44,278 nucleotides of DNA from Polyangium sp. 15x6 (GTDB lineage Bacteria > Myxococcota_A > Polyangia > Polyangiales > Polyangiaceae), in NCBI RefSeq assembly GCF_029960785.1, contig NZ_JASBQE010000099.1, forward strand, positions 1 through 44,278. Reading direction: 5' to 3'. Within the stretch, counting starts at the first letter, position 1; each line of letters begins with the position of its first letter. Both the position numbers and the translations under genes were made by a program. Shown here in pieces: positions 1-44,278 of the stretch. The notes under the pieces are model-generated. The model ran no database searches. It worked only from the letters and a program-made list of their open reading frames with translations, and had not been told where the DNA came from.

Positions 1-222
1 CGCTTCCACCGGCGCGGCGGCGGCTGCGGGCGCGGAGGCCGCGGGAGGCGCGGCTGCGGGCGGCGCCGGCGGCATGAGCTCTGCGGCGGGGCTCGGGGCG
101 GGTGCGGCCTCGGGTTTCGCGCTCGTGCAGCCCGCGAGCGTGGCGAGGGCGACGGCGGCGAGGCTCGCACACGACGCACCGGGGACGAACGCGGAGGGCC
201 TGGGAGCAGGGGCGCGAGGCAT
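1..222 (-). CDS. Lipoprotein, Ala/Pro-rich, 3' end outside window
   Basis: The minus-strand frame from the ATG at 222 runs open to the window edge (74 codons), so only the N-terminus is visible. It starts MPRAPAPRPSAF, has a hydrophobic stretch, and ends its signal with the lipobox LAGC (Cys about residue 32). A low-complexity Ala/Pro linker follows, which is typical of a surface-tethering spacer in myxobacterial lipoproteins. The protein should be exported by Sec and lipidated by signal peptidase II processing. No functional domain is reached before the edge, so the role is unknown. It is divergent from the lipoprotein gene that starts at 381. Confidence 0.7.
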   Translation of the reverse strand, partial: MPRAPAPRPSAFVPGASCASLAAVALATLAGCTSAKPEAAPAPSPAAELMPPAPPAAAPPAASAPAAAAAPVEA

Positions 223-380
223 GGCGGGGAGCGGCAGGGCCGCTAGCGACTCCCCAGTTACGCGTTTGACGCCCGGTGTGCAAAACATTTAACCTGACGA
301 AGGCCTCTGCGTGGGAAGGAAGAGCCATTTTCGGCTGCCCGCGCGCGAGGCGGTTCGTGTCGTCGAGGAGGCGCCGTCCG

Positions 381-1856
381 ATGAGCTTGGGGCACCGTTA
401 CCATGGGCGGATCGTCTTGATCGGATCGTTCGTCGCGGCGCTGTTCGCGGCGTGCGCGCAGGGCAATCACGTCGATACCAGCGGAGGCGCCGGCGCGGGC
501 GCAGGCGGCGAGGGCGGTGGGGGCATTCCGCCCGGCCAGATCGGCGGCCCTTGCGACGACGACACACCTTGCGAGCAGGGGGACTGCACCGTCGTCGGCG
601 CGGGCAAGTACTGCACCGTGCCGTGTCCGCCCGGCTGCCCGGATGGGACGTACTGCGCGATCATCAACGGCGACTCGATCTGCGTGCCCGATCTCGGCAG
701 CCAGTGCTTGCCGTGCATGACGAAGCTGCAATGCCCGAACCCCTCGGATACGTGCCTGACCGCGCCCGCGGGGGATCGCTTCTGCGCGCGGGATTGCACG
801 ACCGACGGCCAGTGCCCGAACGGCTTCACGTGCCTCGAGGGCGCGAAGTATCCGCCGAAGCAGGGCGGCGAGATGCCGGACGCGGGGCCCCCGGACGACG
901 CAGGCGGCTCGGAGGATGCAGGCGATGCGGGCGACGGCGGCCCGGACGCGGGACCGCCCAAGCCTCCGCAGGGGCAGGCCTACAAGTTCTGCGTGCCAAA
1001 CTTGCCGTTCTCGTGTCCGTGCAGCGAAAAGCGCGACGGGGTCGAGAAGGACTGCGCGAACTCGAACGCGTACGGCACGTGCTCGGGCGTCGAGACGTGC
1101 AACGGCGAGTCCGGCAGCTTCGAGGGATGCACGGCGAAGGTCCCCGCGGCCGAGACGTGCAACGCTTCCGACGACGACTGCGACGGCATGAGCGACGAAG
1201 GTGAGCCGAACGCGCTCTGCAGCGCGGAGGGGCCGGTGCCGCCACACGCGTCGTGGGCGTGCACGCCGCAAGGCTCGTGTGAGCTCGGGCCGTGCGAGCC
1301 GGGCTGGGCGAGTTATCCGCCTGGCCCCATCTCGCAGGGCTGCTCGTGCCCGACCGAGATGGGCGAACCGAACGATCTCTGCGCGAACGCGACGCCCGTC
1401 GGCAGCGTGAGCGACACCGACGGGAGCAGCATCACGATCACGGGCTCGCTCGGCGGCGCGAGCGACGTGGACGTGTGGTCGTTCGATACGATCGACACGA
1501 ACGAGGGGACCACGAACTCGTACCACGTGAGCATCGATTTCGTGGCGCCGATGCCGAACAACGAGTTCGTGGTCGACGTGATCCGCGGCGACATGTGCAC
1601 GGACACGCCGACGGGTGGCGCCGTGGGGATCACGTCGTACGACTGGTGCGTCGACGGGAAATCGGCGGACGGCCTCCAGGGCGAGGTGCCTTGCGCGAAC
1701 GACGGCACGCAGCCCGTGCACTGCAACAACAACGGGACGAAGTACTACGTGCGCGTCTACCGCAAGCTCGGCGCCACGGGGACGTGCACGCAGTACAGCC
1801 TGCTCGTGACCGCGAAGGGCGGCGATCCTTGCGATTTCACGCAGAAGTGCCAGTAA
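381..1856 (+). CDS. Cys-rich lipoprotein with MopE-type metal-binding motif and PPC-like C-terminus
   Basis: The 491-residue protein starts at ATG 381, which gives a compact signal peptide with lipobox FAAC (Cys25). Upstream in-frame codons would add a long basic leader, so 381 is preferred. After a Gly-rich linker come Cys-rich repeats (roughly residues 55-240) broken by an Asp/Gly/Pro linker. The motif SDDDCDGMSDEG near residue 265 matches the putative metal-binding motif (MopE) family seen in many myxobacterial surface lipoproteins. Residues about 340-491 contain DVDVWSF and beta-rich sequence, resembling a pre-peptidase C-terminal (PPC) domain. The likely location is the outer membrane or cell surface. 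The function is unknown; metal binding is inferred from the motif. The next gene starts 10 bases downstream. Confidence 0.85.
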   Translation: MSLGHRYHGRIVLIGSFVAALFAACAQGNHVDTSGGAGAGAGGEGGGGIPPGQIGGPCDDDTPCEQGDCTVVGAGKYCTVPCPPGCPDGTYCAIINGDSICVPDLGSQCLPCMTKLQCPNPSDTCLTAPAGDRFCARDCTTDGQCPNGFTCLEGAKYPPKQGGEMPDAGPPDDAGGSEDAGDAGDGGPDAGPPKPPQGQAYKFCVPNLPFSCPCSEKRDGVEKDCANSNAYGTCSGVETCNGESGSFEGCTAKVPAAETCNASDDDCDGMSDEGEPNALCSAEGPVPPHASWACTPQGSCELGPCEPGWASYPPGPISQGCSCPTEMGEPNDLCANATPVGSVSDTDGSSITITGSLGGASDVDVWSFDTIDTNEGTTNSYHVSIDFVAPMPNNEFVVDVIRGDMCTDTPTGGAVGITSYDWCVDGKSADGLQGEVPCANDGTQPVHCNNNGTKYYVRVYRKLGATGTCTQYSLLVTAKGGDPCDFTQKCQ

Positions 1857-1865
1857 CGCGGACCC

Positions 1866-3002
<1,137 letters not shown>

Positions 3003-3368
3003 GCTGAGCTGAGAGAGGGATGCGCGGGGCTTTGCCCCGCACCCCAGCAGGGGGCTGTCCGCCCCCTGCACCCCGGACCAGGCACGGCCTGGACCGAGGG
3101 CGGAAAAACCGCGCGATGCGCGGTTTTTCCGACGGGCCCGTGGCAAGACCACGAGCGGCGTTGCCGACCAAGGCGCCCTCGAACAGACATGTCGGCGCTG
3201 CGGTTTTGACTGGCAAGGTCGTTGCTGGTCTTGCCTCGGCCTGTTCGATGAACTGCGCATCGCGCAGTTCATCGACCCCGGGTCCAGCGCTTGCGCTGGT
3301 CCGGGTGCAGGGGCGGAGAGCCCCTGCTCGGGTCCGGGGTGAAACCCCGGCGCTACGCTATGGTCCGA
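3003..3368. repeat. Intergenic block of GC-rich hairpin modules
   Basis: There is no gene in this 366-base gap. It holds successive inverted repeats: GCGGGGC-TTT-GCCCCGC (3024-3040), CAGGGGGC/GCCCCCTG (3048-3068), the terminator at 3102-3130, a CCAGCGC/GCGCTGG stem near 3284-3298, and a CCGGGGT/ACCCCGG stem near 3333-3349. Positions 3329-3358 are an exact 30-base inverted copy of 11593-11622, behind another acyl-CoA dehydrogenase gene. This is a dispersed modular repeat, REP/BIME-like in form, of unknown function. Confidence 0.8.
3102..3130. terminator. Bidirectional hairpin terminator
   Basis: A perfect 13-bp stem with a 3-base loop (GGAAAAACCGCGC, GAT, GCGCGGTTTTTCC). The stem ends in five A:T pairs on each side, so U-rich RNA is made in both directions. 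It sits between the convergent ends of the acyl-CoA dehydrogenase gene (stop 3002) and the long minus-strand operon (last stop 3369). Confidence 0.75.
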
Positions 3369-3533
3369 TCAAACGAAGACGCGGGTCAGGATGAAGACGA
3401 CGACCGCGATCACGGCCCCGAAGAGCAGCGCGTAGAGCAGGACGCGCTTCAGGATGGCGCGGAGCTTGTTCTTGAGGAGCGTCTTGACGAGCTTCCAGAG
3501 GAGGCCGAGGACTTCACGGATGAGCTTCCACAC
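3369..3533 (-). CDS. Small basic membrane protein (54 residues)
   Basis: The GTG at 3533 opens a 54-codon frame. It is preceded by the Shine-Dalgarno-like TAGGA 7 bases upstream, and an in-frame TAG just upstream excludes a longer form. The product starts as a Lys/Leu-rich amphipathic helix (MWKLIREVLGLLWKLVKTLL) and ends in one hydrophobic span (about residues 35-51, LLYALLFGAVIAVVVFIL). This suggests a single-pass inner-membrane peptide with a positively charged cytoplasmic N-terminal half. It is the last gene of the minus-strand operon, 71 bases after the AgmX/PglI-like lipoprotein. The function is unknown. A small toxin-like or membrane-scaffold peptide is possible but unsupported. Confidence 0.6.
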   Translation of the reverse strand: MWKLIREVLGLLWKLVKTLLKNKLRAILKRVLLYALLFGAVIAVVVFILTRVFV

Positions 3534-3604
3534 GCGGAGATCCTAGCGCGACCCTTCGATCCACGCCCCTCGGCCGAACACTTCTTCACGGAGCGCCGCG
3601 GGGC

Positions 3605-4360
3605 TCACTCCGCGACGAGGGACACCTTGCCGGCGTAACTTCCAGGCGATGGAAAGTTCATGCCGCGCAGCGCGTCGACGACGCACTTGGCCGCGGCGTC
3701 GCCCTTGGGATCGGCGCTCGAGATGCCGACGGCGAGAGGCTTGCCGTCCGTGTCGAGGTACATCGTCGCCGTGATCGGGCCCGCGCCCTGGCTCGCGCGG
3801 CACGTCGCGAGAGCTTGCTTGGCCTTCGGCAGCTCCTTGCCCAGGCGATCGGGCGCGAGCGCGACCGGCGGGCGCTCGTCGGCGCTCGGATCGAAGGCGA
3901 AGCCGCCCTCGGCGAGACCTTCCTTGCCACCCACGGGAGACGGCCAGCTCGCGCTGCGCAGCGCGCCCAGCATGCACGACTCGGTCTCGCGATCGCCGAG
4001 CGTCGACTCCTTGAGGTACGCGACGGTCGCCGTTCCGCCCTGCGCGATCCGCAGCGCGAACTTGATCTCGCCGCCCATGAAGGGGATGCGGCGGACGCCG
4101 TTGTGGAAGCAGGCGCTGAGCTTGTCCGAGGTGCGCTGCAGGGTCGACTGCACCTTGTCTTGATCGAGCGCGCCGATCTCGGCTTCGAAGTTGGCGCCGC
4201 CGTTCCCGCCGCTCGTCGAGGAGTCCGCGCCGCCCGTGTCCGGCGGCTTGTTCGCCGCCACCTCGCCTCCGCAGCCCGCGAGCGAGGCGAGCGCCGCGAT
4301 TGCGACGACGAGGGCCCGAGGAGAACCAAACCCAAGGCTGATTTCGTTGGTCTTCATCAT
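3605..4360 (-). CDS. Lipoprotein with two AgmX/PglI C-terminal-like repeats
   Basis: The product is 251 residues. The signal peptide ends in lipobox SLAGC (Cys30), followed by a Gly/Ser/Thr linker. Two related modules follow (about residues 60-145 and 165-251). Each has a beta-strand pair then a Cys and a conserved tail: KFALRIAQGGTATVAYL...CMLGALRSASWPSP, and ITATMYLDTDGKPLAVGI...CVVDALRGMNFPSP. This pattern matches the AgmX/PglI C-terminal domain (TonB-C-like) known from myxobacterial gliding and envelope proteins. The start ATG overlaps the upstream acyl-CoA dehydrogenase stop (ATGA), implying translational coupling. A second ATG directly follows, so the start is uncertain by one codon. 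The role in motility or envelope structure is inferred from the family only. Confidence 0.85.
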   Translation of the reverse strand: MMKTNEISLGFGSPRALVVAIAALASLAGCGGEVAANKPPDTGGADSSTSGGNGGANFEAEIGALDQDKVQSTLQRTSDKLSACFHNGVRRIPFMGGEIKFALRIAQGGTATVAYLKESTLGDRETESCMLGALRSASWPSPVGGKEGLAEGGFAFDPSADERPPVALAPDRLGKELPKAKQALATCRASQGAGPITATMYLDTDGKPLAVGISSADPKGDAAAKCVVDALRGMNFPSPGSYAGKVSLVAE

Positions 4361-5484
4361 CCCTTCAACATGGTTTGCGCGATGATCGATCGTTGCGTTC
4401 CGCTGCTCTCCTCGACGAGCTCGGTGGTGCGCGCGTCGCGGAAGTGACGTCCGAGGCCCTCGCTCGCGCCTCCGCCGCGCGCGCCGAGGATGTCCATGGC
4501 TCGGTGCGCGACGCGGGTCGACATCTCGGAGGCGAAGAGCTTTCCGACGGATCGCTCGGCCGAGGAAGGCGCGCCGCGATCCGCGAGGTGCGCGGCGCGA
4601 AGGACGAGCAGGCGCGCGGCCTCGATGTCGACGGACATGTCGGCGAGCTGCGCCTGCATGCCGAGGAGGCCGGGCGTCTTCACGCGGTCCTGCGTGCGCT
4701 TCACGTGCGCCGCCGCCTTCTCGAAGGCCGCGCGCGCGATGCCGATGGCCTCCGCGGCGACGGCGATGCGCGCGTCTTCGAGCGCCGCCGTGGCGATGGC
4801 TGATCCTTCACCCGCCGCGCCGATCACGTCGCCCGCATCCACACGAACGCCGCGCGCGCGCAGCACGGCCGCGCCCGCCGCGCGTCGGCCCACGAAGGCC
4901 TCCGCGGGCTCGATCGTGAGGCCGGGGGCGCCCTTCGCGACGAGCAGCGCGACGAGGCGGGGATCGTTCGGGGCGCGGTTCGTCGCGGCGAACACGAGGA
5001 AAACGTCGGCTGCGGGCCCGAGGAGCACGGGGCCGGTCTCGCCGTCGAGGACGAAGCCGCCGGCGGCGCTGGGCTCGGCGAAGAGGGACGTGCCCTCCGC
5101 GAGATCGGGCATCGCGGCCGCGCCGAGCGAGGCGCCGCGCGCGAGCGGGGCGAGGTGCTTCCGTTTTTGCTCGTCGCTTCCGGCGCGGAGGAGCGTGCGC
5201 GAGACGAGCGCCACGTGCGTGCCCACGAGCGCGGCCGAGCTCGCGCACGCCGCGGCGATCTCCTCGATCACGAGCGCCAGCGAGACGAGGTCGCCGCCCG
5301 AGCCGCTTTGCGCCGATGGGATCGTGAGGCCGAGCAGGCCCGCGTCGCCGAGCTGCCGTACGTGGCCTTCGGGCAGACGCGCGTCGTGATCGATCTCGGA
5401 GGCTCGCGGCGCGAGCTCCCGCGCGGCGAGCGCGCGCGCGGCTTCCTGGAAACGCTTTTGCTCTTCGGTGAGGTCGAAGTCCAT
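4357..5484 (-). CDS. Divergent acyl-CoA dehydrogenase family protein
   Basis: The 375-residue protein from ATG 5484 keeps the acyl-CoA dehydrogenase fold (N-terminal MDFDLTEEQKRFQEAARAL, C-terminal RHFRDARTTEL). The usual signatures are eroded. The mid-domain TEP/SEPxxGSD loop is replaced by MPDLAEGTS, the HGGxG motif by GARGGGASEG, and YEGTSEIQR by VEESSGTQR. In that last motif the catalytic Glu position is still Glu. The FAD-side motif ERKxFG is also changed (VKRTQDRVKTPG). It may act on an unusual acyl substrate or have lost full activity. It lies inside an otherwise signalling and envelope operon, 35 bases after the TPR/PEGA gene and overlapping the next start by ATGA. Confidence 0.85.
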   Translation of the reverse strand: MDFDLTEEQKRFQEAARALAARELAPRASEIDHDARLPEGHVRQLGDAGLLGLTIPSAQSGSGGDLVSLALVIEEIAAACASSAALVGTHVALVSRTLLRAGSDEQKRKHLAPLARGASLGAAAMPDLAEGTSLFAEPSAAGGFVLDGETGPVLLGPAADVFLVFAATNRAPNDPRLVALLVAKGAPGLTIEPAEAFVGRRAAGAAVLRARGVRVDAGDVIGAAGEGSAIATAALEDARIAVAAEAIGIARAAFEKAAAHVKRTQDRVKTPGLLGMQAQLADMSVDIEAARLLVLRAAHLADRGAPSSAERSVGKLFASEMSTRVAHRAMDILGARGGGASEGLGRHFRDARTTELVEESSGTQRSIIAQTMLKG

Positions 5485-5519
5485 GGCAGATGGTGGGAAC
5501 GGGTCCTGTCGGTTCGGGC

Positions 5520-6515
5520 TCAGAACGTGCCCAGGATCGAGGCGCCGCCGCCGCGTGGTCCGAACGAAGGGACGAGCCACGCGCGCGGCGCCTCGGGGCC
5601 GGGCTCTTTCGCCGGGGAGCGCGAGACGAAAAACAGCACGACGCCTGCGGCGAGGGCCGCGCCGCCCACGCCGAAGCCGATCGTCGAGACGAGGGCCTTC
5701 GTCTGCGCACCCTCGATGAGCGCGAATCCCTCGGCGTTGCACTTCTTTTGAGGGCAAAGCGGATCGGCCTTGCCCACGTCGCTCGACGCGAGCCCGCCGA
5801 ACACCGCGCCGAGGCCGAGTGCGGCGACGCCCACGCCCCCCGCGACGAACGCCGCCGTGCGCAGACCGTTCGCGCCGGACGTGGCGGGCGGCGTGTCGAC
5901 CTTCTCGACGGGCTTCGCCGTGGGCTCCGCCGCGAGCGCAGGCACCGAGATCGTCTTCAGGTCGGCGTCCTTGCCGACGACGATCTTCGTGGACCAAGGC
6001 AAAAAGCCGGGCGCGGTCGCTTCGATCGTGTGCTCGCCGGGATCGACGGGGATGGGCTCGCCGAGGAGCGTGGCCCCGAGCGGCTCGCCGTTGCGCTTGA
6101 TCACGAGGCCCGCCGCGGGTTTGTCCGCCTCGATGCGCAGGCGCGAGAGCTTGGGGGCGAGTTTGCCCGCGAACTCTTCGGCGATCTTCAGGCGATCGGT
6201 GTCGCCCGTGGCGTGGGCCAAGGTCGCGGCTTCCTTGTACCGCGCCCACGCCGTGGCGGTGCGTCCGAGCTGCTCGTTGCAGAGCGCCAGGTTGAGCAGC
6301 GCGCCGACCGAGGGATCGAGCCGCGCGCTCTCCTCGAACTTGGGGCACGCCTCCGCGGGTTTGCCCTGGTCCATGAGCTCGCGACCGCGAAGAAAGGCTG
6401 CCTCGGCGATGGCCTTGTTGTCCCCGCTCTGCGCGTCCGCATGGCCGGGCGCGAGCGTGAGCGCCGCCGCGAGCGTGAGCGCGGCGGCGAGGATCCGCAG
6501 GCGGGCGCGGGGCAT
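5520..6515 (-). CDS. TPR/PEGA-type periplasmic protein with C-terminal membrane spans
   Basis: The product is 331 residues from ATG 6515. This start gives a clean signal peptide (MPRARLRILAAALTL, cleavage near ADAQ) and a 7-base gap to the kinase stop. An ATG at 6551 would overlap the kinase gene by 29 bases. A TPR-like segment (FLRGRELMDQGKPAEACPKF...LLNLALCNEQLG) is followed by a PEGA-type beta domain (IKRNGEPLGATLLGEPIPVDPGEH, with EATAPGFLPW), then a Pro/Thr linker and two hydrophobic spans. A cytoplasmic or inner-face tail ends SFGPRGGGASILGTF. Such proteins are commonly paired with Ser/Thr kinases in Polyangiales. Its place right after the kinase suggests it is the partner or envelope-side component. 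Confidence 0.8.
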   Translation of the reverse strand: MPRARLRILAAALTLAAALTLAPGHADAQSGDNKAIAEAAFLRGRELMDQGKPAEACPKFEESARLDPSVGALLNLALCNEQLGRTATAWARYKEAATLAHATGDTDRLKIAEEFAGKLAPKLSRLRIEADKPAAGLVIKRNGEPLGATLLGEPIPVDPGEHTIEATAPGFLPWSTKIVVGKDADLKTISVPALAAEPTAKPVEKVDTPPATSGANGLRTAAFVAGGVGVAALGLGAVFGGLASSDVGKADPLCPQKKCNAEGFALIEGAQTKALVSTIGFGVGGAALAAGVVLFFVSRSPAKEPGPEAPRAWLVPSFGPRGGGASILGTF

Positions 6516-6522
6516 CGGCGAG

Positions 6523-8292
6523 CTAGCGGCGATTGAAAGCGTTTTTTGCATCTTTCTTCGTCGTGCTCGTCGGGGCCGGCGTCGCCTTGCTCGTGGGCTT
6601 CGCGCTGGGCGGCGGCGTCGCGGGCGCGCTCGAGGACGCGGCCATCGTCGGCGCCACGGAGGCCGAAGGGGCCGGCGGGGCCGTGGATTCGGGGGTCACC
6701 GTGGGCGCCGTGGACGTCGGCGTCGCCGTGATCGTGGGCGCAGGGGGCGCGGGGGCCTCCTGGGGCGCGCCGGTCGCGATCGGCGTCGTGGAAGAGGCTT
6801 CGACGCTCGATCGGAACAGGAAGACGAGCACGCCGCCGAGGAGCCCGATGAGCGCGCCGAGGCCGAGCGCGACGAACAGGAACGAGCGACCGCCATCGGA
6901 CGACGGATGCCGCGTCCGCGCGGCGCTGGCGAACGCGGCGGCTGCGTGCGCGCTGCGCGGGCCCGTGTAGAGATCGGCCTCGATGCGGCTCAGGTCGGGC
7001 TCGATCACGTCGAGCGACGGGGTGTGTCCGATCGTGATGATGTTCGGCCCGGTCGTCGTGGCCGAAGGCGGGAGCTCCGGCGCGGACGCGATCTGCACCG
7101 GCAGCGGCATCGTCTTGTGCGCCGCGGCTTGCGCGGCGAGATCGGCCGGCGGCGGCGCGGAGGCCAGCGTCGAGCTGACGGCCGCGTTGCGTCGCCCCGT
7201 GCCTCCGAGCGGCACCGTGCTCGGGCCCTCGGCCCATTCGGTCGACGCGCGCGCGTCGGCAGGCGCGAACGCCGGCAAGGTCGGCTGGGAAGGCTGTCGC
7301 GACGGTAGTTCGGGCGTCGGCAGGCCGGCCATGCGCGTGATCCGCTCCAGCGTGCTCTGCGAACGCGGCGGCGCGTAGGGCGCGAGCGCGACGGCGAACT
7401 CGCCGATCGACTGGTACCTTTGGTTCTTGTCGCGCTCGTAGGCGCGCTCGATCCGCGCGGCGAGATCATCCGGCAGCTCCGGCCGAAACTGACGCAGAGG
7501 ACGCGGCGTGCCGGTGAGCACCTCGGCGCAGAGGTTGGGCAACGTCTCCGCGTAGAACGGCTGCGTGCCCGCGAGCAGCTCGAAGAGCGTGATGCCGAGC
7601 GAGTAGATGTCGGTGCGGTGATCGACGCCGCGCGTCTCCTGCATCTGCTCGGGCGACATGTAGAGCGCCGAGCCCATCGCGGTCGCCGTGCGCGTGAGGG
7701 CGTGATCGCCCGGCGCGCCCTGCATCTTCGAGATGCCGAAGTCGAGCAGCTTCACGAGCGGCGAGCCGTCGCGGCGGCTCGCGAGGAAGAGGTTCGCCGG
7801 CTTCAGATCACGGTGCACGATGCCGTGCGAGTGCGCCTCGGCGATCGCCTCGCAGGCCTGCAGGACGTAGTCGATCGCGTCGGGCACCGAGAGGACGCCG
7901 TCCTTGAGCTGCCGCGCGAGATCCCGGCCATCGAGGAACTCCATGACCATGTACGGCGCGCCGTTCTCGAGCGTGGCCACGTCGAGGACGCGGGCGACGT
8001 GCTCGCTCTTGATCTTCACGGCGGCGCGCGCCTCGCGCTGGAAGCGCGCCGAGGCCTCGGGGTGCGCTGCGTACTCGGGCAGGAGGAATTTCAGCGCGAC
8101 CCGCTCGTCGAGCGCGACGTGCCGGGCCTCGACCACATACCCCATGCCGCCTTGCCCGAGGACACGCTCGACGCGGTACTTCTGGGCGAGGAGGGTGCCC
8201 GGTGCGACGGCGGCTGCCGGCGAGCCAATGGGAGACGCATTCGACGTCACGGACCTGGGTGCATGATGGCGCCCACGGCCGTCCGACGGCAA
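6523..8292 (-). CDS. Membrane-bound Hanks-type Ser/Thr protein kinase
   Basis: The protein is 589 residues if the TTG at 8292 is used. A GAGAG lies about 8 bases upstream and it starts 10 bases after the histidine kinase stop. A GTG at 8250 is the alternative; both keep the whole kinase domain. The kinase domain spans about residues 39-310: GQGGMG loop, VALKFL lysine, HRDLKPANL catalytic loop, DFGISK, and GSALYMSPEQM in the activation segment. A Pro/Thr/Ala-rich juxtamembrane region leads to one transmembrane span near residue 450 (FLFVALGLGALIGLLGGVLV). A Pro/Thr-rich tail follows with no recognisable sensor domain. All catalytic residues are present. Targets are unknown; the neighbouring TPR/PEGA protein is a candidate partner. 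Confidence 0.92.
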   Translation of the reverse strand: MPSDGRGRHHAPRSVTSNASPIGSPAAAVAPGTLLAQKYRVERVLGQGGMGYVVEARHVALDERVALKFLLPEYAAHPEASARFQREARAAVKIKSEHVARVLDVATLENGAPYMVMEFLDGRDLARQLKDGVLSVPDAIDYVLQACEAIAEAHSHGIVHRDLKPANLFLASRRDGSPLVKLLDFGISKMQGAPGDHALTRTATAMGSALYMSPEQMQETRGVDHRTDIYSLGITLFELLAGTQPFYAETLPNLCAEVLTGTPRPLRQFRPELPDDLAARIERAYERDKNQRYQSIGEFAVALAPYAPPRSQSTLERITRMAGLPTPELPSRQPSQPTLPAFAPADARASTEWAEGPSTVPLGGTGRRNAAVSSTLASAPPPADLAAQAAAHKTMPLPVQIASAPELPPSATTTGPNIITIGHTPSLDVIEPDLSRIEADLYTGPRSAHAAAAFASAARTRHPSSDGGRSFLFVALGLGALIGLLGGVLVFLFRSSVEASSTTPIATGAPQEAPAPPAPTITATPTSTAPTVTPESTAPPAPSASVAPTMAASSSAPATPPPSAKPTSKATPAPTSTTKKDAKNAFNRR

Positions 8293-8302
8293 GGACGTTC
8301 TC

Positions 8303-9250
8303 TCACGTGCACAGCGGGAGATCGAAGCGCACGGCCGTCCCCTTGCCTTGCTCGCTCTCGATCTCGATGTCTCCGCCCACGGCCTCGATGAGGCTCTTGA
8401 CGACGGAGAGCCCGAGGCCCGTGCCTTTGCCCGATGGTTTCGTCGTGAAATAGGTCTCGAAGACGCGCGCGAGGATCTCGGGCGACATGCCCATCCCCGC
8501 GTCCTCGACGAGGCAGTGCGCGCGCCCGGTCTCGCGATTCTCGCTCACCTCGATGCGGATGAGCCGGCCCTCCGGCGGCTGCTCCATCACGGCGTCCGCA
8601 GCGTTCGTCACGAGGTTGACGAAGATCTGTTCGAGCTTCGTCCGGCTCATGGCCACACGCACCGGCGAAGGCGGCGCCTGCGTCATGATGCTGACGCGCT
8701 TCGTGCGGCCCGCGACGTGGAGCATCGAAAGGACGTCGGCGATCACGGTGGTCACGTCGAGGACCTCTTGCCGATCCTGGCTCGGCGTGCCGAGGTGCAG
8801 GAGGTTTCGCGCGTGCTCGGCCAGGTGCGCGACGCCGCGCTCGAGGGCCACGAGATCGTCGGGCTCCGGCGGCTTGCCGGCGTCGGCGCGCATGCGGATG
8901 AAGGTCGCGGTGTGGGTCAGGACCGCGGCGACGTTGTTGAGCTCGTGCCCGACGCCGGCGGCGATGGTGCCGAGCGTGGCGAGCCTGTCGGCCTGGAGCA
9001 GGCGCGCGCGCGTGCGCTCGAGCTCCTCGACGAGCCACTTGCGGTACGCCTCGGGATCTTGCGAGAGCGGCGGTACGTCGCTCTTGCGGCTCCCGACGAC
9101 CACGCTCGAAGGGCCGACGCTGTGCGGGCCCGAGTGCGGGGCACTCTGGAACATCGGACGCGTGGGTGGGGGAGCCGGGAGGGGGAGTCCGGCAGGCGCT
9201 GCCTGCGCTCTCGCCCCGTCGCCACGTCCATCGCTCTTGCCGTCGCTCAT
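8303..9250 (-). CDS. Soluble NtrB-type sensor histidine kinase
   Basis: The product is 315 residues from ATG 9250; upstream in-frame codons run into the neighbouring gene and are not needed. There is no transmembrane segment. A short helix (SQDPEAYRKWLVEELERTRA) leads to the dimerisation/phosphoacceptor box GTIAAGVGHELNNVAAVL with the phosphorylatable His. The HATPase domain shows the N box (NLVTNAADAV), G1 (DAGMGMS), F box (FETYFTTK) and G2 (GKGTGLGLS). No receiver domain or cognate regulator gene is adjacent. The same operon encodes a Ser/Thr kinase 10 bases downstream, so cross-talk between His and Ser/Thr phosphorylation is a reasonable inference. Confidence 0.92.
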   Translation of the reverse strand: MSDGKSDGRGDGARAQAAPAGLPLPAPPPTRPMFQSAPHSGPHSVGPSSVVVGSRKSDVPPLSQDPEAYRKWLVEELERTRARLLQADRLATLGTIAAGVGHELNNVAAVLTHTATFIRMRADAGKPPEPDDLVALERGVAHLAEHARNLLHLGTPSQDRQEVLDVTTVIADVLSMLHVAGRTKRVSIMTQAPPSPVRVAMSRTKLEQIFVNLVTNAADAVMEQPPEGRLIRIEVSENRETGRAHCLVEDAGMGMSPEILARVFETYFTTKPSGKGTGLGLSVVKSLIEAVGGDIEIESEQGKGTAVRFDLPLCT

Positions 9251-9287
9251 GCCTGCTCGGGCGATGGTAACACGTTCTACCCTGTGA

Positions 9288-10325
9288 TCACCGAGCGTTT
9301 GGGGTGCCAAGGACCGGCTCGAACTCGTCCCAGCCGTACCGCTTGAGGTAGTTGCGCCAGACACCCTCGCATTGCGGCCCGTATTTGCACGTTCCGCACG
9401 CCTGCCGTTTGTCCCGCTGGGCCTCGTCGAGATCTTGCCTCGTGACGAGGACGAGCCCCCGGCCGCGTCCGTCCCCGGCCCGCTCGGGCGCGCGCGCGGC
9501 GTCGAGGTTCGCCTGATCGCCGAGGTCGAAGTGCCGGTACTTCTCGACGTACCCGCGGTTGAAATCGGCGACGCCCTCCGTCGTGCAGAGCGGGATGTCC
9601 ACGAGGAACGCCATCGGCCGCGGCTCGCCGACGTCCGCGAGGAAGCGCCGGAACGCCGCGGCGATGTCCGTGTAGCGCGGGAAGATCTGTTCGAAGTACG
9701 TGTCGGCGCGGCCGTTCGCCTGCATCACGTTGAAGACGACCTGGTCGACGCCCGCCTGCCGCAGGAAGCGGTAGATGTCGAGCATGTGCGGGAGGTTCCG
9801 GTCCGTGATCACCGTCGAGGTGTGGAGCTCGACGCCGAAGCGCTTGAGCTTCGCGATCGAGGCGAGGCCGGCGGCGGTCTGCTCGAAGCTGTCGGGCGTT
9901 CGCGTGAGGCCTTCGTGGAGCTTCTTCGTGTGGCCGTGGATCGAGACGTAGAACCGGTTCATCCCGGCCTTCGCGAGCAGCGCGGCGTACGGCAGGTGCG
10001 AGAGGCGCCGGCCGTTCGTCATCACGCTGATCTTGCGGTAGCCGAGGCCCTTGGCCATCGACACGAGGTCGGGCAGCTCGGGGCGCGTCGTGGGCTCGCC
10101 CGAGGTGAAGCAGACCTCCTCGGCGCCCTGGTTCTGCTCGAGGATCCACCGCACGCGCTCGGCGGTCATGGCCGAGTTGTTCACGTAGCGGCCGTCGCGA
10201 TCTTCCTCCATGCAGAAGACGCAGTTGTTGTTGCAGATGGCGCCGATGGAGACGTGGATACGCTCTTCGCGTGTGGAGAGCCGCTCGGCGATGGTCGGCT
10301 CGGCAGCGTTGGCTCCGTCGGACAA
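9288..10325 (-). CDS. Radical SAM protein with C-terminal Cys cluster
   Basis: The product is 345 residues. The start is TTG 10325, supported by GAGG about 9 bases upstream; the first in-frame ATG would remove the cluster motif. The N-terminal CNNNCVFC (Cys31, 35, 38) binds the [4Fe-4S] cluster that cleaves S-adenosylmethionine. FTSGEPTTRPELP is the SAM-binding GE region. A C-terminal ACGTCKYGPQCEG (about 311-323) followed by YGWDEFEPV resembles the auxiliary-cluster tail of SPASM/twitch-type enzymes. The substrate is unknown and no precursor peptide gene is visible nearby. It is the first gene of the long minus-strand operon and is divergent from the acyl-CoA dehydrogenase at 10433. Confidence 0.88.
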   Translation of the reverse strand: MSDGANAAEPTIAERLSTREERIHVSIGAICNNNCVFCMEEDRDGRYVNNSAMTAERVRWILEQNQGAEEVCFTSGEPTTRPELPDLVSMAKGLGYRKISVMTNGRRLSHLPYAALLAKAGMNRFYVSIHGHTKKLHEGLTRTPDSFEQTAAGLASIAKLKRFGVELHTSTVITDRNLPHMLDIYRFLRQAGVDQVVFNVMQANGRADTYFEQIFPRYTDIAAAFRRFLADVGEPRPMAFLVDIPLCTTEGVADFNRGYVEKYRHFDLGDQANLDAARAPERAGDGRGRGLVLVTRQDLDEAQRDKRQACGTCKYGPQCEGVWRNYLKRYGWDEFEPVLGTPNAR

Positions 10326-10432
10326 GCGTCGGCCTCGGGGAAAAGCGTCTTCCAGCGAGCGGCGCGCGTCAACCGCTTCCGCGCCCCTTCCGGATGGACG
10401 CGGGCCGGGAGGTTTGGTAGCCCCTCATTCAA
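10326..10432. promoter_or_regulatory. Divergent promoter region
   Basis: The 107-base gap separates the radical SAM start (minus) from an acyl-CoA dehydrogenase start (plus) and must carry promoters for both units. I do not see a convincing -35/-10 pair or operator. The call rests on gene arrangement only. Confidence 0.45.
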
Positions 10433-11578
10433 ATGGACAGGAACCTTTTCCGCGAAGAGCACGAGCTGTTCCGAACGTCGTTCCGCCGGTTCATCGACCG
10501 GGAGGTCAAGCCGCACCAGGAGCGGTGGATGGAGCAGGGGAGCGTCGACCGCGAGGCGTGGCGCAAGGCGGGCGAGGGAGGCTTTCTCTGTCCGTGGCTC
10601 GATCCGGCCTACGGCGGCGCGGGCGGCGATTTCCTCCATTCGGTGATCGTGATCGAGGAGATGGCGCGGGCCTACGACTCCGGCTTCGCGATGTCGCTGC
10701 ACTCGGACGTCGTGGTGCCATACATCGCGACCTTCGGGACCGAGGAGCAGAAGCAGCGCTGGTTGCCCGGCTGCGCGTCCGGGGAGATCGTGACGGCGAT
10801 CGCGATGACCGAGCCGGGGACGGGCAGCGATCTCGCGGGGCTGACGACGACGGCGGTGCGCGACGGCGACCATTACGTGCTCAATGGGGCGAAGACGTTC
10901 ATCTCGAACGGCATTCTCTGCGACATCTGCATCGTGGCGGCGAAGACGGACCCGAATCCCGAGAACGCGCACCGGGGCATCAGCCTGTTCGTGGTGGAGG
11001 CGGGGACGCCGGGCTTCGTGAAGGGCAAGAAGCTGCGCAAGATGGGGCTGCCCTCGCAGGATACGTCGGAGCTCGCATTCGAGGATTGCCGCGTGCCCGT
11101 GAAGAACCGTCTCGGCGAGGAAGGCGGGGGCTTTTTGATGCTGATGCAGAAGCTCCAGCAAGAGCGGCTCGTCGTGGCCGTCGGGTGTCAGGCGGCGGCG
11201 GAGCGGATCCTCGAGGACACGGTCGCGTATTGCAAGGAGCGCAAGGCGTTCGGCAAGCCCATTTCGAAATTCCAGAACACGCAATTCAAGCTGGCCGAGT
11301 GCGCGACGAAGGTGGAAGTGGGCCGCGCATTCCTCGATCGTCTGATCGCGGAGCACATCGCGGGGAAGTATCTCGTGAAGGAGTGCTCGATGTCGAAGCT
11401 CTGGCAGACGGAGATGCTCGGCGAGGTGGTCGACGAGTGTCTGCAGTTCTTCGGCGGTTACGGGTACATGCTCGAATACCCGGTGACGCGGGCCTACATG
11501 GACGCGCGCGTGCAGCGAATCTTCGCCGGGACGAACGAGATCATGAAGGTGATCATCGCAAAGCAGATGGGGCTCTGA
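10433..11578 (+). CDS. Acyl-CoA dehydrogenase, LCAD/isovaleryl-type active site
   Basis: The 381-residue acyl-CoA dehydrogenase has AMTEPGTGSDLAG in the flavin/substrate loop, CKERKAFGKPISKFQ in the helical domain and FFGGYGYMLEYP near the C-terminus. The C-terminal motif is FAGTNEIMK, where the usual catalytic Glu of YEGT is Ala. In long-chain and isovaleryl-CoA dehydrogenases the catalytic base instead sits on an earlier helix. The segment MQKLQQERLVVAVG near residue 240 supplies a Glu at that place. It should therefore be an active LCAD- or IVD-type enzyme feeding electrons to ETF. The exact acyl substrate is not decidable here. A hairpin-repeat block follows. Confidence 0.94.
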   Translation: MDRNLFREEHELFRTSFRRFIDREVKPHQERWMEQGSVDREAWRKAGEGGFLCPWLDPAYGGAGGDFLHSVIVIEEMARAYDSGFAMSLHSDVVVPYIATFGTEEQKQRWLPGCASGEIVTAIAMTEPGTGSDLAGLTTTAVRDGDHYVLNGAKTFISNGILCDICIVAAKTDPNPENAHRGISLFVVEAGTPGFVKGKKLRKMGLPSQDTSELAFEDCRVPVKNRLGEEGGGFLMLMQKLQQERLVVAVGCQAAAERILEDTVAYCKERKAFGKPISKFQNTQFKLAECATKVEVGRAFLDRLIAEHIAGKYLVKECSMSKLWQTEMLGEVVDECLQFFGGYGYMLEYPVTRAYMDARVQRIFAGTNEIMKVIIAKQMGL

Positions 11579-11858
11579 GAGGCGGGGCCGCAGCGTAGCG
11601 CCGGGGTTTCACCCCGGACCCGTCTGGTCAACGATGGGGCTACGCTCGGCAAGCCGAGCTACGCCCCAAACCCCAGGGGCTGTCCGCCCCTGGACCCGGA
11701 CCAGCGCAAGCCCTGGACCTAGGGTGCATCGACCGCGGTGCGGTCGATGCAAGGATTCGGCGTCGCAGCCCGCGGAACACCCTTTCAGAGGTTCTCCGCG
11801 ATCAAGTATTTGCATATCATTGAGATTGCAGCTTTCGGAGAGTAGAGAGCTGGCGATG
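11579..11858. repeat. Intergenic hairpin-repeat block, related to 3003-3368
   Basis: There is no gene here. Positions 11593-11622 are the exact reverse complement of 3329-3358. Further modules are GGGGCTGTCCGCCCC and GGACCAGCGCAAG, which recur inverted in the first block, and a stem at 11725-11751. An AT-richer, featureless stretch (about 11795-11858) precedes the immunity gene stop. Both copies of this composite repeat lie just 3' of acyl-CoA dehydrogenase genes. Confidence 0.75.
11725..11751. terminator. Hairpin terminator-like stem
   Basis: A perfect 12-bp stem (TGCATCGACCGC / GCGGTCGATGCA) with loop GGT lies between the convergent acyl-CoA dehydrogenase gene and the immunity-like gene. 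There is no long T run, so this is an inference from stem strength and position. Confidence 0.5.
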
Positions 11859-12125
11859 CTAGTCCGCAATTCGTAGTCGTCGCCACGGAGATGCTGCGGA
11901 ATCCCTCTCAGCCTCCCAATCAGGGGGAAGGTCAGCCAGTTCGGCGAGCGATGGGTCATCCTCGAAAAGATGATTTACCCCGACGACATGCGGCACATCC
12001 TCCTGAGGATGGGTGCCTCCGCAGAGAAACTGCCAGTCGCCCTCAGACCGCGAAACCAGCAAGACAGGTCGCGTACGTTCGAAGATGTGTGAACAGAGAT
12101 AAGCTGGTGTTTCGGCACTCTTCAT
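11859..12125 (-). CDS. Putative immunity protein (Imm33/DUF2185-like)
   Basis: The product is 88 residues from ATG 12125, which overlaps the stop of the HNH toxin gene by ATGA; a GTG three codons upstream is less likely. The sequence has no signal peptide and carries DWQFLCGGTHPQ, then VVGVNHLFEDDPSLAELADL, then PPDWEAERD. This order (W-x-F-x-x-G, then NHL..DPSL..L, then P..x..ER) resembles the DUF2185/Imm33 immunity family found next to bacterial polymorphic toxins. It is predicted to be a cytoplasmic antidote that binds the HNH domain. The family assignment is from memory of the motif pattern; the pairing is supported by the overlap and order. Confidence 0.65.
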   Translation of the reverse strand: MKSAETPAYLCSHIFERTRPVLLVSRSEGDWQFLCGGTHPQEDVPHVVGVNHLFEDDPSLAELADLPPDWEAERDSAASPWRRLRIAD

Positions 12126-13717
12126 GGCTTCCACTCCTCGGGAGTCTTCGCGCCTTTCGAGCGATTACATGTCCGGCAGGAAGGCACCAGGTTGTTTGGC
12201 GTTGATGGTCCGCCTCTGGCATGGGGGATGCGGTGATCCGGTTCATAGGAGTTTGGCTTTCCGGCTTTGGGGTCTAGTTCTTTGCCGCAGTAGGTGCAAC
12301 GGGGAACTCCGTCGGCATCTTTCGCCCGCTCAAGCCCTTTCGCTCGGTCTGACGGGGTGAATCGTCTTTTATCACCTGGTGGGTTTCCTTGGGCGGCCGC
12401 GGGGGTACTCTGCGCGCCGTTGGGCTTCGACACGTTCGGGGTCGCCGTGACCGGCTTCGTCGTCGTGGTGACCGTCGTCCCGCTGGGCGGCTTCGGCTGC
12501 GCCGCAGGCGGCGGGCTCGGAGCCGGAGCACTCGGCAGCTTCGGCCGCCGCAAGAACCCGCCGGGACCGCCCGCCGCGCTCGGCAGGAACACCGGCATGT
12601 TTCGTAGCCTCTGCTGAGCCGCCCGCAGCGCCCTCGCCCCCGCGGTCTCCAGGCCCGCCGCTCCCATGGTGGCGAGCGTCAATGCCGTGTCCGCCAGGGC
12701 GTTCAGGATCGCGAACTTCAGCTCGGCGTCCGCCCAGCCTCTGCCATACCCCTTGAGGAATGCCTCCCACGCGATCCTGGCGAGCCGCTCGTCGTCGTAC
12801 GTCGGCAACTCCGGAATCGCATTCAGCTGTTGGGCCAGATTGGCCTGAATCTGCTCGGCGCGTTCGGGGGGGGCCTGCTGGAATAACTTGTTGAATTCTC
12901 CCGCCTTCCCCAACCCCACAAACGGGCGGTCAAAGGTCTTCGGCAGTTCATCCGCCTTGCCAAGCGTCGCCCCCCACTCGCGCCCGATCCGCTCCCCGGT
13001 CCTCCTCGCCTCCTCCTCGGCCTCCCTCCGCGCCAGGTTGACCTTCTGTTCCTCATATGTCTTCCCGGGCGGAGGCGGCGCACACGGCACGCTCGTCCCA
13101 GGCGCGGGGGCGGGCGTGGGAGCCGTTTGCCCGATGAAACGCTGATCCGGCGGCCTGTTTCCCGGCCTGTCGCAGGGCCTCATCGCCGACGTCCGCGTCA
13201 CGGTTCGGATGGTCGTGCGCTCGGCCGGTCCGGCTTCCGGCTCCTTCGCCGCGATCTTCACCGGAGGCGGCGGCGGCGGCGGCTTGTCGCAGGGCAGCTC
13301 CTGATACGCGAGCCCCAGGAGCCTCCGGCTCTCGGACGGCGCGAGGGGGTCATGGATAAAAACGGCCTTGACCGAAGGGTTTTCCAGGAGCTTTTCGAGC
13401 GGCTCGAACGCCGGTCGATGCACTCCGTCCCCGATCTCGTACCAGGAGCGCGCATTCGGGCCGACGCGGGGATGCCGACGGCAGACGCGAAACACGCTCT
13501 TTCCGTGCAGCTCCTGCGCCCACCCCTCCATGTGCACGCCCGCCGCGCCGCACCCGAGGAGCCATGCCGAGGCGCAAAAAGCAAAGAGCACCGGAAACCC
13601 GCGCCGAAGGAACCGCAGAGCAGCACCCACGAGCATCAGGGCGGCACCGGTGACCCAAAGGCGAGGGTGCGACGAGGGTGAGAGCACGCGATCAGAGGTC
13701 ATGACCAGGGCCACCAT
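12122..13717 (-). CDS. Lipoprotein-type HNH nuclease toxin (SitA-like)
   Basis: The product is 531 residues from ATG 13717. In-frame ATGs at 13702 and just before LVGAALRFLRRG are alternatives, and the last would give a more usual lipoprotein signal. The N-terminus has a hydrophobic stretch ending in lipobox WLLGC, so the mature protein should be lipidated. A unique domain, Pro-rich linkers and an amphipathic helical region (about 290-380) follow. The C-terminal HNH nuclease (about 470-531) has CTYCGKEL, EPDHRIPHARGG and NNLVPSCRTCNRSKG: two CxxC zinc knuckles with the D-H and N residues of the fold. The N-terminal export signal, variable middle, C-terminal nuclease and overlapping small downstream gene match the SitA lipoprotein toxins that Myxococcus transfers by outer-membrane exchange. 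Toxicity is inferred. Confidence 0.75.
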   Translation of the reverse strand: MVALVMTSDRVLSPSSHPRLWVTGAALMLVGAALRFLRRGFPVLFAFCASAWLLGCGAAGVHMEGWAQELHGKSVFRVCRRHPRVGPNARSWYEIGDGVHRPAFEPLEKLLENPSVKAVFIHDPLAPSESRRLLGLAYQELPCDKPPPPPPPVKIAAKEPEAGPAERTTIRTVTRTSAMRPCDRPGNRPPDQRFIGQTAPTPAPAPGTSVPCAPPPPGKTYEEQKVNLARREAEEEARRTGERIGREWGATLGKADELPKTFDRPFVGLGKAGEFNKLFQQAPPERAEQIQANLAQQLNAIPELPTYDDERLARIAWEAFLKGYGRGWADAELKFAILNALADTALTLATMGAAGLETAGARALRAAQQRLRNMPVFLPSAAGGPGGFLRRPKLPSAPAPSPPPAAQPKPPSGTTVTTTTKPVTATPNVSKPNGAQSTPAAAQGNPPGDKRRFTPSDRAKGLERAKDADGVPRCTYCGKELDPKAGKPNSYEPDHRIPHARGGPSTPNNLVPSCRTCNRSKGAKTPEEWKP

Positions 13718-13744
13718 GACAGGTCACAGCGGCGACTCCTGTCA
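13717..13744. promoter_or_regulatory. Inverted repeat at the toxin start codon
   Basis: The arms TGACAGG (13717-13723) and CCTGTCA (13738-13744) are perfect and 14 bases apart, touching the toxin ATG. The geometry suits a dimeric repressor site or an mRNA hairpin masking the start. No cognate regulator is identified. Confidence 0.35.
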
Positions 13745-14125
13745 ACGGCACCCTTCCGCACCCGACCGAACCCGAACGCGCCCACCCCGGGGAAGCCTCC
13801 CCGCGACAATTTTCCGCTCCTCGCTCATACCGGCGACCCCTCCCCGCCAAAAATCCGCGCGGCAATTGTCCGCGGGGACCCCTCCCCCGCCCGTCCTTCG
13901 GCGACAAAATCCCGCGGGGAGGGCCTCTCCCCCCGACCTCCCCGCGGGGAAATTCCTGCGGGGACCCCTCCCCGCGCGGCAAGCCTCGCCAAAAACCTCG
14001 CGTCGAACCCTCCCCGCGCGTTTCCGCGCGAAGACGCGCTCCTCTCCGAAGCCTCCCGCCCCGATTCTGCGCGCTCCGACGTTTCCCTTTACACCTTCCC
14101 CGCCCACCTTGTAGGGTCGCCCCCC
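13745..14125. repeat. C-rich degenerate repeats between divergent genes
   Basis: No gene is seen. The stretch is dense in CCTCCCCGCG-like words. The 16-mer GCGGGGACCCCTCCCC occurs exactly at 13872-13887 and 13958-13973, and CCCGCGGGGA-type palindromes recur between them, with short A-rich interruptions (CAAAAATCC, ACAAAATCC). Promoters for the toxin gene (minus) and the gene at 14126 (plus) should be here, but I cannot place them. Confidence 0.6.
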
Positions 14126-15013
14126 ATGACAGGACCCCACACCATCGCCATCGACGAGCCCTTCGAAGACGTCGACGAGGAGCTTCGCCACACCGAGCTG
14201 ACCGCGAAGGCGTACCCGGAGACCGCTCCGCTCGCCGAGCCCTTCACGGTCCTGCGCGCCGAGCTCCGCAAGCGCAAGGTCGAGGAAGACGCCCTCCTCG
14301 ATGCCATCGCCTTCGCCAAGGCGCTCATGGTGGCCGCCGACGATGTGCTCAATGTCCTCGTCGACGAGACGAAGAAGGCCGTGCTCGCGGCGTACAATCA
14401 AGATTTTCAGGCCCCGCTTTATCGGCAGCTCTTCGAGGGGCAGAGCCCGAGTGACCTCAAGCGGCCCATTCTCGGCGCCCAGCTCGAGACCATGCGCGCA
14501 TGGGTGGGGCCGCTCGGCGCCGCGAACGTGCCCGCGCTCGGAGCCACCGCGCTGAAGCTTTCAGTGGCCATCGTCAAGGCCGACGACGCCGTCACCAAGA
14601 CCTCGCTCGCGGAGCAGGCCATGGACACCTTCGTCGCCGGCCCGCGGACGGAGCTGATCAACGGCGTGAACGCCCTCCGCAAGCTCACGGCCGGTCAGAT
14701 TGGCGAGCTCGTGCACGCGAGCCTCGAAGGCAAGGTGCCGCGCGATTTCGTCGACCGATTCTTCCTGTCGAGCGGCGGATCGAGGACCCCGACCCTCCCC
14801 GAGCTCTCTCAATCGATCACGCGGCTCGAAGCAAAACTCGCGCGGCAGAAGGCGCTCCTCGAATCCATGAAGGAGAAGGAGGCCAAGCTGCGGAAGGCCA
14901 AGCAGGAGTCCGAGCTCGCCGAAAAGCAAGCGAAGCTCGCCGCCGCCGAGAAACGAGCCGCGGAGGCGGCGCAGGAGATCGCGCGGATCAAGGCGGAGAT
15001 GGGCTCGACCTGA
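14126..15013 (+). CDS. Hypothetical protein with C-terminal coiled coil
   Basis: I do not recognise a family. The 295-residue protein has no signal peptide or membrane span. Residues about 1-215 look globular and mostly helical (DDVLNVLVDETKKAVLAAY; PLYRQLFEGQSPSDLKRPIL). Residues about 225-292 form a long charged coiled coil rich in Lys, Glu and Ala (ALLESMKEKEAKLRKAKQES), ending just before the C-terminus. This suggests a cytoplasmic oligomeric or scaffold protein. The last 26 bases overlap the convergent membrane-protein gene ending at 14988. The ATG start follows the C-rich intergenic region. Confidence 0.8.
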   Translation: MTGPHTIAIDEPFEDVDEELRHTELTAKAYPETAPLAEPFTVLRAELRKRKVEEDALLDAIAFAKALMVAADDVLNVLVDETKKAVLAAYNQDFQAPLYRQLFEGQSPSDLKRPILGAQLETMRAWVGPLGAANVPALGATALKLSVAIVKADDAVTKTSLAEQAMDTFVAGPRTELINGVNALRKLTAGQIGELVHASLEGKVPRDFVDRFFLSSGGSRTPTLPELSQSITRLEAKLARQKALLESMKEKEAKLRKAKQESELAEKQAKLAAAEKRAAEAAQEIARIKAEMGST

Positions 15014-15494
15014 GCCTGTCGTCCTCACGTTCCGCCACCCGCGCGAGATGCCACGCGCTGAGCGGCACCATCACGAGCGCCACCAGATCCGTCGGATCTG
15101 CCAGGTTCCGGAACGATCTCCCCCCGCCGAACGGCGCGTCCAGCACCCCGAGCAGCGCCCGGTGCACGCCCGTGAACGCGGGCCACGTCTTCAGCAGCGC
15201 GAAGTACGCCACGCTCACGCCGCACGAGAGCCAGATTCCACGGGGGCCCACGCGTGGCCCCACGCGGCCGCCGCATAGCCGCGCGAACGTGAGCAGCCAC
15301 TCCGCCGCGGCCACCAGGAACACCGGCAAGAGAAAGCAGATCGCGAGGTCCGAGAGCTTGCCGCTCACCACTCCCGGATGCCTGCGTCGCAGCCAGAAGA
15401 CGTTGAACGCGAGCGCCGCCGCCGCGAGGTACGACCATGGATGGAGCAGCGCCCGGCCGGGGACGCCGTCGAGCTTTCGGGGCTCAGAGCGCAC
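14988..15494 (-). CDS. Small multi-pass membrane protein
   Basis: The product is 168 residues from GTG 15494, chosen because AGGA lies 9 bases upstream. The start overlaps the spermidine synthase-like stop by 11 bases. Three to four hydrophobic spans are visible: WSYLAAAALAFNVFWL, LAICFLLPVFLVAAAEWLL, WLSCGVSVAYFALLKTWPAF and DLVALVMVPLSAWHLA. A conserved-looking polar loop is HPGVVSGKLSD. No family is recognised. It is the last gene of a three-gene minus-strand set and converges on the coiled-coil gene with a 26-base overlap. Confidence 0.75.
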   Translation of the reverse strand: MRSEPRKLDGVPGRALLHPWSYLAAAALAFNVFWLRRRHPGVVSGKLSDLAICFLLPVFLVAAAEWLLTFARLCGGRVGPRVGPRGIWLSCGVSVAYFALLKTWPAFTGVHRALLGVLDAPFGGGRSFRNLADPTDLVALVMVPLSAWHLARVAEREDDRLRSSPSPP

Positions 15495-17046
15495 GCCAGA
15501 CGATCCTGTCCGTGAGCCACTCGACCGGCGCACGATCGTCGGTCAACACCGGCGTGTCCGCAGGAAAGGACGCAGGCCGCATCGGGGCGTGGCGCGCGGC
15601 GAGATCACGCAGCACGCCGGCCGTCTGCGCCGAGACCGAGAGCCCCGTGATCCCGACCGCCTCGGCGGGTGCGTGCTCGGTCGCCACGAGGATGGTGTTC
15701 GAGCGGCCCGCCGGATCCGCCGCCTGCACGCGCGGGAAGACCTGCGCCATCGTGCGCGCGAGCGCGTGCACCACGCCGCGCTCCTCGCCGTGACGGCCCG
15801 CATTCACCATGAGCACGCCGCCCGGTGAGAGGCAGCGCCGCGCCGCCGCGAAGAACTCCACCGTCGCGAGCTGGAACGGCACGTACGGGAACTGGAACGC
15901 ATCGAGCACGATGACGTCCTTCGTCCCCGGCGCGCGCTCTGCCTCGGCCTCGAGGAAGGGGCGCGCGTCGTCGATGATCACCGAGGCCTCGGGTAATTCG
16001 AACCCGAGCCACTTGCGGCCCGCCTCCACCACCGCCGCGTCGAGCTCCACGCCCACCACCGACGCCGCCGGGTAGAGCCGCCGGAACACCTCCGCGGACG
16101 TGCCGCCGCCGAGCCCGAGGAGCAGCACGCGCTCGGGGGTGGGCCGGGTCCCGTAGCTCGGCGCCATCGCGTAGTAGGCCCACACGTCGCGCACGGGCAG
16201 CTCGCCGTCGAGGCGCGCGAACGATTGCACGGCGAAGCCGTCGTTGACGCGGATCTGCCGCTCGCCGCCGCGCTCGACCACCGCGATGTGGTTATGGCGC
16301 GACTCGCCCGTCCAGAGCAGCCGCCCATGCGCGGGCGCGGGCGTGGACTGCGGTAGGAAGGAAAGAGCCACGGTCACGGTCGAGGTCGAGAGCCCGACGA
16401 TGGCCTCGCGGCGCGCGCGGGCGCGAAAGGCGAAGGCCGCGGCGCCCACCGAGAGCAGCACCGCGGCCACGTCGAACGTCGCGCGCGTCCCGAGCCATGG
16501 CAGGAGCACGAGCCCCGCGCCGAACGTGCCCACGAGGCTCCCGAGGGTCCCCAGCGCCGAGAGCCGCCCCGCGAGGCGGCCGAGCTTGTCGGTCGCCTCG
16601 CCGTCGCCCGCATTTCCGGCGGCGTGCATCACGAGCGGGGGCAGCGCACCCAGCGAGCCGATGGGGAGCGCGATGGCGAGGCCCGTGAGGGCCGCGAGCA
16701 TCCCGAGCGAGGAGGCGTTCCCCGCGCGGAAATGCGCGAGGCTCGACGAGAGCACCCACGGCACCACGCGCGGCAGCGCCGCGAAGAGCAGCGACGACGA
16801 GAGCATCAGGCGCACGATCCACCGCGAGGCCGCGCCGCGCGCGCTGAGCCAGCCGCCGAGCAGGTTGCCGAGCGCGAGGCTCCCGAGCACCGTGCCGATG
16901 AGCATCGCCCACGTCGTGGTGCTCGTGCCGAGGTGCGGGGCGAGCAGCCTGCCCGCGGCGATCTCGCCGTTCATCACGGCGGCGCCGCCGAGGAAGCTCA
17001 GCCCCATCCATGCGCCGAGCCCTTTCGGGCGTGTCGCGTCGGTCAT
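15484..17046 (-). CDS. Membrane-bound spermidine synthase-like protein
   Basis: The product is 520 residues from ATG 17046, which overlaps the upstream stop by ATGA. The N-terminal half (about 1-250) is hydrophobic with seven or so spans (LSFLGGAAVMNGEIAAGRLL; LGSLVGTFGAGLVLLPWLG), like a shortened transporter-type module. The C-terminal half is a Rossmann methyltransferase fold of the spermidine synthase (SpeE-like) family: LLLGLGGGTSAEVFRRL (motif I), VVGVELDAAVVE, VIIDDARPFLEAE and VIVLDAFQFPYVPFQL. The DDAR and LDAF acidic positions are present. Such fused proteins are common in Deltaproteobacteria-type genomes and their substrate is not settled, so aminopropyl transfer should not be assumed. 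Confidence 0.88.
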   Translation of the reverse strand: MTDATRPKGLGAWMGLSFLGGAAVMNGEIAAGRLLAPHLGTSTTTWAMLIGTVLGSLALGNLLGGWLSARGAASRWIVRLMLSSSLLFAALPRVVPWVLSSSLAHFRAGNASSLGMLAALTGLAIALPIGSLGALPPLVMHAAGNAGDGEATDKLGRLAGRLSALGTLGSLVGTFGAGLVLLPWLGTRATFDVAAVLLSVGAAAFAFRARARREAIVGLSTSTVTVALSFLPQSTPAPAHGRLLWTGESRHNHIAVVERGGERQIRVNDGFAVQSFARLDGELPVRDVWAYYAMAPSYGTRPTPERVLLLGLGGGTSAEVFRRLYPAASVVGVELDAAVVEAGRKWLGFELPEASVIIDDARPFLEAEAERAPGTKDVIVLDAFQFPYVPFQLATVEFFAAARRCLSPGGVLMVNAGRHGEERGVVHALARTMAQVFPRVQAADPAGRSNTILVATEHAPAEAVGITGLSVSAQTAGVLRDLAARHAPMRPASFPADTPVLTDDRAPVEWLTDRIVWRAL

Positions 17047-17546
17047 TGCGCGGCCGTGAGGCGTGCCGTGCACGTGCCGCCGCCGTCGATGGTGCACGTC
17101 ACGTCCTTTCCGAGCTGCGTCTTCAAGTCGACCCTGCACGTGGCCACGAGGCCGGGCGTCCCCCCGCCGCCCGCCGAGCCGTCGTCTCCCCCGGTGCCCG
17201 TCTCGTCGGTCGCGGAGGCCGGGAGCTGGATGCTGACCCCCGTGCTCTCGAACGGCTCGTCCTCATCGCTGCACGCACCGACCACGCCCCCGGCGACCGG
17301 GGCGACGTCGCCCGAGACCTTGGTGACCGACAGATTCGCCGCATCATCGCTCACGGCCACCTTCATGGTGCCATTGACGCGGATGCGGCCGCTGAGGTCA
17401 CCGCCGCAGGTCGTGGTGATGTCGAAGGTGCGGTCGAAGGACGACTCCGCACAGTAATCCTCTGCGCTGTCGGCGAGGAGCAGCGAGAGGAGGCCCGCAG
17501 TGGCGAGGAGGCTCACGGAATGACGAACGGCGCGAAACAGATTCAT
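17043..17546 (-). CDS. Secreted hypothetical protein
   Basis: The product is 167 residues from ATG 17546, with GGAG five bases upstream deciding the start. The N-terminal signal peptide (MNLFRAVRHSVSLLATAGLL, cleavage near ADSA) is followed by a small beta-rich domain with about six Cys: EDYCAESSF, TTTCGGDLSGRIRVNG, VVGACSD, TCRVDLK, VTCTIDGGGTCTA. This suggests disulfide-bonded extracytoplasmic structure. The middle is a Gly/Asp/Thr linker. No family is recognised. It precedes, by an ATGA overlap, the spermidine synthase-like gene. Confidence 0.75.
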   Translation of the reverse strand: MNLFRAVRHSVSLLATAGLLSLLLADSAEDYCAESSFDRTFDITTTCGGDLSGRIRVNGTMKVAVSDDAANLSVTKVSGDVAPVAGGVVGACSDEDEPFESTGVSIQLPASATDETGTGGDDGSAGGGGTPGLVATCRVDLKTQLGKDVTCTIDGGGTCTARLTAAQ

Positions 17547-17643
17547 GGTGTCTCCAAGGAAGGCAAAGGGGCCGCGCCCGTGTCCGGGCTGACGGCTATC
17601 GGCGTCGCGGCGCGTGTGCAAAATCCTGGCCGCGAGCTCCAGT

Positions 17644-17668
17644 GTGGGCGAAAGTCGTGAAATTTCGC
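17644..17668. terminator. Possible terminator/attenuator hairpin
   Basis: An 8-bp perfect inverted repeat (GGGCGAAA / TTTCGCCC, 9-base loop) lies 64 bases beyond the kinase stop at 17732 and upstream of the secreted-protein gene. There is no long T run. It may end the kinase transcript or attenuate readthrough. Confidence 0.4.
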
Positions 17669-17731
17669 CCGTCGGCATCCTCTGCCGAGGGCCGCGCGGG
17701 TCGCAGGACTGACATCACGATCCGGGTGGGG

Positions 17732-19246
17732 CTACCGCCCTCGCCGCAGGATTCGACCAATCTTCTTGCCGAGCCCGTCCGGGCTCGCGGGGGCGTTCGC
17801 CACGTCGGCCGCGCCCGCCGAGACGAGCCGCGTCATGCGCTCGGGCGTGAGCGACGAGGCGCACACGAGGACCCGCGCCTGCGGGATGATCCGCGCGACC
17901 TCGGCGATCTGCGCGGCCGCGCCGTCGATGTCGTGGCCCGCGTCGACGAGCACGACGCCGAGCTTCACGCGGGCGTCTTCGTCGAGGGCCTCGAGCGGGA
18001 CCAGATAAATGCCTTGCGACGCGAGTCCCGTGATGCACGCGGGATCGACGCCCGTCGCGCTGGCCATGCGGATCCATCCGACCTCCGTGAGCCCATGCCC
18101 CGGATCGGTCGAATCATGGGCGCGGGCGAGCTGGCCCTCCCATTGCGGGGCGCGCGACTCCCGGCCGCCGAGCGGCTCGTTGCCTTTGCGCGTGACGAGC
18201 TGCGTCGCCAGCGATTGGGGATCGAGCGCGTCTTCCAGTCGCTTTTTCACGACCGCCGCGCTCGCCGGCCTCCGCTCCGGCTGCTTCGCGAGCATTTCGA
18301 GGCGCAACTTTTCGAGCAGCGGCGGCACGGGCTCCGAGCCGGTCGGGCGCGCGAGCGGCGGCGGCGGCAAGAACAGGTGCGCCGAGATGATCTCGATGGA
18401 GTTTTTTCCGAGGAACGGCGGCCTGCCTTGCAGCATCGCCGTCAGGACGCACCCGATCGCATAGATGTCCGTCGAGGGGCCGACGGCGAGCGAATGGCAT
18501 TGCTCGGGGCTCATGTACTCGGGCGTGCCGCCCACGGCCTCGGGCTTCGTGAGCGTCGAGCCTTGATCGTCTTCCTTGGGCAATTCCACGTGCGCGAGGC
18601 CAAAGTCGAGGATCTTGACGGTGCGTTTGCCCCCCACGTCCGTGAGGAAGACGTTCTCCGGTTTCAGGTCGCGGTGCACGATGCCCCGCGCGTGCGCGAC
18701 CTCGAAGGCGTCGAGGATCTGGCCGAGGATGTCCCGCACGTCGGTGAGCGGCGGCGCGGCGTCGCGGTCGCGGAGCCACGAATGCAGCGTGACCCCGACG
18801 AGGTATTCCATCACCAGGTAGGGCAATCCGTCGTCGTCACCGTAATCCATGACGCGCACGGTGTTCGGGTGGTCGAGCAGCGTCGCGGCCCGCGCCTCCC
18901 GGTAAAACCTCCGCACGTAGTCGGGCTCGATCGCGATGTTGTAATGGAGCAGCTTCACCGCGACCGGCATTCGCAAGGTGACGTGCTCGGCGCGGTAGAC
19001 CTCGCCCATGCCGCCCGAGCCGATCCGCGCGAGGAGGCGGTATTTGCCCCCGAGGACGAGCCCGACGTGCGCGCCGCCGCGCTCCTTCGGGATCGGGGGC
19101 ATACGCGGGGCGGCCTGCGGCGAGGGCAGGGTTTGGAGCGTCGTGTGGTGCTGCGCTTCGAGCTCGTCGAGATCGTCGGCCCCGGGCGGGCGAACGCTGA
19201 CGCGCACGGGTTTGGAAGGCGAACGATCGTCGTCGTCGTCGCTCAT
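17732..19246 (-). CDS. Ser/Thr protein kinase with degenerate receiver-like C-terminus
   Basis: The product is 504 residues from ATG 19246, overlapping the upstream LysM/FecR stop by ATGA. An acidic, Pro-rich N-terminus (MSDDDDDRSP) leads to a kinase domain (about 69-350) with GSGGMG, AVKLL, HRDLKPENVFL, DFGLAH and GGTPEYMSPEQ. The kinase residues are intact. There is no transmembrane span. The last 110 residues look like a response-regulator receiver fold: VVLVDAGHDIDG (phospho-acceptor-like Asp), VLVCASSLTPERM, then AGAADVANAPASPDGL. The last segment corresponds to the usual KP motif region but lacks the conserved Lys. I read this as a pseudo-receiver used for protein contact. It is likely cytoplasmic and coupled to the envelope protein encoded just upstream. 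Confidence 0.88.
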   Translation of the reverse strand: MSDDDDDRSPSKPVRVSVRPPGADDLDELEAQHHTTLQTLPSPQAAPRMPPIPKERGGAHVGLVLGGKYRLLARIGSGGMGEVYRAEHVTLRMPVAVKLLHYNIAIEPDYVRRFYREARAATLLDHPNTVRVMDYGDDDGLPYLVMEYLVGVTLHSWLRDRDAAPPLTDVRDILGQILDAFEVAHARGIVHRDLKPENVFLTDVGGKRTVKILDFGLAHVELPKEDDQGSTLTKPEAVGGTPEYMSPEQCHSLAVGPSTDIYAIGCVLTAMLQGRPPFLGKNSIEIISAHLFLPPPPLARPTGSEPVPPLLEKLRLEMLAKQPERRPASAAVVKKRLEDALDPQSLATQLVTRKGNEPLGGRESRAPQWEGQLARAHDSTDPGHGLTEVGWIRMASATGVDPACITGLASQGIYLVPLEALDEDARVKLGVVLVDAGHDIDGAAAQIAEVARIIPQARVLVCASSLTPERMTRLVSAGAADVANAPASPDGLGKKIGRILRRGR

Positions 19247-21585
19247 CGGGTTTCTCTCTCCAGGCGGAATCCGAGCGATCCGGTCACCGTGCCCGCCGCC
19301 TGCCAGGTGACGCTCTCCGCCCGCCCGACCCAGGCGGACAGCGCGAGGAAGACCGACCCGCCCGCCTCGACGCCGGCCATCAGGCCATAAGGAACGACGA
19401 CCGTGCCGTTTTGCCCGATCGTGGCGAGCACGTGCGCGTCGGCGACGACGTACGCCCGGAGCCAGTGCAAAGGATCGTACGTGGCGCCGATGAGCAGATA
19501 CGGCTGTACCCAGGGGATCTGCGCGGAGGGTTCTTCCAGCATGAATCGAGCGCCCGCATTGGCGACCCACGTCATGCGGCCCTCCGCTCCGCCGGCGGCG
19601 GCGCCCACGTCGAACATCAGGTCGCGCCGATGTTCGAGCGGCACACCGATGCGGAAGAGCGGCGCGATTTCGAGCTCGGACGCGCCGCGCTGGAGGACAC
19701 GATAGCGCGCGCCGAGCCACGCCATGTCCTCCGTCGGCACGCTGCCCGGCACCTGGACGGCATCGGCGCGTTCGAAGGGCGTCGTGACGATGAGGGCGTC
19801 GAGCCCGAGCGGGCCGAACGAGCCGCTCACGCGGCCATTGGCCTGGAAGACCGGGCCATTCGCGGTGATGCCGGCGCTCAAGCCGCGGCCGACGGCGAGC
19901 GGCGCCGTCGGGCTGGTCCAGGGCACGGCCGTGACGCCGGCCGGGCGGAAGGGCGGGAGCCACGCGCCGAGCGGACGGAACACCGGGCGCCGCGGCGGAG
20001 GCGGCGGGGGCTTGTCCGGGGCGAGGATCGTGGTCGTGCCGAGGACCTTTCCGCGAGCATCCAGGACGTCGAGCCGCGCCTCGCCGTGCGCGGCGCCGAC
20101 CGGGATCGACGCGAGGAGGACGCCGCCCTCGGCCACGGTGAGCGGGACCGTCTCGACGCGCTCGCCGAGGCGGACGCGGAGGCGCGGCGCGACGCGCTTC
20201 GGGACGTCGATCTCGCCGAGGCCCTTGGTGGCGACACGGACGCGGATCTCGCGCTTCGCCTCGTCGAACGTCGCGGTGGGCGTCGACGCGACGGGCGTGG
20301 GGACGAGGGTGATCCGCTCTTCGAGGCCGCTCTTCGTGCGGAAGCGCAGCGTCTTCGGGGCTTGCTTGAGGAGGTCGATCTCGGCGGGCGGCGGGCCGAA
20401 CGGGCCTTCGTCGAGGGCGACCTCGACCGGGCTCGACGCCGTGAGCGCGAGGACGCCGTAGGGGTTCACCGTGACGGTCTTGCCCTCGAACCGCGCGCCC
20501 TCGCCACGGAGCTCGGCCGCGACGACGTCGATGGTGCGCACGTCCGAGGCGACGCCGAGGTACTCCTCGACGTCGATGGCCCGGACCCGCACGCGGTAGA
20601 GGCCCGGCGGCATCTTCTCGGCGCGGAAGGAGCGCACCTCGGCGGGGATTTCTTCGCGCACGACGAGGTCGTGAAAGCCTTCGTCGCGCGAGACTTCGAG
20701 GCGGTAGGCCTTGGCCTTCTCGACGGGGTTCCAGCTCGTGGTGAGGACGGCCGTGCCCGGGGGCGCGAGCACGACGGACGGCGATCCTCCGTCCTCCCAG
20801 CGCGGCGCGGGGGGCAGCGGGCGCGGCGCGGCCGGAGGCGCCGTTCCCTCGAAGCGCGTGCCGTAGTTCTTCGGGACGCTCACGGTCTTGCCGCCCGACT
20901 GGACCGCGGCCTTGCCGTCGAAGACGGCCACCGTAGTGCGCGCCTTTTTCCGCTCGACGACGGTGTCCTTCGACTCGGCGCGGACCACGCCGCCGTCGGG
21001 CACGGCGACCTCGGCCGGCTCGCCGCGCAGCGCGGAGAGCCCCGCCTGCACCTCGCCCGCCTCGATCTCGACCGTCGGCGGCGTCTTCGAGACGCGCGTC
21101 TTGCCCGCGGTCCCGTAGATCACGACGAGCGTGTTCTGCGCGAGGAAGACGTGCGTGTGGTCGATGAACTCGATGTGCGCGCGCCCCTCGTCCATCGTCT
21201 GGACGTTGTGGTTGCGGTAGAGCGCGGTGCCCGTCGCGATCGCGTCCCACGCGCCGCCGGAGGGCCTGCCGCGCACGTCGGGGTGGCTCGATTTGATGCG
21301 CGCGTCGGGCACGCTCGTGACGCCCTTCGGCAGGATCAGCGTGATCCCTTCGGGCAAGGGCTTGCGGCTCGTGCAGTCGACGCGGTTGTAGCGGCTCACG
21401 AGCGGCACGTGCGCGGCCGCGCCGTACATCACCTTCGCGATGTCCTCGCACGTCTCGCCCTTCTGCACGCCCCAGTGCACGATGGGCTCGAGGAAGCCGG
21501 GCGGCGGCGGCGCGTCTGCGTAGGCGCGCGGCGCGAGGAGCACGAGGGCCAGGGCGGCCAAGGCTCCTTTCGCTGCTGTGCGCAT
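19243..21585 (-). CDS. Exported LysM-FecR protein with beta-barrel-like C-terminus
   Basis: The product is 780 residues. ATG 21585 is chosen because GGAGGA sits 6 bases before it; the ATG at 21591 directly abuts that Shine-Dalgarno. A signal peptide (LALVLLAPRAYADA) is followed by a LysM module (VQKGETCEDIAKVMYG...LPEGITLILPKG, about 35-85) for peptidoglycan binding. A FecR-like domain (about 105-230: HIEFIDHTHVFLAQNTLVVI...VEIEAGEVQAG...VAVFDGKAAVQ) comes next, then a fibronectin-like region (VLTTSWNPVEKAKAYRLEVS). The last ~200 residues are Gly/aromatic beta-rich (PYLLIGATYDPLHWLRAYVV; SVFLALSAWVGRAE), resembling an outer-membrane barrel. It probably bridges the cell wall and outer membrane and may inform the downstream kinase. 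Confidence 0.85.
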   Translation of the reverse strand: MRTAAKGALAALALVLLAPRAYADAPPPPGFLEPIVHWGVQKGETCEDIAKVMYGAAAHVPLVSRYNRVDCTSRKPLPEGITLILPKGVTSVPDARIKSSHPDVRGRPSGGAWDAIATGTALYRNHNVQTMDEGRAHIEFIDHTHVFLAQNTLVVIYGTAGKTRVSKTPPTVEIEAGEVQAGLSALRGEPAEVAVPDGGVVRAESKDTVVERKKARTTVAVFDGKAAVQSGGKTVSVPKNYGTRFEGTAPPAAPRPLPPAPRWEDGGSPSVVLAPPGTAVLTTSWNPVEKAKAYRLEVSRDEGFHDLVVREEIPAEVRSFRAEKMPPGLYRVRVRAIDVEEYLGVASDVRTIDVVAAELRGEGARFEGKTVTVNPYGVLALTASSPVEVALDEGPFGPPPAEIDLLKQAPKTLRFRTKSGLEERITLVPTPVASTPTATFDEAKREIRVRVATKGLGEIDVPKRVAPRLRVRLGERVETVPLTVAEGGVLLASIPVGAAHGEARLDVLDARGKVLGTTTILAPDKPPPPPPRRPVFRPLGAWLPPFRPAGVTAVPWTSPTAPLAVGRGLSAGITANGPVFQANGRVSGSFGPLGLDALIVTTPFERADAVQVPGSVPTEDMAWLGARYRVLQRGASELEIAPLFRIGVPLEHRRDLMFDVGAAAGGAEGRMTWVANAGARFMLEEPSAQIPWVQPYLLIGATYDPLHWLRAYVVADAHVLATIGQNGTVVVPYGLMAGVEAGGSVFLALSAWVGRAESVTWQAAGTVTGSLGFRLERETR

Positions 21586-21747
21586 GCCCATTCCTCCGAA
21601 GGCGCGCCACGCCGAACCGCGCCGTGGTCGCCAGCATAGACGCGGTTCGTGGCGCCTGGCGAGGCCCGCGCGTCCTGCCGTGGACGACCCGCCGTCCACT
21701 TCGTTTCGAGTTGCCCCCTTGCGCCCTCTGCCATAGCGTCGCACCCC

Positions 21748-23490
21748 ATGGTCGCCCGGCTGGTCCGCTCCTTCGCGTGCGCGGGCGCCGTGTGGCTCAC
21801 GCCCGTCCTGGCGAGCGCGCAGACGGCGACCGCGCTGGAGCGCCTCGAACCCGCTCCCGCAGGCGACGGGTTTTTCGCCGTGCCGCGCGCCGACGTGCCC
21901 GGCCACCTCCGCGCCTCGGCCGCGCTCGTGTTCTCGTACGCCGATTCGCCGCTCTCGCTCCGCGTGGGGGCGGGGGATGCGGCACGGGACGCCGGCGAGG
22001 TGGTCTCGTATCAGGTCACCGGGCACGTGCTCGCCGCGATCGAGATCCGTCGGTTCTTGAAGTTCGATGTCGACGTGCCGGTCACGCTCGCGCAGGGCGG
22101 GGATTCTCCCTCGATCACGGGCCTCGTCTCCGCGCTCCCGCCGGGCACGCAAGTCACCTACGGTTCGCCCGAGGGCGCCGCGATGAACGATCTGCGGCTC
22201 GGCTTGCGCCTCGTGCTCTTGCCCCAGCGCGGCGCGATCCCCGCGGCGAGCCTCGTCTACGCGGTCTGGGTGCCGACGGGCGACGAGACCGCGTTCACGG
22301 GCACGGGCGAGGTGCGGCACATGCCCTCGATCGTCGTGGGGGCCGACATGGGCCGGTTTTCCTACTCGATCGCGCTCGGGCGGCGCGTGCAGGACACGCG
22401 CGGCGGGCTCGGGTTGCTCGGCGGAGAGCTCGTCGCGGGAGGCGCGATCGCCGGGCGTTTCGGGCGGTTTTCAGCGTACGGGGAGCTCTACGGGTCGACG
22501 GTGACCGTGGAGGCCTCGCCGTTCGGGCGCGGGACGACGAACATCGAGCTCCTGCTCGGTGGACGCGCCACCGTGGGGCCGCTCTCGTTCGGCCTCGCGG
22601 GCGGGCCCGGGCTCACGGCCGGCGTCGGGACGCCGACGTTCCGGCTCGTGGCGAGCGTCGGAGCGTCGTTCGACGTGCCGCAGAAGGCGCAGGCGAGGGG
22701 GGAGGTCGCGACGAACGCCGGGGATCCGAAGGCGGGCTCGAAGGGGAATTCGAAAGGGAAAACCGGGGCGGGCGTCGATGTCGCCGCGGCGCCGGACGCC
22801 GACGGCGACGGTATTCCGGATTCGAACGATGTTTGTCCGGACCGCGCCGGCGACGCGACGCCCACGGCCAAGCGTCCCGGGTGTCCGCCCGATCGAGACG
22901 GCGACGCCATCGCGGACGCCGACGATGTCTGTCCCGACGAGCCCGGCGTGGCGAGCGCGGATCCCGCGCGTTTCGGCTGCGCGCTCGACACGGACGGCGA
23001 CGGGATCGCCGACGCGGTCGACGCTTGTCCCAAGGAGCGCGGCGAGGCGAACGCGGATCCCAAGATCACCGGCTGCCCCGCGTCCGTGCGCGTCGAGGGC
23101 ACGCAGATCGTGATCCTGCAGGAGGTCAACTTCGCCACGGGCAGCGACGTGATCGCGCCCGAGAGTTACGCGCTCCTGGAGCAGGTCGGCTCGGTGCTCG
23201 CGCAGCACCCGGAGATCGCACGCGTGGCGATCGACGGGCACACGGACAACGTCGGCGCCGAGCGGGCGAACGTCACGCTGTCGCAGCGGCGCGCCGTCGC
23301 GGTCGTGCGCTGGCTCGTGGATCACGGCGTCGACGCGCGACGGCTGGAGGCGCGTGGCTTCGGTCCGCGCAGGCCGGTCGCGAGCAACGACAAGCCCGAA
23401 GGGCGCGCGAAGAACCGCCGCGTGGAGTTCCAGATCCTCCGCCGCACGCAGCTCGGCGAGGCCGGCTGGAAGGAAGGCGCCGCGAAGTGA
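21748..23490 (+). CDS. OmpA-family outer-membrane protein with thrombospondin type 3 repeats
   Basis: The product is 580 residues from ATG 21748, which gives a proper signal peptide (MVARLVRSFACAGAVWLTPV, cleavage after ASAQ). Residues about 30-310 are beta-rich with porin-like strands (LVFSYADSPLSLRV; FGRFSAYGELYGSTVTV). A Gly/Lys linker leads to three Asp-rich calcium-binding TSP3 repeats (DADGDGIPDSNDVCPD, DRDGDAIADADDVCPD, DTDGDGIADAVDACP). The C-terminal OmpA domain binds peptidoglycan: ILQEVNFATGSDVIAPES, VAIDGHTDNVGAERANVTLS, LEARGFGPRRPVASN, GRAKNRRVEFQIL. Its stop overlaps the cyclase start (GTGA), so the two are translationally coupled. Confidence 0.93.
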   Translation: MVARLVRSFACAGAVWLTPVLASAQTATALERLEPAPAGDGFFAVPRADVPGHLRASAALVFSYADSPLSLRVGAGDAARDAGEVVSYQVTGHVLAAIEIRRFLKFDVDVPVTLAQGGDSPSITGLVSALPPGTQVTYGSPEGAAMNDLRLGLRLVLLPQRGAIPAASLVYAVWVPTGDETAFTGTGEVRHMPSIVVGADMGRFSYSIALGRRVQDTRGGLGLLGGELVAGGAIAGRFGRFSAYGELYGSTVTVEASPFGRGTTNIELLLGGRATVGPLSFGLAGGPGLTAGVGTPTFRLVASVGASFDVPQKAQARGEVATNAGDPKAGSKGNSKGKTGAGVDVAAAPDADGDGIPDSNDVCPDRAGDATPTAKRPGCPPDRDGDAIADADDVCPDEPGVASADPARFGCALDTDGDGIADAVDACPKERGEANADPKITGCPASVRVEGTQIVILQEVNFATGSDVIAPESYALLEQVGSVLAQHPEIARVAIDGHTDNVGAERANVTLSQRRAVAVVRWLVDHGVDARRLEARGFGPRRPVASNDKPEGRAKNRRVEFQILRRTQLGEAGWKEGAAK

Positions 23491-25259
23491 AGCTCGGTTC
23501 CATCGGCGCACGCGCGCTCCTGCTCTTCGCCGCGGTCGGGCTCGTGCCCGTCGGCGCGGTCGTGGCGCTTTTGCTGTCCGTGAACCGCCAGGCGGTGCAG
23601 ACGAGCGAGCAGCAGCTCCAGGCCGCCGTGCTGGAGGAGCTCGAGCGCGTCGCGATGCGTCACGTCGAGGGCGTGCGCGTGGACGCCGACGCCGTGGCGT
23701 TCGCGCTTTACCAGGCCGCAAACGGAAAACCCGCCGCCGGCGCGGGCGACGGGCTCGAGGCGGTGCGCGCGACCCTCGGCACGCGCCGCGAGCTCGACGC
23801 CGTGCGCTTCGAGGTGCCCGAGCGCGGCGTGAGCACGGTGCTGCGGCAAAAAGGGGACGACGTCGAGGCGGGCGCCGACGTGCCGGCCTCGACGCCCGAG
23901 ACGAGAAAGGCCGCCGACGAGCACGGCATGGGCGTGTCGCTGCTCGGGCCGGGCAAGGGGCTGCTCGTCGTGCCGATCCCCGCGGTCGAGGGCGCGGCCA
24001 CGAAGGCGCGCGGCTACGTCACCGCCGCGCTCGACGTCGCCGATCTCCAGCGCGAGATCGACGACATCGCGGGCCGTCGCTTCGGCGGCGCCGTCGGACT
24101 CGTCGTGGTCGACGCGACGCGGCGCAGCGTCGCATCGCACGGCATGCCCGAGATCGGGGCCTTCGCCGATACGTCGAACCACCCGCTCTGGACGGGTTTT
24201 TCCAAGGAGAACCCCGGCGTCGTGGGCGTGGTGCGCGTCGCGCCGTATCGCGCGGAAAGCGGAGCGGACATGATCGGCGTGGTCCGCTTCCTGCCGGGCC
24301 TCGGCTGGGGCGTCGCGCTCGCGCGTCGCGAAGAAGACGCCTTCGCCGTGCTGTCGGCCATGCAGCGGCGCGGCGCGCTCGTCGCGCTCGGCGCGGCGCT
24401 GCTCGCGCTCGCGGCGGCGGCCTTCTCGGCGCGCTGGATCGCGCGGCCGATCGTGCACCTCGCGGGGCAAGCGCGGCTCGTCGGCGAGCGTCGCTGGCGG
24501 GAGCTCGCGCTCACGTCGTCACGCACCGACGAGATCGGCACGCTCACGACCGAGCTGTCGCGCATGGCGAACGACCTCGAAGGCAGCGAGATCGAGATCG
24601 CACGCCAGGCCCGTCAGCGCGCGGATCTCGGCCGTTTCCTGAGCAAGGAGCTCGTCGAGGCGATCGTGAGCGGCCGGCACGAGCTCGCCCTCGGCGGGCG
24701 CCGCGCCGCGGTCAGCGTGCTCTTCGCCGACGTCGTCGCCTTCACCCCGCTCGCGGAGACGAGGCCGGCCGAGGAGGTCGTGGCGCTCCTGAACGAGCTC
24801 TTTTCAGTGCTCACGGAGGTCGTCTTCCGCCACGGCGGCACCGTCGACAAGTTCATCGGCGACTGCATCATGGCCGTCTGGGGCGCGCCCGTCGCCCAGG
24901 AGGATCACGCCGCCCGCGCCCTCGCCGCGGCCGAGGACATGATGCGTTTCCTCGAGACCGCGAACGAGTCGTTCCGCGAGCGCTACGGCACGACCATCGA
25001 GCTCGGCATCGGCATCAACTCCGGCGAGGTCCTCGTGGGCAACATCGGCTCGGACAAGCGGATGGAGTACACGGTGATCGGTGACGTGGTGAACGTGGCC
25101 GCGCGGCTCGAGGCGATCGCGCGCCCGAACCAGGTCCTCGTCGCGGAGGCCACACACGCGCTCGTGGCGAGCGGCACGTTCGAGCTTTCGCCCCTCGGCG
25201 AGCGCGCGCTCACGGGCCGGAGCGCGGCCACGAAGGTCTACGAGCTCGTGACGGCGTGA
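23487..25259 (+). CDS. Membrane class III adenylate/guanylate cyclase
   Basis: The product is 590 residues from GTG 23487, overlapping the OmpA stop. TM1 is near residues 8-30. A periplasmic Cache-like sensor (about 31-285) is followed by TM2 (ALVALGAALLALAAAAFSA), a HAMP segment (RPIVHLAGQARLVGERRW...TDEIGTL), and the cyclase homology domain (about 400-590). Catalytic features are present: metal Asp in SVLFADVVAFT, DKFIGDCIMAVWGAP (substrate Lys and second metal Asp), and YTVIGDVVNVAARLE with the Asp typical of ATP specificity and the transition-state Arg. cAMP production is therefore likely. Coupling to an OmpA/TSP3 protein suggests envelope or calcium-linked input, which is inference. Confidence 0.93.
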   Translation: MKLGSIGARALLLFAAVGLVPVGAVVALLLSVNRQAVQTSEQQLQAAVLEELERVAMRHVEGVRVDADAVAFALYQAANGKPAAGAGDGLEAVRATLGTRRELDAVRFEVPERGVSTVLRQKGDDVEAGADVPASTPETRKAADEHGMGVSLLGPGKGLLVVPIPAVEGAATKARGYVTAALDVADLQREIDDIAGRRFGGAVGLVVVDATRRSVASHGMPEIGAFADTSNHPLWTGFSKENPGVVGVVRVAPYRAESGADMIGVVRFLPGLGWGVALARREEDAFAVLSAMQRRGALVALGAALLALAAAAFSARWIARPIVHLAGQARLVGERRWRELALTSSRTDEIGTLTTELSRMANDLEGSEIEIARQARQRADLGRFLSKELVEAIVSGRHELALGGRRAAVSVLFADVVAFTPLAETRPAEEVVALLNELFSVLTEVVFRHGGTVDKFIGDCIMAVWGAPVAQEDHAARALAAAEDMMRFLETANESFRERYGTTIELGIGINSGEVLVGNIGSDKRMEYTVIGDVVNVAARLEAIARPNQVLVAEATHALVASGTFELSPLGERALTGRSAATKVYELVTA

Positions 25260-25360
25260 CCGAGCTATCGGCAGACCACCTCGATGCGGCACTTTCCGCC
25301 GGATCCCTGACAGCATCGCAAGACCTCGGGCGCTCGCATGGGCTAGAGTAGGCGCGCGCA

Positions 25361-26773
<1,413 letters not shown>

Positions 26774-26777
26774 AGCT

Positions 26778-27611
26778 TCAGCGCTTCGCCCGCGCAGCGC
26801 GGCGCGCGAGCAGGAGGTGCCGGAGCGCGGCGGCGGCGGGAGGCAGGCGATCCTCGCCGCGATGCACGATGTGCATGGGCCTGACGATGGGCGTCGCCGG
26901 GTGCGGCACCTCGACGAGCCGACCGAGGGCGAGGTCATGCTCGACGGCGAAGCGACTCACGAGCGCGACGCCGATCCCCGCGCGCACGTTCCCCTTCACG
27001 GCCGCGATGCTCCCGAGCTCCATGACGACGTCGGCATCCGGAAAATGCTGGTCGAGCAGGGCGCGTGTCGTCGAGCCCCGGCCGAACGTCACGAAGGGAG
27101 CGCCCTCCGTCGGCAGACCCGGCGCGGCGACGAGGATGAGCTGATCGTCGATCCAGGGCTCTCCCTCCGGATGCGTGACCACGCCGAGATCGATCTCCCC
27201 GCGCTCGAGCGCGTCGAGCACCTCGGCCGTCGTCGCTTCCCGAAGGCGAAACCGCACCCCGGGATGCGTCGCCCGGAAGGCCGAGAGCGTGGGCGGCAAG
27301 AGGTACGTGCACGCCGTCGCGCCCGCGCCGAGCCGCACCTCTCCGGCTTCGAGCCCCTCGACCTCGGCCACGGCGCGCATGGCATCACCCACGGCCGCGA
27401 GGATGTGAAGCGCGCGCGGCAAGAGAACACGCCCGGCGGCGGTCAGGCTCGTGCCGGCGCGGTCCCGATGGAGGAGCCGCGCGCCGAACGCCTCTTCGAG
27501 CCGCTGAATGGACGCCGTGAGCGCCGGCTGCGAAAGGTGCGCATGCCGCGCGGCCCTCGTGAACGTCCCGTGTTCGGCGATGAGGACGAAATGCCGAAGG
27601 GCATCCAGCAT
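26778..27611 (-). CDS. LysR-family transcriptional regulator
   Basis: The 277-residue protein begins MLDALRHFVLIAEHGTFTRA with the canonical N-terminal winged helix-turn-helix (AARHAHLSQPALTASIQRLE). The effector-binding domain is visible (GEVRLGAGATACTYLLPPTL; ERGEIDLGVVTHPEG; VKGNVRAGIGVALVSRF). Length and layout are typical, slightly short. It is divergent from a TauE/SafE-type permease, so it most likely controls that gene and itself. The inducer is unknown. A 22-base dyad lies in the shared intergenic region. Confidence 0.92.
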   Translation of the reverse strand: MLDALRHFVLIAEHGTFTRAARHAHLSQPALTASIQRLEEAFGARLLHRDRAGTSLTAAGRVLLPRALHILAAVGDAMRAVAEVEGLEAGEVRLGAGATACTYLLPPTLSAFRATHPGVRFRLREATTAEVLDALERGEIDLGVVTHPEGEPWIDDQLILVAAPGLPTEGAPFVTFGRGSTTRALLDQHFPDADVVMELGSIAAVKGNVRAGIGVALVSRFAVEHDLALGRLVEVPHPATPIVRPMHIVHRGEDRLPPAAAALRHLLLARRAARAKR

Positions 27612-27632
27612 CAGCCGAAGTTATCACAGCCT

Positions 27633-27654
27633 TCCGAACAATCGATTGGTCCGA
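27633..27654. promoter_or_regulatory. LysR-type operator candidate
   Basis: A dyad centred on ATCGAT in which 9 of 11 half-site positions are symmetric (half sites TCCGAACAATC and TCGGACCAATC read on opposite strands). It lies between the divergent LysR (start 27611) and TauE/SafE (start 27697) genes, in the usual place for autoregulation and target control. It contains T-N11-A spacing. Confidence 0.6.
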
Positions 27655-27696
27655 TGACGGCGGAGCCCCTACGTCTGGGATCGAGGAGGTGAAGCG

Positions 27697-28416
27697 ATGC
27701 TTGCGCTTCTCCCGGTCTTCGGGGTTCTTGCGGGCGTACTGACGACGATGGCGGGGCTCGGCGGGGGCATCCTGCTGCTGCTCGGGCTGTCGCTCGTGTG
27801 GGGCCCGGCGGCGGCGCTGGCGTCGACGGCGCCGGCGATGCTCTTCGGCAACCTGCACCGGCTATGGCTCCTGCGGGAGGAGTTCGACCGGGACGCGGCG
27901 AAAGCGTTCGCCTGGGGCGCAGTGCCCGGGAGCTTCCTGGGCGGGCTGATGGCGGCATGGATGCCGGAGGGCGTGCTGCGATGGCTGATGGTGGCGATGA
28001 CGGCAGCGGCGCTGGGGCGAGCGTTCGGGCTGTTCACGTGGAAGCCGCGGGCGGCGGCGATGACGCCGGCGGGGCTGGGGATCGGGGCGATCAGCGCGAC
28101 GGCGGGAGGAGCGGGGCTCTTGGTGGGGCCGCTGTTCATGGCGGCGGGGCTGACCGGCAAGCGCTTCGTGGGGACGATCGCCGCGGCGGCCGTGGCGCTG
28201 CACGCGGGGCGAGTGGCGGCGTACGGGCTCGGCGGGATGATGACGGGAGAGACGGTGGTGCGAGCGTCGGTGCTGACGGTGGCGGTGATGGGCGGCAACG
28301 TGGTCGGGCTGTGGCTGCGGGATCGTGTGCTCGACGAGCGGAAAGCGGAGCGGCTGGAGCTGGGTGCGCTGGTGGTGTGCATGGGGCTGAGCATGCTGGG
28401 GGTGGGGAAGGGCTGA
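27697..28416 (+). CDS. TauE/SafE-family membrane permease
   Basis: The product is 239 residues from ATG 27697, preceded by a near-perfect Shine-Dalgarno (GAGGAGGTGA). About seven to eight hydrophobic spans are visible. The glycine-rich first helix (LTTMAGLGGGILLLLGLSL) and the second-half repeat (GIGAISATAGGAGLLVGPLF) are the paired signatures of the sulfite exporter TauE/SafE family. It likely exports a small organic or sulfur-containing anion. The substrate is unknown. Control by the divergent LysR regulator is inferred from arrangement and the operator-like dyad. Confidence 0.9.
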   Translation: MLALLPVFGVLAGVLTTMAGLGGGILLLLGLSLVWGPAAALASTAPAMLFGNLHRLWLLREEFDRDAAKAFAWGAVPGSFLGGLMAAWMPEGVLRWLMVAMTAAALGRAFGLFTWKPRAAAMTPAGLGIGAISATAGGAGLLVGPLFMAAGLTGKRFVGTIAAAAVALHAGRVAAYGLGGMMTGETVVRASVLTVAVMGGNVVGLWLRDRVLDERKAERLELGALVVCMGLSMLGVGKG

Positions 28417-28512
28417 GGTTGCAGCGGGGAGGGGGGGAGGGGAGGAGGAGGGGGTCGAGGGAGGCGTTCGGCGGGCAGTCGGGGGCATTTGGAGGGGGGG
28501 CGAAAAAAGTCG
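28417..28512. other. G-rich intergenic stretch
   Basis: The plus strand is almost purely purine and G-rich just after the permease stop (repeated GGGGAGG, GGAGGAGG, GGAGGGGGGG). No gene is present. It could form G-quadruplexes or an R-loop, but nothing in the sequence proves a role. Confidence 0.5.
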
Positions 28513-28542
28513 TTGACAGGCGACGCGGAAGATGGTTTTACT
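28513..28542 (+). promoter_or_regulatory. Promoter of tRNA-Thr
   Basis: A perfect -35 TTGACA (28513-28518) and a -10-like TTTACT (28537-28542) are separated by 18 bases. The predicted transcript start is about 15 bases before the tRNA. This fits a sigma70-type housekeeping promoter. Confidence 0.7.
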
Positions 28543-28563
28543 GCGCGCCCGTTCGACGGGAAC

Positions 28564-28638
<75 letters not shown>

Positions 28639-28658
28639 GGCGTTTTCACGAGTGATTC

Positions 28659-28677
28659 CGGGCCCTTAGCGGGCCCG
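28659..28677. terminator. Hairpin after tRNA-Thr
   Basis: A perfect 7-bp stem CGGGCCC/GGGCCCG with loop TTAGC begins 20 bases after the tRNA CCA end. It is followed only by TTG, so this is a weak but well-placed terminator candidate. Confidence 0.5.
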
Positions 28678-28722
28678 TTGTCGATCGCTCTCCCCGGTTG
28701 GTCGCGGCTCTGTTTCCAGGCC

Positions 28723-28899
28723 GTTGCCCAACTGTTGCCCAAACCCGGAAGCCGGTCGGCGACCGGCCGGGCTCGTCGGGAACCTCCCGAACGCTTCGAA
28801 GAGTGCCTGAAACCTAGGGTTTCGAGGGACGCACGGCGCGTGTGGGACTCCGCCGGGATCGGCTGGGCCCGTTGCCCATCCGTTGCCCTGCTGTTGCCC
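28723..28899 (+). promoter_or_regulatory. Arm-type recombinase sites (phased GTTGCCC repeats)
   Basis: Five copies of GTTGCCC lie between the tRNA and the integrase stop. Two start at 28723 and 28734, and three at 28871, 28882 and 28893. The spacing inside both groups is exactly 11 bases, about one helical turn, which is typical of arm-type sites bound by the N-terminal domain of a tyrosine recombinase. There is no gene in the 331-base gap 28639-28969. Confidence 0.6.
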
Positions 28900-28969
28900 T
28901 GACCGTGAGGATCTCCGCTGGATCGAAGGCGATCTCGGGGAGGGCGCCTTCGTGACCCCTTGGGAGCCG

Positions 28970-30424
28970 CTAGGGAGCGTCCGATCGCTTTCTGTTAGCG
29001 ATCCTACGGGCGGCCTCTTCGAGGTCCTGCTTCATGAAGTGCACGTACTTCTGCGTGGTCGCCAGGTGCTTGTGACCTGCCATCCGCTGGACAACATGGA
29101 CAGGGACACCTGCGCGGAGCCATGAAGTGATCGCGTAGTGTCTAGAGCAATACGCCTCGCGTTCACTTTCGCTTGATTTTACCGACACTTGACTCGTCGG
29201 GGTCGTGCCTCCCCGATCGTTTTCCGACAGATTCCCGCCGCCCGCGGATCCCTCGCCGGCCGGGACGAGCAGGCAGGCAGGCAGGGGTGGGAAGACTTCG
29301 CCGGCGTTGCCCCGGAGCGCTTCACCTTCGCGGATGTAGACCAAGGTCGAGTTGAAGTTCTGGTGTCCCGCGCGCTGCATGATGACGTGCGGAGTGTCCC
29401 CACGCATGGCCATCCACGTGATCCCCGTTGCGCGGAGATCGTGAAACGTCATCCGCTTGTGGAGCTCGTCGGCGATGTACAGGTCCGGGCGATCGAGTCC
29501 GGCCGTCTGCATCGCCGCGCGGAAGCGCCGCGCCATGTGCTCGCCATAGACCGGAATTACCCGGCCGCTCTCGTCACGTTCGGCGTACAGCACGCGAAGC
29601 AGGGGAAGTAGATTCGGCTCGATGCGGAAGGCCCGCGGGCGCCTGGTCTTTGTCCCCTTCTCCTGTTTCCGAGCGCGATCGAAGCTGCGGCGGACATAGA
29701 TGACGCCCTCCTGTAGGTTAACGTCGGTCCACCGCAGACGAAGGATCTCCGATATGCGGGAGTAGAGGTATATGGCAAGCGTCGCCAGCCGGCGCATTTC
29801 GAGCGGTACGTTTTCGCACGACACGAGTTGCAGGAACTCTCTCGGGAAAAGGTACACCTTGGATCGTTGATTGCCCCGGTCAGGACCCACGACGCCCTGC
29901 GCTGGGTTGTCTTTGCGGACGCGCAGCGCGAGGTTTTTCGCCGACGATGCGTCCCTGAATAGCTTGTGCACCGCAAGCCATAGCTTTTTCGCGCTGCGCC
30001 ACGAATACTCACCTTGGACGATCTTCTTGTCGAGGACTTGGACCAGTCTTTCCAAATCCTCGCGCGTGATCGTTGCGATTGGCTTCTCTCCGATGGCCGG
30101 CACGACGTGCAGCGTAAAGGCGGAGCGGTCGCTCTTGATGCTGGTATATCCTCGCTCCTCGCGGTCCCTTATCCACCGCTCGAAATACGCGGCGAATGTC
30201 TCTCCCTTTGGAATGGGCGCGCCCTTGCTCCGCTCGCGCGCCTGCTGGTCGAGCCGTTCGCGCGCCTTGTCGGGGTTGTCCGTGTAGAACTTCGCCGTCT
30301 CGCGGGCGCGAGCTTCGGACATGCCCGGGGGGAGGTGGATCCGCACGTAGCGGCCGTCCAGAAGGACGCGCGCCACGTAATGGTCACCTTCAAGCAATAT
30401 GTTACCAGTGCGACGGCGGCCCAT
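28970..30424 (-). CDS. Tyrosine recombinase (integrase) with duplicated C-terminal catalytic box
   Basis: The product is 484 residues from ATG 30424. The N-terminal region is AP2-like/arm-binding (GNILLEGDHYVARVLLDGRY). A SAM-like core-binding domain follows (TFAAYFERWIRDREERGYTS). The catalytic domain has the first Arg in YLYSRISEILRLRW, then FHDLRATGITWMAM, RAGHQNF and the nucleophile STLVY. About 100 residues later a second box appears: SRHYAITSWLRAG, QRMAGHKHL, TTQKY. In both boxes Arg-to-GH spacing (21) and GH-to-Tyr spacing (8) are identical. The HDLR His is missing in the second box. The extra tail could be a remnant of another integrase fused at the attachment side. Insertion into the adjacent tRNA-Thr is inferred. 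Confidence 0.9.
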   Translation of the reverse strand: MGRRRTGNILLEGDHYVARVLLDGRYVRIHLPPGMSEARARETAKFYTDNPDKARERLDQQARERSKGAPIPKGETFAAYFERWIRDREERGYTSIKSDRSAFTLHVVPAIGEKPIATITREDLERLVQVLDKKIVQGEYSWRSAKKLWLAVHKLFRDASSAKNLALRVRKDNPAQGVVGPDRGNQRSKVYLFPREFLQLVSCENVPLEMRRLATLAIYLYSRISEILRLRWTDVNLQEGVIYVRRSFDRARKQEKGTKTRRPRAFRIEPNLLPLLRVLYAERDESGRVIPVYGEHMARRFRAAMQTAGLDRPDLYIADELHKRMTFHDLRATGITWMAMRGDTPHVIMQRAGHQNFNSTLVYIREGEALRGNAGEVFPPLPACLLVPAGEGSAGGGNLSENDRGGTTPTSQVSVKSSESEREAYCSRHYAITSWLRAGVPVHVVQRMAGHKHLATTQKYVHFMKQDLEEAARRIANRKRSDAP

Positions 30425-31478
30425 ATTACAGGACCTCCGCGCTTGAAAAATGGCTGGATCTTGCCCAGATGGACGGTATGGTGCCCATAGGTCAAACCTC
30501 GATTACCGCGGGGTTTGTCTCAGGGTCCCCGTGCATGTTAGCTGCATGCATGGGGGCCCGCTTTTTGTACTGCCCTACCAGCCGACCACACCCCCCGGCG
30601 GGCGTCAAGGGTCCGCCTCGGCCGCTCGGTTGGCTCGCGGCGGCGCGCAGCGGGCCCGTGACGGGATCGGCGAGGGGAGAGCGGCCCGGCGTCGCATCGA
30701 GCACGCTGCGCCCGTCCTCGCGCCCGTGGGGGGACGTGGCAGAACTGCGCCGGCCGGCCTCGGCGCGGGGGGACCTCGGCGAGCTCGCGGGGGCTCTCGA
30801 GGTCCGGCTCGTGCTCGCGTTCGGCCTCGGCCTCGGCGCGCCCGTGCGATCGGCTCGCGGCGGCGCGTAGGCGCCTCGTGCTCGCGCCCGCGTCGCGGTA
30901 GCGCCCGAACCCTGCTTCGCTCCCCTCGCCGATCTTCTCGCGCCCGCTGCGCGCCCGCGTCGGGGTGCTCTCGAGCTTGGTTCGTCCGGGCGATCGGCTC
31001 GCGCGTGGTGGGGGGCGCGCTCGCGCCCTTCGTCCGGGCGCGCCTCGGCGCGCGCATGTCCGCCCGGCGCAGCGGCGGCGCGGCGGCGCGGGGTGATGCT
31101 CTCGAGGTCCGCCTCGTGCTCGTCCTCGGCGGGCGCACGCTCGCCCGTGCGGCTCGATCGGCTCGCGGCGGCGCGATGCTCCGCGCAGCGTGGCCCGTTC
31201 GGAAGCGCGGCGAGCTCGCGGCCGTCCTCGGCCTCGATGTCTCGACGGGCGAAGGGCGGATCGGTCCGTTCGGGCGGCGCGCATCGAGGCGCCGCTCGTG
31301 TATGGTTCGTCATGGCATATCAGCGGCGGCGCTCGCGTGCGCCTCGCCCCTCCCTTTCGAGTGCTTCAATCCCAGCGCGCCCGCCCCCCACGGGCGCGCA
31401 CGATGGCCGAGGACGCGCGAGCACGAGGCCGATCGAGGTCTCGACGGTCCGGACCTCGCGCGAGGCGCCTCGGCGGAA
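30425..31478. repeat. Non-coding GC-rich word mosaic, block 1
   Basis: I find no credible gene in this kilobase; open frames on both strands give only Arg/Ala/Pro-rich nonsense. It is made of recurrent words. Positions 30847-30867 and 31155-31175 are an exact 21-base match, and GATGCTCTCGAGGTCCG (31095-31111) returns at 39165-39181. The first ~150 bases (30425-30580) are lower in GC and should contain the integrase promoter. Confidence 0.65.
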
Positions 31479-31907
31479 TCAGCGGCGGCGCGGGCGCGGG
31501 CTCCGTTCCGTGGTCGGGCCCTGCTTCGGGTCTCGACCCATGAAGAGCTCGTGCTCCTCGGCGGGCGATAAGGCGTTCACGTCGACGGGCGGCGCGGCGC
31601 GGGCGAAGGGAGGCGGGCGCGGCGCTCGCGGGGGCGCGCCCTCTTGCGCCTCGATGAACGCGTGAGCCTCATCCCGCAGCACGAGGATCGTCTTCCCGTC
31701 GGGCGCCTTGAAGCTCCGGAGCTTCCCTTGCCCCGTGAGCCGCTGGAAGGACCGTTCGCCCCAGGGGAAGGTTTTCCGGTCGTAGTACCTCGGCCCCTCG
31801 TCGCCTTTGGTGTGCTTTGCCGCCTCATTCCGGACGAGGCGGAAGAAGTAGGAAAGCAGGATCAACGCGGCTTCGCGCACGTCGGGCGGGATCTCTTGCG
31901 GGTTCAT
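31479..31907 (-). CDS. Putative excisionase-like winged-helix protein
   Basis: The product is 142 residues from ATG 31907, with AAGGAG a few bases upstream. Residues about 1-35 form a helix (DVREAALILLSYFFRLVRNE). The centre, RKTFPWGERSFQRLTGQGKL followed by RSFKAPDGKTILVLRDEAHAFI, has the helix-turn-helix plus beta-wing look of MerR/Xis-type DNA-binding proteins. The C-terminal third is Pro/Ala/Arg-rich mosaic sequence. Small size, DNA-binding look and position about 1 kb from the integrase gene on the same strand suggest a recombination directionality factor or regulator. The family is not certain. Confidence 0.7.
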   Translation of the reverse strand: MNPQEIPPDVREAALILLSYFFRLVRNEAAKHTKGDEGPRYYDRKTFPWGERSFQRLTGQGKLRSFKAPDGKTILVLRDEAHAFIEAQEGAPPRAPRPPPFARAAPPVDVNALSPAEEHELFMGRDPKQGPTTERSPRPRRR

Positions 31908-32150
31908 GGTCTCCTTTCGACGGATCACGGCGCAGCGCTGCAAAGCTACGCACGAGGCGCAGCTTTCCAGACGGCGCAATCCCAGCGCTCGCGGGGGGGC
32001 GGCGCTGTCGGAACTGTCGAAAGTGTTTAGCGCGGGGTCTCGGGCCCGATCAACTCGCTGTCTCCAGCGGGCGCTGCTGGAAAAGCGTGCGGGCCGCTAC
32101 ATGCAAGAGGCCATTCACCAGCGGGCGCTGGCGAAAAAACGTACGCGCCG
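31908..32150. repeat. Intergenic region with a 37-base imperfect direct repeat
   Basis: Copies at 32064-32100 and 32118-32154 begin CCAGCGGGCGCTG and end CCGCTAC. They are 54 bases apart, exactly 18 codons. On the plus strand they read QRALLEKRAGRY and QRALAKKRTRRY in one open frame (to a stop near 32175). This suggests the remnant of a charged helical coding sequence running into the 3' end of the convergent gene. Confidence 0.45.
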
Positions 32151-33209
32151 CTACGAGCGCTTGGGTTTGAGGTAGAATCCGAACCAGCGGCTTATTTGAG
32201 TTTCCGTCATCCCCGAAACCTTACATTCGCCCCGAAGTATCTCGAAAGCAAGCTCGGCGGCAACTTCGTTCACACCGCACTCGATTCCGATTTTTCTGCT
32301 TTCTTCCATTGTTCGTGCCCGGATTTGGTCGAGGTTGCACAGATAGGCTTCAAGCCGTGCGCCAAGTTTCTCGCTACAACCGCGATCCCGTCGCGCCTCT
32401 TGGATTGATGGGATCTGCGGGAAATAGATATAGGCCCACGACTTGACGAACGGCACGTTGTCCTCGAATTTGGCAGGCTTACGCCAATGATCTATAGGCA
32501 CGACGCCCATGGGATGATAACGAAACCTGGCCATCACATGGGCGAGCACGTCCAGTTTAGAGCGATCTTGTTTGGGCTTTTCAGTGGCCGCCATCGTGGC
32601 ATGGGCTTCTGAACGCTCAAGTGCAATCTTGTGGCCGTGAATGAGCACGGCGAGTCGATTTTGAAAAATTCTGAACCGTCCGGCCAGGCTCGCAAACCCT
32701 AATGCATGTCCTTTCTCATCTTCGTCTGGCATCGGATCATCATAGTCGCGGAGAAGCCTGCGGGCGGCGCTGTAAACACCATGCGGCGCACACAGATCGG
32801 CGCCCTGATCTTTTGATATGGCACGTCCAATTGCAGACAAAATTCGGTGAACAACGAATGCGCCGTCGTCGAGGTGATAGTTTGCGTGCTGATAGAAGTG
32901 CTTGGAAAGCGCATGCAGCTTGTGCACCAAGGGATGCTCGTTATGCAAGGGCCCGTCTTTCTCAGGGTCGTAACGATTGCTAGAGGCGTTCCTCCGTGCG
33001 GCTGCCAAGCTCGCCGTGGCAACGGGGTCTGTTCCTTGGCTCTTCGTCGCGGCGGCGCTCTTCGTCGCGGCGGCGCTCTTCGTCGCGGCGGCGCTCTTCG
33101 TCGCGGCGGCGCTCTTCGTCGCGGCGGCGCTCTTCGTTGCGGCGCTCGCGGCCTTGCGCCGCGCATCGCCCTTGCCCTGCTTACTCGTGCTCGCTTTCCC
33201 CGTCGCCAT
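32151..33209 (-). CDS. Unknown cargo protein with Ala/Lys repeat tail
   Basis: No family is recognised. The product is 352 residues from ATG 33209. The N-terminal ~65 residues are low-complexity and basic, with five to six KSAAAT units encoded by a perfect 18-base tandem repeat, much like a histone H1-type or disordered nucleic-acid-binding tail. The rest is globular and lower in GC: HPLVHKLHALSKHFYQHANY, PHGVYSAARRLLRDYDDPMP, VPFVKSWAYIYFPQIPSIQE, and a C-terminal MTETQISRWFGFYLKPKRS. It has no signal peptide or membrane span. The contrast between GC-rich repeat N-terminus and AT-richer body suggests a foreign body fused to local repeat DNA. Confidence 0.75.
   Translation of the reverse strand: MATGKASTSKQGKGDARRKAASAATKSAAATKSAAATKSAAATKSAAATKSAAATKSQGTDPVATASLAAARRNASSNRYDPEKDGPLHNEHPLVHKLHALSKHFYQHANYHLDDGAFVVHRILSAIGRAISKDQGADLCAPHGVYSAARRLLRDYDDPMPDEDEKGHALGFASLAGRFRIFQNRLAVLIHGHKIALERSEAHATMAATEKPKQDRSKLDVLAHVMARFRYHPMGVVPIDHWRKPAKFEDNVPFVKSWAYIYFPQIPSIQEARRDRGCSEKLGARLEAYLCNLDQIRARTMEESRKIGIECGVNEVAAELAFEILRGECKVSGMTETQISRWFGFYLKPKRS
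33042..33131. repeat. Five perfect 18-base tandem repeats
   Basis: The unit CTTCGTCGCGGCGGCGCT is repeated exactly five times with a degenerate partial sixth copy (33132-33146). It lies inside the 5' part of the minus-strand gene and encodes KSAAAT. Unit length is a multiple of three, so copy-number change would keep frame. Confidence 0.95.
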
Positions 33210-33858
33210 GCGCGGGATCGTGTGGTCCGTCCTCGAGATCCCCAAGTTTTCGGCGAGGGGGCCGAGGTCCGGCCGGGCGTAGCTCCTCGCGGCCGAGGCC
33301 GGGCGCTTGCGATCGGTGGACGTGCACGAACTCGCGGCGCGGCCGAGGACGAGCGTGCTCCGCGCCGCCCTCGATGATCGCCGGGCCAAGGGACCGCGGA
33401 CCATGGGCGCAGCGGGCCGAGGACGAGCGCCGGCTCGACGTGCACGAGCTCGCGGCCGAGGCCGAAGAGGACGAGCGCCGGCTCGCCGAGGACGAGCGCC
33501 TGGCCAAGAGCTCGCGGGGTGCAGCTCGACGTGCGACGCCGGGCGGCGCTGGGGGCCGAGGCCGAGGCCCCAGCGGGCGCAACAGGCCAAGGACGAGCGC
33601 CGGCTCGACGTGCACGAGCTCGCGGCGCGGCTCGATCGGCTCGCCCGTCCCCCGCCCGGTCCGCGGGGAGCAAGATTCCGACGCTCGCCCGGCCGGACCT
33701 CCGCGCGAGCAATCGAGCGGCAACCCTCGCCAATCGAGCGGTATGCATGACGGGGATCCCAGCCGATTGCATAGCATTGACGCTCGATTATGCTCACACG
33801 TACGTGCACGAAATGGGCTTGCGTGCCTCGTGCGCGTCGTGGATAGTATCGGCCAGCT
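33210..33858. repeat. Non-coding GC-rich word mosaic, block 2
   Basis: No convincing gene. A 36-base sequence beginning GGACGAGCGCCGGCTCGACG is exact at 33421-33456 and 33591-33626. Related words (CGGCTCGATCGGCTCGCC, GCGCTGGGGGCCGAGG) match other blocks of the island. The last ~100 bases (33760-33858) are less GC-rich and precede the LacI-like gene, with a TTGCGT and a GATAGTAT that could be promoter elements. Confidence 0.65.
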
Positions 33859-34131
33859 ATGCGAAACCTCGACAGACTGAACGATAGACAGCGCGTTCTG
33901 CTCGTCGCTGGCGCGGCGGACCTTCACCCGATCACCGCGGGGCACGTGCTCGGCGGAAAACCCGTCTCGAGGAAGACGCGGATCGCTCTCGAGCGGGCCC
34001 GCGCGAACCTGGACGCGATCCGGGAAGAGCTCGGCGCGGCGCTCGATCGGCTCGCGGCGAACGATACCGCGACCACGGCCGGCGCAGTGTCCTCGGCCTC
34101 GATGCCGGGCGGCGCGGCGGCGCTCGCCTGA
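33859..34131 (+). CDS. Small LacI-like helix-turn-helix protein
   Basis: The product is 90 residues from ATG 33859. Residues about 17-52 (AADLHPITAGHVLGGKPVSR then KTRIALERARANL) align by eye with the LacI headpiece pattern (GVSxxTVSxVLNGxxxVSxxTRxRVxxA), including the hinge-like spacing. No ligand-binding domain follows; the tail (TTAGAVSSASMPGGAAALA) is built from an island repeat word. It is likely a small DNA-binding regulator of the replication module that starts downstream. I see no strong Shine-Dalgarno. Confidence 0.65.
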   Translation: MRNLDRLNDRQRVLLVAGAADLHPITAGHVLGGKPVSRKTRIALERARANLDAIREELGAALDRLAANDTATTAGAVSSASMPGGAAALA

Positions 34132-34177
34132 ACGAACGCGAGGCGCGAGCGTCCTCGGCCTCGATGCCGGGCGGCGC
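34089..34177. repeat. 27-base direct repeat
   Basis: The same 27 bases, beginning GTCCTCGGCCTCGATGCCGG, occur at 34089-34115 (inside the 3' end of the LacI-like gene) and 34151-34177 (intergenic), 62 bases apart. The rest of the gap to 34351 holds a CCGC-rich stretch with no gene. Confidence 0.9.
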
Positions 34178-34351
34178 TCGCGCCCTCGCAATGACATTGC
34201 AGGGGGACGCGTCGAAAGGAGGGCGGCGCGGCGGGATAGGTGCGCGCTGCGATGGCTCGCGCGAGCGGCGATCGTGTGCGCTGGGATTGTGTACCAAGAA
34301 AAACGGCCGCCCCGGGGGGACACCCGGACGGCCGCGGATGGTCGAGAGGAC

Positions 34352-36154
34352 ATGAAGCTAGCAAAATCAGAACTCGAATGCAATGGGACCGGCGAGGATG
34401 AGCATGCCCTCGATGCTCTCGACGGCCGCCCTGTCGACGCTGGGGAGCTTCCGCGCAAGGCCGAGGCGGGCGCGGCGATCGGGACGGCCGAGGCTCGCGG
34501 CGAACCATGCGAGGCCGAGGCCGAGCATGATGGCGGCCGTCCGCCTGGCGAGGAGGACAAGCGCGCTTCCTCCCCTCGCCCGTCGAAGGGCGCCGAGGCG
34601 CAAGGCAAGGCCCGCGGGCGCAAGCGATCCCAGCCGCGAGCGCCTGACCATCCCCCGGGGGATTGGCGGTCCGCCATCGTGTACACGTACACGCGCGACA
34701 GCCGCAAAATTCGCCACGTCACAGCAAATGCCATCACGATTCTTTCGCATGACGAATCGTGGCAAGGCGTCTTCGCGTGGGATGAATTCGTCGCTGCGAT
34801 CGTGTGCATTCACTCGCCGCCGTGGCACCCCGACGACGACGACGGCGCGCCGCTATCGCAGTGGACGGAGACGGACGTCACGAAGCTACAGGCATGGCTC
34901 GTGCGCCGTTACGAGCTCGAATTGACCCCGCCACAGTGCTACGCAGCGGCCGAGCTTGTGGCGAAAAAGCGCCGGATCCACCCTATCCGTGATTGGCTGC
35001 GCGGCCTTCGATGGGACGGCGAAAAACGCCTCGAGACGTGGTTGATCCGTCACCTCGGCGCGCCTGATACGCAGTACGTGCGCCTCGTGTCGCGCTGGTT
35101 TCTCGTGTCGGCCGTGGCACGGGCGATGCGGCCCGGGGAGAAGGTCGACACGATGTTGATCCTTGAAGGACTCCAGGGGATCAAGAAAAGCACGACGCTG
35201 CGCACCCTGTTCGGCGCGACGTGGTTCTCCGACGCGTCGATCGACTGGACGAGCAAGGACCGTTTCGAGGTCCTGCGCGGGCGCTGGTGCGTCGAGATGG
35301 CCGAGCTCGATGGGATCCACAAGGCCGAGGTTTCCAGGGTCAAGGCGTTCCTCGCGACGCAGGAGGATCACTACCGCCGACCATACGCGAAAGCGGCGGA
35401 CACCGCGCCGAGGCAATGCGTGTTCGCGGGAACGGTCAACCCGAACGCGCTCGGGACGTACCTCCGCGACGACGAAAACCGGCGTTTCTGGCCCGTGCGC
35501 TGCACGCACGAGGCGGACCTCGGCGCGCTCGCGGCCGAGCGCGAATTGTTGTTCGCCGAGGCGCTTGCGCGATACGAGGATCCGGATCCTGATTCTCGCC
35601 GCTGGTGGCCCGAGACAGCCGAGGAAAAGGCCGTGTGCGCGGCCGAGGCCGAGAAGCGCCGCCTCGGCGATGCCTGGCAGGGTTTCGTTGACGATTACTT
35701 GGAAAAGCCGACGCGCGAGGCGGTCACGATCTCAGAGATCCTGGAGCACGCGGTCAAGCTCGATGCATCCAGAATGGACCATGGCGCGAGCGTCCGGGCC
35801 GCTACGTGCCTCGCTCGTGCGGGCTGGATCAGGGACGGCCGCGAGCGCCGCGACGGCCGCAGGGAGACCGTCTACAAGCGACCCGCGAAAAACGCGGCGA
35901 GCGCCGAGGCAGGCGCGCAGCTACCGCGCGAGGACGCGGGCGCGAACGACCCGGCGGAACCCGCTCCCGCCTCGCCGTCTCGACCCGTGGACACGCGCCC
36001 GCGAGGCCGGTACGGGTGCCGCTGCACGATTACGCCGGAATGTAGCTGTCGTCCGTGCAAAAATGGCTGTTGTAGCAATTCGGAATGCATGCCAAACGGT
36101 TATTTCGGCCCGAATCGTCCGGACGACCATTGTGATGGGTTTTGCTATGACTGA
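34352..36154 (+). CDS. VapE-type replication helicase with N-terminal linker and Cys-rich tail
   Basis: The product is 600 residues from ATG 34352 (GAGAGG just upstream); a GTG at 34274 is possible. The first ~105 residues are low-complexity Glu/Ala/Arg. The virulence-associated E domain follows: WQGVFAWDEFVAAIV, IHPIRDWLRGLRWDG, ATP-binding GLQGIKKSTTLR (about 270-282), ERW-like RGRWCVEMAELDG, and the arginine-finger region DDENRRFWPVRC. The usual GK of Walker A reads KK. The last ~50 residues contain about 12 Cys (YGCRCTITPECSCRPC, NGCCSNSEC, HCDGFCYD), a possible zinc-binding tail. VapE proteins are replicative superfamily 3-like helicases of phage satellites and plasmids. The stop overlaps the primase-like start by 8 bases. 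Confidence 0.88.
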   Translation: MKLAKSELECNGTGEDEHALDALDGRPVDAGELPRKAEAGAAIGTAEARGEPCEAEAEHDGGRPPGEEDKRASSPRPSKGAEAQGKARGRKRSQPRAPDHPPGDWRSAIVYTYTRDSRKIRHVTANAITILSHDESWQGVFAWDEFVAAIVCIHSPPWHPDDDDGAPLSQWTETDVTKLQAWLVRRYELELTPPQCYAAAELVAKKRRIHPIRDWLRGLRWDGEKRLETWLIRHLGAPDTQYVRLVSRWFLVSAVARAMRPGEKVDTMLILEGLQGIKKSTTLRTLFGATWFSDASIDWTSKDRFEVLRGRWCVEMAELDGIHKAEVSRVKAFLATQEDHYRRPYAKAADTAPRQCVFAGTVNPNALGTYLRDDENRRFWPVRCTHEADLGALAAERELLFAEALARYEDPDPDSRRWWPETAEEKAVCAAEAEKRRLGDAWQGFVDDYLEKPTREAVTISEILEHAVKLDASRMDHGASVRAATCLARAGWIRDGRERRDGRRETVYKRPAKNAASAEAGAQLPREDAGANDPAEPAPASPSRPVDTRPRGRYGCRCTITPECSCRPCKNGCCSNSECMPNGYFGPNRPDDHCDGFCYD

Positions 36155-37073
36155 CCGTATATGCCCTCACGGCCGATATGGGAACCCTCCGCGCCGCCCG
36201 GCGTCGCAAGGGGGCTCGACGTCGGGCAGACGGCCGCCCGCGCGTTCGTCGCCTGCTTCCGCCTCGCCGCGCGTGCGCCTCGATGATGCGCCCTTCGCTC
36301 GCGTGCTGGACACCCTCGCGCGTCTCGGTTCCCTCGAGAGCGATCACGCTGCGCCCATTGCGCACGCTCTCGACCGTGCTGGATTGCTCGGCCATGCGCG
36401 CCGCGCGGGGTGGACGGCGCTCCCTGCCTTCGATGTCCTCGCGCGTGCGCTCTCCACGGCCGAGCTCGTCGGCGCTGGGCTCGCGCGTCTCGACGCGGGC
36501 GGCATGCGCCCGCAATGGCCCGCGCATCGTCTCTTGATCCCCTGGACGGCCGAGGCGGGCGCGGAGCACGAGCACGAGCGCACCTTCGCCCGGCGCTCGC
36601 TCCTACCGCCTGACGAACGCTTTCCCGTCACGATATGGCCCCCCGGGCGGCGCGCTCGCGGCCTGCTTCGGATCGGTCCGGCGGAAGCGGCGAGGGATGC
36701 GCGCAAGGTGCTCGTCCCTGATGCCCTGGACGCGCTCGCCTTGCTCGCATACGCCGAGGCGCGCGGGCGGGCGGCCGTCGCCTACGTCGTGCCCTGGCCC
36801 GAATGGCTCCCCCTCGATGGGCTCCCCTTCGCGCCGGGCAAGCGTGTCCAAGTGTCGATCCCGCGCCCTCACGGATACGAGCTCGCGCGGCGCCTCGCGG
36901 CTCGCGGGGTAAAGGTGTACGAGCTCGCGCCGCCCGTAGGCGCGTCGTGGGGGGAGACGTGGGAAGCGTACCGCAGCGGGCACGAGGCCGGACGCGAGGC
37001 CGAAGCGGGCGGCGAGCGCGGCGAGCGCGGCGAGCGCGGCGAGCACGAGGCCGATCCCAGCGCTCGCGCGTGA
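36147..37073 (+). CDS. Primase-like protein with degenerate TOPRIM domain
   Basis: The product is 308 residues from ATG 36147, overlapping the helicase gene by 8 bases. By eye the order matches phage-type primases: an N-terminal helical part with RLLIPWTAEAGAEHEHERTF (cf. R-hhIPh...G), then a TOPRIM-like stretch. There KVLVPDALDALALLAYAEAR stands where VEGxxDALAL is expected, KRVQVSIPRPHGYELARRLA where DxDxAGxxxA is expected, and KVYELAPPVGASWGETWEAY where LPxGxDxxD is expected. The acidic metal ligands are thus replaced, so catalysis by this domain is doubtful. It may be a primase accessory subunit to the VapE helicase. The C-terminus ends in GERGERGEHE from a 9-base tandem repeat (about 37010-37043). 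Confidence 0.65.
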   Translation: MTDRICPHGRYGNPPRRPASQGGSTSGRRPPARSSPASASPRVRLDDAPFARVLDTLARLGSLESDHAAPIAHALDRAGLLGHARRAGWTALPAFDVLARALSTAELVGAGLARLDAGGMRPQWPAHRLLIPWTAEAGAEHEHERTFARRSLLPPDERFPVTIWPPGRRARGLLRIGPAEAARDARKVLVPDALDALALLAYAEARGRAAVAYVVPWPEWLPLDGLPFAPGKRVQVSIPRPHGYELARRLAARGVKVYELAPPVGASWGETWEAYRSGHEAGREAEAGGERGERGERGEHEADPSARA

Positions 37074-37189
37074 CGAATGCAAGGCCGGGCGGGGGCTCGA
37101 TGGGTGGCGCGCCGAGGCCAATGGGGACGAGTACGCCGGCCGTCTGGGTGGCGAACAGACGCGGGCGCTCGGCCGGGAGTGCGCCACGC

Positions 37190-37519
37190 CTACAGATTGT
37201 AGACTTTCTGCATGTATGCTTCGCAGGCGTCCCCTGACCCGGACTTGTAATGTCCAGCCGCCTCGGCGCGCCGCACGAAACGAAGGATGGCCTTTAGCTC
37301 GTACTTTGCAGGGCGGTCCATTGGATTGTCCTGCAAGTAGCAGCCAAGGTTGTGATAAAAGATACTTCCTGGCTCCCCATTAGACGGGCCGTAGGTGGCG
37401 AATGCCAGAGCTTCGTCAGGATCGCTGATGGCGTCGAGTCCACGTTCATAGATCGGCCACGCCCGGCGGTCTGCGAGGTCCTTGTCGGCCTGCTGGTCAT
37501 GTTGATTCTTTGGCGCCAT
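37190..37519 (-). CDS. Small unknown cargo protein
   Basis: I do not recognise this 109-residue protein. It starts MAPKNQHDQQADKDLADRRA. Conserved-looking segments are AWPIYERGLDAISDPDEALA, GSIFYHNLGCYLQDNP and KAILRFVRRAEAAGHYK. There is no signal peptide or membrane span. The gene is less GC-rich than its flanks, lies on the minus strand between plus-strand core genes, and is bounded on both sides by GC-rich mosaic sequence. No strong Shine-Dalgarno is visible before ATG 37519. Confidence 0.65.
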   Translation of the reverse strand: MAPKNQHDQQADKDLADRRAWPIYERGLDAISDPDEALAFATYGPSNGEPGSIFYHNLGCYLQDNPMDRPAKYELKAILRFVRRAEAAGHYKSGSGDACEAYMQKVYNL

Positions 37520-37868
37520 GGGGGCGGATGGTTACATGCGACGCTGGACGTGTCACGTCGAAAGGGCGGGCGTGGCACTGGACTTTCGAGGTCCGGGCTC
37601 GCGGCGTTCGACGCGCGGGCGGACAGACCAACGGGCGCAGCGGACATGGCGCGCGTGGCTCTACGTGCACGCGCTCGCGTCGCTCGTCCCCCTCGCGGCC
37701 GAGCGCTCGATCGCCCGCGGCGGCGCGCAGCGGCCTCTACGTGCCATCGAGGGACCGGACGGGCATCGAGGCGCCTCGGCGCGGCTCGCGCGTCGTGACA
37801 GGCGCACCGGCCGAGGACGGGTAAGGCAGGGCGATCGGCGTGCTGACCCCTCGCATACGCTGCGCTGC
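37520..37868. repeat. Non-coding GC-rich word mosaic, block 3
   Basis: Nothing gene-like is seen. It contains TTTCGAGGTCCGG, CTCGCGGCG and CCCGCGGCGGCGCGCAGCGG words shared with blocks 1 and 4. The stretch separates two minus-strand genes. Confidence 0.55.
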
Positions 37869-38738
37869 CTAGACGTCGCGCGTGTGTGGGTTGAATATCT
37901 TCACATCGCCAGCGCCCACCGCGATCGCACTCACGCGTGGGTCATGCTTTTTCGATTCGTATTTCGCGCGGTATTGTGCCTTGTCAGCGAGATCGCCAAT
38001 GGTTTTGGCGTCCAGGTTGGGATCCGTAGTGCATGCGCTCCCGCACGAGGCCGTGAGGATCAGCTCCTCCCCATCGAGCACAAGGGGATCCTTCGCAAGC
38101 TGCCGCGCGAAATTGTCGAGAAGCTTTGCGGCGGCTGCATCATCTACATTGGGCAGGATGACGACGACTTCATCGCTTCCCTCTCCACGGTACGCTTCGC
38201 CGCGCTCGCCGAACGTCGCAATAACGGCTTCAAGATAAGCCTTAATTGCCCTATTCCCGCCCGCGTGTCTGTGCTTATCGTTGATCGCCTTGAGCCCATT
38301 CATGTCGAGGTACGCGACCGACAAGGGGGTCTCATTGCTCGCGGACAGCAAAGCAATCGCCAGCTCAGTCTCCATGTGCCGCATCGCCACGCATAGCTCC
38401 GTGGGATCTCGGCCGCGGCCAGTGCGGAGTTGTTGCTGAAGCTCGGAAAGGCGCACTCGGCCCTTGTGGGTGATTTTGAGCGTCAAAGGCACGCGCCTGA
38501 TTACTTTCAGCATACTGCGCGAGCGCTCGCTTTCTTGCGTGTCTGTTATCTGATGCGGCATCAAGCGCGTCAAGCGTTCCAGTGCATCGAGGCCGTCATT
38601 ACAATAACCATCAGCAATAAATGACATGATCATTTGCTGGTCCTCGACGCGCTCTGGCGGTGCTACAAATTCGAGCTCACCACGATCCAACCGTGCCAAA
38701 AATTGCATTTCCCTAATCCGCGCGTCCGTCCGGCTCAT
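37869..38738 (-). CDS. GGDEF-domain protein with variant signature (GSDEV)
   Basis: The product is 289 residues from ATG 38738. The N-terminal ~120 residues include a winged-helix-like part (VPLTLKITHKGRVRLSELQQ) and no membrane span or known sensor. Residues about 130-275 are a GGDEF-type palm domain: SVAYLDMNGLKAINDKHRHA (first metal Asp and the usual N-D/GH positions), GGNRAIKAYLEAVIATFGER, then AYRGEGSDEVVVILPNVDD, where GGDEF reads GSDEV. The metal-binding acidic residues appear kept, so nucleotide cyclase or polymerase activity is possible, though the product need not be c-di-GMP. It is lower in GC than the mosaic around it and sits as cargo in the mobile element. Confidence 0.8.
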   Translation of the reverse strand: MSRTDARIREMQFLARLDRGELEFVAPPERVEDQQMIMSFIADGYCNDGLDALERLTRLMPHQITDTQESERSRSMLKVIRRVPLTLKITHKGRVRLSELQQQLRTGRGRDPTELCVAMRHMETELAIALLSASNETPLSVAYLDMNGLKAINDKHRHAGGNRAIKAYLEAVIATFGERGEAYRGEGSDEVVVILPNVDDAAAAKLLDNFARQLAKDPLVLDGEELILTASCGSACTTDPNLDAKTIGDLADKAQYRAKYESKKHDPRVSAIAVGAGDVKIFNPHTRDV

Positions 38739-39210
38739 AATGCCATCGTACCACGTTCGACAAGGGAGCAGGCAAGCAAGAAGCGCTTGTTTTTCGGCGG
38801 CCTTGGGGGCGTGGGAGCCGCTGCGTGTGCTCGATGGCCGGGCGCCCTACATCGGCCGCGTGCTCGTGCTCCTCGCGCGGGGTGCGACGGCCGGCGCTCG
38901 CCGATCGGCTCACGGGCGGCGCTGGGGGGCCGAGGACGCATCGAAGGGGACGGGGGGACCTCGGGCCCGTTGGGAGCTGCTACCGGGCGTCCTCGCGGCG
39001 ATGGGGGCCCGCTGGCGTTCGGCGAGGTCCGCGGGGCGCTGGGGGGACCATGCGCGCGCCGAGGCGCCGCTCGTGCTCCGCGCCGCCGCTGCGCGCACGT
39101 GGGGAGAGCGGCGAGGGGGTGCGGTTGGCAGGGTGCTCGCGGCGCTCGTGCTCGCCCCCCCCTCGATGCTCTCGAGGTCCGGAAACGCGGCGTTTCCCGT
39201 GGCTCCCCCT
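38739..39210. repeat. Non-coding GC-rich word mosaic, block 4
   Basis: No credible gene. The words GCTCGTGCTCCTCG (38869, and again 39530) and GATGCTCTCGAGGTCCG (39165-39181, also 31095-31111) tie it to the other mosaics. It directly abuts the iteron-like region. Confidence 0.6.
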
Positions 39211-39223
39211 GGCCAGTCTTGGG

Positions 39224-39500
39224 AGATTGGCCGCAGATTGGCCAGAGATTGGACACCGCAAAAAGCCTTGCGATCCCGCCTCATCTGCACACGTGTCCAA
39301 TGTGTCCAAGCATAAGCGTACGCGCACACATAGAGAACATGCAGCACCCTTCCGCCGGAAGGGGAGGCGCGCACGCGATACGCGCACGTGTACACGTGGA
39401 AGATGTTGAGCGAACCCCTTGGACAGATTGGCCGATTGGACACTCCGCTGAAACCATTGGGGAATCTCTGGCCAATCTGTTGGCCAACCCTAGGCCAATC
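39224..39500. promoter_or_regulatory. Iteron-like repeats: candidate origin or control region
   Basis: AGATTGGCC-type boxes start at 39224, 39235 and 39246 (exactly 11 bases apart) and at 39425. Inverted GGCCAA(T/C) boxes start at 39470, 39482 and 39493 (12 and 11 apart). TTGGACAC/GTGTCCAA boxes recur around 39249, 39293, 39301 and 39436. Between the clusters lie the 14-base palindrome CACGTGTACACGTG (39385-39398) and a CCCTTCC-GCC-GGAAGGG hairpin near 39348. The stretch is AT-richer than its flanks. Layout suits an origin for the VapE/primase module or multi-operator control of the operon at 39836. Confidence 0.55.
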
Positions 39501-39561
39501 AGAGGTAGCTTACACCCCTCGCGCGGCCGCTCGTGCTCCTCGCACGATGGCCGAGGAGCTT

Positions 39562-39585
39562 TGCACAGTTTGGCGAGGCTGTGCA
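39562..39585. promoter_or_regulatory. Operator-like inverted repeat upstream of MobC-like gene
   Basis: Perfect 7-base arms TGCACAG and CTGTGCA with a 10-base spacer, about 250 bases before the start at 39836. It overlaps a TTGCAC that could act as a -35 box. The gap 39586-39835 has no convincing gene. Confidence 0.4.
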
Positions 39586-39835
39586 TTCTAAACAGTATAG
39601 GGGGATTTTCAGGCACAAGGGAGGCGACTTTCCCGCGAAAGCCCCAACGCGTCGAAATCGTCGGTGACGCTGGGAACACGGCGAATCCTGCGATCTCATG
39701 CGTATCGTGCACGTGAATGTCGCTGCCGGTTCCCCTTGCCGCTCGCGTTTCGTGCACGCTATTCGCGAAAAACGCGCCTCGATGCTCCTCGCTTCTGGCC
39801 ATAATCGCGCCGCGCTGCTATGCTCCGCGTGCACA

Positions 39836-40948
39836 ATGGGCCGCCCCCGACGATGTTTCAGTGAGCCGGCCTCGGAATTCGTGTCCTTTCGGCTCACGCG
39901 GGCCGAGGCCGAGGCGCTACAATCAGCGGCCGAGGAAGCCGGGATCGCGAGGAACGAATACGCCCGGCGCACGATGCTCGGCCATCTGTCCAGCCGAGGC
40001 TACGCGCCGCCCGCGCCGCCTCGCGCCCTTCGCCGCGTCTCTCCCGTCGATGCCGGTCCGCGCGAGCCGCGCGAGCCGATCCCGCTGCGCGCATCCTCCG
40101 CGCCCGCGCTCGCCGAGGCGCCTGCGGGCCGCAACGTCGTGAGCCTCGATGCGCGCCCGCCTCCGCGCTCGCCGAGGCGCCCGTCCTCGGCCGCTGCGCG
40201 CCGCTCGATCGGGACGAGCGCCCCCCTTGCCGCTGCCCTCGCCGATCCGCCTCTCGACGTCGCGCCCGTGCTCGCCGAGGCGCGCCCGCTGCGCCCGTCT
40301 GTCGAGACGAACGGAGCCGCGCCGCCCGCCGCTCCCGTCGATGCCGGTCCGGCCGATCGTCCCCCGTCCGCGCCCGCTGAGGCCGAGGCGCCTCGCCGCG
40401 AGCCGCGCGAGCCGATCGGCGAGCACGAGCGCGGCCTCGAAGATGCTCGCCGCCCGGCATCCTCTCGCGCCGCCGCTGCGCCCGCCGAGGCCGAGGAAGC
40501 TCTCGACGCCCGGCCGGCGCTTCCGACGCTCGCCGCGAGCGCGACGCGCGAGGCTCACGAGGCCGGCCTCGATGTGCCGGCCGAGGCCGATCCGGATCAC
40601 GCTCTCGACGCGCCGCCCGCGTCCGTGCACGAGCTCGCCGAGGTCCCTGCGAACGAGGCGCGCCTCGATGATGCCCCGGAGCTCTCCGAAGCAGGGGCGG
40701 CCGTCCTCGCAGCGGCGCGGTCCCTCGCCGCGCTGGATCCTTCTGCGCCGATCCCCGCGCCCGTGCTCGTCCTCGAGGTCCACGTGGGCGGGATGTCCCT
40801 CGAGGAAGCGCGCGCCGCCGTGCTCGTGCTCGTCACGCGCGGCGAGCTCGCGGCCGAGGCGGGCGACGACGCGAGCGGCCTCGCGCCCGTCGATGCGTCC
40901 GGACGAACGATCACCGCGGTCCGCCTCGCGACCGCATTGGAGGGTTGA
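39836..40948 (+). CDS. MobC-like ribbon-helix-helix protein with long Ala/Pro linker
   Basis: The product is 370 residues from ATG 39836. The N-terminus, EFVSFRLTRAEAEALQSAAE then EAGIARNEYARRTMLGHL, has the strand-helix-helix pattern of MobC-like relaxosome/RHH proteins, starting with the basic MGRPRR. Residues about 55-290 are a low-complexity Ala/Pro/Glu linker with the same DNA words as the intergenic mosaics. A C-terminal ~70-residue domain (VLEVHVGGMSLEEARAAVLV, LVTRGELAAEAG, RTITAVRLATALEG) looks like a small winged helix. It may bind the nearby iteron-like or oriT-like repeats. No relaxase is seen. It is the first gene of a three-gene operon. Confidence 0.65.
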   Translation: MGRPRRCFSEPASEFVSFRLTRAEAEALQSAAEEAGIARNEYARRTMLGHLSSRGYAPPAPPRALRRVSPVDAGPREPREPIPLRASSAPALAEAPAGRNVVSLDARPPPRSPRRPSSAAARRSIGTSAPLAAALADPPLDVAPVLAEARPLRPSVETNGAAPPAAPVDAGPADRPPSAPAEAEAPRREPREPIGEHERGLEDARRPASSRAAAAPAEAEEALDARPALPTLAASATREAHEAGLDVPAEADPDHALDAPPASVHELAEVPANEARLDDAPELSEAGAAVLAAARSLAALDPSAPIPAPVLVLEVHVGGMSLEEARAAVLVLVTRGELAAEAGDDASGLAPVDASGRTITAVRLATALEG

Positions 40949-40950
40949 CC

Positions 40951-41469
40951 GTGCTCCCGAACCTCGCGGCCGAGGTGGCATTTTGGCAAAAGGCATTCGG
41001 CCTCGATGACTGGACGATCGAGGCGCGCCACGTCGAGAATCTTCGCTACCCGTGCAACGACGCGGGCGCGGGATACCCGGCGAAGGGCGAACGCATGGCG
41101 GGATTGTGCGACGCCGATCGCGTTGCGCGGACCGCACGGATCCGGATCTGCACGCCCCGCACGTTTCGCCAGCTACGGCAATGGCCCGAGGCCGTCTGTC
41201 ACGAGGTCATGCACGTCCTCGGCGCGGCGTGCCGCACGCCCGGATGGACCATTCAAAACGAGCATCGGTCGATCAACATCATTGCCCCGATGCTCGTCAA
41301 GGCAAAGCGCAAGGATCCGGCGCTCGCCGCTCGCGCGGCCGAGGCTTTGGCGGAAGCGTACCGCCGCGCCGCCGCTGCGCTCTCTCCGCCCACGATATCG
41401 CCCATCGTCGCGGAAGCCGATCGCGCCGCCGCAATGAGTGTTTCGCCGCCCGCGGGCGGCGCTCGATGA
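40951..41469 (+). CDS. Phage-type HExxH putative zinc metallopeptidase
   Basis: The product is 172 residues. GTG 40951 is chosen because GGAGGG lies 6 bases upstream; a TTG at 40945 would abut it. It starts two bases after the previous stop. FWQKAFGLDDWTIEARHV begins the domain and AVCHEVMHVLGA contains HExxH (residues 84-88). The downstream NEHRSINIIAPMLV offers a Glu as third zinc ligand, as in gluzincin-like phage proteins of similar size. Residues 41-55 contain GYPAKGERMAGLC. The C-terminus is Ala-rich. The substrate is unknown; peptidase activity is inferred from the motif. Confidence 0.7.
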   Translation: MLPNLAAEVAFWQKAFGLDDWTIEARHVENLRYPCNDAGAGYPAKGERMAGLCDADRVARTARIRICTPRTFRQLRQWPEAVCHEVMHVLGAACRTPGWTIQNEHRSINIIAPMLVKAKRKDPALAARAAEALAEAYRRAAAALSPPTISPIVAEADRAAAMSVSPPAGGAR

Positions 41470-41484
41470 AAGGAAGCGTTTCCC

Positions 41485-42828
41485 ATGAAAAACCCTCTCG
41501 GCCGTCTGTTTTCCGCTCTCGGGGGGACCTCCGCGCCCGCGCCCGCTGCGCCCCCGTCTCGCCCGGCATTGCCGCCCGCTCCCCCCTCGCCGCCCTCTGT
41601 CGAGGTCCAGCGCGCCGAGGCGACCGTCCTCGAATGCGAGCGCGCCGAGGCCGAGGCGCGGGCGGCGCTTGCGGCGGCCCGTATGCCCTACGAGGACGCG
41701 CAGCGCGCGCATCAAGCGGCGCTTCGGGCGCTGCACGAGGCCGAGGACGCTGCGGCCTCGGCTCCCGATGACGAGCGCGCGGCATCGACGCTCGCGGCGG
41801 CGCAGCAAGCCGAGGCGCGCGCCGCTGGGATCCTCGCGTCCTTTTCGCGGCGGCATGACGCGGCCGGCGCGTCCCTCGAAAAGGCCCGCGCGGCGCTCGC
41901 GGCGGCGCGCATCCGTCTCGAGGGGGCTCGCGCGGACGCCGATCGGGCCGAGGCCGAGGCGCGCATCGTGCGGGCCGAAGAGGACGCGCAGAAGGCGAGC
42001 GCGGCCTACGTCTCGACGCACCCAGGGCCGAAGCTCGCGGCGATCCTCGACATGTCGCGCAAGGCGTTCGGCGAGGCGCGCGCGCGTGCCGGAACCCTCC
42101 GCGCCGAGGTGTTCGCCGCTCTCGACGCGGCCGAGGCGGGCGATCGGCGAGCGCTCGCGGCGGAGCCGCATCGGGCCGAGCAGATCAAGGCCGAGGCCGA
42201 GGAGCGCCGCGCCGCCGCTCGTGCCGTCCTCGAATCCCTCGCCGATGTCGAGCGCTGGTATTCGCACGCTGCGCCCGCGGTTGCCATGCTTGCGCTCGCG
42301 GGCGAGCTGGAACGCGAGGCGCGCGGGATGCTCGGCGAGCTCGCGGCCGAGGCGCACGAGGCCGGCGTCGATGCGCGCAAGGTGGGGAGCGAATTCGAGC
42401 CGGTGACTCCGAAGCTCGCCGAGGCGGCCGTGATGCTCGGTCGGTTCCTGGGAAGACCCGCCGAGGAGCGGACCGAAGCCGAGCGGCAATCGTACACGAT
42501 CGATATCGCGATCATGCGAGCACTCTCGACGCAATGGAGCCTGTCGGATCGATTGCACGAGGGAAACCACGGGCGGACCTTGACCAGCGAGGAGCGGGCG
42601 CGCTTGCTTCTACGCGATCCGGGCGGGAAGCCCCGGGCGATGCTCCGCGCCGATCATGCGCGCCTCGTGGCGCAGGGCGATCGGACGGCGCTCGAATACG
42701 AGGAGAAGCAGGGGCGAGGGACGGATTCGAGGCTCGCGGCGATGCGGGCCGAGGACGAACGAAACGCGGCCGAGGCGCGCGCCCGCGGGCAAGGTCGGGA
42801 CGGGCGCGGGGTGTTCGTCCCGAATTGA
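41485..42828 (+). CDS. Ala/Glu-rich coiled-coil protein
   Basis: No family is recognised. The product is 447 residues from ATG 41485, with AAGGAAG upstream. A Pro/Ala linker (about 15-40) is followed by about 200 residues of Ala/Glu/Arg heptad-like sequence (ERAEAEARAALAAARMPYED; ASLEKARAALAAARIRLEGA). A more globular helical part (about 250-380: AVAMLALAGELEREARGMLG; QSYTIDIAIMRALSTQWSLS) and a charged tail follow. Composition resembles phage scaffolding or tape-like proteins, or an SMC-like rod, but nothing decides between them. It ends the operon with the MobC-like and HExxH genes. Confidence 0.7.
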   Translation: MKNPLGRLFSALGGTSAPAPAAPPSRPALPPAPPSPPSVEVQRAEATVLECERAEAEARAALAAARMPYEDAQRAHQAALRALHEAEDAAASAPDDERAASTLAAAQQAEARAAGILASFSRRHDAAGASLEKARAALAAARIRLEGARADADRAEAEARIVRAEEDAQKASAAYVSTHPGPKLAAILDMSRKAFGEARARAGTLRAEVFAALDAAEAGDRRALAAEPHRAEQIKAEAEERRAAARAVLESLADVERWYSHAAPAVAMLALAGELEREARGMLGELAAEAHEAGVDARKVGSEFEPVTPKLAEAAVMLGRFLGRPAEERTEAERQSYTIDIAIMRALSTQWSLSDRLHEGNHGRTLTSEERARLLLRDPGGKPRAMLRADHARLVAQGDRTALEYEEKQGRGTDSRLAAMRAEDERNAAEARARGQGRDGRGVFVPN

Positions 42829-42981
42829 GCGCCGCTCCCCTCGCGGTTCCCTTCCGTCTTCCTGGACAATCGGACCCAGCAAGAGGCGACTGTGATCCTG
42901 GCCGCTACGCTTGACGAGTAGCATCGCAAGCGGCGCGCGGCATACTTCGCCAGCGGGAATGCGCGGGCACCGCCCTACGGG

Positions 42982-43938
42982 TCACCCGCTGTGCGCCATT
43001 CGCTTGACTTCATCAGCGAACGTCGAAGCCCTTCTGCGTCCGGTTGCCGCATCAATCAGGATAAATTGATTCGTAAAATGAGGGTAGTCAGAGCGATGTT
43101 CCGTGACGGGGATCATAGCATCGAACACACCAAGGATTCGCACATATACGCTAACGGCGTTCTGTGAAGCAAGCCCGACTCCGATAAGGGAATCCGGCTC
43201 ATTCTTCCAGAACGGCAACGACCAGTGCTCCGAACCAAACGAAATCTGGCCACGAATGGCGTACTTGCGCGCGATTTCATAAGGCATGTGAGCATCCCGC
43301 ATACAATTGCGAATGTCCGGCGCGGCCGGGTCGTCCAGGTATCGATCGCCGAGCCACAGATGTGCGAGTTCGTAAACGATCTTCAGTATCCCTCGTCGAT
43401 AGTGGGTAACATCGAGCGACAAGGGCACATTAATTGTAGGGTTCTCTGTACAGGTGACCCGTGATGCAATCCGCGCGATTTCGTCTTCGTTCAGCGGTGG
43501 TGCACCTTCGCGGGCAAGGCTCTTATTTATGATATCGCCGAGTCTGTTGGCGTCGCGTGCGTCGACGCAAAAATGCAGCTCCGCCCCCTCGCCGTTGTCG
43601 ACCTTTTTAATGCTGGGTATCGTGTAGATATACGGCTTCCCGCCGCTTCGTTGTTCGATTCTAACTTTGACGTCCGGGTCATCGTGTAGCGTGCCTCGCT
43701 CCAGTGGATTAGGCAGATAACCTCCCTTCCCCGAGAGGCCGAGACGGTTACGAACAAGCCCGATGAGCGGGTGATTCGTTAATGGCGCGTCCGCGACTTG
43801 GCCTAGAACATCGTTACAAGGCTTGCACACTCTATTCGTCGTCAGTGTTCCTCCAACGGCTTCGGGAAAAATGTGCTCTTTGGAGAGTTTCTTAGGGGGA
43901 TTGTCGGCTAGACAAATGATGCACTTCATCGTTCTCAT
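42982..43938 (-). CDS. HNH endonuclease-type cargo protein (HNH_5-like)
   Basis: The product is 318 residues from ATG 43938; a second ATG at 43929 is possible. The N-terminal zinc/HNH part reads MKCIICLADNPPKKLSKEHI, then FPEAVGGTLTTNRVCKPCND, with paired CxxC knuckles and the SKEHIFPEAVGG core seen in HNH_5-type nucleases of defence and mobile loci. The remaining ~260 residues are a distinct domain (RGILKIVYELAHLWLGDRYL; HFTNQFILIDAATGRRR) that I cannot assign, perhaps for target recognition. It is clearly lower in GC than flanking DNA. It lies on the minus strand facing the coiled-coil gene, with a tandem-repeat block upstream. A restriction-like or anti-phage role is inference. Confidence 0.75.
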   Translation of the reverse strand: MRTMKCIICLADNPPKKLSKEHIFPEAVGGTLTTNRVCKPCNDVLGQVADAPLTNHPLIGLVRNRLGLSGKGGYLPNPLERGTLHDDPDVKVRIEQRSGGKPYIYTIPSIKKVDNGEGAELHFCVDARDANRLGDIINKSLAREGAPPLNEDEIARIASRVTCTENPTINVPLSLDVTHYRRGILKIVYELAHLWLGDRYLDDPAAPDIRNCMRDAHMPYEIARKYAIRGQISFGSEHWSLPFWKNEPDSLIGVGLASQNAVSVYVRILGVFDAMIPVTEHRSDYPHFTNQFILIDAATGRRRASTFADEVKRMAHSG

Positions 43939-43973
43939 TCGGCGTCAGATGGCCGTCGACCTAGCCTAGCATG

Positions 43974-44278
43974 ACCATGACCCCGGCGAGCGCCGCGAGC
44001 GGCGCGAGCTCGTGCTCGTGCTCTTCCCCCGGGCGGCGCGGCTCGACGCGCGAGGACGGCCGCGAGCGCTCCCCATCGAGGCGCCCTGGTCCTCGGCCTC
44101 GCTCGGCTCGACCATGACCCCGGCGAGCGCCGCGAGCGCCGCGAGGACGGCCGCGAGCTCGTGCTCGTGCTCTTCCCCCGGGCGGCGCGGCTCGACGCGC
44201 GAGGACGGCCGCGAGCGCTCCCCATCGAGGCGCCCTGGTCCTCGGCCTCGCTCGGCTCGACCATGACCCCGGCGAGCG
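43974..44278. repeat. Tandem repeat of 137/149 bases, cut by window end
   Basis: Units begin ACCATGACCCCGGCGAGCG at 43974, 44111 and 44260. The second unit is 12 bases longer because of an added GCGAGGACGGCC-like segment; otherwise they match nearly base for base. The third copy is cut by the window edge. The DNA uses the same GC-rich words as the island mosaics. No gene can be supported here. Confidence 0.9.

Follow-up and report, generated by a model that had tools for sequence, protein, structure and literature searches.

Introduction

Between the cargo genes and mobC of an integrative element of Polyangium sp. 15x6 lies an array of short boxes in both orientations, and the locus raises the question of what this array does and which protein of the element reads it. 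An earlier note on this DNA had read the array either as an iteron origin for a VapE/primase module or as an oriT/operator bound by an RHH protein. The window, that is to say the whole stretch of 44,278 nucleotides that was analysed (contig G000:C274), was compared with five relatives of its genus. We conclude, with a probability of about 0.86, that the array is the replication origin of the element and that its partner is the VapE-family SF3 helicase of the same element, in the manner of SaPI/PICI and P4 replicons. We favour this reading because the helicase body and the array differ together between sister elements, because the boxes are conserved, and because such arrays co-locate with SF3 helicase genes.

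The element and its genes

The integrative element runs rightwards from a tRNA-Thr and a tyrosine integrase. It encodes a VapE-family SF3 helicase and a MobC/NikA-like RHH protein, together with a primase-like ORF and cargo genes, one of which is a GGDEF gene:

28564–28638, forward strand: tRNA-Thr(CGT), probable attachment side (tRNA search result)
28970–30424, reverse strand: tyrosine integrase of the element (PF00589, E 4.9e-25)
33859–34131, forward strand: small conserved ORF (ORF90, 90 aa) upstream of vapE, 94–97% identical in the sister elements (in G002 over 72 of 90 residues)
34274–36154, forward strand: VapE-family SF3 helicase, proposed initiator (PF05272, E 4.9e-67; 7pds_A, E 2.1e-50)
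36180–37073, forward strand: primase-like accessory ORF, a label of our own reading (without a match in Pfam or PHROGs; present in G002, missing from G004:C68)
39836–40948, forward strand: MobC/NikA-like RHH protein, neighbour of the array (PF21983, E 2.5e-07)

The vapE stop (36154) and the start of the array (39208) are 3.05 kb apart, with other genes between them.

Several further features of the window were recorded. A LysR gene (26778–27611) lies outside the element. Residues 406–480 of the integrase (the 3′ end of int, 28970–29200) match a stretch near the far end of the G001 contig (21053–21277) at 60%, and the matches of the sister integrases to the window integrase stop at residue 430–445; the 3′ end of int looks to have been swapped by integration or fused to the remnant of another recombinase. 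A 149-bp near-perfect tandem repeat (97%), to which repeats in the sister elements correspond, occupies the contig end (43986–44278) and is probably an assembly break point. An 18-bp unit is repeated in 5.9 copies (98% identical) at 33039–33144, within a region of overlapping ORFs, and HNH endonuclease-like proteins are encoded both in the left part of the window (12122–13717) and near its right end (42982–43938). No relatives of the element were confirmed in viral contigs.

Layout of the array

De novo motif analysis revealed a single box family, TGKCCAAT, with about 13 copies at 39208–39500 (13 motif sites); the box reads TGKCCAATC on one strand and GATTGGMCA on the other. AGATTGGCC and TTGGACAC are two forms of this box, so that TTGGACAC is not the separate interleaved box that it had been taken for. 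The parts of the array are, in order and with the strand being that which reads TGKCCAAT:

39208–39218, forward strand: outermost box, weak, CCTGGCCAGTC (motif sites)
39225–39257, reverse strand: outer left array, three boxes (11-mers from 39225, 39236 and 39247) at 11-bp pitch (motif sites; same in G004 and G001)
39292–39311, forward strand: inner left array, two boxes (39292 and 39301) at 9-bp pitch (motif sites, mirrored-quartet scan)
39312–39416, no strand: spacer between the inner arrays, proposed melting region, 60% G+C versus 69% for the window (G+C count)
39417–39444, reverse strand: inner right array, three boxes (39417, 39426 and 39434) at pitches of 9 and 8 bp (motif sites, mirrored-quartet scan)
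39456–39466, forward strand: weak box, ATTGGGGAATC (motif sites)
39467–39500, forward strand: outer right array, three boxes (39467, 39479 and 39490) at pitches of 12 and 11 bp (motif sites; relatives)

Each half of the array consists of an outer triplet (11–12-bp pitch) and an inner group (8–9-bp pitch), and the two halves are rough mirror images around the 105-bp spacer. The earlier note had correctly described the three left boxes in 11-bp phase (39224, 39235 and 39246, the third being AGATTGGAC) and the three inverted boxes 12 and 11 bp apart; its list lacked the inner groups, which stand in opposite orientations. The AT-richer gap that it had reported was also found (57.9% G+C versus 69.3% for the window), and the spacer, at its lower G+C content, is still not AT-rich in absolute terms. 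The hairpin (39347–39363) and the palindrome (39385–39398) that it had marked both exist and lie within the spacer, but their sequences change in the sister elements.

A conserved spacer hairpin was considered and is not claimed: the window and G004 each have a stem, but across 29 origins the stems in the spacers exceed those of shuffled spacers only slightly (19/29, mean +0.5 bp). Alternating purine–pyrimidine runs are present in the spacers of both array types, ACGCGCACGTGTACACGTG in the window spacer and CGCGTGCGCGCACGCGCG in the other type (L031:11350–11380), and could favour Z-DNA or cruciforms.

The array exceeds chance and its boxes are conserved

At up to one mismatch, AGATTGGCC has 16 matches in the window compared with 8.2 ± 2.9 in shuffled sequences, and none of 100 shuffles reaches 16; seven of the 16 lie within 39211–39501, four of them exact (39224+, 39235+, 39425+ and 39470−). 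The mirrored inner quartet is the top scorer of the 44-kb window (score 40.2). Among resampled windows, the highest score of the first 100 was 40.3, and none of 300 further windows reached that of the quartet (highest 37.9).

Could the array be a chance product or low-complexity repeats of a G+C-rich genome? Its core, TTGGMC, shows no window-wide excess (33 copies in 44 kb versus 29.7 expected), and a plain k-mer cluster scan of the window puts the array in first place with 7-mers and in second with 6-mers, where the strongest cluster of the window is one of CGGGGA at 13781–14160 (10 copies in 320 bp; GCGGGGA, 8 copies). However, 12 of the 33 core copies are crowded into 0.3 kb (39227–39498), and the boxes are conserved above their surroundings; a chance origin of the array is hardly credible.

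The conservation was measured in the sister elements of G004 and G001, which belong to the same genus, have regional DNA identities of 87% and 83%, and keep the boxes. The box cores are kept at 221/232 (95%), compared with 300/366 (82%) between the boxes, and when the box mask was shifted circularly, none of the 298 positions was as conserved. On these alignments, conservation is stronger evidence for the array than the window-level statistics. The mirrored box array that the earlier note had described is confirmed.

In the plain k-mer cluster scan of the sister contigs, the array ranks first to third. In G004:C68 taken as a whole contig, an unrelated inverted repeat at 26.5 kb scores above the array as a mirrored quartet; we judge it to be a simple inverted repeat some 22 bp long and no origin. 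Box searches of the whole window showed no second array or crr-like site, and no Rfam match at the gathering threshold was found for a structured RNA in 29000–44278. The cumulative GC skew of the element peaks at about 39.0–39.6 kb, a peak that gene content may explain.

A sister element carries another helicase and another array

Comparison of the window with the sister element of G002 revealed a natural swap experiment. The G002 vapE keeps only residues 2–101 (65%), and the remainder up to the next ORF is a D5_N/DUF5906 helicase. Identity between the window and G002 is 47/54 just left of the array, 117/299 within it, and 288/316 (91%) from there rightwards to mobC. At the same place, G002 has an array of a different box with 12 sites of ATcCGTCAG (CTGACGG) in a similar mirrored layout, that is, three outer boxes (9 and 11 bp apart), one isolated inverted box, an inner pair 9 bp apart, a 73-bp step, and then a near mirror image. 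Around and between these exchanged parts, the proteins are closely related: ORF90 is 96% identical over 72 residues, the primase-like ORF 87%, MobC 85%, the HEVMH ORF 89%, and the coiled-coil ORF 91%. It is the helicase body, together with the array 3 kb away, that differs, and this joint difference ties the initiator to the origin without bench work. Because the sister with a different helicase has different mirrored repeats at the same place, next to near-identical right-hand genes, the origin reading is very probable.

The same comparison bears on the suggestion that the array is an oriT or an operator for the MobC/NikA-like RHH protein encoded just downstream. The array does lie upstream of a NikA-like gene, and mirrored boxes can serve as operators. 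However, residues 1–62 of the RHH protein are identical in G002, next to the well-kept mobC upstream region, whereas the array is unrelated; the RHH protein is therefore no confounder of the swap. An oriT of the MobC/NikA type would have its site conserved together with its RHH reader, and in G002 the site is not conserved. In addition, the comparable arrays described below were found at helicase 3′ ends in loci that had been selected for their helicase and not for MobC. The RHH protein is an unlikely box reader, and an oriT or operator function of this kind is very improbable. For the LacI-like protein also named as a possible binder, no LacI match was found among the 20 window ORFs scanned.

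Twelve window ORFs were compared with four sister contigs to find which other genes covary with the array, and only vapE and the integrase are kept well in G004 and G001 yet replaced or far diverged in G002. The primase-like ORF is kept when the array changes and is missing from G004:C68, which keeps the array; the partner is thus narrowed to the helicase. The GGDEF gene, ORF109, the HNH gene, and the 32151 ORF are each absent from at least one array-keeping sister. A 166-aa ORF beside the integrase is 88% identical in G004, 52% in G001, and 49% (75 aa) in G002. The comparison eliminated most other partner genes and left our confidence in the origin unchanged.

The array might instead be a regulatory or partition site, an operator cluster or centromere, of another exchanged DNA-binding protein encoded by the element, since cargo genes vary among the elements and phased-box arrays occur at partition sites too. 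Against this, those of the 12 window ORFs above that belong to the cargo are missing or divergent even in array-keeping sisters, a scan of 10 ORFs of the window and 6 of G002 gave no Par-family match, and arrays of the same geometry accompany SF3 helicases in other groups. We consider such a site improbable.

The G002 tyrosine integrase is only 34% identical to that of the window, so the integrase is a confounder within the genus, and the 12-ORF comparison confirmed it as such. This difference is what an assignment of the array to the integrase/excision module would build on. However, 9 kb separate the array from the integrase and from the tRNA-Thr side, and elsewhere such arrays stand at helicase 3′ ends; we give this assignment even less weight than the oriT.

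A second element fragment was found in the G004 assembly (G004:C93, locus L039, 5,718 bp). Its D5-type helicase shares 99% identity with the G002 one, and its primase-like ORF contains a stop; two replicon types thus seem to co-exist in one genome. No array matching this D5-type fragment was found in the G004 assembly.

Mirrored arrays at the 3′ ends of SF3 helicase genes

Homologues of both helicases within the order gave a set of 40 loci (20 VapE, 20 D5/DUF5906). In a first k-mer scan of the 36 loci with room for it, 16 had their best two-strand array between −150 and +450 relative to the helicase stop, compared with 1.6 expected. A mirrored detector was then defined that ignores box sequence and seeks two boxes at 8–10-bp pitch, a gap of 50–125 bp, and two inverted copies at 8–10-bp pitch; a locus was positive when its best quartet lay between −400 and +500 relative to the helicase stop. 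Twenty-five of the 40 loci were positive versus 2.9 expected (13/20 VapE, 12/20 D5/DUF5906), and a 9-bp pitch on both sides was commonest (13/25). The 900 bp 5′ of the start of the helicase match held the best quartet in one locus. With other mirrored pitches, the counts were 6/40 (5–7 bp), 5/40 (11–13), 2/40 (14–16), and 12/40 (17–19, twice nine); the unmirrored control was also raised (10/40 versus 2.9).

Because the −400 to +500 limits had been chosen after the order set was viewed, all settings were frozen for two new sets. In the wider phylum outside the order, 7 of 19 loci were positive versus 1.3 expected, all seven with pitch 9/9. The unmirrored control here exceeded the mirrored count (9/19), and the other pitches gave 2 (5–7), 4 (11–13), 1 (14–16), and 2 (17–19); these controls indicate that in distant clades box arrays persist, whereas the mirror plan may not. 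A set of 10 VapE-bearing plasmids and phages of other groups gave 7 positives versus 0.68 expected, with three unmirrored hits and none at pitches 5–7, 11–13, or 14–16. Over all sets, 39 of 69 loci had their best mirrored quartet at the 3′ end of the helicase gene versus about 4.9 expected, the loci being partly non-independent (L150 and L151 are nearly identical), and 30 loci place it away from the helicase. The iteron origin that the earlier note had proposed for the VapE/primase module is well supported by this survey together with the joint helicase–array difference and the 7pds match, with the helicase, and not the primase-like ORF, as partner.

One of the positives, plasmid pGO128 of Gluconobacter oxydans (4,340 bp, five annotated genes), has a VapE gene followed by a box array, which are likely the replicon of this plasmid. 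In 29 of 29 origins (the 25 and the four elements of the genus), spacer G+C is below that of its own locus, by 12.8 points on average. Box similarity follows helicase similarity weakly over 30 loci (Mantel rho 0.127, 5/500 permutations as high; 0.104 for the C-terminal 170 residues, 18/500 as high), and some VapE and D5 loci share very similar boxes.

In Corynebacterium phage CL31 (L199, about 280–410), a perfect mirrored quartet of CTTGTCCC at 9-bp pitch lies at an antirepressor gene edge, about 10 kb from vapE; an operator and a displaced origin are both possible readings of it.

The helicase and a proposed mechanism

The VapE of the window matches a solved VapE-type helicase, 7pds_A, which is labelled 'Similar to D. 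nodosus vapE'. For the G002 helicase the match is 7ola ('DNA primase', E 5e-8); we take both 7pds and 7ola to be SaPI Rep proteins. The structure model of whole VapE was poor (pLDDT 41), that of its C-terminal piece was mediocre (pLDDT 66), and a Foldseek search with this piece gave no match at E ≤ 0.001. In these weak models, the segment of about residues 449–537 runs helix, strand, helix, helix, and two strands, an order of elements that suggests a winged helix.

We propose that VapE would read the boxes through this C-terminal winged-helix-like segment, as printed for SaPI Rep and shown for the SCCmec helicase Cch2. The inversion of the inner groups (8–9-bp pitch) suggests that they could seat two helicase rings in opposite orientation, flanking the spacer. 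The outer 11-bp-pitch triplets might, at a guess, strengthen or regulate helicase loading. The spacer would then melt, and the two helicases would depart in opposite directions and replicate the excised element. Points against the origin reading are the 3.05-kb gap to vapE, the mild AT-richness of the spacer, the co-variation of the integrase, the weak Mantel correlation and the very similar boxes of some VapE and D5 loci, the raised unmirrored controls in the order and phylum sets and the count at pitch 11–13 in the latter, the 30 loci with their best quartet elsewhere, the P4 sites that the detector misses at standard settings, the higher-scoring inverted repeat of G004:C68, the lack of a matching array for the D5-type fragment in the G004 assembly, and the poor structure models.

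Implications

A broader generalisation, which we hold tentatively and at somewhat less than even odds, is that origins of SF3 initiator helicases share a geometry independent of box sequence (mirrored groups, about 9-bp pitch, 50–115 bp apart), that within it box sequences, and even VapE and D5/DUF5906 helicases, can be exchanged, and that elements trade initiator–origin pairs as cassettes, even when the two parts are 3 kb apart. If this is true, cassette trading may decide which elements co-exist in one cell, and VapE/D5 replicons in general, down to small plasmids, would follow a plan that has been described as exclusive to PICIs. The mirrored 9-bp detector gives candidate origins from sequence alone for helicases annotated just 'VapE' or 'DUF5906' in elements, plasmids, and phages.

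Comparison with known origins

According to Fillol-Salom et al. (2018; PMC6092414), PICI origins lie immediately 3′ of rep, with two iteron sets around an AT-rich region, and rep-ori replication was demonstrated in E. coli. PMC7581432 describes SaPI Rep as recognising iterons downstream of its own gene via its C-terminal domain, appearing to occupy them as two hexamers, and the SaPI primase as non-essential, which fits G004:C68 with its array and without a primase-like ORF; SaPI5 Rep is annotated as D5_N type according to PMC10061031. Comparison of the window with these PICI/SaPI rep-ori units revealed that (i) the element likewise has an SF3/AAA+ Rep-related helicase (the PF05272 and 7pds_A matches above); (ii) two sets of short iterons likewise flank a spacer, and there is a separate primase-like ORF; (iii) other genes and 3 kb of DNA separate the proposed origin of the element from the helicase gene, whereas the PICI ori adjoins rep; and (iv) the spacer is mildly AT-rich, a MobC-like gene is present, and the host is a myxobacterium. 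By analogy, the site would work like a PICI/P4 origin, a likeness at the level of the replicon; from the PICI replicon it departs in not adjoining rep.

In phage P4 (annotation of NC_001609), type I iterons are present in ori1 and crr, the sites of the alpha primase-helicase, and crr is directly 3′ of alpha. The P4 sites resemble the window array in having short iterons in both orientations, and each of the two crr repeats has one box pair at 9-bp pitch; they differ in the iteron (TGTTCACC versus the window box TGKCCAAT) and in forming two separated sites. The window array does not match the spacing of ori1 (four of six boxes, equalled by 85/400 random layouts). The left half of the G002 array, L136, and L137 each place six of six boxes within 3 bp, which none of 400 random layouts did, and the right half of the G002 array fits in mirror image (by hand). 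At standard settings the detector does not recover the known P4 sites; once the gap is reduced to 20, the top quartet lies in crr.

The putative origin of SCCmec is similar in that, according to PMC7581432, the initiator helicase Cch2 uses its C-terminal domain to bind repeats that immediately follow its own gene, and differs in its three direct iterons (AAGTG), its element, and its host. A literature search for VapE together with iterons and a replication origin found no paper, and among the matches listed for mobile elements, satellites, or origins of Polyangium and other myxobacteria, as far as the partly available sources go, there was no description of this element, subscription journals being thinly covered in both searches. 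The present finding would widen the origin plan described by Fillol-Salom et al. (PMC6092414). Relative to the known kind, what is new in the sequences compared is an origin that probably lies 3 kb from its helicase gene, and an initiator–origin pair that appears to be exchanged together.
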